Below, in pieces: positions 1-64,000 of a stretch of DNA of 64,000 bases (its first letter is position 1; the number at the start of each line of letters is the position of its first letter). This stretch comes from Alitta virens (taxonomy: Eukaryota > Annelida > Polychaeta > Phyllodocida > Nereididae): the NCBI GenBank assembly GCA_932294295.1, contig OW028576.1, positions 49,618,199 to 49,682,198 on the forward strand, given 5' to 3'. The notes beneath the pieces were generated by a model. It saw only the letters and a list, made by a program, of their open reading frames with translations. It made no database searches and was not told where the DNA came from. A program made the position numbers and the translations under genes.

Positions 1-130
1 TGTAAATAATAAATACTTTAAATTCTTTTTATGTAAATAAAATTGTAGAAACTGCGCATAATCTTTGTTATTATTGTCAGTATCCGCTAGGGTGGTCCAA
101 AACTGGAAGTGTTGGAATATTGCAATGGTA

Positions 131-160
131 CAGTCGACCCTCGTTAATCCGAAATGTGCA
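131..160 (+). mobile_element. pogo/Tigger-like terminal inverted repeat, one end only
   Basis: The sequence starting CAGTCGACCCTCGTTAATCC directly follows a TA dinucleotide. It resembles the general form of pogo/Tigger DNA transposon ends (CAGT..ACCCTCGTTA..), which insert at TA. I do not find the matching inverted end in the window, so this is a single end or a broken copy. The family link rests on remembered resemblance, not on a search. Confidence 0.35.
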
Positions 161-339
161 CTGTACATACTGGGTCAAGGGGTATCAGCGCGTCCCCTAG
201 GGGATGCAAAGTATGGTCAAAATGCTGTAGAACAGGGTGTCAGGGTCAAATACACACCGGGATACTCTGCTTGGATACCCAGCAGTCTGTGCGAGCCAGG
301 GCATGGTCAAATAATTGTAGGAAAAGCTTGTCCGTCTCC

Positions 340-430
340 TGCAGATGGCAGTTCGTAGTTGAGCTAATTATAGCTCATTGTGGCTAGACACTACAAATCA
401 GAGGTTGTGGGTTCAAATCTTGACCTTGCA
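340..430 (+). mobile_element. tRNA-like SINE head (A-box and B-box like)
   Basis: A TAGTTGAGCT stretch near 353 and GGGTTCAAATCTTG near 409 have the spacing and form of the internal RNA polymerase III A and B boxes of tRNA-derived SINEs. The cloverleaf is too poor for a functional tRNA. No tail or target duplication was recognised. Confidence 0.35.
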
Positions 431-1003
431 TTTGTTTTACAGATGCATTATTATAATATCATAAACAGCCTGAAAAAAAAACGAAGATATATCGTATCTA
501 TGGATTTCTTTTTAAACATACAGTCCACGGTTCAAATGTAGCAAACGACATAATTATAGTTTTTTTCTACATTTTTCATTTTTTTGGAAAAAGTATCATA
601 TAGATATCAAATTAAAGCCTTCAAAGTGAAAGCACTATTAATTAGATATTTTGAAAGCTAAATTTCATGTATTAATGCATAGTAGTAGAAGAGATGGGAA
701 ATATGAATTTTCAACTTTTCCCCTTCATTATACATGCTTGTATAAACAAGAAATATGATAATATGCACTGATTATTAAAGATTTTTCTAATGTTATCGCC
801 CTCACAATCACACACTAATAATTTCAATGTCACCATAAAAATAATTTTAAAAATCTCGAAAGTTCAATATCTATAGTAGTTTTACTTTTTTATACGGCAA
901 TTTGCCCTTTTCACCCAGACCATGGTTCCCTTACCATGAGTGTCATCATGGGTGTTGATCATGTTAATGACCCTGGTATTTATGAGATTTTCATGCTGAG
1001 TAG
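431..1003. other. AT-rich intergenic stretch, nothing recognised
   Basis: No ORF, splice-bordered island or repeat stands out here. It contains poly-A/T runs only. Confidence 0.6.
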
Positions 1004-1042
1004 CAGGGGCGGATAGAAATTTTTTCAAGGGGGGGGGGTTGA
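1004..1042 (+). mobile_element. hAT-type terminus followed by a G tract
   Basis: CAGGGGCGGATAGAAATTTT is followed by a run of about ten G. CAGGGGCGGAT-type starts next to G tracts are typical of hAT-like non-autonomous elements in marine invertebrate genomes (established pattern, not searched). The partner end and target duplication were not found. Confidence 0.35.
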
Positions 1043-1729
1043 CGAATTTAAAACTAATTGCTGGGACAATTGAATTTTAAATTAAAATGTACTAGGCCAA
1101 GGGAGGAGCTTTTAGTTGTTAATTGTGTCATTCATTTTACTCTCTTCTTCCATTAGTCTAACTGTAAATAACCCCTTTTACTTGTAGAGTCTCTATTCTG
1201 TAAATTATAAAAAGATGCATTTTAAACTTGGTTGATGAATAGTTATTTCCTTTATCGGAGACAGCACAGAATACCTTGTACAGGGGAGGGGCGTTATTTT
1301 AGGTTTATGTTATAATTTATACATTATAATTAATAATTACAGTAATAACCATCATATATATACCATTCAGGTCTATTGGACGATTAACAGTTCAAATAAC
1401 TCGGTATGTAAATCTATTCATAAAAACCTAATTTTATAGCCAAGTATTTTGATACATGACTTGAGAACCTATGCACCCAAATGAAAACAACTGTCTCTAT
1501 CATGATCTCTAGAATTCATTGTAATTTCTCTCTAGTTGAACATCATTTTAGTATGGTTTGCCGTGGAAATATGACAATTCTAAGCCAAGTTATACACAAA
1601 TAAAGATAAATCAAGTGGGAGAGCTTTGGCAAAGTTGTCCTTTGGGGTAGTATACAAATCCTTGGCTAAAAATTTAATTTTTAATCAACATACAGAGTGC
1701 AAAATTGTAATATATTGCTTTGACATATA

Positions 1730-2925
1730 TATATAATTTTTATTGACGGAAGATGTCAGAAAAAAAAGACATATATGTCACAAGTACAAAAGATAAAAAG
1801 AAATCAGAAAAAATAATAATAATAAAAAAAGGGAATACAACAAAGACTATAGTTACAGATGGTTCCAGCCACCGAATTAAAGTATTTACATAGAAGTTAA
1901 AATTAGTTTAGCTGTTTATCCATTCCTTATCAAATTCAATCAGAGTCTTTCATACATACAGCTTGTATCATAAACACAGTTATATTTTACAAATAATATA
2001 TAATACATATTAACATGTTTCAACAAAATACATTCCTTGTATAATGTGTATGATATAACTATTTACAGAATGATTTTACTTCAAAATAGAGCTACATATA
2101 TTAGTTAATAGGATGTATATATGTATATATTTACAGAGATTATATGACTTCACTTCTAGAAAACAAAATCACAAAGAGTTTTCATCGTGGCAGTTCATGT
2201 AGGCAGTTTTAAATTTCAAGATATATATGACTGGGCAATTTTGGAGACGGATGAAGGCATTGTTTAAACATCAGCTTGTAAAATAAATTTTCCTAGGTTT
2301 ATCAGCACCTCAGGCTCCTTAATGTCATTATGGCTTTAAATTTTCCCATGTTGTTAAGTGGTAACTATAATAAGTTACCAATATATTTCCTTGCTATCGT
2401 ATTTAGATTTTCTCGAAATAAAGAGTAGCTTGGACAAGTCACAAGACAGTGTATTTCATCTTCAACTTCATTCAGATTACATTTTATATTTAACATGTAC
2501 TATGTTATTTCTAAAATCTTTCCTGAAAAATTATAAGTCATTACAGATAGGGGTAAAATCAAGCGATGTTCAAAGCCAGACGGGTCAAATTCCATATGGT
2601 CATTATATAGCTCATGCCTGCCTTCTCTCTACCATGGACGTACAGAGTGTATAAGTCTATCTATGTTACCTCCATTTCTCTACTAAGTCCTGACCACCCG
2701 TTTGCTATGTTTCTTTGTATCCATGCTAATATAGATACACAGTCAGCACCTTTGGTTTGCATTACGTTACTTACAAATGTCGCTGTTTCAAGTTGGACAT
2801 TACTATTAAAAAAGATAGATTTATCAACATCATCAATATTAGTGAATATTTGGAACATTTCATAGGCTTTCAGAGATAAGCCTATAGTCCTGGCTTTGAG
2901 AAAATAGATTTTCTCCAATCATATG
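1730..2925 (-). mobile_element. decayed LINE, C-terminal region and 3' UTR
   Basis: The minus strand between about 2480 and 2399 reads EDEIHCLVTCPSYSLFREN. This is the H-x4-C-P-x-Y-x4-R signature at the C-terminus of many LINE ORF2 proteins (the cysteine/histidine knuckle after the reverse transcriptase). Upstream on the same strand, 2918 to 2661, an open stretch (..ILAWIQRNIANGWSG..) fits the degenerate segment that precedes it. Several stops and frame changes interrupt the copy, so it is dead and 5'-truncated. The 3' end appears to lie near 1730-1745, in an ..AATAAAAATT(AT)n-like tail. The clade is not assignable by eye. Confidence 0.6.
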
Positions 2926-4076
2926 AAATTCATCTTCAATTAATCTTCGAGAAATTAGACCAGGAGGGGACACTCTGACTTGCAACATAAACATGATCTA
3001 ATTAAAGTCTGTATTCATTCAGATTATTAAGCAAATTAGTATCAGGGAAAGAAAAAGCCTTTCATGTGTCATGCTTCTTAAAAGGTACTCTCCTTAGCAG
3101 AATTTGTTCTGCACAGTTATTTACACTAAAGTTTATTATTTTATTCCCACATAAAAGCTAGTGATGTGGTCTACAATTAGAGACTTTTCTTTTTGACCGA
3201 GATATGGTTAAAGATAATAAACGTCAATAACCTTTTTTTCCAGTTATTACATAAAACCCGCAAATACTCTTCAATATGAAAGTAAAAATCCTGGTTAATA
3301 AAATGATAATAGATCAAAATATTCCATGATATACACTAAACCACACACTGACTATGACATTTGGTGCACAATAACCTTTTGGATAAGGCACTAAAATTTA
3401 AACTCACTTGGATGAGTAGTTATTAAGAAATGCTGAGTTAATGCCAATTGTAGTGTATGGTGTTTATTTCAATATTTAGTAGACATGCCACAGAAAGCCA
3501 TTAATATAGCTTACACCATTTTGCATGCAAAACTTAACCATCTGTGTACACCATAACAGGTATTATTATACATTGTTACCAGACTAAAGGGTTCTCTCTC
3601 TGTATATTGTCTTAGTTTTTCATATGCCTTTGATTGATTGATTGAAGTGTTTTTTTAGCCAAATTCAACCATGCCAACATATCTTTGGGGAAAGCAACTG
3701 AAAATCCATATTGAAAAAGTAACCTATATATGTTTTAAAGAAATCTCAACTTAGGCCTATCAACAAATATAATCAAATGAAGCTGAGGAAAGATACATGA
3801 AAACCTTAATTCTTTACAGACAATGAAGCTCATCACTGAGTAACAGCAATTTCAACCTGGAGTCATAACCCGATATGGGCATAGGCCCCAGGGACCTCCA
3901 GGCTTCCGTAATCAAATCTTGTAACCGCCTGCCCCATCACTTGGCTATACTTCAATTGCTTCTTGGACTTAAATCTGGAAAGTGTAATAAGCCTATCATA
4001 TTTGGACACTAATTTCCTGAGCATTCTATGTCAGCAACACAATAAACTTGGATAAGTGCTATTAAATTGCCTTGAA
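2926..4076. other. intergenic, no gene recognised
   Basis: AT-rich sequence without convincing ORFs, apart from the short GATT tract noted separately. Confidence 0.5.
3626..3662 (-). repeat. (GATT)n tract, possible LINE/SINE 3' tail
   Basis: Read on the minus strand this is ..AACACTTCAATCAATCAATC, a short tetranucleotide tail of the kind left at the 3' end of non-LTR retroelements. No body was recognised beyond it. Confidence 0.3.
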
Positions 4077-4118
4077 ATGGGTCGGAAACGTAAATTTTTT
4101 GGAAACCTGTTTTAACAG

Positions 4119-4268
4119 CCAAGGTGTTCCGTGCTGGCCATAGGGTCAAGACAATGAAAATTCCCTTTAATCTGTGTCCGCCAGAAGATAAGCAATTACC
4201 TCTTCCAACACAAGAACCATCAACCTCGACAGATCAGGTACAATCATCACCTTTGGACACCCAGCAAG
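4119..4268 (+). CDS. KDZ-like exon 1 (basic N-terminus)
   Basis: Follows ttttaacag and ends at caag/gtaagt. It encodes KVFRAGHRVKTMKIPFN followed by a Pro/Gln/Ser/Thr-rich linker, typical of the region before the cysteine cluster. It ends with one base of a codon (phase 1), which matches an acceptor at 5516 and gives a Glu codon across the junction. The true 5' end may lie upstream. Confidence 0.5.
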
Positions 4269-5516
4269 GTAAGTCAATCATAATTTATTCACTTTCCTTT
4301 TAAGGTTATTTCTTGATATTAAACGATCTTGCATGTATATTCAATTTTACCTTAATAAATCATGTACAAAGTGAATAGCTTCCAGTCATTGTTGCAAAAA
4401 AATGGTAATACAAAGTGTAAACTTTCAATTCATAACATTAAAATCTGGGAGAAATTAAGGTAGGCTTATAGTATAATGTTTAGTTGATTTAAGTGACTGA
4501 AGTACATATCTTTTTATGGGACCTTGAATATAAACTTCATGCTTTTTTTGTTAATACAATGTTAATAACACCACCTATTAAACAATTAACCACAACAAAG
4601 CTGTACTGGGCTCTCTCTCTATATATAAACCTTTCCCTCCGTTATCAGATTCTCCATGGATCAGCTTTTATGACCTTATCAGAATGCCCTTGCTGCTGGC
4701 AGTTAAAAATATTTTATGCTGCCATGGTGCACTGCACCACCCATGGGTGTTTATGAGCACACTTTTTTTTGCTTTGAGCAATATATTGGCAGATAAATTT
4801 CATCTCCTGTGCCTTTCAGTTATTATGAAGGGGGGGGGGGGGCATCTACACATGCTAAGGAATTTTATTATAGCAAAATGATATATTTTTTCCCCCTTTC
4901 TTAACTTTTCCCGCATTTAAATAGCACTAAAAACTTGGGATTGTACAAAAACCTGATATTCAGGAATGTCCAAACACCACACATGTTTGTGACCAAAATT
5001 TCCCTATTAATCTGTCATCATCCAGAAAATTAAAAGAAACCACTCTTTCTAGGATATTTACAGAAAACAAAAACCTGTAGTTATAAGAGATAATACGGCC
5101 AATCCTTATGTTTCAGTAAATTCCATTGCCACAGTTATTCCACAAGTACATATTTCAAAACAGTTGTGAATCAAATGTAACATATTATTTCAACAACTGA
5201 AACTTATACCTGAATATCAATGGGCACAATAACTTAAACTTTACTATTATTACAATTTGTAATAATCCTGCAATTAGATTTTTTACTGTTACTTCAGTGT
5301 TAATTGAGAGGCTTTTTTTAACAGTTAATGGTGTGACATGCATGCAGGTAATTGTTATAGTTTACGGCTGCTCTTCATATATGAAAAAATTAAAAAAGGC
5401 ATTTGATACGAGATACATAATACATCAATCAATATGAATAGCCTATATTATTTTATGTTTACACAACATAAACATATTTCAGATGTTGGAGTGGATATGT
5501 CATAATAAATTTCCAG

Positions 5517-5761
5517 AAACTGTGAGAGACTCATGTCAAAGACAAGAAAATCTGCACATTCAATGGGACAGCATTCTCCGACCATTGGTGTTGTCATATT
5601 ATGAAACAAAGGCACCTGCAACAACAACTTGTTTTCTCTGTGGGGCATCTGATGAGAATATCATTTGGTGTCGTGATTGTGGCCCAATGGCATACATGTG
5701 CCATGAATGTGCGACAAGAATCCTTGATGTTTCGATAATGCATGATCCCTATGAATGGCAG
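5517..5761 (+). CDS. KDZ-like exon 2 (CxC zinc cluster)
   Basis: Encodes TVRDSCQRQENLHIQWDSIL, then three CxxC-type pairs (CFLC, CRDC, CHEC) and HDPYEWQ. The spacing fits the CxC domain found N-terminal to KDZ transposases. The frame is also open upstream to 5483, where a stronger acceptor (atatttcag) ends at 5482. That acceptor does not match the phase of exon 1 but could be used with another first exon. Confidence 0.6.
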
Positions 5762-5934
5762 GTATGTCGCATGAATTAAGTTACTGGATAACTAGACATA
5801 CAGTACTTATTAGCATAGCATTCAGGATTATCGATTAAATTCTGTCAATGTGAGTGAAAGAATGATATCAACATATCCATGTCACTAAATACTATATGTC
5901 ATTACATGTTGATTGCAAATTATGCATTGATTAG

Positions 5935-6040
5935 GGAAACCTGTTCGTGAGATTTAAACACAGGAAGCAACTGAAAACGCCTCATCAGAGAGACTGTAAT
6001 GGAAGTAGTGCAGCGTACATTACTGTTGTCGACATGTCAG
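5935..6040 (+). CDS. KDZ-like exon 3
   Basis: Phase 0 after tgcattgattag. It encodes LFVRFKHRKQLKTPHQRDC and ITVVDMS, and ends in phase 1 at gtcag/gtacac. This corresponds to the segment between the cysteine cluster and the VxVxDxxGRQ motif in KDZ N-termini. The phases on both sides agree with the neighbouring exons, which is the main support. Confidence 0.55.
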
Positions 6041-6914
6041 GTACACTTCTCAAAATGTCATACTTTTGATTAATTGATGATTTACATTGCATATATTTTT
6101 GGAAATTTACTGTAAGTTTAAACTTAAATGAAGGAAATAAAAAGCACCACCAACTTTTTATTTTACCATCCACAAGTATTATTACTTTTAATTTACAACT
6201 ACAAATTTGACACTCGTGCTTGCTTTTGATAAAGAGTATTATCCATCTAATATTATGAGAAGAGCCTTTGATCTGATTGTAGTGAATATACAGTTCAACA
6301 AAATCTAATCCTTCCTTAATATTTGTAATCAACTGTATAAGTAGCTGAATTTCAAAGGTAATTCAAGTGTCATAAAGTGGTTAAACCATGGCGCCTCCAC
6401 CGTTAATTATACTTTATGGGTCATGTCGCCTGTCAACTGTAGAAATTTATTAATGGGGTGTTATGACCATTAATCCCAGATGTTCACCATAATTCTAATA
6501 ACATCAGATAACAACACGGAGTAAAAATTATTAGCCATTATGACTGTTATATTTGGTCAATAATTGTAGCATATAGAATATTTATCATTTGTAGTGCAAT
6601 GTGTATTGTTACTTTTGTTAATTCAAATTTCCTTTAATTGGAGAGTGACCTCCCTGTGAAGACAATATTTGGGAGTGCCTCCCTGTTATGTGATGCCTAT
6701 GGCACAATTCCATGCTTCAGTTAATTTCCCATACATGGGCAGACTTGACCTGATTATTAATAACTACCAATTAGCAAGCAGTATTAATAAACTTCCTGTG
6801 ACCAGTTCAAAATTTGTCATTCTGCAAGATGACTGATAACTGAAGACATGTTAATTATTTGTAAGACACTGAAGTTACGTAATTTCTACATGTGCTCAAT
6901 GTTTCTTATTAACT

Positions 6915-7020
6915 GTTATAAATGTCAACTCATGAATGATGCTCAATCTTTATTCACACAAACACTCACATGTGTGCGTGAATAAAGATTGAGCATCATT
7001 CATGAGTTGACATTTATAAC
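6915..7020. repeat. perfect inverted repeat, 43-bp arms, 20-bp loop
   Basis: 6915-6957 is exactly the reverse complement of 6978-7020 and is separated by 20 bp (ACAAACACTCACATGTGTGC). It lies in the intron between KDZ-like exons 3 and 4. No target duplication was recognised. It could be a foldback insertion, a replication-template-switch product or a hairpin RNA source. Confidence 0.95.
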
Positions 7021-7418
7021 AATGACCCTAAAAATACCGAAAATGTTTTATTTTCTCAGAAGTAGCTGGATAAATGATTAATTTTAAGATAATGCATTAC
7101 ATTTTTTTATATACATAGTTTAGCAATGTATTTTTGATGGTTAATGGATAGTACATTGTTACTCTTGTGGTCACTGACTTTTCTTTTCGTTACCTGTGAA
7201 TTGTCTGTAAGGAGTCAAAATCAAAGTCAACAATTGTAGCCAAATACTTTACTATTTGCAATGCTTTATCAAATACCTTTATCATTCAGACGGGTTTTTG
7301 AACGTTAAAGAAGAGTTACTAGATTTCCATCAGTGACATTCCCCTTTCTCAGTTGCGGTGATATTTCGATTTATAAATTTAAACATGGCACATCATGCCT
7401 TTCTGTGTTTATTTACAG

Positions 7419-7911
7419 CTCGCCAACACAACATTGAAGTATTTTCCTGTGAACATCAGAGTATAGCAAGTGTCTTGGTGCAATCAGGATTGTGGCCAGC
7501 AACTCCAACTCAGCCCAGGAGTGCCATGGATTTTAGTTTTTTGCAACTTTATAACAGCATGTTGCTTTAGGGCCATTTGCCCAAAAAGCTTTCTGCAAAA
7601 GTATGGGCCATTTCAAGCGACAACACAGTAATTCTCCTGACCATGTAAGGTCTGCATTTTGTAAAGCCTTAAAAGATTTAGTTAAGGGCAACAACCCAAA
7701 TAATGCCTTAAAAATCATTAACACAACTGGTATTGATGATTCTACTAGCTACCCTCAAACCATTACTTTCTAAATTCAGGTTGATGTTTACCGGATGTTA
7801 TGCGGAGAAAGTGGACAGCAATATATGAGATTTTGCAACATGGTCCACAAGCTGTCATTAATTTGTGAGGACCACATACGTGATGACAGCAAATGCCCAA
7901 TTTGTGCCACC
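7419..7911 (+). pseudogene. KDZ-like exon 4 with frameshift and nonsense codon
   Basis: After tttatttacag the exon encodes RQHNIEVFSC, SGLWPATPTQP and LQLYNSMLL, then TAG at 7568-7570. One frame over, from 7570, it continues with GPFAQKAFCKSMGHF and KALKDLVKGN to TAA at 7771, and resumes with VDVYRMLCGESGQQY and DSKCPICAT before a gtaagt donor at 7912. The order (GxWPATP, then LxLY, then AFC, then CPIC) matches KDZ proteins and supports a single exon damaged by one indel and one stop. Separate exons with short introns are the alternative. Confidence 0.55.
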
Positions 7912-8500
7912 GTAAGTTAAATAAAAATCTGGTGTCTCATGAGTCAAATGTTAATGTAAGATGTTTCTGTCTTGTATTTATAGAATAAAGCTGTTTACAT
8001 AATTATCTATGAATGTATTTATGGCAACTGATGTGATAATGGTCAATAAATTAATTTAGACAAGATTCATGATTTTGTATTTGATAATACTGGAGTATGA
8101 TTTATCTCTGAAGAAAAAGGTGCTTATAGTCAATAGACTTAATTCAGAATAAAATTTCTTTGGCTAACCACCAAAATAGTTAAATCACCTACAATGCAAT
8201 TAAGAGTGTTTTAATTGAGCCTTTCTTTGTCTAAAAGACTTGGAAGTGACTGTAATCAGTACTGTTCAATAGACCACCGTTCCTCAGTTACTGCATATAA
8301 TTTTGGCTGAATCATTTTTCGTTTTGTCACCTGAATATGTGTAGATGTGTAACATGGTGTGGACTCCAAGCCTTATCCTCTCATCGTTACAGCTGCCTCT
8401 GGCAGCTTGTCAAATAAGCTATAAGCTTCAGACAGTAGCATTGAGACGGTAACTTATAATTGAATGAATGTGGGACCTGGAACAAATAAATGTTACAGAG
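7912..8500. other. no catalytic KDZ exon recognised
   Basis: I looked for the first catalytic Asp motif (D..FGL or D..F.L type) expected after CPIC and did not find it. The stretch is AT-rich with no good exon candidate. Confidence 0.4.
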
Positions 8501-8502
8501 CC

Positions 8503-8649
8503 TACAGAGGGCACTACCACCGTAGCAGATAACAAGACAATATAATATGATGTCACTACACCATTGTTACATGGATGACGTACGTCACAAGATATAGATG
8601 ACGTCATTAAACAATACTTATCTGCTACAGTGACAGTGACCTCTGTTGG
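8503..8649. mobile_element. small MITE with imperfect terminal inverted repeats
   Basis: The left arm (ACAGAGGGCACTACCACCGT, then AGCAGATAA) and right arm (TTATCTGCTACAGTGACAGT, then GACCTCTG) are imperfect inverted repeats of about 32 bp, roughly three quarters identical. The centre contains TGACGTCA (8599-8606) and GACGTACGTC. The class was not identified. Confidence 0.55.
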
Positions 8650-9259
8650 TACTTTACTTCCCCTCACTACACCCTGCCAGCAGACCTGTTCAAGCAAGAG
8701 CCTTTCTCAACTCCCTGTGGACTATACAATCATTACACAGAATTATCTGCAGAGGGCTAACTCTGCAATCACCATCACTGTCCATAGCCAGCACCCCCAT
8801 TTACCCCTGTGTGGAGTCGAGGAAAGAGTTACCACTGGTTACAGAGGACCTGCTCAGTTCCTTCATGCCATACTGTTACACAGGGTTCCCACTCCTTTCT
8901 CAAGTTCAAATTCAAGGTTTATTCCAGGTTTTTCCAGGCTGCCGAACCCAATTTTCAAGGCATAAATTAAAATAGAGAGGCTTCGAACATTTTAAAAGTT
9001 ATGACTATAGGCAGCTGTGTTGTCCAAATCATAAATTCACTTGTACATAATTGATGGTATCCAGCCATTTCAGGTATGTACCATTTAAACATCACAATCT
9101 GAATAATCAATTAGAATTAGAATTCAGTATATGTCCTTAATAATAAATAGAATACCATCTCCAAAAGCAATTTGTGTCCTTTAGATTGAAATACCATATA
9201 ATTACAATCTCCAAAATGCAATTTGTGTCCTTCTGAAGAAATTTTCTTCTACTCGCACT

Positions 9260-9478
9260 GAATTCTAATAACTAAGTGTTACTAAATTGCAATTCAGTCT
9301 ACCTCTAGTCTCAGGTATTATTGTGGCACATACCCACAATTTCAAGGCTATTCCTAACCGGGAAACAGTATAGCAACGATTTTCTTGGATTTTCGGTAGG
9401 AGTGGGAACCGGCATACATGCGGGGGCTCGAACTTGCACAGTTTGCAGATGAGCACCTTACCTAGTAGACCACAGCTT
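9260..9478 (-). mobile_element. tRNA-derived SINE-like element
   Basis: On the minus strand from about 9478: TGGTCTACTAGG (A-box like), then AGTTCGAGCCCCC (B-box like) about 40 nt later, followed by an unrelated body toward 9260. This is the layout of a tRNA-headed SINE. The acceptor stem does not close, so it is not a working tRNA gene. Confidence 0.5.
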
Positions 9479-9637
9479 GTTTCACTGGGTATTCAAAATA
9501 ATGTCAATATAGAAAACAAAGTATGTTCTGTAAATAAAAATTTTTCTTTAATAACCATCTTAGAATTATAAATCGTAATAAACCAATTCATTTAGCAAAA
9601 ATTAAAGTCTTATACGAATCAATAATAAAAAATATTC

Positions 9638-9760
9638 AGTGTAGATAGATAGATAGATAAATTTTATTTGACCATACGGAGTCAGTTTTGACCCATTCGT
9701 CATAAACGAGGTACATAGAATGCACAATACATTGTTAATACAGACATAAAAATTACATAT
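9638..9760 (-). mobile_element. LINE 3' tail with (ATCT)n
   Basis: On the minus strand: TCCGTATGGTCAAATAAAAT, then TTATCTATCTATCTATC. An AATAAA followed by a simple tetranucleotide run is the usual 3' end of CR1/L2-type LINEs in invertebrates. The upstream extent is unclear. AATGCACAATACATTG at about 9718 resembles 53499, near another such tail. Confidence 0.45.
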
Positions 9761-10560
9761 ATTGAATATACTAACTAAATACTACTTCAAGAACTACTGA
9801 TCCAAATATTATATATCTCATTTTCTATACTATAGCATCACAGTGAACACATCTCATAATACTGAATATCATAATACTGAAAAATTTAAATAAAATAATA
9901 ATATATGAAATAAATCACAATCTCACAGTAGCTGTTATATAATGCCTAGCACCAGGTTTACTGCACCATCCAAAATTTTTAACATTTTGCTAAATTACAT
10001 GAGGGTTATAGGCCTCATTGTCCAAGAGTTTATAAATATATAAATATATACATGTATATAAAATTAATAATCATCTGAACTATAATTATGATATAGTTAA
10101 TTGTAATGAAAATATATGGAAAATCATGGCACAAAAAAGCACAATCTGTATCATTGTCATGCAATGTAATAACAAACATATATTCACAAAAGAGAGTATA
10201 TTAATTATAAGTATATCAAAACTGCAGAGGCAGGTATCTATGATGAATTTACAGTATGCCTCCATGATATATTTCAAGTGACATTCATGAATATCAAATT
10301 GTTTAAATGATACAGATTGAAACTAGTTCAACATTCATAAAACAGCCACGCGGAAGTCTTAAATGATATTTGACACTTTATATACATAAAAAAATTGTAC
10401 ATGCTACATGTTGGACATCACAATTGTTAATAGCACGTTAGGGTATTACAAAATAAATTGTCCTGAAAATCATGGCTATAAAATACAAAAAGATGAACAT
10501 TGAAGTATCATACTATACTGAACATCACATATGCTCAACATAACAGCCAAGCTCCCTTGA
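9761..10560. other. AT-rich intergenic, nothing recognised
   Basis: May include the body of the LINE whose tail lies at 9.64-9.76 kb, but no protein motif was visible. Confidence 0.4.
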
Positions 10561-10565
10561 ACAAC

Positions 10566-10635
10566 CAGGTGCAGAGAAGTTTGAACCCACAACCTGTGCA
10601 TTAGCAGTGAAACATTGCCAGCCCAAACTTATACA
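10566..10635 (-). mobile_element. tRNA-like SINE head
   Basis: The minus strand carries GGTTGTGGGTTCAAAC (B-box like, 10579-10594), with a TGGCAATG..CACTGC stretch upstream in the A-box position. It abuts the long hairpin that begins at 10636. Confidence 0.35.
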
Positions 10636-10780
10636 TGGCCAAATGTGCTACGTGCGTTTTCCATGAGAAGGATAAACGCATGGAAAACGCATGGTTTGGC
10701 CTCATTATAATTAGCTAAAAACCATGTGTTTTCCATGCGTTTATCCTTCTCATGGAAAACGCACGTGGCACATTTGGCCA
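10636..10780. repeat. long inverted repeat, 62-bp arms, 21-bp loop
   Basis: 10636-10697 pairs with 10719-10780 at 60 of 62 positions. Both differences are transitions, which would still pair as G-U in one RNA strand. Each arm also contains a smaller inverted repeat (CGTTTTCCAT..ATGGAAAACG), so the structure is nested. This looks like a recent foldback element or a hairpin-forming insertion. Confidence 0.93.
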
Positions 10781-10799
10781 GCAGTACTTAATTTCTTTA

Positions 10800-10985
10800 A
10801 ATGTTAACATGTTGACATCTACATCTTGACACATCTGCATCTTGACATATTGACATTAACATTTTGACATGTCAACATCTTAACATCAGCATCTGTGTAG
10901 TGACATTTTAACATTTCGGCATCTTAACATCAACATGCAGAAATGCTGACATGCTGGCACAGATTAACATCTACACAGAGAGGAC
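10800..10985. repeat. degenerate TTAACATC-type minisatellite
   Basis: Loose repeats of ACATCTTGACAT / ACATTTTAACATC / ATCTTAACATCAGC. The word set is the same as in the larger array at 16.4-17.5 kb, mostly in reverse-complement form. Confidence 0.6.
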
Positions 10986-11525
10986 AGTGCCAAATGTCAG
11001 TCTGTTCAGTTTTCAATACAGCAAAGTATGCAACTTCAGAGAAATGTGTCCAATCTGTATACTGATCTATTGTTAACATCTCAGCATTATGTGCATCATA
11101 ATACAGTCTAATAATTATATCATAATAAATAATACACTAAATACACAAAAAAAGATTTTTTCAGCTTGGAACAAATATTTAGAAAATCGTCATTTGTTTG
11201 CGAGGCCACTGTCACTGTTGTGTCAAGCCATGTGCTTGCTTGCACAGGCTGTGTGCGATCAAATTTCTCGCTTAGATTGGGATTTTTCAAGGGAATAACG
11301 GCCCCCTGTGCCCTGTTAATGTGGTGAGTATGTCGATAAAACTTTAATCAGCTAGGTTTGAGGCATTGACAATGCTTTACAGTTCGTGTTCAATTTTTAA
11401 AGGATTATACTTTTTGTTTACACGCGAAAACGTCAACACCCAAATATCAACAACCATATTTCAACACCAAAAACGGTTACATGACTTTTTATAACAAAAA
11501 CATCTATCTCTACCATTTGGGTGAC

Positions 11526-12058
11526 AGGTGAATTCGGCGCAAGTCAAATTCGGCACTGCCGAATTCACCTATTTCGACCCGTCAAAAATAGTGAATTTGG
11601 CGTGATTATAATTAAGAAATTATAAAGTAGTCAGAGGAGCTGCACATGTGTTCTATTCGTCTATTCATTCCTACTAGGAATTGATACCAGGCAGTAACTT
11701 GATATGATCGAGTGTTCTGTGCTGGTTTTTCTTCAATGTAAATTTTTCGTGTTTAGATTGTCGTTTCGTGTTAGCATAAAAACTTCAAATTAATTCAAGT
11801 TATAATTGAATCTTCTAGAAAAGTTGTTGTATAATAAATATTTAATACATATATATTTAACTTGTAGTTTATTAGCTTGTCTTTAACCAGAAAAAAAAAA
11901 AAACTTAATAAGTAAAACAGACATCCGATTGTCTTAGTATTACATTCGGTTAGACATTGCTAAACTAAGCGAATCATTCAGGGCGCCGAACTCACCGTTT
12001 TTTCGCGCCGAATTCACCAAATTTCTGGCGCCACATTCGCCCTGCGCCAAATTCACCT
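11526..12058. mobile_element. MITE with GGTGAATTCGGCGC terminal repeats
   Basis: The ends AGGTGAATTCGGCGC (11526-11540) and GCGCCAAATTCACCT (12044-12058) are inverted at 14 of 15 positions. Both ends carry further inverted and direct copies of GAATTCGGC/GCCGAATTC within about 80 bp, a subterminal-repeat pattern typical of cut-and-paste transposons. The AT-rich core has no transposase. No clear target duplication was seen, so the superfamily is unassigned. Confidence 0.65.
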
Positions 12059-12105
12059 TGAATCCGCCATTTGGCCTTAGCCAAAACGTCAACATCATTT
12101 TTTAG

Positions 12106-12421
12106 TAGTGATGCAGACCGGACCGCATGGGTCCGGTCCGGTACACGGTCTGACCCTGGACCGCATCGGTACTGGACCAGCAACAAAATACCGGTACTGG
12201 GTGCCTGGACCGCGGTCTGGACCGCTGGAAAAGTTTTTTATTTAAATAAAAAACTTTTGCTAAACCTTTGTTTTTATCATAATTTTAAAAAATACCGATG
12301 GATCGCTTCTGGACCGGTCCAGTAATAATATCGGACCACCTGACCCTGGACCGGACCAGTACCGTACCACTTTAAGGAATATCGGACCACCCCACAAAAG
12401 GCGGTCCGGTCTGCATTACTA
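12106..12421. mobile_element. hAT-type MITE with 8-bp target duplication
   Basis: Terminal repeats TAGTGATGCAGACCGGACCGC (12106-12126) and its inverse (12401-12421) differ at one position. They are flanked by the exact 8-bp direct repeat TTTTTTAG (12098-12105 and 12422-12429). An 8-bp duplication is characteristic of the hAT superfamily (established). The 316-bp element is rich in GGACCGG and CGGTCC words near both ends and has an AT-rich core. It has no coding capacity and so would be mobilised in trans. Confidence 0.88.
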
Positions 12422-12429
12422 TTTTTTAG

Positions 12430-13270
12430 TAATTAGAAGAATAGTGCAGAGTTGGAGGTTCTTGGCTGCCTGCACATTCAATTTAATTTAAGAAAGCTTC
12501 ATGTAAAATTTACATAGTGCAGAAATATTAAATATAATAATTAACATTGCAATACCTTACATATGTTTATTATATTAAATATGATAAAGTGTAGCTGTTT
12601 CGGTGTTTGAAAGTGTAGGCCGTTTTGGTACAGCCGTTTTGGACATGGAATTTATAACGTAAAGTATTGTAGCCATTTATGTACGTAGCAATATTGTAAA
12701 GGAAGGTCACTTTAGCCTCCAGAGACCCTGAAGATTCAAGGGTCTCGGGAGAGACAGTAACAAGATCATATCTGTTGACAAGGAGATGGATGTCTTGAAT
12801 GTTTCACTGCACATGCATGTTCCATGGAGCCCTGAACAGATATGAAAATTCTATCAATTACAATGTCATATTTTGGGTTTTCTCGCAAAAAAAATTGCAT
12901 GAGAGATCATGAGTCGTTAGTGATGATGATTGTCACAAGTAAATGCTGTATTCCAGTATTCATCAACTTCAGGAGTAAATTCCATAATCAGCATAATTTT
13001 CAGAGTGAGTTCTAATGAAAGTTATAACTTCGCGCGCGGACATGACTATCGTGAAATATATTATTTCTTTCTGACATATCCGCTTAGGGGCTCCAAACAA
13101 CCTATTGTTAGGATATCACATTTTCTTTTTTGCATCAGTTGACATGTATCTACTTGCAGATTCTGTAAATGACAGAAGACAGATGATCATTGAGAAACCC
13201 TTTCAAAGATTTCGGCAGGGTGTCCATCATGTCTAATATTCTCAAGAAACATAGCGAATATTAATTACAA
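12430..13270. other. intergenic, nothing recognised
   Basis: Mixed AT-rich sequence with a few short ORFs lacking recognisable motifs. Confidence 0.4.
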
Positions 13271-13274
13271 TAAC

Positions 13275-13394
13275 CGTAGGACCCTCGAAAATGCCATGTA
13301 TAGACTTTGTTTAGCAGAATGCCTTGAAGAGCATGTAATTGTTCGCTGCCCAGTTTATGCACAAGCCAGAGAGACTAGAACAGAGCATCTTTGA
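13275..13394 (+). mobile_element. LINE C-terminal knuckle fragment
   Basis: Plus-strand frame from 13275 reads LCLAECLEEHVIVRCPVYAQ followed by Arg. This fits the C-x3-C-x3-H-x4-C-P-x-Y..R signature at the end of LINE ORF2 proteins. It ends at TGA (13392-13394), and the following AT-rich 200 bp would be its 3' UTR. Upstream frames are broken. This is a short match, so the call is tentative. Confidence 0.45.
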
Positions 13395-16060
13395 TAAACC
13401 CTGCATTTCTATTGATGAATGACTGTGAAAAACTGTGTTTTATATTGAGTGACTGTAATATGTGTCTCCAGGCAGCAAAGTTTTGTGACCAAATTATCCA
13501 GTACAGATATGCTGTGATTTATATGTAAAATGTCTGTGATACCTGGTTTTATGCTTTTAAATGAATGTTTTTATTATTGTGCTTTAGCTTGGTGCTTTTA
13601 TTAATATATTAATACATCATTGTCTATTTTCCCCAGTCTCACAATTCATATATACATATATGAGTGTGTGTGTTGATGGTGTGCTTTTTTTTAATTCGGC
13701 AAGATATCTATTGTTTTTTATTGTAATGCACAGTGAGACTTTAAGTGACATACATACAAGCAAGATATACTTAAGTTGTAAATATATATATGAATTGTAA
13801 TAGAATAGCTTGAAAAAAATAAAAATGTACATATACATACTTAGATACTGACACCCCCACTGTTTTTTTGAAGACCCATCTAACCCCCCCCCCCTCCCGG
13901 CCACCCCTTATTTAAAATTAAAATATATTAAGAAAATACTGGTTAAACACCCTCCTTTAAAAATCATCATGTCTGCCCCCCACCCACACTTTAAATGCAA
14001 CAGCCCTGTGCTCATTATATTATTTTTCATCTTGTGAGGGACTGCAAAAACTAGTCTATTAGTTTTAAGTAGTTTTCGTACCGAACCCTGTTGATATCCT
14101 GTTTTAGACATTCCAAAAGAATTTTTTGTTAATATCAACAAATGATAGATTTTGTATCTATGTAAATTTGTATAATTCTGCCTCCACCCTTTTGAGCAAT
14201 ATTTAATTAACAATATAATTAACTATCATCATTAATATATACAATAATCATTTTTGGACAATTGTTTCTTTGTTGAGTTTACAGAGCAGTGAAATAATTT
14301 TAGATGATTGACAGGACATATATTTTGAAAATTTGTATGTAGTGGTTAGAACTTGCACATTAAAAATAAAATTTCCTAATTGACATTGTGTATTTTTCAT
14401 GAAATAAATGAATACATGAGTTAAGTTTTATTGTGTGTTATCTCTACTCAACCAGAAGTAAACAGTCAGTTTTTTTAAAATAGTAACTCTGCAATCGTAT
14501 ATATATACTTTTTTATGTCAATACTACACCTGACGGCTCTCATGACAAGAGAAACAGAAAAATTAACATAACCTTGAGGCCTCAGACTGAGCCCAGAGGC
14601 AATAGAAATGTTTTTGCTTGGCCTACTGACATCATATATTTAAAAATGATAGACCTATGGTTCATAACCCAACCTTCCAAGTATAAGTGCTAGTATAAGT
14701 GCAGTTCCAGATAATCTAAACATGTTAGGATCCAATGTGAACCAATTCGTGGCATTTCCATTTTGTGGTAACATTTATTTGTAACAGCATTTATTGGGTC
14801 CCCCTCGTCTGATTTCAGCCTCTGGCTATAGCTCCCCCCCCCCCCCCTATGCTCGGTGTCCTTGCGTTTCTACCTAGGGAGCAATAATTAACGCTGGATT
14901 GCCATTCATTTCATTGTCTTCTAAAACACGGATTGAATCCCATCAGGGCCTTGCTACAATGCTAGGTTCCCTATATAGCTCTATAAAATTAATAAACTTT
15001 GCCATAGCGTTAAATTTGTCATGGCTTTAAAAACATTGCCGATTTGTCCTACATTGCAAAACATATAATATTATATTATATATGGCCAATGAGATGAAAA
15101 CGAGGCACAAATGAACGTCAAATGTTAGCGTCCTCGCTTCATAATACATTTTAACACTGCTCCTTCAATTGCAAAAATTCAAAAGTTTTTTATGTACAAA
15201 TATGTTTTGGTGTTCCGCTTGTTGCATGAATTGAAACAATTCTGACCTCATTTTTTTTACAAAACTATGAAATTGCGAGTCCGTGATTACATTGCATAAT
15301 TAGTCAATGTAAGCAAGCTCTGATGGTCCGCAGCCCTATTTTTTTGCCTATGGATAAGTTAACTCTTAATTCTGCTGGTCCATTGAGCCAGTACTCTAAT
15401 AAGACCCAATGGTTAACGCCACGAGTGAATTCTGAAGCCAGTTTGTCAACATGAGGGAATATAGAAATATACCGCATAACCATTGGGTCTTATATACCAC
15501 AATTTGCTTTAGTTGAGCCAGCTGGCTATGCATTCATGTGGTATTAAAAAAAAATTCATGAATATTAATTTTTGCCATTAAACAATCAGAGCATTGCATT
15601 AACTGTCAGCAACAGCATCACCTCAAAACTTTCTGGGACATATTCAGATTTTTAAAGGAATTTACGAATGATATATATATATACAAACCAGTTGTTAAAT
15701 ATTTTTGTCAGAATTGGCCTATGCGGTATACATATCTATACTACATGGTTTACTTTACAAATGGGTGGGAAATTTTTACCACACACTTCTATACATACAT
15801 GTATGGCAAGCAAGTGACAAAAAATCATTTGCAGCTAATCTCTTCACTGTTTGAAATAGCGCCGCTGCTCCAAAACAACAGTCAGAATCAAAATATGAAT
15901 ATCATTACAGAGATAAAATTTTAAGCTCTCTAAAAACATGTTCAATTTTTAAAATCGGACCAGAATTAACGATTCTAGAGGCAAAAACGTGATGCAAAGT
16001 CATTGGTCTGTTCTATCCACAGATACAAGCCATTGTGCAACGTCGAAGTAGAGTCATCGG
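13395..16060. other. AT-rich intergenic with C tracts
   Basis: No gene recognised. Homopolymer C runs lie near 13885-13895 and 14826-14837. An inverted repeat at 15399-15493 is listed separately. Confidence 0.4.
15399..15493. repeat. inverted repeat, 17-bp arms
   Basis: ATAAGACCCAATGGTTA (15399-15415) is exactly inverted at 15477-15493, with 61 bp between. It may be the ends of a very small MITE or a hairpin. No target duplication was identified. Confidence 0.8.
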
Positions 16061-16063
16061 CGC

Positions 16064-16145
16064 CAGTGGCGTAGCTATAGGAGGGGGGGGGGGGGCCTGG
16101 GGGGCACATGCTCCCCCCCCCCCCTCCCCACTAAAAGGCTGTGCC
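16064..16145 (+). mobile_element. CAGTGGCGTAGC-type transposon end with G and C tracts
   Basis: CAGTGGCGTAGCTATAGGAG is followed by about 12 G, GGCCTGGGGGG and then about 12 C. CAGTGGCGTAGC-like starts are common at hAT-like element ends next to G runs (known pattern, not searched). The G and C tracts face each other and could fold into a strong hairpin. Confidence 0.4.
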
Positions 16146-16394
16146 CCCAAGGCCCCCCAAGATTGGCTGGAACTTAAAGACCCACCCCCAAAAAACAATG
16201 TTCCCCCCTAGCGGGGATTTCCGTCATGTTCGCTCAAGCGGAACCGTCGGGATTAGGCCTATAATTGTATCTCAGGGAATCATGTAGTAAGGGCAATTCA
16301 CGACAATTGCAACTGAGAACAATGTAGAACTAGTCATTATTAAATCGAAAATCTGTACAGATGGGGCCAGTAACCTGTTCAAACCTATGTCAAG

Positions 16395-17485
16395 GGCTTC
16401 TTTAGATGTTAACACATGTAACATTTTAACATCTAGATCTATGTTAATATGCTGCCCAGATGTCAAGATGCCAACATTTTAACATCTAGATGTTAAGATA
16501 TCAAGATGCTAACATTTTAACATCTACATGTTAAGATGTTAAGATGCTGACATGTTAAGATGTTAAGATGCTGACATTTTAACATCTACATGTTAAGATG
16601 TTAAGATGCTGACATGTTAAGATGTTAAGATGCTGACATTTTAACACCTACATGTTAAGATGTTAAGATGTTGAGATGCTGAAATGTTAAGATGTTAAGA
16701 TGCTGACATGTTAAGATGTTAAGATGCTGACATGTTAAGATGCTGACATTTTAACATCTACATGTTAAGATGTTAAGATGCTGACATGTTAAGATGTTAA
16801 GATGCTGACATTTTAACACCTACATGTTAAGATGTTAAGATGTTGAGATGCTGAAATGTTAAGATGTTAAGATGCTGACATGTTAAGATGTTAAGATGCT
16901 GACATGTTAAGATGTTAAGATGCTGACATTTTAACATTTACATGTTAAGATGTTAAGATGCTGACATTTTAACATCTACATGTTAAGATGTTAAGATGCT
17001 GACATGTTAAGATGTTAAGATGCTGACATTTTAACACCTACATGTTAAGATGTTAAGATGTTGAGATGCTGAAATGTTAAGATGTTAAGATGCTGACATG
17101 TCAAGATGTTAAGATGCTGACATGTTAAGATGCTGACATTTTAACACCTACATGTTAAGATGTTAAGATGTTGAGATGCTGACATGTTCAGATGTTAAGA
17201 TGCTGACATGTTAAGATGTTAAGATGCTGACATTTTAACATCTACATGTTAAGATGTTAAGATGCTGACATATTAAGATGTTAAGATGCTGACATTTTAA
17301 CACCTACATGTTAAGATGTTAAGATGTTGAGATGCTGAAATGTTAAGATGTTAAGATGCTGACATGTTAAGATGTTAAGATGCTGACATTTTAACACCTA
17401 CATGTTAAGATGTTGAGATGCTGTTATGTTAAGATGCTGACATTTTAACATCTAGATGCTAAGATGCCAATATGTTAAATGTTAA
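16395..17485. repeat. TTAAGATG minisatellite, self-complementary
   Basis: About 1.1 kb is built from GATGTTAAGATGCTGACAT and ATTTTAACATCTACATGTTA words. Basic periods are 6, 12 and 24 bp, with longer irregular units of roughly 110-220 bp. TTAACATC and GATGTTAA alternate, so many adjacent units are reverse complements and the array could fold extensively. It has no coding potential. Confidence 0.95.
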
Positions 17486-18339
17486 AAACGGAAATCATGT
17501 ATACCTCCATTTGGCCATGTACTACTAGTATGTTAGTAACTCCTGCTCAGTTAAATTTACTTAATTTTACATTTTACTAGCACTGGTGTCAAGTGTCGTA
17601 GCATAGTGCAGCGATAATTACATTTTAAGGGGGGGGGGGCAATTTAGTTCTCCTTCCTTACAAGTGCAGCAGATATGCTCTTTTTTTGGGAGGGGGGGGG
17701 GAGCAGTGGGCAGTGCACCCCTGGTCCCCGGCGCCACCCATTCTTACCATTAAAATGTTGTTTGACAGTAAATTAATAATTTTATTAACATGTCACATTG
17801 TGCAGCACTATTTTTTCGAAATACTGATGAACTGGACCCAGATAATTTGTCCCAACAGGAAAGTTTCACGGTTTATCAATTGCAGTTATTAAATACATCT
17901 TTTAGAAGGCATTTGCAAAACATGTAGGGTGCTGCATGCAGCTATTTTACATAAAATTTAAAACTAAATTGTAGTTTACTAAGTGGCACAATGATCTTCA
18001 TTATATCTTTGTAACAAGGCTCAATCAATCAATCACTTAACAAACACACCAATTTTTCTTCTACAGTAAGAAGCTGGTGTAAAAACATCCCAGTTTGAAT
18101 AGTACTTTTCAAAAGTTTATAGAGTAGTTGAAACTTAGATCATGTCATAACTCAGAAATGACATTTGGATGCAGTCGCATTCTTGATTTTCTGACACTAA
18201 ATTAGTGGTCTATTGTTTCAACAAGCTGTTTCATAGGCCAAAGCCATAGTATCCAAGGAGGTGTTTCTTAGGATCCTTTTATTGCATCACTAAATTACAT
18301 AGGAAAAAGACTGGACTCGATGATTGTGGTGTATTTAAG
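17486..18339. other. intergenic with G tracts and a (CAAT)n run
   Basis: Two G runs (17629-17638 and about 17691-17701) and a short CAATCAATCAATC run near 18023 are visible. No gene was recognised. Confidence 0.4.
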
Positions 18340-19205
18340 CTTCATTTATTTAATGTGTATTACCACACATTTTCAAGAAAAAATACGAGGTGGTTCTCCA
18401 TCTGTTAGATGTGTTCTTAACAATAGTAACACAATAGAGTTTTCATATTTAGAATAAAGGTATATATGCATACAACATTGCAAAACAAAGTATTTATCTG
18501 GTAGAAAATAAACAAACCAAAGAATATCAAGTAAACAACAAATAACTATGAACTCGGGTTAAACGCCAAAACCGACGACTTTGTATGATTAGGTGATGTA
18601 CACAAATAAACATGTTCTTATTTGGTGGATGTTAAGTTCTTCAAATTCTTCAATAAATACCATGTATAAGAAGATTGTCATCCGAAGAACGAAGGATATG
18701 ATGAGGGATCAAAACTGCAAAAGTAGATAACATTCTTGATCTTGGTTCATGAAAATAAGGGCAACACGAGAAATAATTATCTTCTGTTTCTGCCTAACGA
18801 TAATTATGTAAAGATTAGATAATTCTTAAAGGTTAGAACACTGGAACTATTTTTAGCATCGTCTGAAAGGGCGTTCCAGTTACGAGGTACTGAAACCTGT
18901 TCTTGTGAAAGTTACTCAGTTGCCAGCCTACTTCGTTAAGTAGTTTTTCATGACTTGTAAGTCTAACAGCTTCTCTTTTTCAAATTCTAATCTTTCATCT
19001 AAAGCAAGTTCTAGGTTTGAGAGTCAATCTTTTGCACTGGGGCATTATTAAAATACAAAGTAGGGAGATCAGGTATACATTTTGCTTCAAAGTGAAGTAC
19101 ATGAATTTTGTCTTGGTGGCATTAAATTCCACTCGTCATTGTTTTGACTATTGGTTGATTTTTTCTCAAATATTAACGAAGTTACAGCCACTTGAAGTGG
19201 CCATA
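18340..19205 (-). mobile_element. decayed LINE: RT palm/thumb remnant, C-terminus and 3' UTR
   Basis: On the minus strand, 19134-19080 encodes VEFNATKTKFMYFTLK, which matches the FN..KTK.M.F block after the YADD region of LINE reverse transcriptases. Further on, 18895-18815 encodes VPRNWNALSDDAKNSSSV followed by LTFKNYL, the classic R.WN.L........FK..L ending of CR1/L2/Jockey-group ORF2 proteins. Stops between these blocks show decay. An AATAAA-containing stretch near 18345 may mark the 3' end. It is 5'-truncated, as is usual for LINEs. Confidence 0.68.
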
Positions 19206-19395
19206 AATTAGCATTGTGTCAATGCCGTCCGGCGTCAGCAGGGGGTTTTCCCAACAGGCCACACAATATGATCTGTAAGCGCACTTGCCTTACATGTTGA
19301 AATTATGGCTAAAAATTGATAATAACATTAGTGAAATAATTCACAATTAATTATAGTTATCATTTAATGTCTGCAAATTCATAGACCCCAACGCA

Positions 19396-19425
19396 CGCCC
19401 CCCCCCCCCTTTACATCCGCGCCTG
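19396..19425 (-). mobile_element. CAGGCGCGGATGT-type transposon end with G tract
   Basis: Read on the minus strand: CAGGCGCGGATGTAAAGGGG and more G. It is the same class of terminus as those at 1004 and 16064 but in opposite orientation. No pairing partner is established. Confidence 0.35.
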
Positions 19426-19721
19426 ATGATGATAAAAAAATATACTTTAGGAGATTACTTTTAAGAACACACAACAGGATTAAACGTGTATCTTGACCAC
19501 TTTGTTTCTATTTGCAATTTTTTTTTTCTTTGATAAATTTTATGTATTTTTTTTTTTTGTGAGCTGAGATTAATACAAATTAATTCATTTGTCCCACTGC
19601 ATATTTCCGACAGTTTAACCCCTGGAAAAGATCTACCTAGGGTTGTTATTCTGTAACTAGTGTGCAAAATCGGGGCCGACATTGGTTATGACATAGATTG
19701 CTGTCTCTCGAGTCCTTACAA

Positions 19722-19800
19722 GTACCTGGGTGGTCTAGCTGTTAAAGTATTTGCCAGCTCTTCTCGAGGTCCCAGATTCAATTCACTGCCCAAGCAATAT
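19722..19800 (+). mobile_element. tRNA-like SINE head
   Basis: TGGTCTAGCTGT (A-box like, 19731) and AGATTCAATTC (B-box like, 19774) are 43 nt apart, as in tRNA genes. The stems do not close, so this is a SINE head or relic rather than a tRNA. Confidence 0.4.
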
Positions 19801-19809
19801 TTATGAGTT

Positions 19810-22090
19810 AGATTAACCTCAACACATTTTCACATTACAACAACATAATAATGATTATATTCATGTATTATAATAATTTTTTTAGAGTATACAAATCTTT
19901 GTTACAATTAATCTTCCTGGAAGTTTTGTTAGTGTTTTTGCAAGTGATATCAACACAACAACAGATGGCGTCACCATCCAGTCATTATAATTTGTCTATT
20001 GACAGCAGGCGCCACCTGAGGGAACAATCAGTAAAATGCCCAGGGTAACCTAATTATTAGAACTATTACTAATAGTTTGTAGAACTTCTGCTTTCTTATT
20101 TAATATTCTTAGGCATAGTGCAGTATTTATTTTGATAGTCTAAAACTAGTAAATAACTCATAATTCATTATAGCTAATTATAATGTTTATAATTGTCTGT
20201 AAATGTAAAATATGGAATAAACTTTTGTATCCAATGCATTTCACACAAATAAATAAATAAATGAAATTAAATTAAACTTATTCATTTTGGAGTGCATTTC
20301 AATGTACCTAATTTAATATTCTATTGATTATTATTTTTTATTCACCAAGAACTATTAGAGTATTTCCAGTTTTTTTGGTCTGTTCAAATTATCCGTGAAA
20401 TGAAATATTTTTTAATCTCACGTATGAGTTCAAATATTTTACAAGATGCAGCTAAACACTAAAAAAAATAATCCTTTACTGGATTGGAATTAGATAACTC
20501 AAATATAAGTATTATACCATTATTGGTAATGCAATTGCATTAAGCACCTTTCAACGACAATTATTGAAAATTCATGTTGCTACACTATCCAAGGCATTTG
20601 CACACTCACCTGCACTCTGCATCAAAAACTTCACTGCCCCAAACAATTTTATTTCTTGAAACTTGAATATATCCCTTTGTCATTCAATTTCAAGTTCCCT
20701 GAAAATGTATATAATTATGGATTATGACCTTATGAAGTATGCATCTTGGATATATTAGATTGATCTATATGTATATTATGTGCCATCAATACCATAAAGA
20801 AGACTATAGAATGTACCCACAAACAGACATTTTGTACAAGCACGACTCACGAGCTTCGATTTCAAGATTCAATTTAAGATAGAGTAACTGATAATGCCAT
20901 CCCTGTTTATCTAATGCATCAAGTCAAAATGAAGATAATTTAAAGACCATTCTTTTAGTGGTTGAAAATATTGTAAATTATATTAGCAAAGAATAGTTTC
21001 TGCACCAGGGCATTAGTAACTCAGCTGTTCTGAACCAACCTATGCACAGGTATATCTGCTAAAACGGCAATCTGTATTTCAAAATCGGTAACCTGCTGTT
21101 AACCATTACATCCCGACTCTCAGAAACTCTTTTTTTTTTATTTATCCCTCTATTAAAATTAATAACCACCTTGAGCTGCCATATTTTTCATTTACTTTAG
21201 TAGCCACTAGGTTTTACTGTATGTATAAGTAAAACATTCATTTTAATGGCCTGCCACGGTCCTAAAGTTTGCAAAAGACAAAACAGTTTTATTTAATCTC
21301 AAAGAATCAAAGTTGAAGTTTCTGTATCATGTGAGACTCACTGCTGTAGCAAGATCCTTTTGAGGAGCACAGAATGGACAAAAATGTTACCAGTAAGTCA
21401 AACCCCTTTCTAGCAACTTTAGCATAAACCCCTCTCTTGACAAATTACCTTTAAGTGTCCTGTATTTCCAATGAAAACATTTTGCCTTATTGTCACCATT
21501 ATGGCCATTTGTCATGGCTAGAGCTCTGGTTTGACCATTTGCTAATTTTTTGTTTATTTTGTGCTGCTCCACGCCATTTACAATTAGTTCAATAATGAAA
21601 TAAGTTGATTATTAATAACATCTGACATAATGAATTGAAAAAGGTTTATTCAGCAACTGCCATTCAAAAATATTATGCGAGGCATACAGCATTCAGCTCT
21701 TTTTATTCTTGAAAATGCATATTCATTGCAAAGCAAATATCACATAACTCTTAAACAAGACGCCACTGGTGTATTTCGTTTATTACAGCTGAAAGGTATT
21801 AAAGGACATTTCCAAAGAATGAGTAATGAATGGTGAATGCGTAATGTATGGTAACGATGTGATAAATGATATGATGGACTGCAATACATGTTGTTGTCAG
21901 CTGTTTTAATGGGTATTGCTATGGTGGGATTCTATGAATTTATGACTTCAGTGGAGTCATCCCAATTTGTTTGGTGTTGGATAAGAAAAAAAAAAAGATA
22001 ACAATTTATATGTCCTAAGATACTGTTCCTGTTCAAGGTGACCTTTCCCAGTTGTATGTTTGGTGACTAAGTATTAGAATAGTTACAATT
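19810..22090. other. AT-rich intergenic, nothing recognised
   Basis: Contains an (AAAT)n run near 20250 and unassigned AT-rich DNA. No convincing exon or element was seen. Confidence 0.45.
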
Positions 22091-22094
22091 TCTA

Positions 22095-22200
22095 TGGCAA
22101 TGACAAATGACAATGACAAAAGCTTTATTGACCGAAGAACAATAATAATTAGGGTACATCAAAATACACATACACAGCAAATTAATCTGTGTCAGTGACA
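22095..22200 (-). mobile_element. LINE-like 3' tail next to satellite A
   Basis: The minus strand reads GTTCTTCGGTCAATAAAGC, then TTTTGTCATTGTCATTTGTC. AATAAA followed by a TTGTCA-type simple run is a non-LTR retroelement 3' end. It lies about 65 bp from the first satellite A monomer, marking the array's left flank. Confidence 0.4.
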
Positions 22201-22264
22201 AAAGTGTTCCATTCCATGTTTAGATAACCCATGCAAAATATGTTTGCATGTTTTAGAGGTGCAA

Positions 22265-25200
22265 TGGCATTACTTCATTTTTGCATACAAGCTAATTAAC
22301 TTGAGAAAATTACATCTACAGCCTACCGACAATCAACCAACCAACCTTCCTACCAAAACTAGTTCCAAGGACCCCAGAAACAATCATCATGCATTAGAAC
22401 TAAGTTTCATTGATTCATTTTTGCATATAAGCCCATTTACTAGAGAAAAATCTTATTTACTTGGCCTGGCCAAGAAAGTTGGTTTCAGCTGACAGCCAAC
22501 CGAATGCCAACCAAGCAACCAACCTACCGACCAAAATGAGTTCTAAGGACCCCAGAAACAATAATCAGGCATAAGAACTAAGTTTCATTGCTTCAATTTT
22601 GCATACAAGCCTATTTACTGTAGAAAAATTCCATTTACATTGCCGAAAGTTGGTTTTCAGCCGACAGCCAACCAACCAACCAAAACTAATTCTAAGGACC
22701 CCAGAAACAATTTTCAAGCCTTATAACTAAGCTTCATTGCTTAATTTTTGCATACAAGCCATTTACCTGAGAAAATTGCATTTACTTTGCCGAAAGTTGG
22801 TTTTCAGCCGACAGCCAACCAACCAACCAACCTACCACAACTAATTCTAAGGACTCCAGAAACAATCATTAGGCATTAGAACTAAGTTTCATATGCTTAA
22901 TTTTTGCAACCAACCAACCTTTCTACCAAAACTATTTCTAATAAACCCAGAAACAATCATCAGGCATTAGAACTAAATTTCATTGCTTCATTTTTGCATA
23001 CCAGCTCATTTACTTGAGAAAAATCTTACTTACTTGGCCCGGCCAAGAAAGTTGGTTTTCGGCCGACACCCAACTGACCAACCAACCTACTAAAACTAAT
23101 TCTAAGGACCCCAGAAACAATTTACAAGCATAAGAACTAAATTTCATTACTGCATTTTTGCATACAAGCCAATTTACTTGAGAAAATTACATTTACAGCC
23201 AACTTACATCCAGCCAACCAAGCTTCCAACCAAAACTAGTTCCAATGACCCGAGAAACAATAATCATGCATTAGAACTAAGTTTCATTGATTCATTTTTG
23301 CATATAAGCCCATTTACTAGAGAAAAATCTTATTTACTTGGCCCACTTACTTGAGAAAAATTCGATTTACTTTGCCGAAAGTTGGTTTTCAGCCCACGGC
23401 CAAATGACCAACCAACGTACTAAAACTAATTCTAAAGACCCCAGAAACAATCATTAGGCATTAGAACTAAGTTTCATTGCTTCATTTTTGCATACAAGCC
23501 CATTTACTTGAGAAAAATTGTATTTGGTTGATAGCCAATCTACCAACCAACCTACTAAAACTAATTCTAAGGACCCCAGAAACAATTTTCAAGGATTATA
23601 ACTAAATTTCATTACTTAATTTTTGCATACAAGCCAATTTACTTGAGAAAATTACATTTACAGCCAACCGACAGCCAACCAACCAACCTTCCTACCAAAA
23701 TTAGTTCTAAGGACCCCAGAAACAATCATCATGCATTAGAACTAAGTTTCATTGATTAATTTTTACATATAAGCCCATTTACTGGAGAAAAATCGTATTT
23801 ACTTGGCCCGACCAAGAAAGTTAGTTTCAGCTGACAGCCAACCGACAGCCAACCAACGAACCTACCGACCTAATTCTAAGGACCAAAAAAAACAATTAAC
23901 AAGCGTATGCTTCATTTTTGCTTACAAGCCCATTTACTTGTGAAAATTATATTTACTTGGCCGAAAGTTGGTTTTCGGCCGACAGCCAACCGACTGCCAA
24001 CCAACCACCTTTCTACCGAAACTAGTTCTAAGTAACCCAGAATCAATAATCAGGCATTAGAACTAAGTTTCATTGCTTCATTTTTGACAATAAGGCCATT
24101 TACTTGAGAAAAATCGTATTTACTTGGCTCAGCCAAGAAAGTTGGTTTCGGATGACAGCCAACCGACAGCCAACCAGCCAACCTACTGACCAAAGCAGGT
24201 TCTAAGGACCCCAGAAACAATAACCAGGCATTAGAACTAAGTCTCATTGCTTCGTTTTTGCATACAAGCCCATTTACTTGAGAAAAATTTTATTTTACTA
24301 AGCCGAAAGTTGGTTTTCAGCCGACAGCCAACCGACCAACCAACCTGCCAAAGCTAATTCTATGGACCCCAGAAACCATTTACAAGCATTAGAACTAAGT
24401 TTCATTGCTTCATTTTTGCATACAAGCCCATTTACTTGAGAAAATTGTATTTACTTGGCCCGGCCAAGAAAGTTAGTTCTCGGGCGACTGCCAACCAATC
24501 AACCTACCTACCAAAACTAGTTCTGAGGACCCCAGAAACAATCATTAGGCATTAGAACTAAGTCTCATTGATTCATTTTTGCATACAAGCCCACTTTCTT
24601 GAAAAAAATCGTATTTACTTGGTCCGGCCAAGAAAGTTGGTTTTCGGCTGACACCCAACCTACCAACCAACCTACTAAAACTAATTCTAAGGACCCCAGA
24701 AACAATTTACAGGCATTAGAACTAAGTTTCATTACTTCATTTTCGCATACAAGCCAATTCACTTGAGAAAATTACATTTACAGCATCCAACCAACCAACC
24801 TTCCTACCAAAACTAGTTCCAAGAACCCCAGAAACAATCATCATGCATTAGAACTAAGTTTCATTTGCTTCATTTTTGCATATAAGCCCATTTACTAGAG
24901 AAAAAACCTATTTACTTGGCCCGGCGAAGAAAGTGGGTTTCAGCTGACAGCCAACCGAATGCCAACCAAGCAACCAACCTACCGACCAAAACGAGTTCTA
25001 AGGACCCCAAAAACAATAATCAGGCATAAGAACTAGGTTTCATTGCTTCATTTTTGCATACAAGCCCATTTACTTGAGAAAAATCCCATTTGCTTTGTCG
25101 AATGTTGGTATTCAGAAGACAGCCAACTGACCAACCATTCTACCAAAGCTGGTTCTAAGGACCCCAGAAACAATAATCAGGCATTAAAACTAAGTCTCAT

Positions 25201-28200
25201 TGCTTAATTTTTGGTTACAAGCCCATTTACTTCTGAAAATTACATTTACTTGGCCGAAAGTTGGTTTTTGACCGACAGCCAACCGACAGCCAACCAACCA
25301 ACCAACCTACCGACAAAAACTAGTTCTCAGGACCCCAGAAATAATAATCAGGCATTAGAAATAAGTCTCATTGGTTCGTTTTTGCATACAAGCCCACTTA
25401 CTTGAGAAAGATTCTATTTACCTTGCCAAAAGCTGGTTTTCAGCGGACAGCCAAATGACCAACCAACGTACTAAAACTAATTCTAAAGACCCCAGAAACA
25501 ATCATTAGGCATTAGAACTAAGTTTCATTGCTTCATTTTTGCATACAAGCCCATTTACTTGAGAAAAAGCGTATTTACTTGGCCCGGTAAAGAAAGTTGG
25601 TTTTCAGCCGATAGCCAACCGACAGCCAACCAACCAACCTACCGACCAAAACGAGTTCTAAGGACCTCAGAAACAATAATCAGGCATAAGAACTAAGTAT
25701 CATTGCTTCATTTTTGCATACAAGCCCATTTCCTTGAGAAAAATCCCATTTGCTTCGTCGAAAGTTGGTTTTCAGAAGCGGCCAACTGACCAACCATTCT
25801 ACAAAAACTGGTTCTAAGGACCCCAGAAACAATTTTCAAGCATTATAACTAAGCTTCATTGCTTCATTTTTGCATACAAGCCATTTACCTGAGAAAATTC
25901 CATTTACTTTGCCAAAAGTTGGTTTTCAGCCGACAGCCAACCAATCAACCAACCTACCACAACTAATTCTAAGGACCCAAGAAATAATCTATAGGCATTA
26001 GAACTAAGTTTCATATGCTTAATTTTTGCATATAAGCCCATTTACTTGAGAAAATTCCATTTACTTGGCCGAAAGTTGGTTTTCAGCCGACAGCCAACCG
26101 ACTGCCAACCAACCAACCTTTGTACCAAAACTAGTTCTAAGAAACCCAGAAACAATCATCAGGCATTAGAACTAAATTTCATTGCTTCATGTTTGCATAC
26201 AAGCCCATTTACTTGAGAAAAATCGTACTTACTTGGCCCGGTTAAGAAAGTTGGTTTTCGGCCGACACCCAACTGACCAACCAACCTACTAAAACTAATT
26301 CTAAGGACCCCAGAAACAATTAACAAGCATTAGAACTAAGTTTCATTACTTCATTATCGCATACAAGCCAATTCACTTGAGAAAATTACATTTACAGCAT
26401 CCAACCAACAAACCTTCCTACCAAAACTAGTTCCAAGAACCCTAGAAACAATCATCATTCATTAGAACTAAGTTTCATTCATTCATTTTTGCATATAAGC
26501 CCATTTACTAGAGAAAAAACCTATTTACTTGGCCCGGCGAAGAAAGTTAGTTTCAGCTGACAGCCAACCGACAGCCAACCAACGAACCTACCGACCTAAT
26601 TCTAAGGACCAAAAAAAACAATTAACAAGCATATGCTTCATTTTTGCTTACAAGCCCATTTACTTGTGAAAATTATATTTACTTGGCCGAAAGTTGGTTT
26701 TCGGCCGACAGCCAACTGACTGCCAACCAACCACCTTTCTACCGAAACTAGTTCTAAGTAACCAAGAATCAATAATCAGGCATTAGAACTAAGTTTTATT
26801 TGCTTCATTTTTGCCTATAAGGCCATTTACTTGAGAAAAATCGTATTTACTTGGCTCAGCCAAGAAAGTTGGTTTCGGATGACAGCCAACCGACAGCCAA
26901 CCAGCCAACCTACTGACCAAAACAGGTTCTAAGGACCCCAGAAACAATAACCAGGCATTAGAACTAAGGCCCATTGCTTCATTTTTGCATACAAGCCCAT
27001 TTACTTGAGAAAAATTTTATTTTACTAAGCCGAAAGTTGGTTTTCAGCCGACAGCCAACCGACCAACCAACCTGCCAAAGCTAATTCTATGGACTCCAGA
27101 AACCATTTGCAAGCATTAGAACTAAGTTTCATTGATTCATTTTTGCATACAAGCCCACTTTCTTGAAAAAGATCGTATTTACTTGGCCCGGCCAAGAAAG
27201 TTGGTTTTCGGCCGACACCCAACCTACCAACCAACCTACTAAAACTAATTCTAAGGACCCCAGAAACAATTTACAGGCATTAGAACTAAGTTTCATTACT
27301 TCATTTTCGCATACAAGCCAATTCACTTGAGAAAATTACATTTACAGCATCCAACCAACCAACCTTCCTACCAAAACTAGTTCCAAGGACCCCAGAAAGA
27401 ATCATCATGCACTAGAACTAAGTTTCATTCATTCATTTTTGCATATAAGCCCATTTACTAGAGAAAAAACCTATTTACTTGGCCCGGCGAAGAAAGTGGG
27501 TTTCAGCTGACAGCCAACCGAATGCCAACCAAGCAACCAACCTACCGACCAAAACGAGTTCTAAGGACCCCAAAAACAATAATCAGGCATAAGAACTAGG
27601 TTTCATTGCTTCATTTTTGCATACAAGCCCATTTACTTGAGAAAAATCCCATTTGCTTTGTCGAATGTTGGTATTCAGAAGACAGCCAACTGACCAACCA
27701 TTCTACCAAAACTGGTTCTAAGAACCCCAGAAACAATAATCAGGCATTAGAACTAAGTCTCATTGCTTAATTTTTGGTTACAAGCCCATTTACTTTTGAA
27801 AATTACATTTACTTGGCCGAAAGTTGGTTTTTGACCGACAGCCAACCGACAGCCAACCAACCAACCAACCTACCGACAAAAACTAGTTCTCAGGACCCCA
27901 GAAATAATAATCAGGCATTAGAAATAAGTCTCATTGGTTCGTTTTTGCATACAAGCCCACTTACTTGAGAAAGATTCTATTTACCTTGCCAAAAGCTGGT
28001 TTTCAGCGGACAGCCAAATGACCAACCAACGTACTAAAACTAATTCTAAAGACCCCAGAAACAATCATTATGCATTAGAACTAAGTTTCATTGCTTCATT
28101 TTTGCATACAAGCCCATTTACTTGAGAAAAAGCGTATTTACTTGGCCCGGTAAAGAAAGTTGGTTTTCAGCCGATAGCCAACCGACAGCCAACCAACCAA

Positions 28201-31200
28201 CCTACCGACCAAAACGAGTTCTAAGGACCTCAGAAACAATAATCAGGCATAAGAACTAAGTATCATTGCTTCATTTTTGCATACAAGCCCATTTCCTTGA
28301 GAAAAATCCCATTTGCTTCTTCGAAAGTTGGTTTTCAGAAGCGGCTAACTGACCAACCATTTTACAAAAACTGGTTCGAAGGACCCCAGAAACAATTTTC
28401 AAGCATTATAACTAAGCTTCATTGCTTCATTTTTGCATACAAGCCATTTACCTGAGAAAATTCCATTTACTTTGCCAAAAGTTGGTTTTCATCCGACAGC
28501 CAACCAATCAACCAACCTACCACAACTAATTCTAAGGACCCAAGAAATAATCTATAGGCATTAGAACTAAGTTTCATATGCTTAATTTTTGCATACAAGC
28601 CCATTTACTTGAGAAAATTCCATTTACTTGGCCGAAAGTTGGTTTTCAGCCGACAGCCAACCGACTGCCAACCAACCAACCTTTGTACCAAAACTAGTTC
28701 TAAGAAACCCAGAAACAATCATCAGGCATTAGAACTAAATTTCATTGCTTCATTTTTGCATACAAGCCCATTTACTTGAGAAAAATCGTACTTACTTGGC
28801 CCGGTTAAGAAAGTTGGTTTTCGGCCGACACCCAACTGACCAACCAACCTACTAAAACTAATTCTAAGGACCCCAGAAACAATTAACAAGCATTAGAACT
28901 AAGTTTCATTACTTCATTATCGCATACAAGCCAATTCACTTGAGAAAATTACATTTACAGCATCCAACCAACAAACCTTCCTACCAAAACTGGTTCCAAG
29001 AACCCTAGAAACAATCATCATTCATTAGAACTAAGTTTCATTCATTCATTTTTGCATATAAGCCCATTTACTAGAGAAAAAACCTATTTACTTGGCCCGG
29101 CGAAGAAAGTTAGTTTCAGCTGACAGCCAACCGACAGCCAACCAACGAACCTACCGACCTAATTCTAAGGACCAAAAAAAACAATTAACAAGCATATGCT
29201 TCATTTTTGCTTACAAGCCCATTTACTTGTGAAAATTATATTTACTTGGCCGAAAGTTGGTTTTCGGCCGACAGCCAACTGACTGCCAACCAGCCACCTT
29301 TCTACCGAAACTAGTTCTAAGTAACCAAGAATCAATAATCAGGCATTAGAACTAAGTTTTATTTGCTTCATTTTTGCCTATAAGGCCATTTACTTGAGAA
29401 AAATCGTATTTACTTGGCTCAGCCAAGAAAGTTGGTTTCGGATGACAGCCAACCGACAGCCAACCAGCCAACCTACTGACCAAAACAGGTTCTAAGGACC
29501 CCAGAAACAATAACCAGGCATTAGAACTAAGGCCCATTGCTTCGTTTTTGCATACAAGCCCATTTACTTGAGAAAAATTTTATTTTACTAAGCCGAAAGT
29601 TGGTTTTCAGCCGACAGCCAACCGACCAACCAACCTGCCAAAGCTAATTCTATGGACTCCAGAAACCATTTGCAAGCATTAGAACTAAGTTTCATTGATT
29701 CATTTTTGCATACAAGCCCACTTTCTTGAAAAAGATCGTATTTACTTGGCCCGGCCAAGAAAGTTGGTTTTCGGCCAACACCCAACCTACCAACCAACCT
29801 ACTAAAACTAATTCTAAGGACCCCAGAAACAATTTACAGGCATTAGAACTAAGTTTCATTACTTCATTTTCGCATACAAGCCAATTCACTTGAGAAAATT
29901 ACATTTACAGCATCCAACCAACCAACCTTCCTACCAAAACTAGTTCCAAGGACCCCAGAAACAATCATCATGCACTAGAACTAAGTTTCATTCATTCATT
30001 TTTGCATATAAGCCCATTTACTAGAGAAAAAACCTATTTACTTGGCCCGGCGAAGAAAGTGGGTTTCAGCTGACAGCCAACCGAATGCCAACCAAGCAAC
30101 CAACCTACCGACCAAAACGAGTTCTAAGGACCCCAAAAACAATAATCAGGCATAAGAACTAGGTTTCATTGCTTCATTTTTGCATACAAGCCCATTTACT
30201 TGAGAAAAATCCCATTTGCTTTGTCGAATGTTGGTATTCAGAAGACAGCCAACTGACCAACCATTCTACCAAAACTGGTTCTAAGGACCCCAGAAACAAT
30301 AATCAGGCATTAGAACTAAGTCTCATTGCTTAATTTTTGGTTACAAGCCCATTTACTTCTGAAAATTACATTTACTTGGCCGAAAGTTGGTTTTTGACCG
30401 ACAGCCAACCGACAGCCAACCAACCAACCAACCTACCGACAAAAACTAGTTCTCAGGACCCCAGAAATAATAATCAGGCATTAGAAATAAGTCTCATTGG
30501 TTCGTTTTTGCATACAAGCCCACTTACTTGAGAAAGATTCTATTTACCTTGCCAAAAGCTGGTTTTCAGCGGACAGCCAAATGACCAACCAACGTACTAA
30601 AACTAATTCTAAAGACCCCAGAAACAATCATTAGGCATTAGAACTAAGTTTCATTGCTTCATTTTTGCATACAAGCCCATTTACTTGAGAAAAAGCGTAT
30701 TTACTTGGCCCGGTAAAGAAAGTTGGTTTTCAGCCGATAGCCAACCGACAGCCAACCAACCAACCTACCGACCAAAAAGAGTTCTAAGGACCTCAGAAAC
30801 AATAATCAGGCATAAGAACTAAGTATCATTGCTTCATTTTTGCATACAAGCCCATTTCCTTGAGAAAAATCCCATTTGCTTCTTCGAAAGTTGGTTTTCA
30901 GAAGCGGCTAACTGACCAACCATTTTACAAAAACTGGTTCGAAGGACCCCAGAAACAATTTTCAAGCATTATAACTAAGCTTCATTGCTTCATTTTTGCA
31001 TACAAGCCATTTACCTGAGAAAATTCCATTTACTTTGCCAAAAGTTGGTTTTCATCCGACAGCCAACCAATCAACCAACCTACCACAACTAATTCTAAGG
31101 ACCCAAGAAATAATCTATAGGCATTAGAACTAAGTTTCATATGCTTAATTTTTGCATACAAGCCCATTTACTTGAGAAAATTCCATTTACTTGGCCGAAA

Positions 31201-34113
31201 GTTGGTTTTCAGCCGACAGCCAACCGACTGCCAACCAACCAACCTTTGTACCAAAGCTAGTTCTAAGAAACCCAGAAACAATCATCAGGCATTAGAACTA
31301 AATTTCATTGCTTCATTTTTGCATACAAGCCCATTTACTTGAGAAAAATCGTACTTACTTGGCCCGGTTAAGAAAGTTGGTTTTCGGCCGACACCCAACT
31401 GACCAACCAACCTACTAAAACTAATTCTAAGGACCCCAGAAACAATTAACAAGCATTAGAACTAAGTTTCATTACTTCATTATCGCATACAAGCCAATTC
31501 ACTTGAGAAAATTACATTTACAGCATCCAACCAACAAACCTTCCTACCAAAACTAGTTCCAAGAACCCTAGAAACAATCATCATTCATTAGAACTAAGTT
31601 TCATTCATTCATTTTTGCATATAAGCCCATTTACTAGAGAAAAAACCTATTTACTTGGCCCGGCGAAGAAAGTTAGTTTCAGCTGACAGCCAACCGACAG
31701 CCAACCAACGAACCTACCGACCTAATTCTAAGGACCAAAAAAAACAATTAACAAGCATATGCTTCATTTTTGCTTACAAGCCCATTTACTTGTGAAAATT
31801 ATATTTACTTGGCCGAAAGTTGGTTTTCGGCCGACAGCCAACTGACTGCCAACCAGCCACCTTTCTACCGAAACTAGTTCTAAGTAACCAAGAATCAATA
31901 ATCAGGCATTAGAACTAAGTTTTATTTGCTTCATTTTTGCCTATAAGGCCATTTACTTGAGAAAAATCGTATTTACTTGGCTCAGCCAAGAAAGTTGGTT
32001 TCGGATGACAGCCAACCGACAGCCAACCAGCCAACCTACTGACCAAAACAGGTTCTAAGGACCCCAGAAACAATAACCAGGCATTAGAACTAAGGCCCAT
32101 TGCTTCGTTTTTGCATACAAGCCCATTTACTTGAGAAAAATTTTATTTTACTAAGCCGAAAGTTGGTTTTCAGCCGACAGCCAACCGACCAACCAACCTG
32201 CCAAAGCTAATTCTATGGACTCCAGAAACCATTTGCAAGCATTAGAACTAAGTTTCATTGATTCATTTTTGCATACAAGCCCACTTTCTTGAAAAAGATC
32301 GTATTTACTTGGCCCGGCCAAGAAAGTTGGTTTTCGGCCAACACCCAACCTACCAACCAACCTACTAAAACTAATTCTAAGGACCCCAGAAACAATTTAC
32401 AGGCATTAGAACTAAGTTTCATTACTTCATTTTCGCATACAAGCCAATTCACTTGAGAAAATTACATTTACAGCATCCAACCAACCAACCTTCCTACCAA
32501 AACTAGTTCCAAGGACCCCAGAAACAATCATCATGCACTAGAACTAAGTTTCATTCATTCATTTTTGCATATAAGCCCATTTACTAGAGAAAAAACCTAT
32601 TTACTTGGCCCGGCGAAGAAAGTGGGTTTCAGCTGACAGCCAACCGAATGCCAACCAAGCAACCAACCTACCGACCAAAACGAGTTCTAAGGACCCCAAA
32701 AACAATAATCAGGCATAAGAACTAGGTTTCATTGCTTCATTTTTGCATACAAGCCCATTTACTTGAGAAAAATCCCATTTGCTTTGTCGAATGTTGGTAT
32801 TCAGAAGACAGCCAACTGACCAACCATTCTACCAAAACTGGTTCTAAGGACCCCAGAAACAATAATCAGGCATTAGAACTAAGTCTCATTGCTTAATTTT
32901 TGGTTACAAGCCCATTTACTTCTGAAAATTACATTTACTTGGCCGAAAGTTGGTTTTTGACCGACAGCCAACCGACAGCCAACCAACCAACCAACCTACC
33001 GACAAAAACTAGTTCTCAGGACCCCAGAAATAATAATCAGGCATTAGAAATAAGTCTCATTGGTTCGTTTTTGCATACAAGCCCACTTACTTGAGAAAGA
33101 TTCTATTTACCTTGCCAAAAGCTGGTTTTCAGCGGACAGCCAAATGACCAACCAACGTACTAAAACTAATTCTAAAGACCCCAGAAACAATCATTAGGCA
33201 TTAGAACTAAGTTTCATTGCTTCATTTTTGCATACAAGCCCATTTACTTGAGAAAAAGCGTATTTACTTGGCCCGGTAAAGAAAGTTGGTTTTCAGCCGA
33301 TAGCCAACCGACAGCCAACCAACCAACCTACCGACCAAAACGAGTTCTAAGGACCTCAGAAACAATAATCAGGCATAAGAACTAAGTATCATTGCTTCAT
33401 TTTTGCATACAAGCCCATTTCCTTGAGAAAAATCCCATTTGCTTCTTCGAAAGTTGGTTTTCAGAAGCGGCTAACTGACCAACCATTTTACAAAAACTGG
33501 TTCTAAGGACCCCAGAAACAATTTTCAAGCATTATAACTAAGCTTCATTGCTTCATTTTTGCATACAAGCCATTTACCTGAGAAAATTCCATTTACTTTG
33601 CCAAAAGTTGGTTTTCAGCCGACCGCCAACCAATCAACCAACCTACCACAACTAATTCTAAGGACCCCAGAAATAATTTACAGGCATAAGAACTAAGTTT
33701 CATTACTTCATTTTCGCATACAAGCCAATTAACTTGAGAAAATTACATTTACAGCATCCAACCAACCAACCTTCCTACCAAAACTAGTTCCAAGGACCCC
33801 AGAAACAGTAGTCAGGCATTAGAACTAAGTCTTATTGCTTCGTTTTTGCATAAAAGCCCATTTACTTGAGAAAAATTGTATTTACTTGGCCCGGCCAAAA
33901 AAGTTGGTTTTCGGCTGACAGCCAACTAACCAACCAACCAACCTATCAAACTATTCTAAGGACCCCAGAAATAATCATTAGGCATTAGAACTAAGTTTCA
34001 TTGCTTTATGTTTGCATACAAGCCCATTATCTTGAGAAAAATCGTATTTAACATTTACTTCAGTAAAACTAGTTCTAAGAAACCCAGAAACAATCATCAG
34101 GCATTAGAACTAA
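22265..34113. repeat. satellite A, ~160-bp monomers
   Basis: About 11.8 kb of tandem, diverged monomers. Each contains in order: GACCCCAGAAACAAT, GCATTAGAACTAAGTTTCAT, TTTTTGCATACAAGCCCATT, ACTTGAGAAAA, a palindromic CTTGGCC/C/GGCCAAG, AAGTTGGTTTTC, GGCCGACAGCCAACC and a (CCAA)n run. Monomer length varies (about 130-180 bp), partly through the CCAA run. The many short ORFs inside recur with the repeat and have no protein-like features, so they are not genes. The GC palindrome may form a small hairpin per monomer. Confidence 0.97.
23820..33650. repeat. 2563-bp higher-order repeat of satellite A
   Basis: Marker segments recur at exact steps of 2563 bp (for example 26789, 29352, 31915; 27025, 29588, 32151; 25211, 27774, 30337, 32900), which defines a higher-order unit of about 16 monomers by hand count. 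Nearly four units are present. The first is about 175 bp longer because of one extra monomer near 24370-24560, and the last is incomplete. Units 2 to 4 are nearly identical, while monomers within a unit differ strongly. This is the pattern of recent unit-level amplification. Confidence 0.93.
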
Positions 34114-34186
34114 GTTAGGGTTAGGGTTAGCGTTAGTTAGGGTTGGGGTTAGGGTCAGGGTTAGTGTTAGGGTTCAGGGTTTAATG
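34112..34186 (+). repeat. interstitial TTAGGG-type repeat, first block
   Basis: Directly joined to the last satellite A word (GAACTAAG), this reads TTAGGGTTAGGGTTAGCG, then GTTAGTTAGGGTTGGGGTTA, then GGGTCAGGGTTAG. It is a degenerate run of the TTAGGG telomere unit found in most animals outside arthropods and nematodes. Confidence 0.85.
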
Positions 34187-34569
34187 CCAATAAATTGGTT
34201 TTAATCCTGAATTTATTCCCAACCTAAATACCTGACAAATGCATTGGCACAAGTACTTAAGATATGACCACTTGGTGGGTTTGTGTCAGAAAACAATATA
34301 AGTAAATTTGGGGAGGTTTATGTAGAAAGAAGATCTGGATCTTCTGGATTGGGGTCTTTTTACATAGCTCTAACTAAGTGCTGTGATAGATTCTTGTTTC
34401 TAGCATTTGCTTTTATAATGGTGAGTGAGTGTTTTTTTAACCTTGATGAGTTTGATTTAAAATCCTCTAACCAGTCCCTTGCAATTTTAACTAGTCGTTG
34501 AGAAGTGTGATTGTGTTGCAATATGAATGTGCACACATCCCCAGAAACAATCATCAGGCATTAGAACTA

Positions 34570-34613
34570 AGTTAGGGTTAGGGTCAGGGTTAGTTAGGGT
34601 TAGGGTTAGGGTT
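34570..34613 (+). repeat. interstitial TTAGGG-type repeat, second block
   Basis: Again preceded by a piece of satellite A (34540-34571) and followed by TCACACTCTATT. The unit order is the same as in the first block. Single GGGGTTAGGG motifs also recur near 34940 and 35046. Confidence 0.85.
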
Positions 34614-34841
34614 ATCACACTCTATTAGTTTGTTAGCTTTTTTTATGCATTTGTTACGATGATTTGGGTTAGATTTCAAACCCAGTCATCATGATGATGT
34701 TAGGATGAATGTTAGAATCATGAGGTGCTAACAGATGCCCACAGACGCTGACCTTATCATCAATAGTGTGCACACTGTCCCAACAGAGTCTTCAAAAACT
34801 TTTGCATAGTCTATGTTTGGACTTAGAAATTTTGTCTGTCA

Positions 34842-35158
34842 GGGTTACTCTCCCCACAACTTAATCACCTAAGGAGTTTTGATGTATTTGCTTGTACTTC
34901 AGCCTATGGAATTCCCCTTTTTGATGTTAATGTTCTGGTTGGGGTTAGGGTTACTCTCCCCACAACTTAATCACCTAATAGTTTTGATGTATTTGTTTCA
35001 ACTTCAGACTATGGAATTCCCCTTTTTGATGTTAATGTTGTGATTGGGGTTAGGGTTACTCTCCCCACAACTTAATCACCTAAGAGTTTTGATGTACTTG
35101 TTTCAACTTCAGCCAATGGAATTCCCCTTTTTGATGTTAATGTGATGGTTGGGGTTTT
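34842..35158. repeat. three tandem ~106-bp repeats with GGGTTA start
   Basis: GGGTTACTCTCCCCACAACT begins at 34842, 34948 and 35053. Each copy continues through GAGTTTTGATGTA and TGGAATTCCCCTTTTTGATG to GGTTGGGGTTAGGG, so telomere-like words sit at each copy's border. Confidence 0.9.
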
Positions 35159-35189
35159 TTGGAAAACCCCCTTTACTGAAGTAAATGTT

Positions 35190-36490
35190 AGCACACTCTG
35201 AAACTCACGGGTAGATCGGTAGGAATTGCCTATGTCCAAAAGATGAGACTGTTGCATTGAACAGGGTAATTAAACTTTGATAACTTAATGCATTTTTAAT
35301 ATGACAATTTCATCCTGTACTAACAATGTGCTAACAAAATAATCAACAGATTCATCATTTCTTAACAAATGCTTACATTTGGACTTTGACATTAATTCCA
35401 ATCAGATCCCCCTCTTGGAGGGCTTGTTAGCACATTCTATTATTCAAGGGTGAGTTGCCTTTTCATTCTGCCTAAAAGATTAGACTGTTGCATTGAACAG
35501 GGCAATTAGAACTTTGATAATTTTATGCAGTTTTACTATGACAATTTCATCCTGTCCCAATGTGCTAACAAATAATCAACAGATTCATCATTTCTTAACA
35601 AATGGTTACAAAACTTATACATTTTTGCAAAGTCTATGTTTGGACTCAGGGTCACTGTGAAGGGGGCAGGGTGAATAGAGTCCCATTTTCATCATCAGGG
35701 TTCAATTGACAATCAACACTATTACTTAACGATGATGCAATTGTCAACCCTAAACAACTCAAACAAACTCTTCAAAGCTAAAAATTGGGGCCAAAAATTT
35801 ATGTGGAGGGTTGTATTTATGATTTATTACACATCCTCATCTTTTAGCAATAAACTTAGATAAACCTTACACCTTTCACACTCTATCTGGTTATGTGGTG
35901 AGAAATCGGTAGGAATTTCCTTGTCCAAAAAATGAGACTGTTGCATTGAAAAGGGCAATTAGAGCTTTGATAATTTATGCATTTTTGGTGGAAGGGTTAC
36001 TTTGTTGATGTCTCATCTTTGTATTAGTTGCGATTGGTCACTGTGAAGGGGGCAGGGTTAATAGAGTCCCATTTTCATCATCAGGGTTCAATTGACAATC
36101 CATACTATTACTTAATGATGCAATTATCAACCATAGGATGCCTTGGTCAAGTGGTTAAGGTGTTCGCCTGCTATCCCCAAGGTTGTGGATTCGAACCCCC
36201 ACCATGGCATCGAGGAGTTGGGCAGATCCTCATCAACCATTGGCCATTGCCTCTCCCCACCTGGGTGTAATGGGTACTTGGCATTAGGCACCGACAGTCA
36301 TTGTACTGGTGTGAGCTCTTAAGCCCCTGTGGTTAACCCCGTGTTCAAGGCTTAATACTCCCAAGGGAGTTGAGAAAGAGTCCCATTTTCATATTTAAGG
36401 TTCAATTGACAATCCACACTATTACTTAACGATGTAATTGTCAACTCTAAACAACCCAAACAAACTCTTCAAAGCTAACAATTGGGGCCC
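35190..36490. repeat. interspersed direct repeats (two families)
   Basis: One family contains GAGACTGTTGCATTGAACAG and ATTCATCATTTCTTAACAAA, at about 35193-35385, 35431-35610 and 35877-35990. The other contains GAGTCCCATTTTCATCATCA and AACTCTTCAAAGCTAA, at about 35650-35795, 36037-36133 and 36376-36490. Copies are diverged and shuffled. There is no coding content. Confidence 0.8.
36134..36375 (+). mobile_element. tRNA-derived SINE (Ser/Leu-like head)
   Basis: GGATGCCTTGGTCAAGTGGT starts a tRNA-like 75 nt with A box TGGTCAAGTGG, B box GATTCGAACCC and a closing GGCATC that pairs with GATGCC. It resembles a Ser/Leu tRNA D-arm but has a degenerate anticodon arm. A body of about 165 bp follows (CTCCCCACCTGGGTGTAATG, GTGAGCTCTTAAGCCCC). 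It is flanked by two copies of a local direct repeat. Confidence 0.72.
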
Positions 36491-39400
36491 GGAACTTGAC
36501 AACCAGCTGAGGATGGAGTGGTAAAGATGCTGTCTTCCTTGCTGCCACTGCCTTCTTGGTGCGGTATCGCATGTAGCATTCAAAGCATCCCATCATCATC
36601 TTAGCCATCATCACTGCCAACAACGTCCCGATGAAAAGCCTCGACACATACAAAAGTATAACCTTCATCTTCTTCTTTCAGCCTATAGAAGTGAAGCACC
36701 TGCAGCATTTAAAAAAAAGTTGGAAGTTAAGGTAAAATTTTTGATTATAAGTTTAAAGTTACATTTAAGGTTAGTGTTTAGGTCAAGGATAAGGTTTAGT
36801 GATGGTTAGATTTCCAAAGTTTCATGGCGTAATGATTACTTGAACCTTTTTTGTTCAAATCAAAGTATATTTTAAGTTATAAATGAACAAAATTTCAGTA
36901 TTGACAGAATTGTTAACATTAAATTTGACCTTGACATGTAGCTCATATGTCAAAATTGACAGCAAATTCTGAAAGCTCATAGTAATTGTTTTTCCCAGGA
37001 AGGGAATACCTGCTATGCAATTTCTCCATTTGCCAACACTCCCAGGAAGGGAATACTTGCCATTCAGTTTCTCAAGCTATCAACACTCCCAGGAAGGGAA
37101 TGCTTGCCATGCAATTTTCAATTTGACAACACTCCCAGGAAGGGAATGCTTGTCGTGTCATTCTCATTTTACCAACACTTTTCGGACGAAATGCTTGCCA
37201 AGTAGTTTCTCAATGTGTCATCATTTTTTCCCCGACATTTTCTGAGACTATTTATGTTCCTTATGACGGCCTCCAGCCACCCCCAACAGCCATACCTTCT
37301 CCTCCATGTCCCATAATTGCCTGTTTCTCAGTTTTTCAATCTATCAACACTCCGGGGAAGGGAATGCTTGCCATGCGATTCTCAATTTGACAACACTCCC
37401 AGGAAGGGAATGTTTGTCATGTCATTCTCATTTTACCAACACTCCCAGGAAGGAAATGCTTCCAGAAGGAAATGCTTGCCAAGCTGATCCTCAATGTCCA
37501 AGAACAGGAATTACTCCCAGCGCACGTTAAAATGCTGACACTCAAAACGAGGAGCGCCTGCTGTGCACTTTCTTGACTCGCTGACACATGAAGGAAGCAC
37601 ATTCTTCACAAGCAGTTTCTCAATCTGTCAACACTCCCAGGAAGGGAATACCTGCTATGCAATTTCTCCATTTGCCAACACTCCCAGGAAGGGAATGCTT
37701 GCCATTCAGTTTCTCAAGCTATCAACACTCCCAGGAAGGGAATCCTTGCCATGCGATTTTCAATTTGACAACACTCCCAGGTAGGGAATGTTTGTTGTGT
37801 CATTCTCATTTTACCAACACTTTCAGAAGGAAATGCTTGCCAAGCAGTTTCTCAATGTGTCATCATTTTTTCCCAACATTTTCTGAGACTATTTATGTTC
37901 CTTATGACAGCCTCCAGCCACCTCCAACAGCCGTACCTTCTCCTCCATGTCCCATAATTGCCTGTTTCTCAGATTCTCAATCGATCAACACTCCCAGGAA
38001 GGGAATGTTTGTCACGTCAATCTCATTTTACCAACACTCCCGGGTAGGAAATGCTTCCAGAAGGAAATGCCTGCCAAGCAGATCCTCAATGTCCAAGAAC
38101 AGGAATTACTCCCAGCACACGTTAAAATGCTGACACTCAAAACGAGGAGCGCCTGCTGTACACTTTCTTGACTTGCCGACACATCAAGGAAGCACATTCT
38201 TGACAAGCAGTTTCTCAATCTGTCAACACTCCCAGGAAGGGAATACCTGCTATGCAATTTCTTCATTTGCCAAAACTCCCAGGAAGGGAATGCTTGCCAT
38301 TCAGTTTCTCAAGCTATCAACACTCCCAGGAAGGGAATACTTGCCATGCAATTTTCAATTTGACAACACTCCCAGGAAGGGAATGCTTGTCGTGTCATTC
38401 TCATTTTACCAACACTTTCAGAAGGAAATGCTTGCCAGGCAGTTTCTCAATGTGTCATCATTTTTCCCCAACATTTTCTGAGACTATTTATGTTCCTTAT
38501 GATGGCCTCCAGCCACCCGCAACAGCCGTACCTTCTCCGCCATGTCCCATAATTGCCTGTTTCTCAGTTTCTCAATCTATCAACACTCCCAGGAAGGGAA
38601 TTCTTGCCATGCGATTCTCAATTTGACAACACACCCAGGAAGAAAATGCTTCCAGAAAGAAATGCTTCCCAAGCAGATCCTCAATGTCCAAGAACAGGAA
38701 TTACTCCCAGCACACGTTAAAATGCTGACACTCAAAACGAGGAGCGCCTGCTGTACACTTTCTTGACTCGCCGACACATCAAGTAAGCACATTCTTGACA
38801 AGCAGTTTCTCAATCTGTCAACACTCCCAGGACGGGAATACCTGCTATGCAATTTCTCCATTTCCCAACACTCCCAGGAAGGGAATGCTTGCCATTCAGT
38901 TTCTCAAGCTATCAACACTCCCAGGAAGGGAATGCTTGCTATGCGATTTTCAATTTGACAACACTCCCAGGAAGGGAATGCTTGTCGTGTCATTCTCATT
39001 TTACCAACACTTTCAGAAGGAAATGCTTGCCAAGCAGTTTCTCAATGTGTCATCATTTTTTCCCCGACATTTTCTGAGACTATTTATGTTCCTTATGACA
39101 GCCTCCAGCCACCCCCAACAGCCGTACCTTCTCCTCCATGTCCCATAATTGCCTGTTTCTCAGTTTCTCAATCTATCAACACTCCCAGGAAGGGAATTCT
39201 TGCCATGCGATTCTCAATTTGACAACACTCCCAGGAAGGGAATGTTTGTCATGTCATTCTCATTTTACCAACACTCCCAAGAAGGAAATGCTTCCAGAAG
39301 GAAAAGCTTGCCTAGCAGATTCTCAATGTCCAATAACAGGAATTACTCCCAGCACACGTTAAAATGCTGACACTCAAAATGAGGAGCGCCTGCTGTACAC

Positions 39401-42400
39401 TTTCTTGACTCGCCGACACATCAAGTAAGCACATTCTTGACAAGCAGTTTCTCAATCTGTCAACACTCCCAGGAAGGGAATACCTGCTATGCAATTTCTC
39501 CATTTGCCAACACTCCCAGGAAGGGAATGCTTGCCATTCAGTTTCTTAAGCTATCAACACTCCCAGGAAGGGAATGCTTGCTATGCGATTTTCAATTTGA
39601 CAACACTCCCAGGAAGGGAATGCTTGTCGTGTCATTCTCATTTTACCAACACTTTCAGAAGGAAATGCTTGCCAAGCAGTTTCTCAATGTGTCATCATTT
39701 TTTCCCCGACATTTTCTGAGACTATTTATGTTCCTTATGACAGCCTCCAGCCACCCCCAACAGCCGTACCTTCTCCTCCATGTCCCATAATTGCCTGTTT
39801 CTCAGTTTCTCAATCTATCAACACTCCCAGGAAGGGAATTCTTGCCATGCGATTCTCAATATGACAACACTCCCAGGAAGGGAATGTTTGTCATGTCATT
39901 CTCATTTTACCAACACTCCCAAGAAGGAAATGCTTCCAGAAGGAAAAGCTTGCCTAGCAGATTCTCAATGTCCAATAACAGGAATTACTCCCAGCACACG
40001 TTAAAATGCTGACACTCAAAATGAGGAGCGCCTGCTGTGCACTGACTTGACTCGCCGACACATCAAGGAAGCACATTCTTGACAAGCAGTTTCTCAATCT
40101 GTCAACACTCCCAGGAAGGGAATACCTGCTATGCAATTTCTCCATTTGCCAACACTCCCAGGAAGGGAATGCTTGCCATTCAGTTTCTCAAGCTATCAAC
40201 ACTCCCAGGAAGGGAATGCTTGCCATGCGATTTTCAATTTGACAACACTCCCAGGAAGGGAATGTTTGTCGTGTCATTCTCATTTTACCAACACTTTCAG
40301 AAGGAAATGCTTGCCAAGCAGTTTCTCAATGTGTCATCATTTTTTACCGACATTTTCTGAGACTATTTATGTTCCTTACGACGGCCTCCAGCCACCCCAA
40401 CAGCCGTACCTTCTCCTCCATGTCCCATAATTGCCTGTTTCTCAGTTTCTCAATCTATCAACACTCCCAGGAAGGGAATGCTTGCCATGCGATTCTCAAT
40501 TTGACATCAATCCTAGGAAGGGAATGTTTGTCATGTCATTCTCATTTTACCAACACTCCCAGGAAGAAAATGCTTCCAGAAAGAAATGCTTCCCAAGCAG
40601 ATCCTCAATGTCCAAGAACAGGAATTACTCCCAGCACACGTTAAAATGCTGACACTCAAAACGAGGAGCGCCTGCTGTACACTTTCTTGACTCGCCGACA
40701 CATCAAGGAAGCACATTCATTCTTGACAAGCAGTTTCTCAATCTGTCAACACTCCCAGGAAGGGAATACCTGCTATGCAATTTCTCCATTTGCCAACACT
40801 CCCAGGAAGGGAATGCGTGCCATACAGTTTCTCAAGCTATCAACACTCCCAGGAAGGGAATGCTTGCCATGCAATTTTCAATTTGACAACACTCCCAGGA
40901 AGGGAATGCTTGTCGTGTCATTCTCATTTTACCAACACCTTCAGAAGGAAATGCTTGCCAAGCAGTTTCTCAATGTGTCATCATTTTTTCCCAACATTTT
41001 CTGAGACTATTTATGTTCCTTATGACGGCCTCCAGCCACCCCCAACAGCCGTACCTTCTCCTCCATGTCCCATAATTGCCTGTTTCTCAGTTTCTCAATC
41101 TATCAACACTCCCAGGAAGGGAATGCTTGCCATGCGATTCTCAATTTGACAACACTCCCAGGAAGGGAATGTTTGTCATGTCATTCTCAATTTACCAACA
41201 CTCCCAAAAAGGAAATGCTTCCAGAAGGAAATGCTTTCCAAGCAGATCCTCAATGTCCAAGAACAGGAATTACTCCCAGCACACGTTAAAATGCTGACAC
41301 TCAAAACGAGGAGCGCCTGCTGTACACTTTCTTGACTCGCCGACACATCAAGTAAGCACATTCTTGACAAGCAGTTTCTCAATCTGTCAACACTCCCAGG
41401 AAGGGAATACCTGCTATGCAATTTCTCCATTTGCCAACACTCCCAGGAAGGGAATGCTTGCCATTCAGTTTCTCAAGCTATCAACACTCCCAGAAAGGGA
41501 ATGCTTGCTATGCGATTTTCAATTTGACAACACTCCCAGGAAGGGAATGCTTGTCGTGTCATTCTCATTTTACCAACACTTTCAGAAGGAAATGCTTGCC
41601 AAGCAGTTTCTCAATGTGTCATCATTTTTTACCGACATTTTCTGAGACTATTTATGTTCCTTACGACGGCCTCCAGCCACCCCAACAGCCGTACCTTCTC
41701 CTCCATGTCCCATAATTGCCTGTTTCTCAGTTTCTCAATCTATCAACACTTCCAGGAAGGGAATGCTTGCCATGCGATTCTCAATTTGACATCAATCCTA
41801 GGAAGGGAATGTTTGTCATGTCATTCTCATTTTACCAACACTCCCAGGAAGAAAATGCTTCCAGAAAGAAATGCTTCCCAAGCAGATCCTCAATGTCCAA
41901 GAACAGGAATTACTCCCAGCACACGTTAAAATGCTGACACTCAAAACGAGGAGCGCCTGCTGTACACTTTCTTGACTCGCCGACACATCAAGGAAGCACA
42001 TTCATTCTTGACAAGCAGTTTCTCAATCTGTCAACACTCCCAGGAAGGGAATACCTGCTATGCAATTTCTCCATTTGCTAACACTCCCAGGAAGGGAATG
42101 CTTGCCATACAGTTTCTCAAGCTATCAACACTCCCAGGAAGGGAATGCTTGCCATGCAATTTTCAATTTGACAACACTCCCAGGAAGGGAATGCTTGTCG
42201 TGTCATTCTCATTTTACCAACACTTTCAGAAGGAAATGCTTGCCAAGCAGTTTCTCAATGTGTCATCATTTTTTCCCAACATTTTCTGAGACTATTTATG
42301 TTCCTTATGACGGCCTCCAGCCACCCCCAACAGCCGTACCTTCTCCTCCATGTCCCATAATTGCCTGTTTCTCAGTTTCTCAATCTATCAACACTCCCAG

Positions 42401-44489
42401 GAAGGGAATGCTTGTCGTGTCATTCTCATTTTACCAACACTTTCAGAAGGAAATGCTTGCCAAGCAGTTTCTCAATGTGTCATCATTTTTTCCCAACATT
42501 TTCTGAGACTATTTATGTTCCTTATGACGGCCTCCAGCCACCCCCAACAGCCCTACCTTCTCCTCCATGTCCCATAATTGCCTGTTTCTCAGTTTCTCAA
42601 TCTATCAACACTCCCAGGAAGGGAATGCTTGCCATGCGATTCTCAATTTGACAACACTCCCAGGAAGGGAATGTTTGTCATGTCATTCTCAATTTACCAA
42701 CACTCCCAAAAAGGAAATGCTTCCAGAAGGAAAAGCTTGCCAAGCAGATCCTCAATGTCCAAGAACAGGAATTACTCCCAGCACACGTTAACATGCTGAC
42801 ACTCAAAACGAGGAGCGCCTGCTGTGCACTTTCTTGACTCGCCGACACATCAAGTAAGCACATTCTTGACAAGCAGTTTCTCAATCTGTCAACACTCCCA
42901 GGAAGGGAATACCTGCTATGCAATTTCTCCATTTGCCAACACTCCCAGGAAGGGAATGCTTGCCATTCAGTTTCTCAAGCTATCAACACTCCCAGGAAGG
43001 GAATGCTTGCCATGTAATTTTCAATTTGACAACACTCCCAGGAAGGGAATGCTTGTCGTGTCATTCTCATTTTACCAACACTTTCAGAAGGAAATGCTTG
43101 CCAAGCAGTTTCTCAATGTGTCATCATTTTTCCCCAACATTTTCTGAGACTATTTATGTTCCTTATGACGGCCTCCAGCCACCCCCAACAGCTGTACCTT
43201 CTCCTCCATGTCCCATAATTGCCTGTTTCTCAGTTTCTCAATCTATCAACACTCCCAGGAAGGGAATGCTTGCCATGCGATTCTCAATTTGACAACACTC
43301 CCAGGAAGGGAATGTTTGTCATGTCATTCTCATTTTATCAACACTCCCAGGAAGGAAATGCTTCCAGAAGGAAATGCTTGCCAAGCAGATCCTCAATGTC
43401 CAAGAACAGGAATTACTCTCAGCGCACGTTAAAATGCTGACACTCAAAACGAGGAGCGCCTGCTGTGCACTTTCTTGACTCGCCGACACATCAAGGAAGC
43501 ACATTCTTGACAAGCAGTTTCTCAATCTGTCAACACTCCCAGGAAGGGAATACCTGCTATGCAATTTCTCCATTTGCCAACACTCCCAGGAAGGGAATGC
43601 TTGCCATTCAGTTTCTCAAGCTATCAACACTCCCAGGAAGGGAATGCTTGCCATGCAATTTTCAATTTGACAAAACTCCCAGGAAGTGAATGTTTGTCAT
43701 GTCATTCTCATTTTACCAACACTTTCAGAAGGAAATGCTTGCCAAGCAGTTTCTCAATGTGTCATCATTTTTTCCCAACATTTTCTGAGACTATTTATGT
43801 TCCTTATGACGGCCTCCAGCCACCCCCAACAGCCGTACCTTCTCCTCCATGTCCCATAATTGCCTGTTTCTCAGTTTCTCAATCGATCAACACTCCCAGG
43901 AAGGGAATGCTTGCCATGCGATTCTCAATTTAAGAACACTCCCAGGAAGGGAATGTTTGTCATGTCATTCTCATTTTACCAACACTCCCAGGAAGGAAAT
44001 GCTTCCAGAAGGAAATGCTTGCCAAGCAGATCCTCAATGTCCAAGAACAGCAATTACTCTCAGCGCATGTTAAAATGCTGACACTCAAAACGAGGAGCGC
44101 CTGCTGTGCACTTTCTTGACTCGCCGACACATCAAGGAAGCACATTCTTGACAAGCAGTTTCTCAATCTGTCAACACTCCCAGGAAGGGAATACCTGCTA
44201 TGCAATTTCTCCATTTGCCAACACTCCCAGGAAGGGAATGCTTGCCATTCAGTTTCTCAAGCTATCAACACTCCCAGGAAGGGAATGCTTGCCATGCAAT
44301 TTTCAACTTGACAACACTCCCAGGAAGGGAATGCTTGTCGTGTCATTCTCATTTTACCAACACTTTCAGAAGGAAATGCTTGCCAAGCAGTTTCTCAATG
44401 TGTCATCATTTTTTCCCAACATTTTCTGAGACTATTTATGTTCCTTATGACGGCCTCCAGCCACCCCCAACAGCCGTACCTTTTTCTCC

Positions 44490-47400
44490 ATGTCCCATAA
44501 TTGCCTGTTTCTCAGTTTCTCAATCTATCAACACTCCCAGGAAGGGAATGTTTGCCATGCGATTCTCAATTTGACAACACTCCCAGGAAGGGAATGTTTG
44601 TCATGTCATTCTCATTTTACCAACACTCCCAGGAAGGAAATGCTTCCAGAAGGAAATGCTTGCCAAGCAGATCCTCAATGTCCAAGAACAGATATTACTC
44701 CCAGCGCACGTTAAAATGGTGACACTTAAAACGAGGAGCGCCTGCTGTGCACTTTCTTGACTCGCCGACACATCAAGGAATCACATTCTTGACAAGCAGT
44801 TTCTCAATCTGTCAACACTCCCAGGAAGGGAATACCTGCTATGCAATTTCTCCATTTGCCAACACTCCCAGGAAGGGAATGCTTGCCATTCAGTTTCTCA
44901 AGCTATCAACACTCCAAGGAAGTGAATGCTTGCCATGCGATTTTCAATTTGACAACACTCCCAGGAAGGGAATGCTTGTCGTGTCATTCTCATTTTACCA
45001 ACACTTTCAGAAGGAAATGCTTGCCAAGCAGTTTCTCAATGTGTCATCATTTTTTCCCAACATTTTCTGAGACTATTTATGTTCTTTATCACGGCCTCCA
45101 GCCACCCCCAACAGCCGTACCTTCTACTCCATGTCCCATAATTGCCTGTTTCTCAGTTTCTCAATCTATCAACACTCCCAGGAAGGGAATGCTTGCCATG
45201 CAATTCTCAATTTGACAACACTCCCAGGAAGGGAATGCTTGCCATGCAATTCTCAATTTGACAACACTCCCAGGAAGGGAATGTTTGTCATGTCATTCTC
45301 ATTTTACCAACACTCCCAGGAAGGAAATGCTTCCAGAAGGAAATGCTTGCCAAGCAGATCCTCAATGTCCAAGGACAGGAATTACTCCCAGCGCACGTTA
45401 AAATGCTGACACTCAAAACGAGGAGTGCCTGCTGTGCACTTTCTTGACTCGCCGACACATCAAGGAAGCACAGTCTTGACAAGCAGTTTCTCAATCTGTT
45501 AACACTCCCAGGAAGGGAATACCTGCTATGCAATTTCTCCATTTGCCAACACTCCCAGGAAGGGAATGCTTGCCATTCAGTTTCTCAAGCTATCAACACT
45601 CCTAGGAAGGGAATGCTTGCCATGCGATTCTCAATTTGACAACACTCCCAGGAAGGGAATGTTTGTCATGTCATTCTCATTTTACCAACACTCCCAGGAA
45701 GGAAATGCATCCAGAAGGAAATGCTTGCCAAGCAGATCCTCAATGTCCAAGAACAGGAATTACTCCCAGCGCACGTTAAAATGCTGACACTCAAAACGAG
45801 GTGTGCCTGCTGTGCACTTTCTTGACTCGCCGACACATGAAGGAAGCACATTCTTGACAAGCAGTTTCTCAATCTATCAACACTCCCAGGAAGGGAATGT
45901 TTGCCATGCGATTCTCAATTTGACAACACTCCCAGGAAGGGAATGTTTGTCATGTCATTCTCATTTTACCAACACTCCCAGGAGGGAAATGCTTCCAGAA
46001 GGAAATGCTTGCCAAGCAGATCCTCAATGTCCAAGAATAGGAATTACTCCCAGCGCACGTTAAAATGCTGACACTCAAAACGAGGAGCGCCTGCTGTGCA
46101 CTTTCTTGACTCGCCGACACATCAAGTAAGCACATTCTTGACAAGCAGTTTCTCAATCTGTCAACACTCCCAGGAAGGGAATACCTGCTATGCAATTTCT
46201 CCATTTGCCAACACTCCCAGGAAGGGAATGCTTGCCATTCAGTTTCTCAAGCTATCAACACTCCCAGGAAGGGAATGCTTGCCATGCAAATTTCAATTTG
46301 ACAAAACTCCCAGGAAGGGAATGTTTGTCATGTCATTCTCATTTTACCAACACTTTCAGAAGGAAATGCTTGCCAAGCAGTTTCTCAATGTGTCATCATT
46401 TTTTCCCAACATTTTCTGAGACTATTTATGTTCCTTATGACGGCCTCCAGCCACCCCCAACAGCCCTACCTTCACCTCCATGTCCCATAATTGCCTGTTT
46501 CTCAGTTTCTCAATCTATCAACACTCACAGGAAGGGAATGCTTGCCATGCCATTCTCAATTTGACAACACTCCCAGGAAGGGAATGTTTGTTATGTCATT
46601 CTCATTTTATCAACACTCCCAGGAAGAAAATGCTTCCAGAAGGAAATGCTTCCCAAGCAGATCCTCAATGTCCAAGAACAGATATTACTCCCAGCGCACG
46701 TTAAAATGGTGACACTTAAAACGAGGAGCGCCTGCTGTGCACTTTCTTGACTCGCCGACACATCAAGGAATCACATTCTTGACAAGCAGTTTCTCAATCT
46801 GTCAACACTCCCAGGAAGGGAATACCTGCTATGCAATTTCTCCATTTGCCAACACTCCCAGGAAGGGAATGCTTGCCATTCAGTTTCTCAAGCTATCAAC
46901 ACTCCAAGGAAGTGAATGCTTGCCATGCGATTTTCAATTTGACAACACTCCCAGGAAGGGAATGCTTGTCGTGTCATTCTCATTTTACCAACACTTTCAG
47001 AAGGAAATGCTTGCCAAGCAGTTTCTCAATGTGTCATCATTTTTTCCCAACATTTTCTGAGACTATTTATGTTCCTTATGACGGCCTCCAGCCACCCCCA
47101 ACAGCCGTACCTTCTACTCCATGTCCCATAATTGCCTGTTTCTCAGTTTCTCAATCTATCAACACTCCCAGAAAGGGAATGCTTGCCATGCAATTCTCAA
47201 TTTGACAACACTCCCAGGAAGGGAATGCTTGCCATGCAATTCTCAATTTGACAACACTCCCAGGAAGGGAATGTTTGTCATGTCATTCTCATTTTACCAA
47301 CACTCCCAGGAAGGAAATGCTTCCAGAAGGAAATGCTTGCCAAGCAGATCCTCAATGTCCAAGGACAGGAATTACTCCCAGCGCACGTTAAAATGCTGAC

Positions 47401-48470
47401 ACTCAAAACGAGGAGTGCCTGCTGTGCACTTTCTTGACTCGCCGACACATCAAGGAAGCACAGTCTTGACAAGCAGTTTCTCAATCTGTCAACACTCCCA
47501 GGAAGGGAATACCTGCTATGCAATTTCTCCATTTGCCAACACTCCCAGGAAGGGAATGCTTGCCATTCAGTTTCTCAAGCTATCAACACTCCTAGGAAGG
47601 GAATGCTTGCCATGCGATTCTCAATTTGACAACACTCCCAGGAAGGGAATGTTTGTCATGTCATTCTCATTTTACCAACACTCCCAGGAAGGAAATGCAT
47701 CCAGAAGGAAATGCTTGCCAAGCAGATCCTCAATGTCCAAGAATAGGAATTACTCCCAGCGCACGTTAAAATGCTGACACTCAAAACGAGGAGCGCCTGC
47801 TGTGCACTTTCTTGACTCGCCGACACATCAAGTAAGCACATTCTTGACAAGCAGTTTCTCAATCTGTCAACACTCCCAGGAAGGGAATACCTGCTATGCA
47901 ATTTCTCCATTTGCCAACACTCCCAGGAAGGGAATGCTTGCCATTCAGTTTCTCAAGCTATCAACACTCCTAGGAAGGGAATGCTTGCCATGCGATTCTC
48001 AATTTGACAACACTCCCAGGAAGGGAATGTTTGTCATGTCATTCTCATTTTACCAACACTCCCAGGAAGGAAATGCATCCAGAAGGAAATGCTTGCCAAG
48101 CAGATCCTCAATGTCCAAGAATAGGAATTACTCCCAGCGCACGTTAAAATGCTGACACTCAAAACGAGGAGCGCCTGCTGTGCACTTTCTTGACTCGCCG
48201 ACACATCAAGTAAGCACATTCTTGACAAGCAGTTTCTCAATCTGTCAACACTCCCAGGAAGGGAATACCTGCTATGCAATTTCTCCATTTGCCAACACTC
48301 CCAGGAAGGGAATGCTTGCCATTCAGTTTCTCAAGCTATCAACACTCCTAGGAAGGGAATGCTTGCCATGCGATTCTCAATTTGACAACACTCCCAGGAA
48401 GGGAATGTTTGTCATGTCATTCTCATTTTACCAACACTCCCAGGAAGGAAATGCATCCAGAAGGAAATGC
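44490..48470. repeat. 1990-bp super-duplication inside satellite B
   Basis: The segment with units starting at 44841 and 45528 repeats at 46831 and 47518, exactly 1990 bp later (687+662+641). It includes rare variants such as TCAAGGAATCACATTCTTGA and a double CTTGCCATGCAATTCTCAAT. Shared private variants show a block duplication of about three units. Confidence 0.8.
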
Positions 48471-48651
48471 TTGCCAAGCAGATCCTCAATGTCCAAGAAT
48501 AGGAATTACTCCCAGCGCACGTTAAAATGCTGACACTCAAAACGAGGAGCGCCTGCTGTGCACTTTCTTGACTCGCCGACACATCAAGTAAGCACATTCT
48601 TGACAAGCAGTTTCTCAATCTGTCAACACTCCCAGGAAGGGAATACCTGCT
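47518..48651. repeat. three 378-bp short units of satellite B
   Basis: Marker spacing falls to exactly 378 bp three times. These units lack the cassette with the TTATGACGGCCTCCAGCC segment. They are almost identical to each other, so a 263-bp deletion variant was amplified recently. Confidence 0.92.
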
Positions 48652-49200
48652 ATGCAATTTCTCCATTTGCCAACACTCCCAGGAAGGGAATGCTTGCCAT
48701 TCAGTTTCTCAAGCTATCAACACTCCCAGGAAGGGAATGCTTGCCATGCAATTTTCAATTTGACAAAACTCCTAGGCAGAGAATGTTTGTCGTGTCATTC
48801 TCATCTTACCAACACTTTCAGAAGGAAATGCTTGCCCAGCAGTTTCTCAATGTGTCATAAGTTTTTCCCAACATTTTCTGAGACTATTTATGTTCCTTAT
48901 GACGGCCTCCAGCCACCCCTAACAGCCGTTCCTTCTACTCCATGTCCCATAATTGCCTGTTTCTCAGTTTCTCAATCTATCAACACTCCCAGGAAGGGAA
49001 TGCTTGCCATGCGATTTTCAATTTGACCACACTCCCAGGAAGGGAATGCTTGTCGTGTCATTCTCATTTTACCAACACTTTCAGAAGGAAATGCTTGCCA
49101 AGCAGTTTCTCAATGTGTCATCATTTTTTTCCATCATTTTCTGAGACTATTTATGTTCCTTATGACGGCCTCCAGCCACCCCCAACAGCCGTACCTTCTA

Positions 49201-49439
49201 GTAGGTAGGTAATGTTATTGTTTAACGCCTCATCAGCACCTGAGTGGGCTATGTAGAGGCTCTCTAGGGTAAGATTGATCATCCATAGTTGGTAGTAGAA
49301 ACCAGAAGCATGCAAAAAATCAATAAGTGTCTGCATTGGATAGCTGGAGCAGTTTGTGCAATGCGCACTGTCCTGTTTTAGCCATAGGGGATAGAGGACT
49401 TCACCCCAAGTGTTTCCACCCTCGCCACGTGAGGGCCCA
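49201..49439. mobile_element. 239-bp insertion in the last satellite B unit at a TA site
   Basis: Other units read CCTTCTACTCCATGTCCC. Here the sequence is CCTTCTA, then 239 bp starting GTAGGTAGGTAATG, then TACTCCATGTCCC, giving a TA/TA duplication as made by Tc1/mariner-like and pogo-like elements. No terminal inverted repeats were seen, so the element type is open. Confidence 0.65.
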
Positions 49440-50052
49440 TACTCCATGTCCCATAATTGCCTGTTTTATAAAAAGGTGGGAGGGGTTTGAATTACTGAAA
49501 TTAAAAAAGTTGTTCAACCGGTGTATGTTAATGTTTCAATACACAGGCATTTCAATTGATTAATATTTTTAATTGTTTAAATTTAAAAAAAAACAAGAGT
49601 GTACCACATGCAAATTTGTTTCTCCAAATTTTTTAACAGTGTATTATATATGAAATAATATCAAATGATTTATTAATTAAATATTTTAATACACAAGCAT
49701 TTCCATTGATTAATCACAATACATGACTTTACCCCAAGTGTTTCCACCCTCGCCACGTGAGGGCCCATACTCCATGTCCCATAATTGCCTGTTTTATAAA
49801 AAGGTGGGAGGGGTTTGAATTACTGAAATTAAAAAAGTTGTTCAACCGGTGTATGTTAATGTTTCAATACACAGGCATTTCAATTGATTAATATTTTTAA
49901 TTGTTTAAATTTAAAAAAAAACAAGAGTGTACCACATGCAAATTTGTTTCTCCAAATTTTTTAACAGTGTATTATATATGAAATAATATCAAATGATTTA
50001 TTAATTAAATATTTTAATACACAAGCATTTCCATTGATTAATCACAATACAT
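49397..50052. repeat. 328-bp tandem duplication
   Basis: 49397-49724 and 49725-50052 are almost identical at an offset of 328 bp. The unit includes the right end of the TA insertion, 24 bp of satellite B (CTCCATGTCCCATAATTGCC) and AT-rich flank, so it arose after the insertion. Confidence 0.95.
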
Positions 50053-50137
50053 GATGTAATAAGGAAATATATATCACAACTGTCATGCGATAAATCAGAT
50101 CTTACAATTTATTTTTAATTTTTTTGTTATGATCGAA

Positions 50138-50160
50138 ATTTTCGCCACTAGGGGGCCGGG
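50138..50160. promoter_or_regulatory. CTCF-like motif
   Basis: GCCACTAGGGGGCCGGG matches the CCAC-N-AG-G-GGGC core known for CTCF in bilaterians. A single motif with no context evidence. Confidence 0.3.
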
Positions 50161-50293
50161 AATTAGTTACGCGTCCAATAGCCAGATGGCGTAGTTGTAT
50201 TTATTACTAAAAACAACTCGCAACAACTTCGTTTCGTCGGATTGTTTATTCTACACACATGATTATGTATGTTGGTTATAATGTAACCTTTCA

Positions 50294-50573
50294 GTTTATA
50301 AAAAGTCATATAACTGTTTATTTTAGTTGGCGGCCAACCTAGATCAGCAAACGCCCCACCATGACCGAAAATTCCCGTGAAAAATTCTGCCCGCTTCATC
50401 ACCTTCGTTCGAAGAGAGAACACAGTGTCATTATCTCTAAAGCACCTGAAACTATGGAGATGTCTTGTTCTAACCATAGTGTCAAGGAAATTAACCACAA
50501 CAACCGATTTAATTCAGTTCGAGCTGTAGAAGTTAGGTCTCTAGCAGAAACAGCCAAAAATAAGTATCGCTAG
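50294..50573 (+). CDS. possible 70-codon ORF behind TATA-like box; unrecognised
   Basis: ATG at 50361 has a strong vertebrate-type start context (GCCCCACCATGA) and opens 70 codons beginning MTENSREKFCPLHHL and ending NKYR, charged and polar with no known domain. A TATA-like TTTATAAAAAG lies about 60 bp upstream. An AATAAA lies at 50822. An overlapping minus-strand ORF of 111 codons (50163-50498) shows that open frames here may be chance. It may equally be the first exon of a longer gene, but no good donor was identified. Confidence 0.22.
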
Positions 50574-50579
50574 TTTGTC

Positions 50580-53430
50580 AATACACATTTTAAAATCTCT
50601 CCAGGGCTAAAAGCCGCTCAATTAACTTTAAATATAAAATTGGGGCAATGATTTCAGACAATACGTAGGCTACAGTAAATTTCTACAAAAATGTCAATTT
50701 AAAGATGCTAATTAAATGAGAATAAGCCTACATTATAATAACGGCCTATATTTTAAATCACTGTTTCTACTCTTTTTTGCACATTAGGCCTACGATGTAC
50801 ATGCTTATACAACATAAAAGGAATAAAACTAATACAAAACAGTCTTTTGAGATAATTCATTGCACATTATATGCTTGTATCTAAGGCTTGTTGGTACGGG
50901 TCACGGAAAAAGTTTTTTTATTTTTTATATAAATTATATTTTATTATTTTCACATTCAATAATTTAAGCCTGTTTATTAGATATTTTATAAATTACATTT
51001 AAAGGGGTCTACAATTAAATTAGAAAATAATGATGAATGGATTTGGCAAAATACAAGACACAATCGACATTTTATATTTATGTGAACTCATGAAATTTTT
51101 TTTAAACATAAATGCCAAAATTTATAGTGCATTTTTTGTTATTTATATAATTTTGGAGGAATTAGAGAATCTCTAATTTCTAATTCCTCCAAGATATAAC
51201 CTATATATACACACACTTTTTATTAATTTTTTTTTACTTTGAGTAGGAGAGTAGTTTTTCTTCTTTTTATAATAATAATTATTTTTTTCTTTTTCTTTCT
51301 TTTGTACCGTAAATTAAAAGATCTCATCACAAGTAATAATTTAGTGTCAACAACGAAAATGTACTATAAACCCATTCCATCTAGCAATCAGGCTTAGAGC
51401 AATTGAGCAATTTTTATTATTTTCAAGGAGTTTTATGGCAATTTGAAGCACAACAATCTGAATAATGCAAATGTATCTGAATGCCATAGGCATTCTCCCT
51501 GAAATCCCTAGGTTAACAAAATATATTATATTTAAGAATTGGCTTCTTTCTCTCTTGCATAACTGCATGCCTTTCTATCCCTAAAAAAAAAAGAGAAAAA
51601 AACCACAAGATTTAGTAAAGTTTACCATTGATTTGCAATAATGTATGATGATCAATAAGAAAACGATTAATTATTTTTCTTTGATTTTAATGTTGAAAAA
51701 AAAAAACTATTGTATTGTATTGTATTGTATTGTATTGTATTGTATTCTATTCGCTGTCAAGCATCGTGGCTGGCTGCACCTGATCATGTGCTATTTTGGG
51801 AGTGTGCTAATCCTAGCAGATTAAGGGAGCTCCAGACACTTGTCCTTAAGATCATTTGAGACCAACTTCTTGACAGATCAACATCTCTCAGCCACGTGAG
51901 TGACTTTCTTATGTTACCTGTGAATAATCCTGTGAATAAATGATTTAAAGTGGTATTTAATTTAGTAAAATGCTGTCAATTAATATAAGTGCATGGCAGA
52001 TAATGTAGCAAGACTGACTAGTAACATTAAATAGAGTTTTTAAGTTTTGAGACGATAAAGTCATGTTGCAAAATTTCTTGTATTAGTTTGTCATAGTTTC
52101 ATAATCTGGTCACATAGTAACTTCGTTTTATTTAAGAAATTGTGCGCAACACTGGGGATTTTAATGCACAACTATAGGTAGACAGCTAGATAGACAGACA
52201 CATAGTAGATAGATTGACTGATTGAGACCACCAGTCATCATCATTATTGTCAAAAAAAGGTAATTCCTTATTTGTTATAATAAAGAATCATATCACTAAA
52301 AAACAAAACAAAATATATAAAAAAATTGATATGCATTTGCAACCAGTGGCTTAGGATTTTGTTCCATATTGGGGGGGGGGGGGGGGTCCGCAAATCATAG
52401 CCCACAATTATTATGCAAGGGTATTATTTTTCAATAATTCTAATATTTAACGAGCAATGGTGTCTGCAATGAATCCAAAGCTCTGCCCGAGGATAACACT
52501 TTATGTGATGACAAAAAGATTTACATTGCTTATGAAATTTTGGTGTGCATAATCAGTATGTTTCACCAGCTCATCACTTTTCCACTATATTTTGGACAAT
52601 TAATGGAACGATACCTTGTTGAGTAGCATAAAAGTGATGGAATAACATATATAAAAGTATTCAAAATTATTTCGATTAAACTTCTACTTTATATACTTGA
52701 AATATATTAAATTATTTTGTGACAGCCCCAGTTTTGGGCTAAGAAGTTGAAATAGCCCCCCTGTAGCCTCATCATGAATGTTTAATTTTGGCCCTTTTTG
52801 ATGAATTTCGGCCCTTTTTGATGAATTTCAATCCTTTTATGGGTGTTTTGCTAGTCACTTTGGAGTAATCATTAATAAAATGCGTTTTTCTGGCTACACA
52901 AGCAGTGCAAGAAATATTTGCAGTACATTTTTATTTAAAAGTAATTCCCTATATATGGGTCATTCAACTTATGTTATTTCAGATCAATTAGTTCGAATGT
53001 TTTTGTCTGAAACAGCGGCATCGAATTTTTGAATGCATTAAGTGAACTCTGCTATCACAATCCTCAAATAGTTGTGCAAGAAATTATTGAAATATACCCA
53101 TTTCCCCACCTTATGCTGAGGCAATCTTTTTTCTATGTTGTGCTTATGGACACCTGCAATACAGATCAATTAATCTACTTCATTATATTTGATTTACCTT
53201 TCATTTATGTATAATATCATTAAATAGCCAAATCTGATCAAGTTTCGAAATTGTTTTTGAGTGATCACCAAACCTGGTGGTCAGACTGGATATATGAATA
53301 TGTGCAGTAAATGAGGGGTCAATAATGCATATAATAAGCATGCCTGGTCTTCTGAAATGCTACAAATTATTGGAAACATTTCTAAAAAAGCTCTTGGGAA
53401 CATAAGAGTGGAATTTGTAGACAGATTTGA
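50580..53430. other. AT-rich intergenic with small repeats
   Basis: Contains a 13-bp inverted pair TTGGAGGAATTAG / CTAATTCCTCCAA (51153-51192), a (TATTG)n run (51708-51746), a CAGTGGCTTAGG-type transposon end with about 16 G (52344-52386), and the direct repeat GGCCCTTTTTGATGAATTTC (two copies, about 52790-52830). No gene was recognised. Confidence 0.5.
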
Positions 53431-53436
53431 TTGTTT

Positions 53437-53545
53437 ATGTAGTAGTAGTAGTAGTAGTAAAATTTTATTTAAAGTCGTTTTAAATCACGGTGTCACATTC
53501 AATGTACAATACAAAATATATGACCCAAGCCGAAGCTTCTGTACG
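53437..53545 (-). mobile_element. LINE-like 3' tail with (TAC)n
   Basis: The minus strand reads CGACTTTAAATAAAATTTTA, then CTACTACTACTACTACTAC. It has the same AATAAAATTT plus simple-run design as the tail at 9.64 kb, and both have AATG(C/T)ACAATAC about 50-70 bp upstream of the tail, suggesting related families. Confidence 0.45.
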
Positions 53546-55320
53546 ACATATTAGGAACAATAATATACAGTTTGGAAAGTATAAGTATAGAATTAATCTA
53601 TAAAACGAGTCTATTCTACAATATAGTATATATATAATAATAATAATAGCACACATATAAAGCACTCCATCGTACAATTCAGCACCTTAGCGGAAATAAA
53701 GATTGCACAAATGATTCTTAAATATTTCAATGCACAAATTTTGACAAGATTAGTCTGTCACATCTACATTTATAAAAAATTTATATTTGTATTATTTTGA
53801 GAATTCAGCCAGCTAGTCACAGCGGATTTGAAAAAATCACACCATATGACAAAATTATGTGACATAAATCCGAGTTACATACATTATTGTTGAAAATTTT
53901 TATTTTTTCTGTTCTTCTGATATGTATTGTAATATTCAATTATTTATTCTAATGTTCATTAGACTTTATTGGTCATTTCGGATTCACTACTACCTGCATT
54001 ATAATTATGCACACCTAAATTTGACCAAACATTCACTTTATAGGGAACCCCTAATTATATATATATATAGTTTCAAGTGACACTTTTTCATATCAGAAAA
54101 GATACATATGTCACATATCTACTCACTACGTCTATCTAAAACTACATCTACAGAAATATGATATACAAGTTCTCATTATTTTATACATAATATACAGCTT
54201 AACGTTCAAGGTCCCAGTTGCCATAATTTGATGTTTTCTGGGCAGAGTCCTGCTCTTAGACATTCAGTATTAAAGCGAAATAATATATAATTACATAAAA
54301 GATAGAAAATAAATCACAGATCAAATCGCAAATACTGATTACAATATCAATATTAGATGAAAATTTTACAAAAATATATACAAATACTGATCATAATATC
54401 ACAATAAGATTCAAATTTACACAAAAAGATAAGAATTTTCACATATATATAGCAACAAAATGTACATATTATGTCCGTACACCTTCAACAAGTAAATAAA
54501 TATGATTTGAAGTCGCACTGACACTTTATTCCTAAAATATCCCCAAAATAGTGACTTGCATAATAATTGTGCACGCATTGTATACTTTCTCTCTATTAAC
54601 AATGACTATTTATTACTTTCTTCGGCAAGCGCCTGTTTTAACACCACCATAACACCAATGCATTTCATTATGCATCAGTTTTATATTTCTATGATTGATT
54701 TTATCCGTGATATATATACTTGGATTTTATGTACTTATCATTCAGGATGTATAAAGTATTTAATTAATTAATTTTGACATTGAAAATACTCACAATTAAA
54801 GCTTATAATTTTTAAGAAGCTATATCTAGATAGATAATAATTAATGATTCTCCTTTTTGTCTTTTTTCTTTTATTTTTTCACTGCCAACTGCATCATTAA
54901 TAATTAGGCTGATTACATTTAGTCAAAGAGGCAAGTTTAGAAATACAATTCTCTTAAAATCAATGAGGAAACAGTTATACACAATAATATAGCAAATATT
55001 TGCTTCAGTTGCTTCAGTGGTATAGTCAGAACGGACCCATGGGAGGGGTTAAGCTCATAAAAATTTATAAAAAAAAAAAAAAAATATTAGTTAACATTGG
55101 TAGTATGAATTGTGGCAGTGTTTCACGTGCCATGGAGGTGATCTTTTTATTTTTGCATTTGTAAAAGCTTAACTTGGCCCTTTGCAGGCCTTAAAAAAGG
55201 GGGGGGGGGGCTGGGGGTCAGCATGGCAAAGTCTTGCAGGCTTTTCTGGGTGGTAGATTCATGTGTTTATAAACGTTCGTGACCTAATTAAGCTTAATTA
55301 GGACCACAGGACCGTAACGT
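53546..55320. other. AT-rich intergenic, nothing recognised
   Basis: Short ORFs without motifs, poly-A/T and (TA)n runs, and an 11-G tract near 55199 just inside the right part. Confidence 0.4.
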
Positions 55321-56810
55321 CACCATAGCCCTCTAGTGAGCGTTGGCAGAACTAGGCGGCAAGCTATATGTTCACTAAGACCAGGTCTCAACAGCAAGGT
55401 TGTCTAAATACAGAGGTACCATTACAAGTTTCTACAATCGGGGCAAAAATGGGTGGATTTAATGGTGAGGTCGTCTTAGAGTGGGATTGTCTGAATAGAG
55501 ATGAAATACACTGGTGCCTATGGCTAAAATGGTTGTTTTTATTTATTTATAAAATATATTTATACACTGTTGTATAATATGGTTCTGCTAATAAGATAAC
55601 TTGAAACACAAAAATACTGATAAAAAAAGGTAAAAACAATAGTTAAATGAAAATTAAAAAAGATTTTTGCCATGCACTAAAACTGTCAGGCCAGCTAGCC
55701 CAGGTCAGTGCACTGTGAGCAATCTAGCTGAGTGTTCAGCCAAGCATGGCGCCCAATTGATGCCAATTAAAGCTGTCCGGTTAATTCTCTTAAATATCTC
55801 TCCACTGACCTTAAGTCATTTGCTGAGACTGCTTCAAAAGGTGAGCATGTGTTTCACTCGCTCCATTAATGAGCAGAAAATTACTTCATTTTAAATTAAC
55901 GAAGCAGAATTTATATTAACTTTATTGGAATATGTTGTAGCTTGATATTAAGCACAGTTTACATTTGTGTAAGAAAATATTGTAACTTTAAATGAAGTAA
56001 GAACATTTAATGTAATAATTTCAAACTAATACAGCACAGCTTATATAATAATTTAAATTGAGTTGTTGTACTGCAAGCTCAATTAATAACTCTTTAAATT
56101 AATATATATTGTAAATTAGATTATTTGTTTGAGGGAATTTAATCAATTTAATGCAATCTTTCAACAATTATACTTATAATATAAAAAAAAATATTTTAAT
56201 TTAGCCAATACTTTTTTTTAATATTATTGTGTCTTTCAATAATTCAGATCAATTTGGTTGCCTGTATTAACTCAACAATTTTGTTAGTGCTGCAGTGGAC
56301 CAATTAGTTTTAGAATTAAAATATAAGAAAAAAAAGAAGGTTGTTCTCAGTTGGATTTGTGAACAATTTTGCATGTGAGCCTCTGTTATAATTATTTTTT
56401 GTCTTGTTGAGCATAATCTAATGACAGCCTTATCACAGCCAATGACTGCAGTAACAGTGTGGCGTTATTCAGTTTTATGCTGTAATTGAATTCCTGTTTG
56501 TTGTATTTAAACTTGCCTTTTTTTTTCAGAGCTGACCTCTCCTTCCCATGAGAAGAAGACAACAGACCTATTGGCTTCAATGCTGAAGGTGACAAATTTT
56601 GAAATTTATAGATAAACATAGGTAGATTTTAATTTCGTAAATTCTCATGGAATCAGTTGCTTGGTACATTCAATTTTACATTATATAAATCCTTAATGAC
56701 ACAAATTATGGAAATGGCTTGATTAATTCTTAACTGGCAATTTTCTGTTTAATATGATAAATATGCACGAATGAAGTAATTGTGGATGAAATGCCACATT
56801 CCTGCCCCTC

Positions 56811-57105
56811 CATGTATGACTAGCTGTTTGCTGACTGCCGTGCAGCATTAATCATTCTAATTCAGAACATAAACACATTTTGTCGTATTGAAAATTCATA
56901 GTCACTTGGGTTGGATCAAGTAACCTCTGTTTTACAATCTGTCATTTATTTTGCATGCATTTTGTTCAGTTTATTTCTCTTCTTTCCACTTACCAATGAC
57001 AAATCTTAACCTGACGATTCAACCCAAGTGTTCAAGATCAATATAAATTGCCCTGTAAAGAGAGTGAGGCATAATTGCGTCACATGAATGACTCCACCAT
57101 GAATG
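56811..57105. mobile_element. foldback element copy 1
   Basis: Inner arms CACTTGGGTTGGATC (56903-56917) and GATTCAACCCAAGTG (57016-57030) pair at 14 of 15 positions. The segment between (CATTTATTTTGCATGCATTT, TTCCACTTACCAATGACAAA) is shared with copies 2 and 3. The outer arms are more decayed here. Confidence 0.6.
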
Positions 57106-58583
57106 ACTGCAGCAGAAATGGTCAAGAATCTTCATATTAAGGAGGTTGGTTTCCTAAAGTTCACCACTGAATAACTAAAGAATAATGAATAATAATAATA
57201 ATAAGGTAAATGTCATGACTGTTTTAATCAATGTTTTAATGTCTCAATGCTATGAGCTAAGCTTAGTCCGTTTATTTGACCACCTGGAGGCAGACGTAAT
57301 GATAAGATAATAGGCTGCTTGGAGTCCACACAACATTTGTGAATATACCTTGTAAAAGTCATGTTAATACGTGCAATGCTATAATTAGATAAATATTTAG
57401 TACAAATATCAGATTGTAGTCTTTCCAAAGTTTGTCCTGATGAGGTGGTCTTTCCCACTGGGAGTGTTTGTTTTTTTTATTTCTTGCAGGAAACGGGAGA
57501 TCTGCAGTTGCCTGGCTTTCCCCATTGCTGCCACCTGTGCAAGGTAAGACTAAGGAAGAGGCTGGCAGGTTTCAAGATATATCCCACATGAAACATTATC
57601 CAGTCTGGATTTGGTGTTGATTGACCATAGTTTAATAGCTAATGGACCTGTGATGCTCCATGTAAAGATTCAATTCTGTATAAAAATTGTGAAGTACCTC
57701 CAAGCTCTTATTGCATAGTCTAAATAGCCTGTATAGATAAGTAACCTGCTGATATATATACTGTTTTATCCTTTTGTATCTGGCTCCTGGCTCCCTCTGG
57801 CGTTAAAGTGATGCCACCTAGTGTCAGATGGCATGGACAGTGGTTGTCCTGACATGTAAACTTGTCACTTGCAACAGTACTCTTATTTACAGCTGGAGTA
57901 CATTTACATGACCAAAAGTACTCTTAAATATGCTAATTAGCCCATTAAGATCAAATCCAGCCAATGTTAGAAGGTTGCTTCATCATTCGCCTCATTGCAT
58001 ATATATATATATGCCTATGTATTGCCACCTGCCTGTCCTGGTCAGCCCTACCTGGTGAAAAAATATTTGTTGCAAAGTCTGTCTCACCCACTCACCAGCA
58101 CATACAATTTTTTATTTGTTTTGTAGAGTAATGATGTTCTTAAAAAAAAATCACTGCCCATGCAAGTTCGATATTCCAATGAGGCCTATCCACCTATAAT
58201 TGTATGTACCTATAATTTGTTTCTTCTTTTCAGGGATGGTGACATGGAGGAAAACTATGTGAGAAGATGAGGACTGATGTTACGAAGTGTGTTGCATAAT
58301 ACAAAAGGTAAAGTTGTGGTATTAATGATTTAGATTATCAACAAAAAGATGGGTCTAATAAACGCAATTTTCCATGGTCATTTCTCAAAAAACTCATGGT
58401 TGGTTTTCTTTGTGGCGCTCTGTGGAAATTATTGTAAATTGCATCTCGCGTTGAGTAGCAATGCAGCAAGGCTTTGTCAGTGGTATGTGTGAAGACTGAA
58501 CTAGAGATTTCTGTTATCAATTTGATTTATGAGACTTAAAATATGTGGGACCCTGGGGTTTTAACAACCAAAGACCTCCCAAA

Positions 58584-58860
58584 GAGTGACTGGCTGCTTT
58601 TTTGACTGTTATGCAGATGATGCTTTCAGGCCTCGAATATTTATATAATTATTACATACAATTGGGTTGGATCGGCCATTTCTTTCTTTTGCTCTATCAT
58701 TTATTTTGTACGGATTTTTATTTAGTTTGTCGCCTACCTTTCCACTCAACAATTACATACCATTAACCAGCTGATTCATACCAATTGATACAAAGTATGC
58801 CGTTAATTTCATTGCATTGGCGATCTAATCTGTACAACAGGAGCATGCAGTCAGTCACTC
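58584..58860. mobile_element. foldback element copy 2
   Basis: Outer arms GAGTGACTGGCTGC (58584-58597) and GCAGTCAGTCACTC (58847-58860) pair at 13 of 14 positions. A second paired block lies inside (CTGTTATGCAGAT with ATCTGTACAACAG), and then inner arms CAATTGGGTTGGATC (58659-58673) and GATTCATACCAATTG (58773-58787). The whole 277 bp therefore folds back on itself. No transposase and no sure target duplication. Confidence 0.75.
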
Positions 58861-60044
58861 CCATAAAATTTCAAATTATTTCAGTAAAAGAGTATGTCAA
58901 GCAGACTTGGGACTGAACGTTAAATTTGTCAAAGTCTTTTTGCATGGCATTCAAAATTGTAAATGTGTATTTTGGTTAAAGCAAACAAAGACCATGATGA
59001 ATGATGAAGTTTCTTGAATGATTATTCTGGCATTAGATTGGTGACGAGCGATAAAGCAGTTCTTTATATTTTATTTTCATTCTAATGCAACCTCATGCCA
59101 AGGAGCGGCTGGCGCAATTGCAATGAAGAAGTGAAATACAGGATATCATGGTCTCAGCTTGGTAAGTTGAAAATATGGTAGATAAGATACACTAGTAGGA
59201 AAAAAACTTGGCATGTCCCAATATCTTTTTAACCATAATTGCTGGTTGGGTGTATCATGGTTATTGTAGTGGTGCCACCTGGTGTTTGTCAGCTGAAAGG
59301 TCTTTGTCAATGGCATTTGAATACAGGCGCCCCCTAGTGTTAAAGACAGGGGAACAGAAGTACCACTGACTAATTTGTTTATGGGCTTCCTAGCACCACA
59401 GATCTTGACATATGTTATGAGTAATGTTTCATGTACAGTAAATAATTATAGAAATATGTGGCGATTAATTATGCACTTGCTAGTTCCTTGCTGTGGTTGC
59501 ATTGGCAATTTTTGAATTGAGTAGCATTTTGTAACAGACATCTTTTTGTCAGACTATTCATCCAATTGGTAAATTTTTGCCATTGCAATTCAAGTTCATG
59601 CTGAGAATATAAATTAAGTGGGATGTTGCAGTCAACATAGAGCAGCCCCTGCCCCCTGGTGGCTGTTAGTTGATCAGATAGAACTGCCTGAAATCACATG
59701 TGCCTGGTTGTGCCCCCTAGTGGTGCCCCCTAGTAGTTGGTTGATGACATGTTCTAGGTTAGGTGCTCAGCTGTAATCAACCAGGTTAATGGAACCCAGG
59801 ACAGCACATCCACAATTTAGGTGTTTGTCCTTGAAACTTAACCTTTAAATTTGACCTTGAAATTTGAAGTTGATAGTCTGCTGTGATTGGGCTGATATCT
59901 GATTTATTTGTTCAGAAGTTATTGTAGAACTAAATTTACTGGAAAAATATTCTGGACAAATAAGATTTTTTGTGTTGTTTGTAGAACTCGCAATAATTGC
60001 TGTTAATTTTCAGGAATGGCATCTTGGAAGAACACAAGACCAAC

Positions 60045-60136
60045 AGGAATGATGCTGATCGCGGAACAGGAATGATGCTGATCGTGGAACAGGAATGATG
60101 CTGATCGCGGAACAGGAATGATGCTGATCGCGGAGT
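60045..60136. repeat. 23-bp tandem repeat, four copies
   Basis: AGGAATGATGCTGATCGCGG with three further bases repeats at 60045, 60068, 60091 and 60114 with a single variant. It lies inside the last splice-bordered island. Confidence 0.95.
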
Positions 60137-60159
60137 GTGATGAAACATGAAAAAGGTGA

Positions 60160-61130
60160 AGTAATTGGAAAGTGAAAATTATAAGTAGTCTTTGAGGTGT
60201 AAGGATAGTAGTACCATGGTCTTTGTTTGTCTGGAGTTTATGATTTTGAATGTCTGTCCATGTGTACATCAGCACAATTAAATTTGTGCTTTATAGTAAG
60301 AAAAAACATAGTGCTATTTAGCAACAACCCTCAGCCAACAAATGGAAATGGACCGATAAGAGCTTGTAAGCATTCTAGTCTAAACTCTAGGGACACATTC
60401 AGAATGCTATCTACTTTTGGTGAAATAAGCAAAAATTAATGATGACTGGGCTATCAGTATTCTGTAAATTTGTCTGTTTGAGATTTATCACTGCATAGCT
60501 TAGTTCATACTTGGTGTAATGAGGGAACAAACATACATTAATTTCTAGATATGTGAGATAAAAAAAAAAATATATGAAACCTAATACTGGGCCATTCCAG
60601 ACACATTGTTTATCTAAAGAAACTATTATTGTAGCGGTAGCTCACAAACTACATGTAAACTCAGAAATGGGGAAAAAACCAAGCTTGGAATATTTCAATA
60701 TGTCACTAGGTAAATGTTGAAATTCGGGGAAAATAAGTTTATTTTTCAACTATTAAAACAGAAAAATGTATTTGTTGTATCAGAATGGTCACTATAACGC
60801 ACATTTACTCTGTATTGTGCAGTAAATAATTTGCTAAAATTCCGTAAAACAGTTTGTCTGTTTTAAATATATAATGGTAATTGAACATATAACAATCGGA
60901 ATTTACATTATGTAAATGTGACAGCAACAGTAATATATACTGTTATATTTGGGTAGATTATCTTGGTTATTAATTTAGACTAGTATTTTGAGAATGATCA
61001 GATCTCATAAGTGTTACCCTTTATATGGATTCGTCCCTCGAATGTGGTCGGTTTGTCACCCATAATTATCTGTACATACTGTGTAGTTTAGTTAAATGCT
61101 AAAACCTTAACAGCAGGCATCGATCGTAGC
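60160..61130. other. intergenic, nothing recognised
   Basis: AT-rich with no motif-bearing ORF or clear element. Confidence 0.4.
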
Positions 61131-61137
61131 TGACCGT

Positions 61138-61722
61138 CTACCCGCTGGCCAGCTCTACTCCCTGCATGACCGCCCCCTGTACGTCCGCCGTGCCCCTGGC
61201 GGTTCAATTCAAATAGCTCGCATGACATGAAAATACTGTAACTTCACTTCTAGTCAAAATTTTAACATCTGATAGCTCGGAATGAGAGAAAATTGGCTGT
61301 GAGTAATTATTCAATACACCAACTTAAAGTCCTATCAATTTGAGTTTTCATGATATTAGTAGATCTAAACTATGTTTTTTTTTTGTGCAAATTAAAGCTG
61401 AACGACTTAATTTATAGCTAATCTTAAGTGTCAATGTTCATGGTTTTACATAACAATTAAATGCATTGAGTTGAATAAAATACTTATATTTCATTGTCTA
61501 ACTATTAATTTTAATGAAATTCTGAATTTCTGATATTTTAGTGGAAAATGCCATGACCATATATTATCATGATTATATATCAGTAAATTGTTTCAGGGTT
61601 GGACTTCTTAATATTCTGAATTGCATCTTAAATGAAATTTAATAACTATCGTTCTTGTATTAGGCCTATATGTACAATGATACATATACGGGCAGCCGGG
61701 GAGTAGGGCTGGCTGGCGGGTA
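61138..61722. mobile_element. possible element bounded by GC-rich inverted ends
   Basis: CTACCCGCTGGCCAGCTCTA and following bases (61138-61168) resemble the reverse complement of 61691-61722 (ACCCGCCAGCCAGCCCTACT in that orientation) at roughly three quarters of positions. The GC-rich ends around an AT-rich core of about 520 bp suggest a MITE. No target duplication was verified. Confidence 0.35.
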
Positions 61723-62217
61723 TTACTTAGCATACAATGTCAGGTTATTTTAATGACAATTTATCAATAAAACCTTTGAAGGTAGTCTTAATAAATGCAT
61801 ATTATTATATTGATTATAATACAATGGTAATAATAATCTATTGTCTTTATATATATATATTTATATATTAAAAACATAGTAAAACTAAAGAGAAAATCGA
61901 TGTTAAAAATAATAATAGCATTAATATTTATATCAATTAGCAATCATAAGCCGTTTCTGTAATTAGATCACTGGATTACAATGGCAATTAAGTAGAATCC
62001 GTTTCTGTGATTATGTACGCTGAAGTGTTTTTCTGTTATTCACGATTGTATCTAGGAATATCGAGATTGCATTAAGGCATACAGCAGCTATCACAAATTG
62101 CTTTATAAAGAAGCAATTACAACTGAATTAAATCGGCATTAGATATTTATTTTCCGATAGTAACACAATAGCATCTTACACCCTCATGCACTATTTATAA
62201 TATCGTCACTAGCAGCA

Positions 62218-62300
62218 GTGACGAATCGCCAATTTCGGATGACGAATCGACCAATTTCGGATGACGAATCGACCAATTTCGATGACGAATGGACCAGTTT
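62218..62300. repeat. 22-bp tandem repeat, about four copies
   Basis: GATGACGAATCGACCAATTT with C and G repeats about four times with small changes. An isolated GTGACGAATCGACC recurs at 62320. Confidence 0.92.
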
Positions 62301-62635
62301 ACATTGGGTTGCTCGCGCAGTGACGAATCGACCTGTTACCATTTAAGCTGAGCTAATAACTTTAGTGCAGAATTTTGATCAATATAAAGGGTAGAATATG
62401 TATTTTCCGTCTTCCTCTTAGGGTCCGAGTTCTGCTCTGTCAATAGTCGATGTCATTGATAACTATCCTGCTCAAACATTTATTGCTGAGGGTAACAAAC
62501 GTGAGAGCTTTGCAACCTCAATATGGGCTCCCTAGCCGCAGTAATTGATATTCAAAGTTAATTTTCAAGTGTCAAAAATAACTCCATTAAGCCTAGTAAA
62601 TTGCGAAAATATTTAATGCTACATTTTCCTCTCCT

Positions 62636-62924
62636 CAGTGACTGGCTGCTAATCCGCTGATGTACAGGCATTGCTTTCGGATCCAAATATATATATTAAT
62701 TTGAGAAACATTTGGCTTGAGTCAGCCATTACTGTGTTTTGTGCCTATCTTTTATTTGCCATGTTTTGATTTATTTTACTTCCTACCTTTCCATTTACCA
62801 ATAACAAACTACTGACATCTGATTCAATCCAGTTGTATGGCTTATATCATAGAAAGAAATGTATTACTTTAAGATATATATTATAAATCTCTTTCCTGTA
62901 CACGCCCGATTCAGTCAGTCATCT
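62636..62924. mobile_element. foldback element copy 3
   Basis: Starts CAGTGACTGGCTGCTAATCC and ends CGATTCAGTCAGTCATCTT. A paired block GTACAGG/CCTGTAC lies just inside the outer arms. Inner arms are 62709-62723 and 62821-62835. The core shares CTTCCTACCTTTCCA and TTACCAATAACAAAC with copies 1 and 2. Confidence 0.7.
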
Positions 62925-62929
62925 TATGA

Positions 62930-64000
62930 CAAATCAAAATTATTCAAAACGTATAGGCTGCCACAGTAGCATGCCCTTACTTCTGTATTTCATTTTGACA
63001 TTCACATCATTTATTTTTTATACTAAAATGGATTTCCGGAACAGAACTCTTGTGCTAATGCTCTTAATCTAATGGCATTTCATGCACTATTACACTATAT
63101 TACTTAGGTGTGCCTTTTAATAGTCTTATTGATATAGCTCGGTTTTGTTTTTACAAAATAAGAAAAAAATGGTAAAAATAATTTTTTGGTTTTTGGTTTC
63201 TGGTCCAGAACTGAAACCCTTATCCATCGAAGGGTATAAACATGAAGAGAAAATATCTGAAACAGTGTAGTTGTGCCTCCTGGGGGTCTTATGGCCATAA
63301 TAATATAGAATATTTTATAATTAGGGAAAATATGAAAGATTCTTGGTTTTAAAAACCTCCATATCAAGGACATTATTTATCCTTCATGAATGAAATTTTC
63401 AAATAACATAACTTAATAGTAGTACTTTCTCTTTCCAAACGCAGGTCTTATGTTATAATGAAAGTCATAATAAAATTAGTACCATGGTACATATATTCAT
63501 GTTAATATTTCATCCGGTTGCTGTAACTGAATAATAAGGGCAGTGAGCAAAACTACTATTTCCCTGACTAATTCACAAAGTCTCAACTGAATACACAAAG
63601 CTTATATTTAGACTCCTAGTTAAATCATCACACTTTGCTAGATATGCATTTGTTGAATAATTAATCTCAGAAACATGTTTTTCATGCAAAATACAGATTG
63701 ATACTAAACATGACATCCATAATAACCTCCGACAGTATTATTGGGATTGATATTGATTTTATTTGTTTAAAATAAAGTTGAAATATATAAAAGTGATAAG
63801 AATTTTAAAAGACCAAAGGTTTAATGTTTAAGGTCATGTACAAGTATAGCATGGAGTTTACTGTACTTGTAGCTTAATGGTGACGACAATAGATTATTAG
63901 CTGATAGATATCTATATTATTATCAAAATTGCTCAAGAAACATCTCACACAGCTGTAACAAACACCATCTGAGTTTGCACCATGTGCTTCCTATCAATTT
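62930..64000. other. intergenic, nothing recognised
   Basis: One minus-strand ORF (63104-63373, 89 codons) has no recognisable motif and is low-complexity at its C-terminal end. Otherwise AT-rich sequence. Confidence 0.4.

What the first reader, a model, noticed from the sequence alone, without database searches (positions are those of the whole stretch)
34083..34613. Satellite A runs straight into TTAGGG repeats, and that junction is duplicated
A 44-bp segment containing the satellite end (GGCATTAGAACTAAG) plus TTAGGGTTAGGGT occurs at 34083-34126 and again at 34540-34583. A single healed break would give one junction. Two copies imply duplication or gene-conversion after the telomeric motif was acquired. 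Both blocks read TTAGGG left to right. It could mark a former chromosome end, a telomerase-healed break, or a subtelomeric satellite.
Basis: partly seen in the sequence, partly recalled or inferred. Interest (0 to 1): 0.75.

Follow-up and report, generated by a model that had tools for sequence, protein, structure and literature searches.

The report
Telomere-seeking Penelope retrotransposon fossil near chromosome end
The doubled satellite/telomere-repeat junction is best read as the scar of a truncated Penelope-type jumping element whose tail carries its own telomere-like repeats, and whose intact relatives form long arrays at chromosome ends of this ragworm.

Summary
In detail: 44 bp are identical at 34083-34126 and 34540-34583, and the match extends to 73 bp at 96%. 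The 357 bp between the blocks is not spacer. It is a 5'-truncated, antisense piece of an 8.2-kb Penelope-like element (PLE) encoding a telomerase-like reverse transcriptase with a GIY-YIG endonuclease. The element's own 3' end carries a degenerate CCCTAA block. A genome scan (up to 2 mismatches) found 51 such 3' ends; 44 lie near a chromosome end, all 44 with TTAGGG outward. The genome matches Alitta virens, a nereid annelid.

Best explanation: an older satellite A/TTAGGG boundary was hit by this PLE, which inserted 3'-end first at the telomeric repeats and left a target-site duplication of about 73 bp. That is the 'duplicated junction'. The block was then copied: the same pair exists on five chromosomes, TTAGGG outward each time. 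Two other sites show flank-plus-TTAGGG duplications around PLE pieces; two further insertions do not.

Telomere-associated PLEs are known, but those I could read about are described as EN-deficient. One with the nuclease fused to the RT, in an annelid, looks like a new variant.

The parts
22518..34113 (+). Satellite A array (about 150/330-bp units), ending at ...GGCATTAGAACTAAG
   Evidence: Tandem Repeats Finder rows within 22518-34042; satellite found widely in the genome, the six best matches near chromosome ends
34083..34155 (+). Left copy of the duplicated target: 32 bp of satellite A plus about 41 bp of TTAGGG-type repeats
   Evidence: 73 bp aligned to 34540-34612 at 95.9%; present at all five loci
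34115..34181 (+). Left telomeric block; its inner part is target, its outer part (from about 34136) matches the element-encoded degenerate block
   Evidence: TRF 34114-34181; TTGGGG / TCAGGG / TTCAGGG variants shared with PLE copies at unrelated sites
34136..34542 (-). 5'-truncated Penelope-like element: its last ~410 bp, antisense to the + strand; holds the C-terminal end of ORF2 with an in-frame stop
   Evidence: 96.3% identity to positions 3-410 of the 8226-bp unit from C10; translation of the minus strand
34540..34612 (+). Right copy of the duplicated target, beginning at the PLE truncation point with a 3-nt overlap (CCC)
34572..34613 (+). Right telomeric block, followed by other DNA and not by element: shows that TTAGGG existed between satellite A and the next block before the insertion
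   Evidence: alignments (on C7 and C11 this block is 12 bp shorter)
34614..36200 (+). Subtelomeric block; 34614-34900 was found only at the same five loci, an outer part (about 35673-35869) also at C10 right; includes 3 x 105-bp repeats 34841-35156 with GGTTAGGGTTACTC

Best explanation
The feature is a fossil insertion of a telomere-associated, endonuclease-bearing Penelope-like retrotransposon. Shown: the DNA between the two junctions is the 3' end of this element; the element's 3' end carries about 45 nt of degenerate (CCCTAA)n even where it sits in non-telomeric DNA; near-identical full-length copies form head-to-tail arrays at chromosome ends with the 3' end facing inward; the second junction copy starts at the element's 5' truncation. 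Inferred mechanism: satellite A first met a short TTAGGG tract, by telomerase addition at an end or break or by subtelomeric exchange. The PLE RNA paired its CCCUAA tail with the G-rich strand of that tract, the 3' end of the G strand primed reverse transcription outward, and synthesis stopped after ~410 nt. The staggered second cut 73 bp further in duplicated 32 bp of satellite plus the TTAGGG, and a 3-nt microhomology sealed the join. The finished block was later copied between chromosome ends, which gives five loci.
For: Identity of the insert. ORF2: GIY-YIG in 19 of 19 members of alignment A1 and RVT_1 in 10 of 19 (the L029 ORF2 itself hits GIY-YIG only). Residues D314, D410-D411, Y597, Y609, G611, R619 and E669 are invariant in A1; in the wider A2 (35 sequences) three of them are 90% or more. 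Their catalytic roles are recalled. Predicted fold (pLDDT 89.8) of P0001, 100% identical over 99% of ORF2: best PDB match is telomerase TERT 3du5 (E 1.8e-11, TM 0.34/0.42), and five of the next six hits are telomerase, the sixth a retron. Element-encoded telomeric block at unrelated flanks. Location: 44 of 51 three-prime ends (up to 2 mismatches) within 340 kb of a chromosome end, 44 of 44 with TTAGGG outward (counted from its list with lengths); ORF2 match rows of the same family: 40 of 49 within 400 kb of an end, 40 of 40 with 3' end inward. The right copy of the junction has TTAGGG but no element behind it, as a target-site duplication requires. The same arrangement, flank + TTAGGG, truncated PLE, then flank + TTAGGG again starting at the truncation, recurs on C8 (twice) and C7.
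Against: No empty site was found: the right flank exists only at the five loci that carry the insertion. A 73-bp target-site duplication is long; the EN-bearing Penelopes in PMC3846280 passages have 8-10 bp ones or none. Of six insertions seen on both sides, two show no flank duplication: C5:15.06 Mb in non-telomeric DNA, and C9:40.18 Mb, where the truncated element is followed directly by TTAGGG and the next PLE. On C8 the left flank copy differs from the others by a 10-bp gap. On C7 the duplicated flank brackets two PLE pieces in tandem, so one insertion event is an assumption. Arrays of near-identical units could have grown by unequal crossing-over; end-primed addition is inferred from orientation only. 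TTAGGG tracts without any PLE checked also occur inside chromosomes (list cut at 100 places).
Confidence: 0.7

Rival explanations
1. The junction was duplicated by recombination, replication slippage or gene conversion after a PLE piece had attached outward of the satellite A/TTAGGG boundary; the second copy is not a target-site duplication.
For: Subtelomeres exchange DNA: the block is on five chromosomes with SNP and indel differences, and three other ends join satellite A directly to a SINE remnant instead. The C5 and C9 insertions have no flank duplication.
Against: It does not explain why the second copy begins at the PLE truncation, nor why the same geometry recurs at C8 and C7 with other flanks.
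Confidence: 0.22
2. Plain former chromosome end: a break in satellite A was healed by telomerase, later fused or capped; the transposon is incidental. As an account of the FIRST junction this is compatible with the best explanation.
For: The right TTAGGG block predates the insert. At other ends non-telomeric DNA runs into TTAGGG before the PLE (C6 about 20 repeats, also C1, C10, C12, C7), as healing would give. All five loci have TTAGGG outward.
Against: Explains the first junction only, not the second. The block here is short and degenerate, and could also come from an earlier insertion or a subtelomeric exchange.
Confidence: 0.35
3. The 8.2-kb arrays are an ordinary subtelomeric satellite that grew by unequal crossing-over from a few PLE insertions; the PLE does not extend ends.
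For: Units within and between arrays are near identical, and full-length units are joined at the same junction in the two in-array joins read (L029, L051).
Against: The inner junctions differ between ends: different flanks and different numbers of TTAGGG. Truncated units capped by TTAGGG and a further PLE occur at C7 and C9. Both ORFs are open in the unit read, and between the two families ORF2 keeps amino acids while synonymous sites are saturated.
Confidence: 0.3
4. Assembly artefact.
For: The genome note reports uncertainly placed repeats on chromosome 4.
Against: The same pair is assembled on four other chromosomes.
Confidence: 0.02

Closest known systems
Athena / Terminon Penelope-like elements of bdelloid rotifers (EN-deficient)
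   Same: PLE reverse transcriptase, chromosome-end location, head-to-tail arrays, 5' truncation capped by telomeric repeats, and a 3' end carrying reverse-complement telomeric repeats; GDSL esterases among their accessory ORFs (PMC6431247 passages; PMC3846280 passages and section 3)
   Different: Those are described as EN-deficient, with GIY-YIG-like nucleases only as one of several accessory functions, a hammerhead ribozyme next to the 3' repeats, and up to 40 kb. Here GIY-YIG is fused to the RT, the unit is 8.2 kb, the host is an annelid with TTAGGG, and no hammerhead is among the Rfam matches
Canonical GIY-YIG Penelope elements (Penelope/Poseidon type, EN+)
   Same: RT plus C-terminal GIY-YIG, partial tandem copies, 5' truncation, microhomology joins (passages of PMC3846280 and PMC11167929)
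   Different: In the passages read, insertions have 8-10 bp target-site duplications or none, and no telomeric 3' end or terminal array is mentioned
HeT-A / TART / TAHRE of Drosophila and TRAS / SART of moths (recalled; PMC5537684 seen in a listing only)
   Same: Telomeric retrotransposons in one orientation at chromosome ends; TRAS/SART target telomeric repeats with an endonuclease
   Different: These are non-LTR elements with other nucleases; here a PLE, in a genome that also has a terminal CCCTAA array (at least the first 1.2 kb of C9)
Subtelomeric duplicons with interstitial TTAGGG, as in primates (recalled)
   Same: Blocks copied between ends, TTAGGG oriented outward
   Different: Here the duplicated junction brackets a retrotransposon insertion

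Membership tests
Penelope-like elements (PLE), endonuclease-bearing | Reverse transcriptase of the telomerase-related type | tested here: met
   RVT_1 in 10 of 19 members of A1; fold model of P0001 matches TERT best. RVT_1 was not reached by the L029 ORF2 itself; no RT tree was built
Penelope-like elements (PLE), endonuclease-bearing | GIY-YIG endonuclease fused C-terminal to the RT | tested here: met
   PF01541 at residues 595-677, E 2.1e-7, above cut-off; 19 of 19 members of A1
Penelope-like elements (PLE), endonuclease-bearing | Tandem or partial-tandem copies, 5' truncation | tested here: met
   8226-bp period; full plus truncated tandem on C7, truncated pieces on C8
Penelope-like elements (PLE), endonuclease-bearing | Short target-site duplication on insertion | tested here: inconclusive
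   Long flank duplications at three sites; none at C5:15.06 Mb or C9:40.18 Mb
Athena/Terminon telomere-associated PLE | Chromosome-end location with 3' end inward | tested here: met
   44 of 51 three-prime ends near ends, 44 of 44 oriented
Athena/Terminon telomere-associated PLE | Reverse-complement telomeric repeats at the 3' end of the element | tested here: met
   Degenerate block at unrelated and non-telomeric flanks
Athena/Terminon telomere-associated PLE | No endonuclease domain in the RT ORF | tested here: not met
   GIY-YIG present with conserved residues
Athena/Terminon telomere-associated PLE | Hammerhead ribozyme next to the 3' repeats | tested here: not met
   No Rfam match at E up to 0.1 over L029; in the 3' stretch at E up to 10 only three weak non-hammerhead matches below their cut-offs
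Interstitial telomeric sequence from telomerase healing | TTAGGG joined directly to unrelated DNA without a transposon | tested here: inconclusive
   The right copy qualifies, but it now lies in a duplication that brackets a PLE piece

The most novel reading that the evidence does not exclude
Alitta virens builds some of its chromosome ends jointly by telomerase and by an endonuclease-bearing Penelope-like element whose RNA tail base-pairs with TTAGGG overhangs. The same element uses its GIY-YIG nuclease at interstitial TTAGGG tracts and leaves unusually long target-site duplications, so telomere attachment in PLEs does not require loss of the nuclease. Its ORF1 also carries a NADAR domain and a weak GDSL-type match.
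Probability: 0.4. Interest if true: 0.78.

Novelty: new variant of a known kind. Interest (0 to 1): 0.62.

Why it matters
PLE reverse transcriptases are the retroelement kin of telomerase. An animal in which a PLE with a conserved nuclease, a telomeric RNA tail and open reading frames sits in arrays at chromosome ends beside ordinary TTAGGG telomeres would let one test how a mobile reverse transcriptase attaches to chromosome ends, and whether loss of the nuclease is needed for it. It also turns some short interstitial TTAGGG blocks from presumed fusion or healing scars into retrotransposon footprints.

Tried and rejected
Chance or artefact: rejected. Independent telomerase healing of two ends at the same satellite base: rejected, because both copies share the satellite breakpoint and the same irregular unit (TTAG between hexamers). 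Bare tandem duplication of junction plus spacer: rejected, because the right TTAGGG block is followed by other DNA, not by spacer. A randomly dispersed repeat: rejected by location. Empty site: sought and not found; outer ends of satellite A on C9 left and C10 (left and right) run into a SINE remnant and not into TTAGGG, and on C14 left the contig begins inside satellite A. Hammerhead ribozyme: a CTGACGA...GCGAAAC string in the unit looked like one by eye, but no hammerhead was among the Rfam matches and the minimum-energy fold did not show the core. Solved structures by sequence: none at E up to 0.1. Window scans: no Rfam match at gathering score, no tRNA. Literature for an annelid or EN-bearing telomeric PLE: no title or abstract start in the listings (20 of 36 shown; 20 of 33 shown) named one; a search for NADAR with retrotransposon (20 of 104 shown) gave nothing of use. 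The papers of 2007, 2017 and 2021 that I recalled as most relevant are not held, so absence from print is not established. Family 2 (ORF2 59-60% identical, C7 left and C1 right ends) shows no telomeric 3' block in the stretch read.

Full report
What was checked. It is there, exact, at 34083-34126 and 34540-34583. Allowing mismatches the two copies align over 73 bp at 95.9%. TTAGGG dimers are far above chance: 12 matches against 0.22 expected, none of 100 shuffles reaching 12.

Where it is. The window is C4:49618199-49682198 of a 671,116,069-bp genome of 23 contigs. The other contig lengths that I saw agree with its table to within about 15 kb; the paper counts 24 scaffolds and 671,169,925 bp. 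C23 carries the mitochondrial cox1. I take the host to be this nereid annelid. At least the first 1.2 kb of C9 is CCCTAA repeat, so TTAGGG is its telomeric repeat.

The pair is a family. The junction word occurs at ten places: two copies at each of five loci on C4, C5, C7, C11, C14. They lie about 814, 32, 157, 90 and 59 kb from a contig end (positions, lengths), all with TTAGGG pointing outward. Alignment of the five shows the same satellite breakpoint, the same insert and the same outer block near it, with differences that group C4/C7/C11 against C5/C14; on C7 and C11 the right TTAGGG block is 12 bp shorter. So the duplication came first and the copying between ends later.

What the insert is. 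Searching the genome with the 357 bp between the blocks gave 40 full-length matches and one partial one (a capped list, 40 of 63 candidates scored), many spaced by about 8.2-8.5 kb at chromosome ends. One unit was read from C10. It is 8226 bp long and has two long ORFs: 854 aa with a NADAR domain (E 8.3e-12) and a sub-threshold GDSL match (E 0.02), and 765 aa with a GIY-YIG domain. The second has 2148 relatives among 7990 candidates scored. In 19 aligned proteins (2 from this genome, 17 chosen from the 120 listed) GIY-YIG is found in 19 and RVT_1 in 10; motif residues of both are invariant there and invariant or nearly so in a set of 35. A fold prediction for P0001, which is 100% identical over 99% of ORF2, matches telomerase reverse transcriptase first (3du5, E 1.8e-11; TM-scores only 0.34/0.42, so a shared RT core and not a full superposition), with five of the next six hits also telomerase. 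I read this as a Penelope-like element with its endonuclease. Window 34136-34542 is 96.3% identical to unit positions 3-410, antisense, and its coding remnant has an in-frame stop.

The telomeric tail belongs to the element. I printed 25 places side by side; 24 showed the 3' end, L048 did not. In most, the 3' end is preceded by the same degenerate block read on the G strand: GGTTAGGG TTGGGG TTAGGG TCAGGG TTAGGG TTAGGG TTCAGGG TTTAAATGCC; a few (L041, L053, L006) lack the TTGGGG or have other changes (L058, the window family). It is present where the flank is not telomeric (C5:15.06 and 15.30 Mb and C7:3.5 Mb, which share one flank; C11:30.3 and 30.47 Mb, which share another). At several ends extra TTAGGG lies between the flank and this block: C6, C1 (14 kb), C10, C12, C5 left, C7 right and C9 right; but not at C1 (108 kb), C7 (63 kb) or C4:50.25 Mb.

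Where the family lives. A pattern scan of the 3' end (31 bases, up to 2 mismatches) found 51 copies: 44 within 340 kb of a chromosome end and 7 internal (C5 two, C8 three, C11 two); all 44 have TTAGGG outward (counted from its list). The backward control found none. The scan misses more diverged copies, such as the window's own family and C7:3.5 Mb, and stretches that read N. ORF2 match rows of this family: 49, of which 40 within 400 kb of an end and 40 of 40 with the 3' end inward; 9 internal rows (59 of 124 candidates were scored). A second family, 60% identical, has 12 rows, all near ends; 10 of 12 have that orientation and 2, on C1 right, the opposite. Copies in one array are not independent events. 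Between the two families' ORF2 the synonymous sites are saturated while dN is 0.36, which indicates long purifying selection.

Mechanism. A PLE whose RNA ends in CCCUAA repeats could anneal to a TTAGGG 3' end and be copied outward; this predicts 3' end inward and TTAGGG outward, as seen. If the TTAGGG lies inside a chromosome, the nuclease must make the end, and repair of the staggered second cut duplicates the target. In the window the second copy of satellite+TTAGGG starts where the element is truncated, with 3 nt shared (34540 against 34542), and the right copy has no element behind it. On C8:12.64-12.65 Mb a different flank (CAGAGTGGGCTATAGGG...GATGCTGGG + TTAGGG) is present three times around two PLE insertions, the left copy with a 10-bp gap; on C7:42.136-42.147 Mb a 48-bp flank + TTAGGG (82 columns at 93.9%) is repeated around a full-plus-partial PLE tandem. 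There the second copies overlap the truncation by 4 (C7) and up to 6 and 11 (C8) columns as BLAST draws the ends; no unexplained bases lie between. So 4 of 6 insertions seen on both sides, at 3 of 5 sites, show a flank duplication; C5:15.06 Mb does not, nor does C9:40.18 Mb, where the truncated element is capped by TTAGGG and a further PLE, as terminal addition would give. End-priming and nicking are inferred; no experiment was done.

Against. No empty site exists in this assembly. The duplication is long compared with the 8-10 bp, or none, reported for EN-bearing Penelopes of a rotifer (PMC3846280, passages). Array homogeneity could come from unequal exchange. Interior TTAGGG tracts occur elsewhere too and were not examined. 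The origin of the first satellite A/TTAGGG boundary is open; a healed end is plausible because other ends show other DNA running into TTAGGG, among them satellite B of this very window (95-96% identical) on C10 left.

Comparison with the known. PMC6431247 (passages) describes Terminons: PLEs at rotifer telomeres, EN-deficient, with reverse-complement telomeric repeats at the 3' end beside a hammerhead, and with accessory ORFs that can include GDSL esterases and GIY-YIG-like nucleases. PMC3846280 (section 3) says EN-deficient PLEs prime from exposed termini, and contrasts them with EN-bearing ones that make short duplications. PMC12477314 (passages) agrees on the Terminon 3' end. The present element would work like the former but carries the nuclease of the latter in its RT ORF, so it fails a defining feature of the Athena/Terminon class and meets those tested of EN-bearing PLEs, target-site length aside. 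That this combination is unreported rests only on the listings in an open-licence library; passages of PMC2678813, PMC12031113, PMC7943196 and PMC11167929 did not describe it.

Noticed in passing
window 36993-48851: Satellite B (47-bp and 378-bp periods). At C10 left end (L056) a 95-96% identical satellite B runs straight into about 13 TTAGGG-type repeats and then a PLE array: a second satellite/telomere junction in this genome.
   Followed up: partly
window ~36141-36200; L061, L063, L064: tRNA-like SINE start (box-B-like GGATTCGAACCCCC read by eye; ARAGORN found no tRNA). On C9 left and C10 (left and right) a piece of this SINE is joined directly to satellite A.
   Followed up: partly
L014 (C7:1-10000): Second PLE family, 7831-bp period, ORF2 59% identical, ORF1 with NADAR (E 1.7e-20) and a weak GDSL match; no telomeric block seen in its 3' region.
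   Followed up: partly
G000:C11:30.32-30.47 Mb: Three internal match rows of the telomeric PLE, one with an open ORF2 at 100% identity, two with the same flank; either an internal cluster or a placement problem.
   Followed up: partly
G000:C1:79.91-79.97 Mb: Family 2 copies in both orientations, with TTAGGG tracts on both strands near the right end: a possible inverted subtelomere.
   Followed up: no
P0001 (source jgi): Protein 100% identical to ORF2 over 99% of its length from a JGI-sourced contig of 7862 bases; possibly worm DNA in an environmental sample.
   Followed up: no
window 16490-17451: About 1 kb of ATGTTAAC-type short-period satellite with higher-order 62/156/172-bp periods.
   Followed up: no
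window 49397-50054: Two 328-bp copies at 99% identity, starting GACTTCACCCCAAGTG.
   Followed up: no
L029 ~1980-2020, + strand: CTGACGA...GCGAAAC string resembling a hammerhead core by eye; no support from Rfam or the minimum-energy fold.
   Followed up: yes
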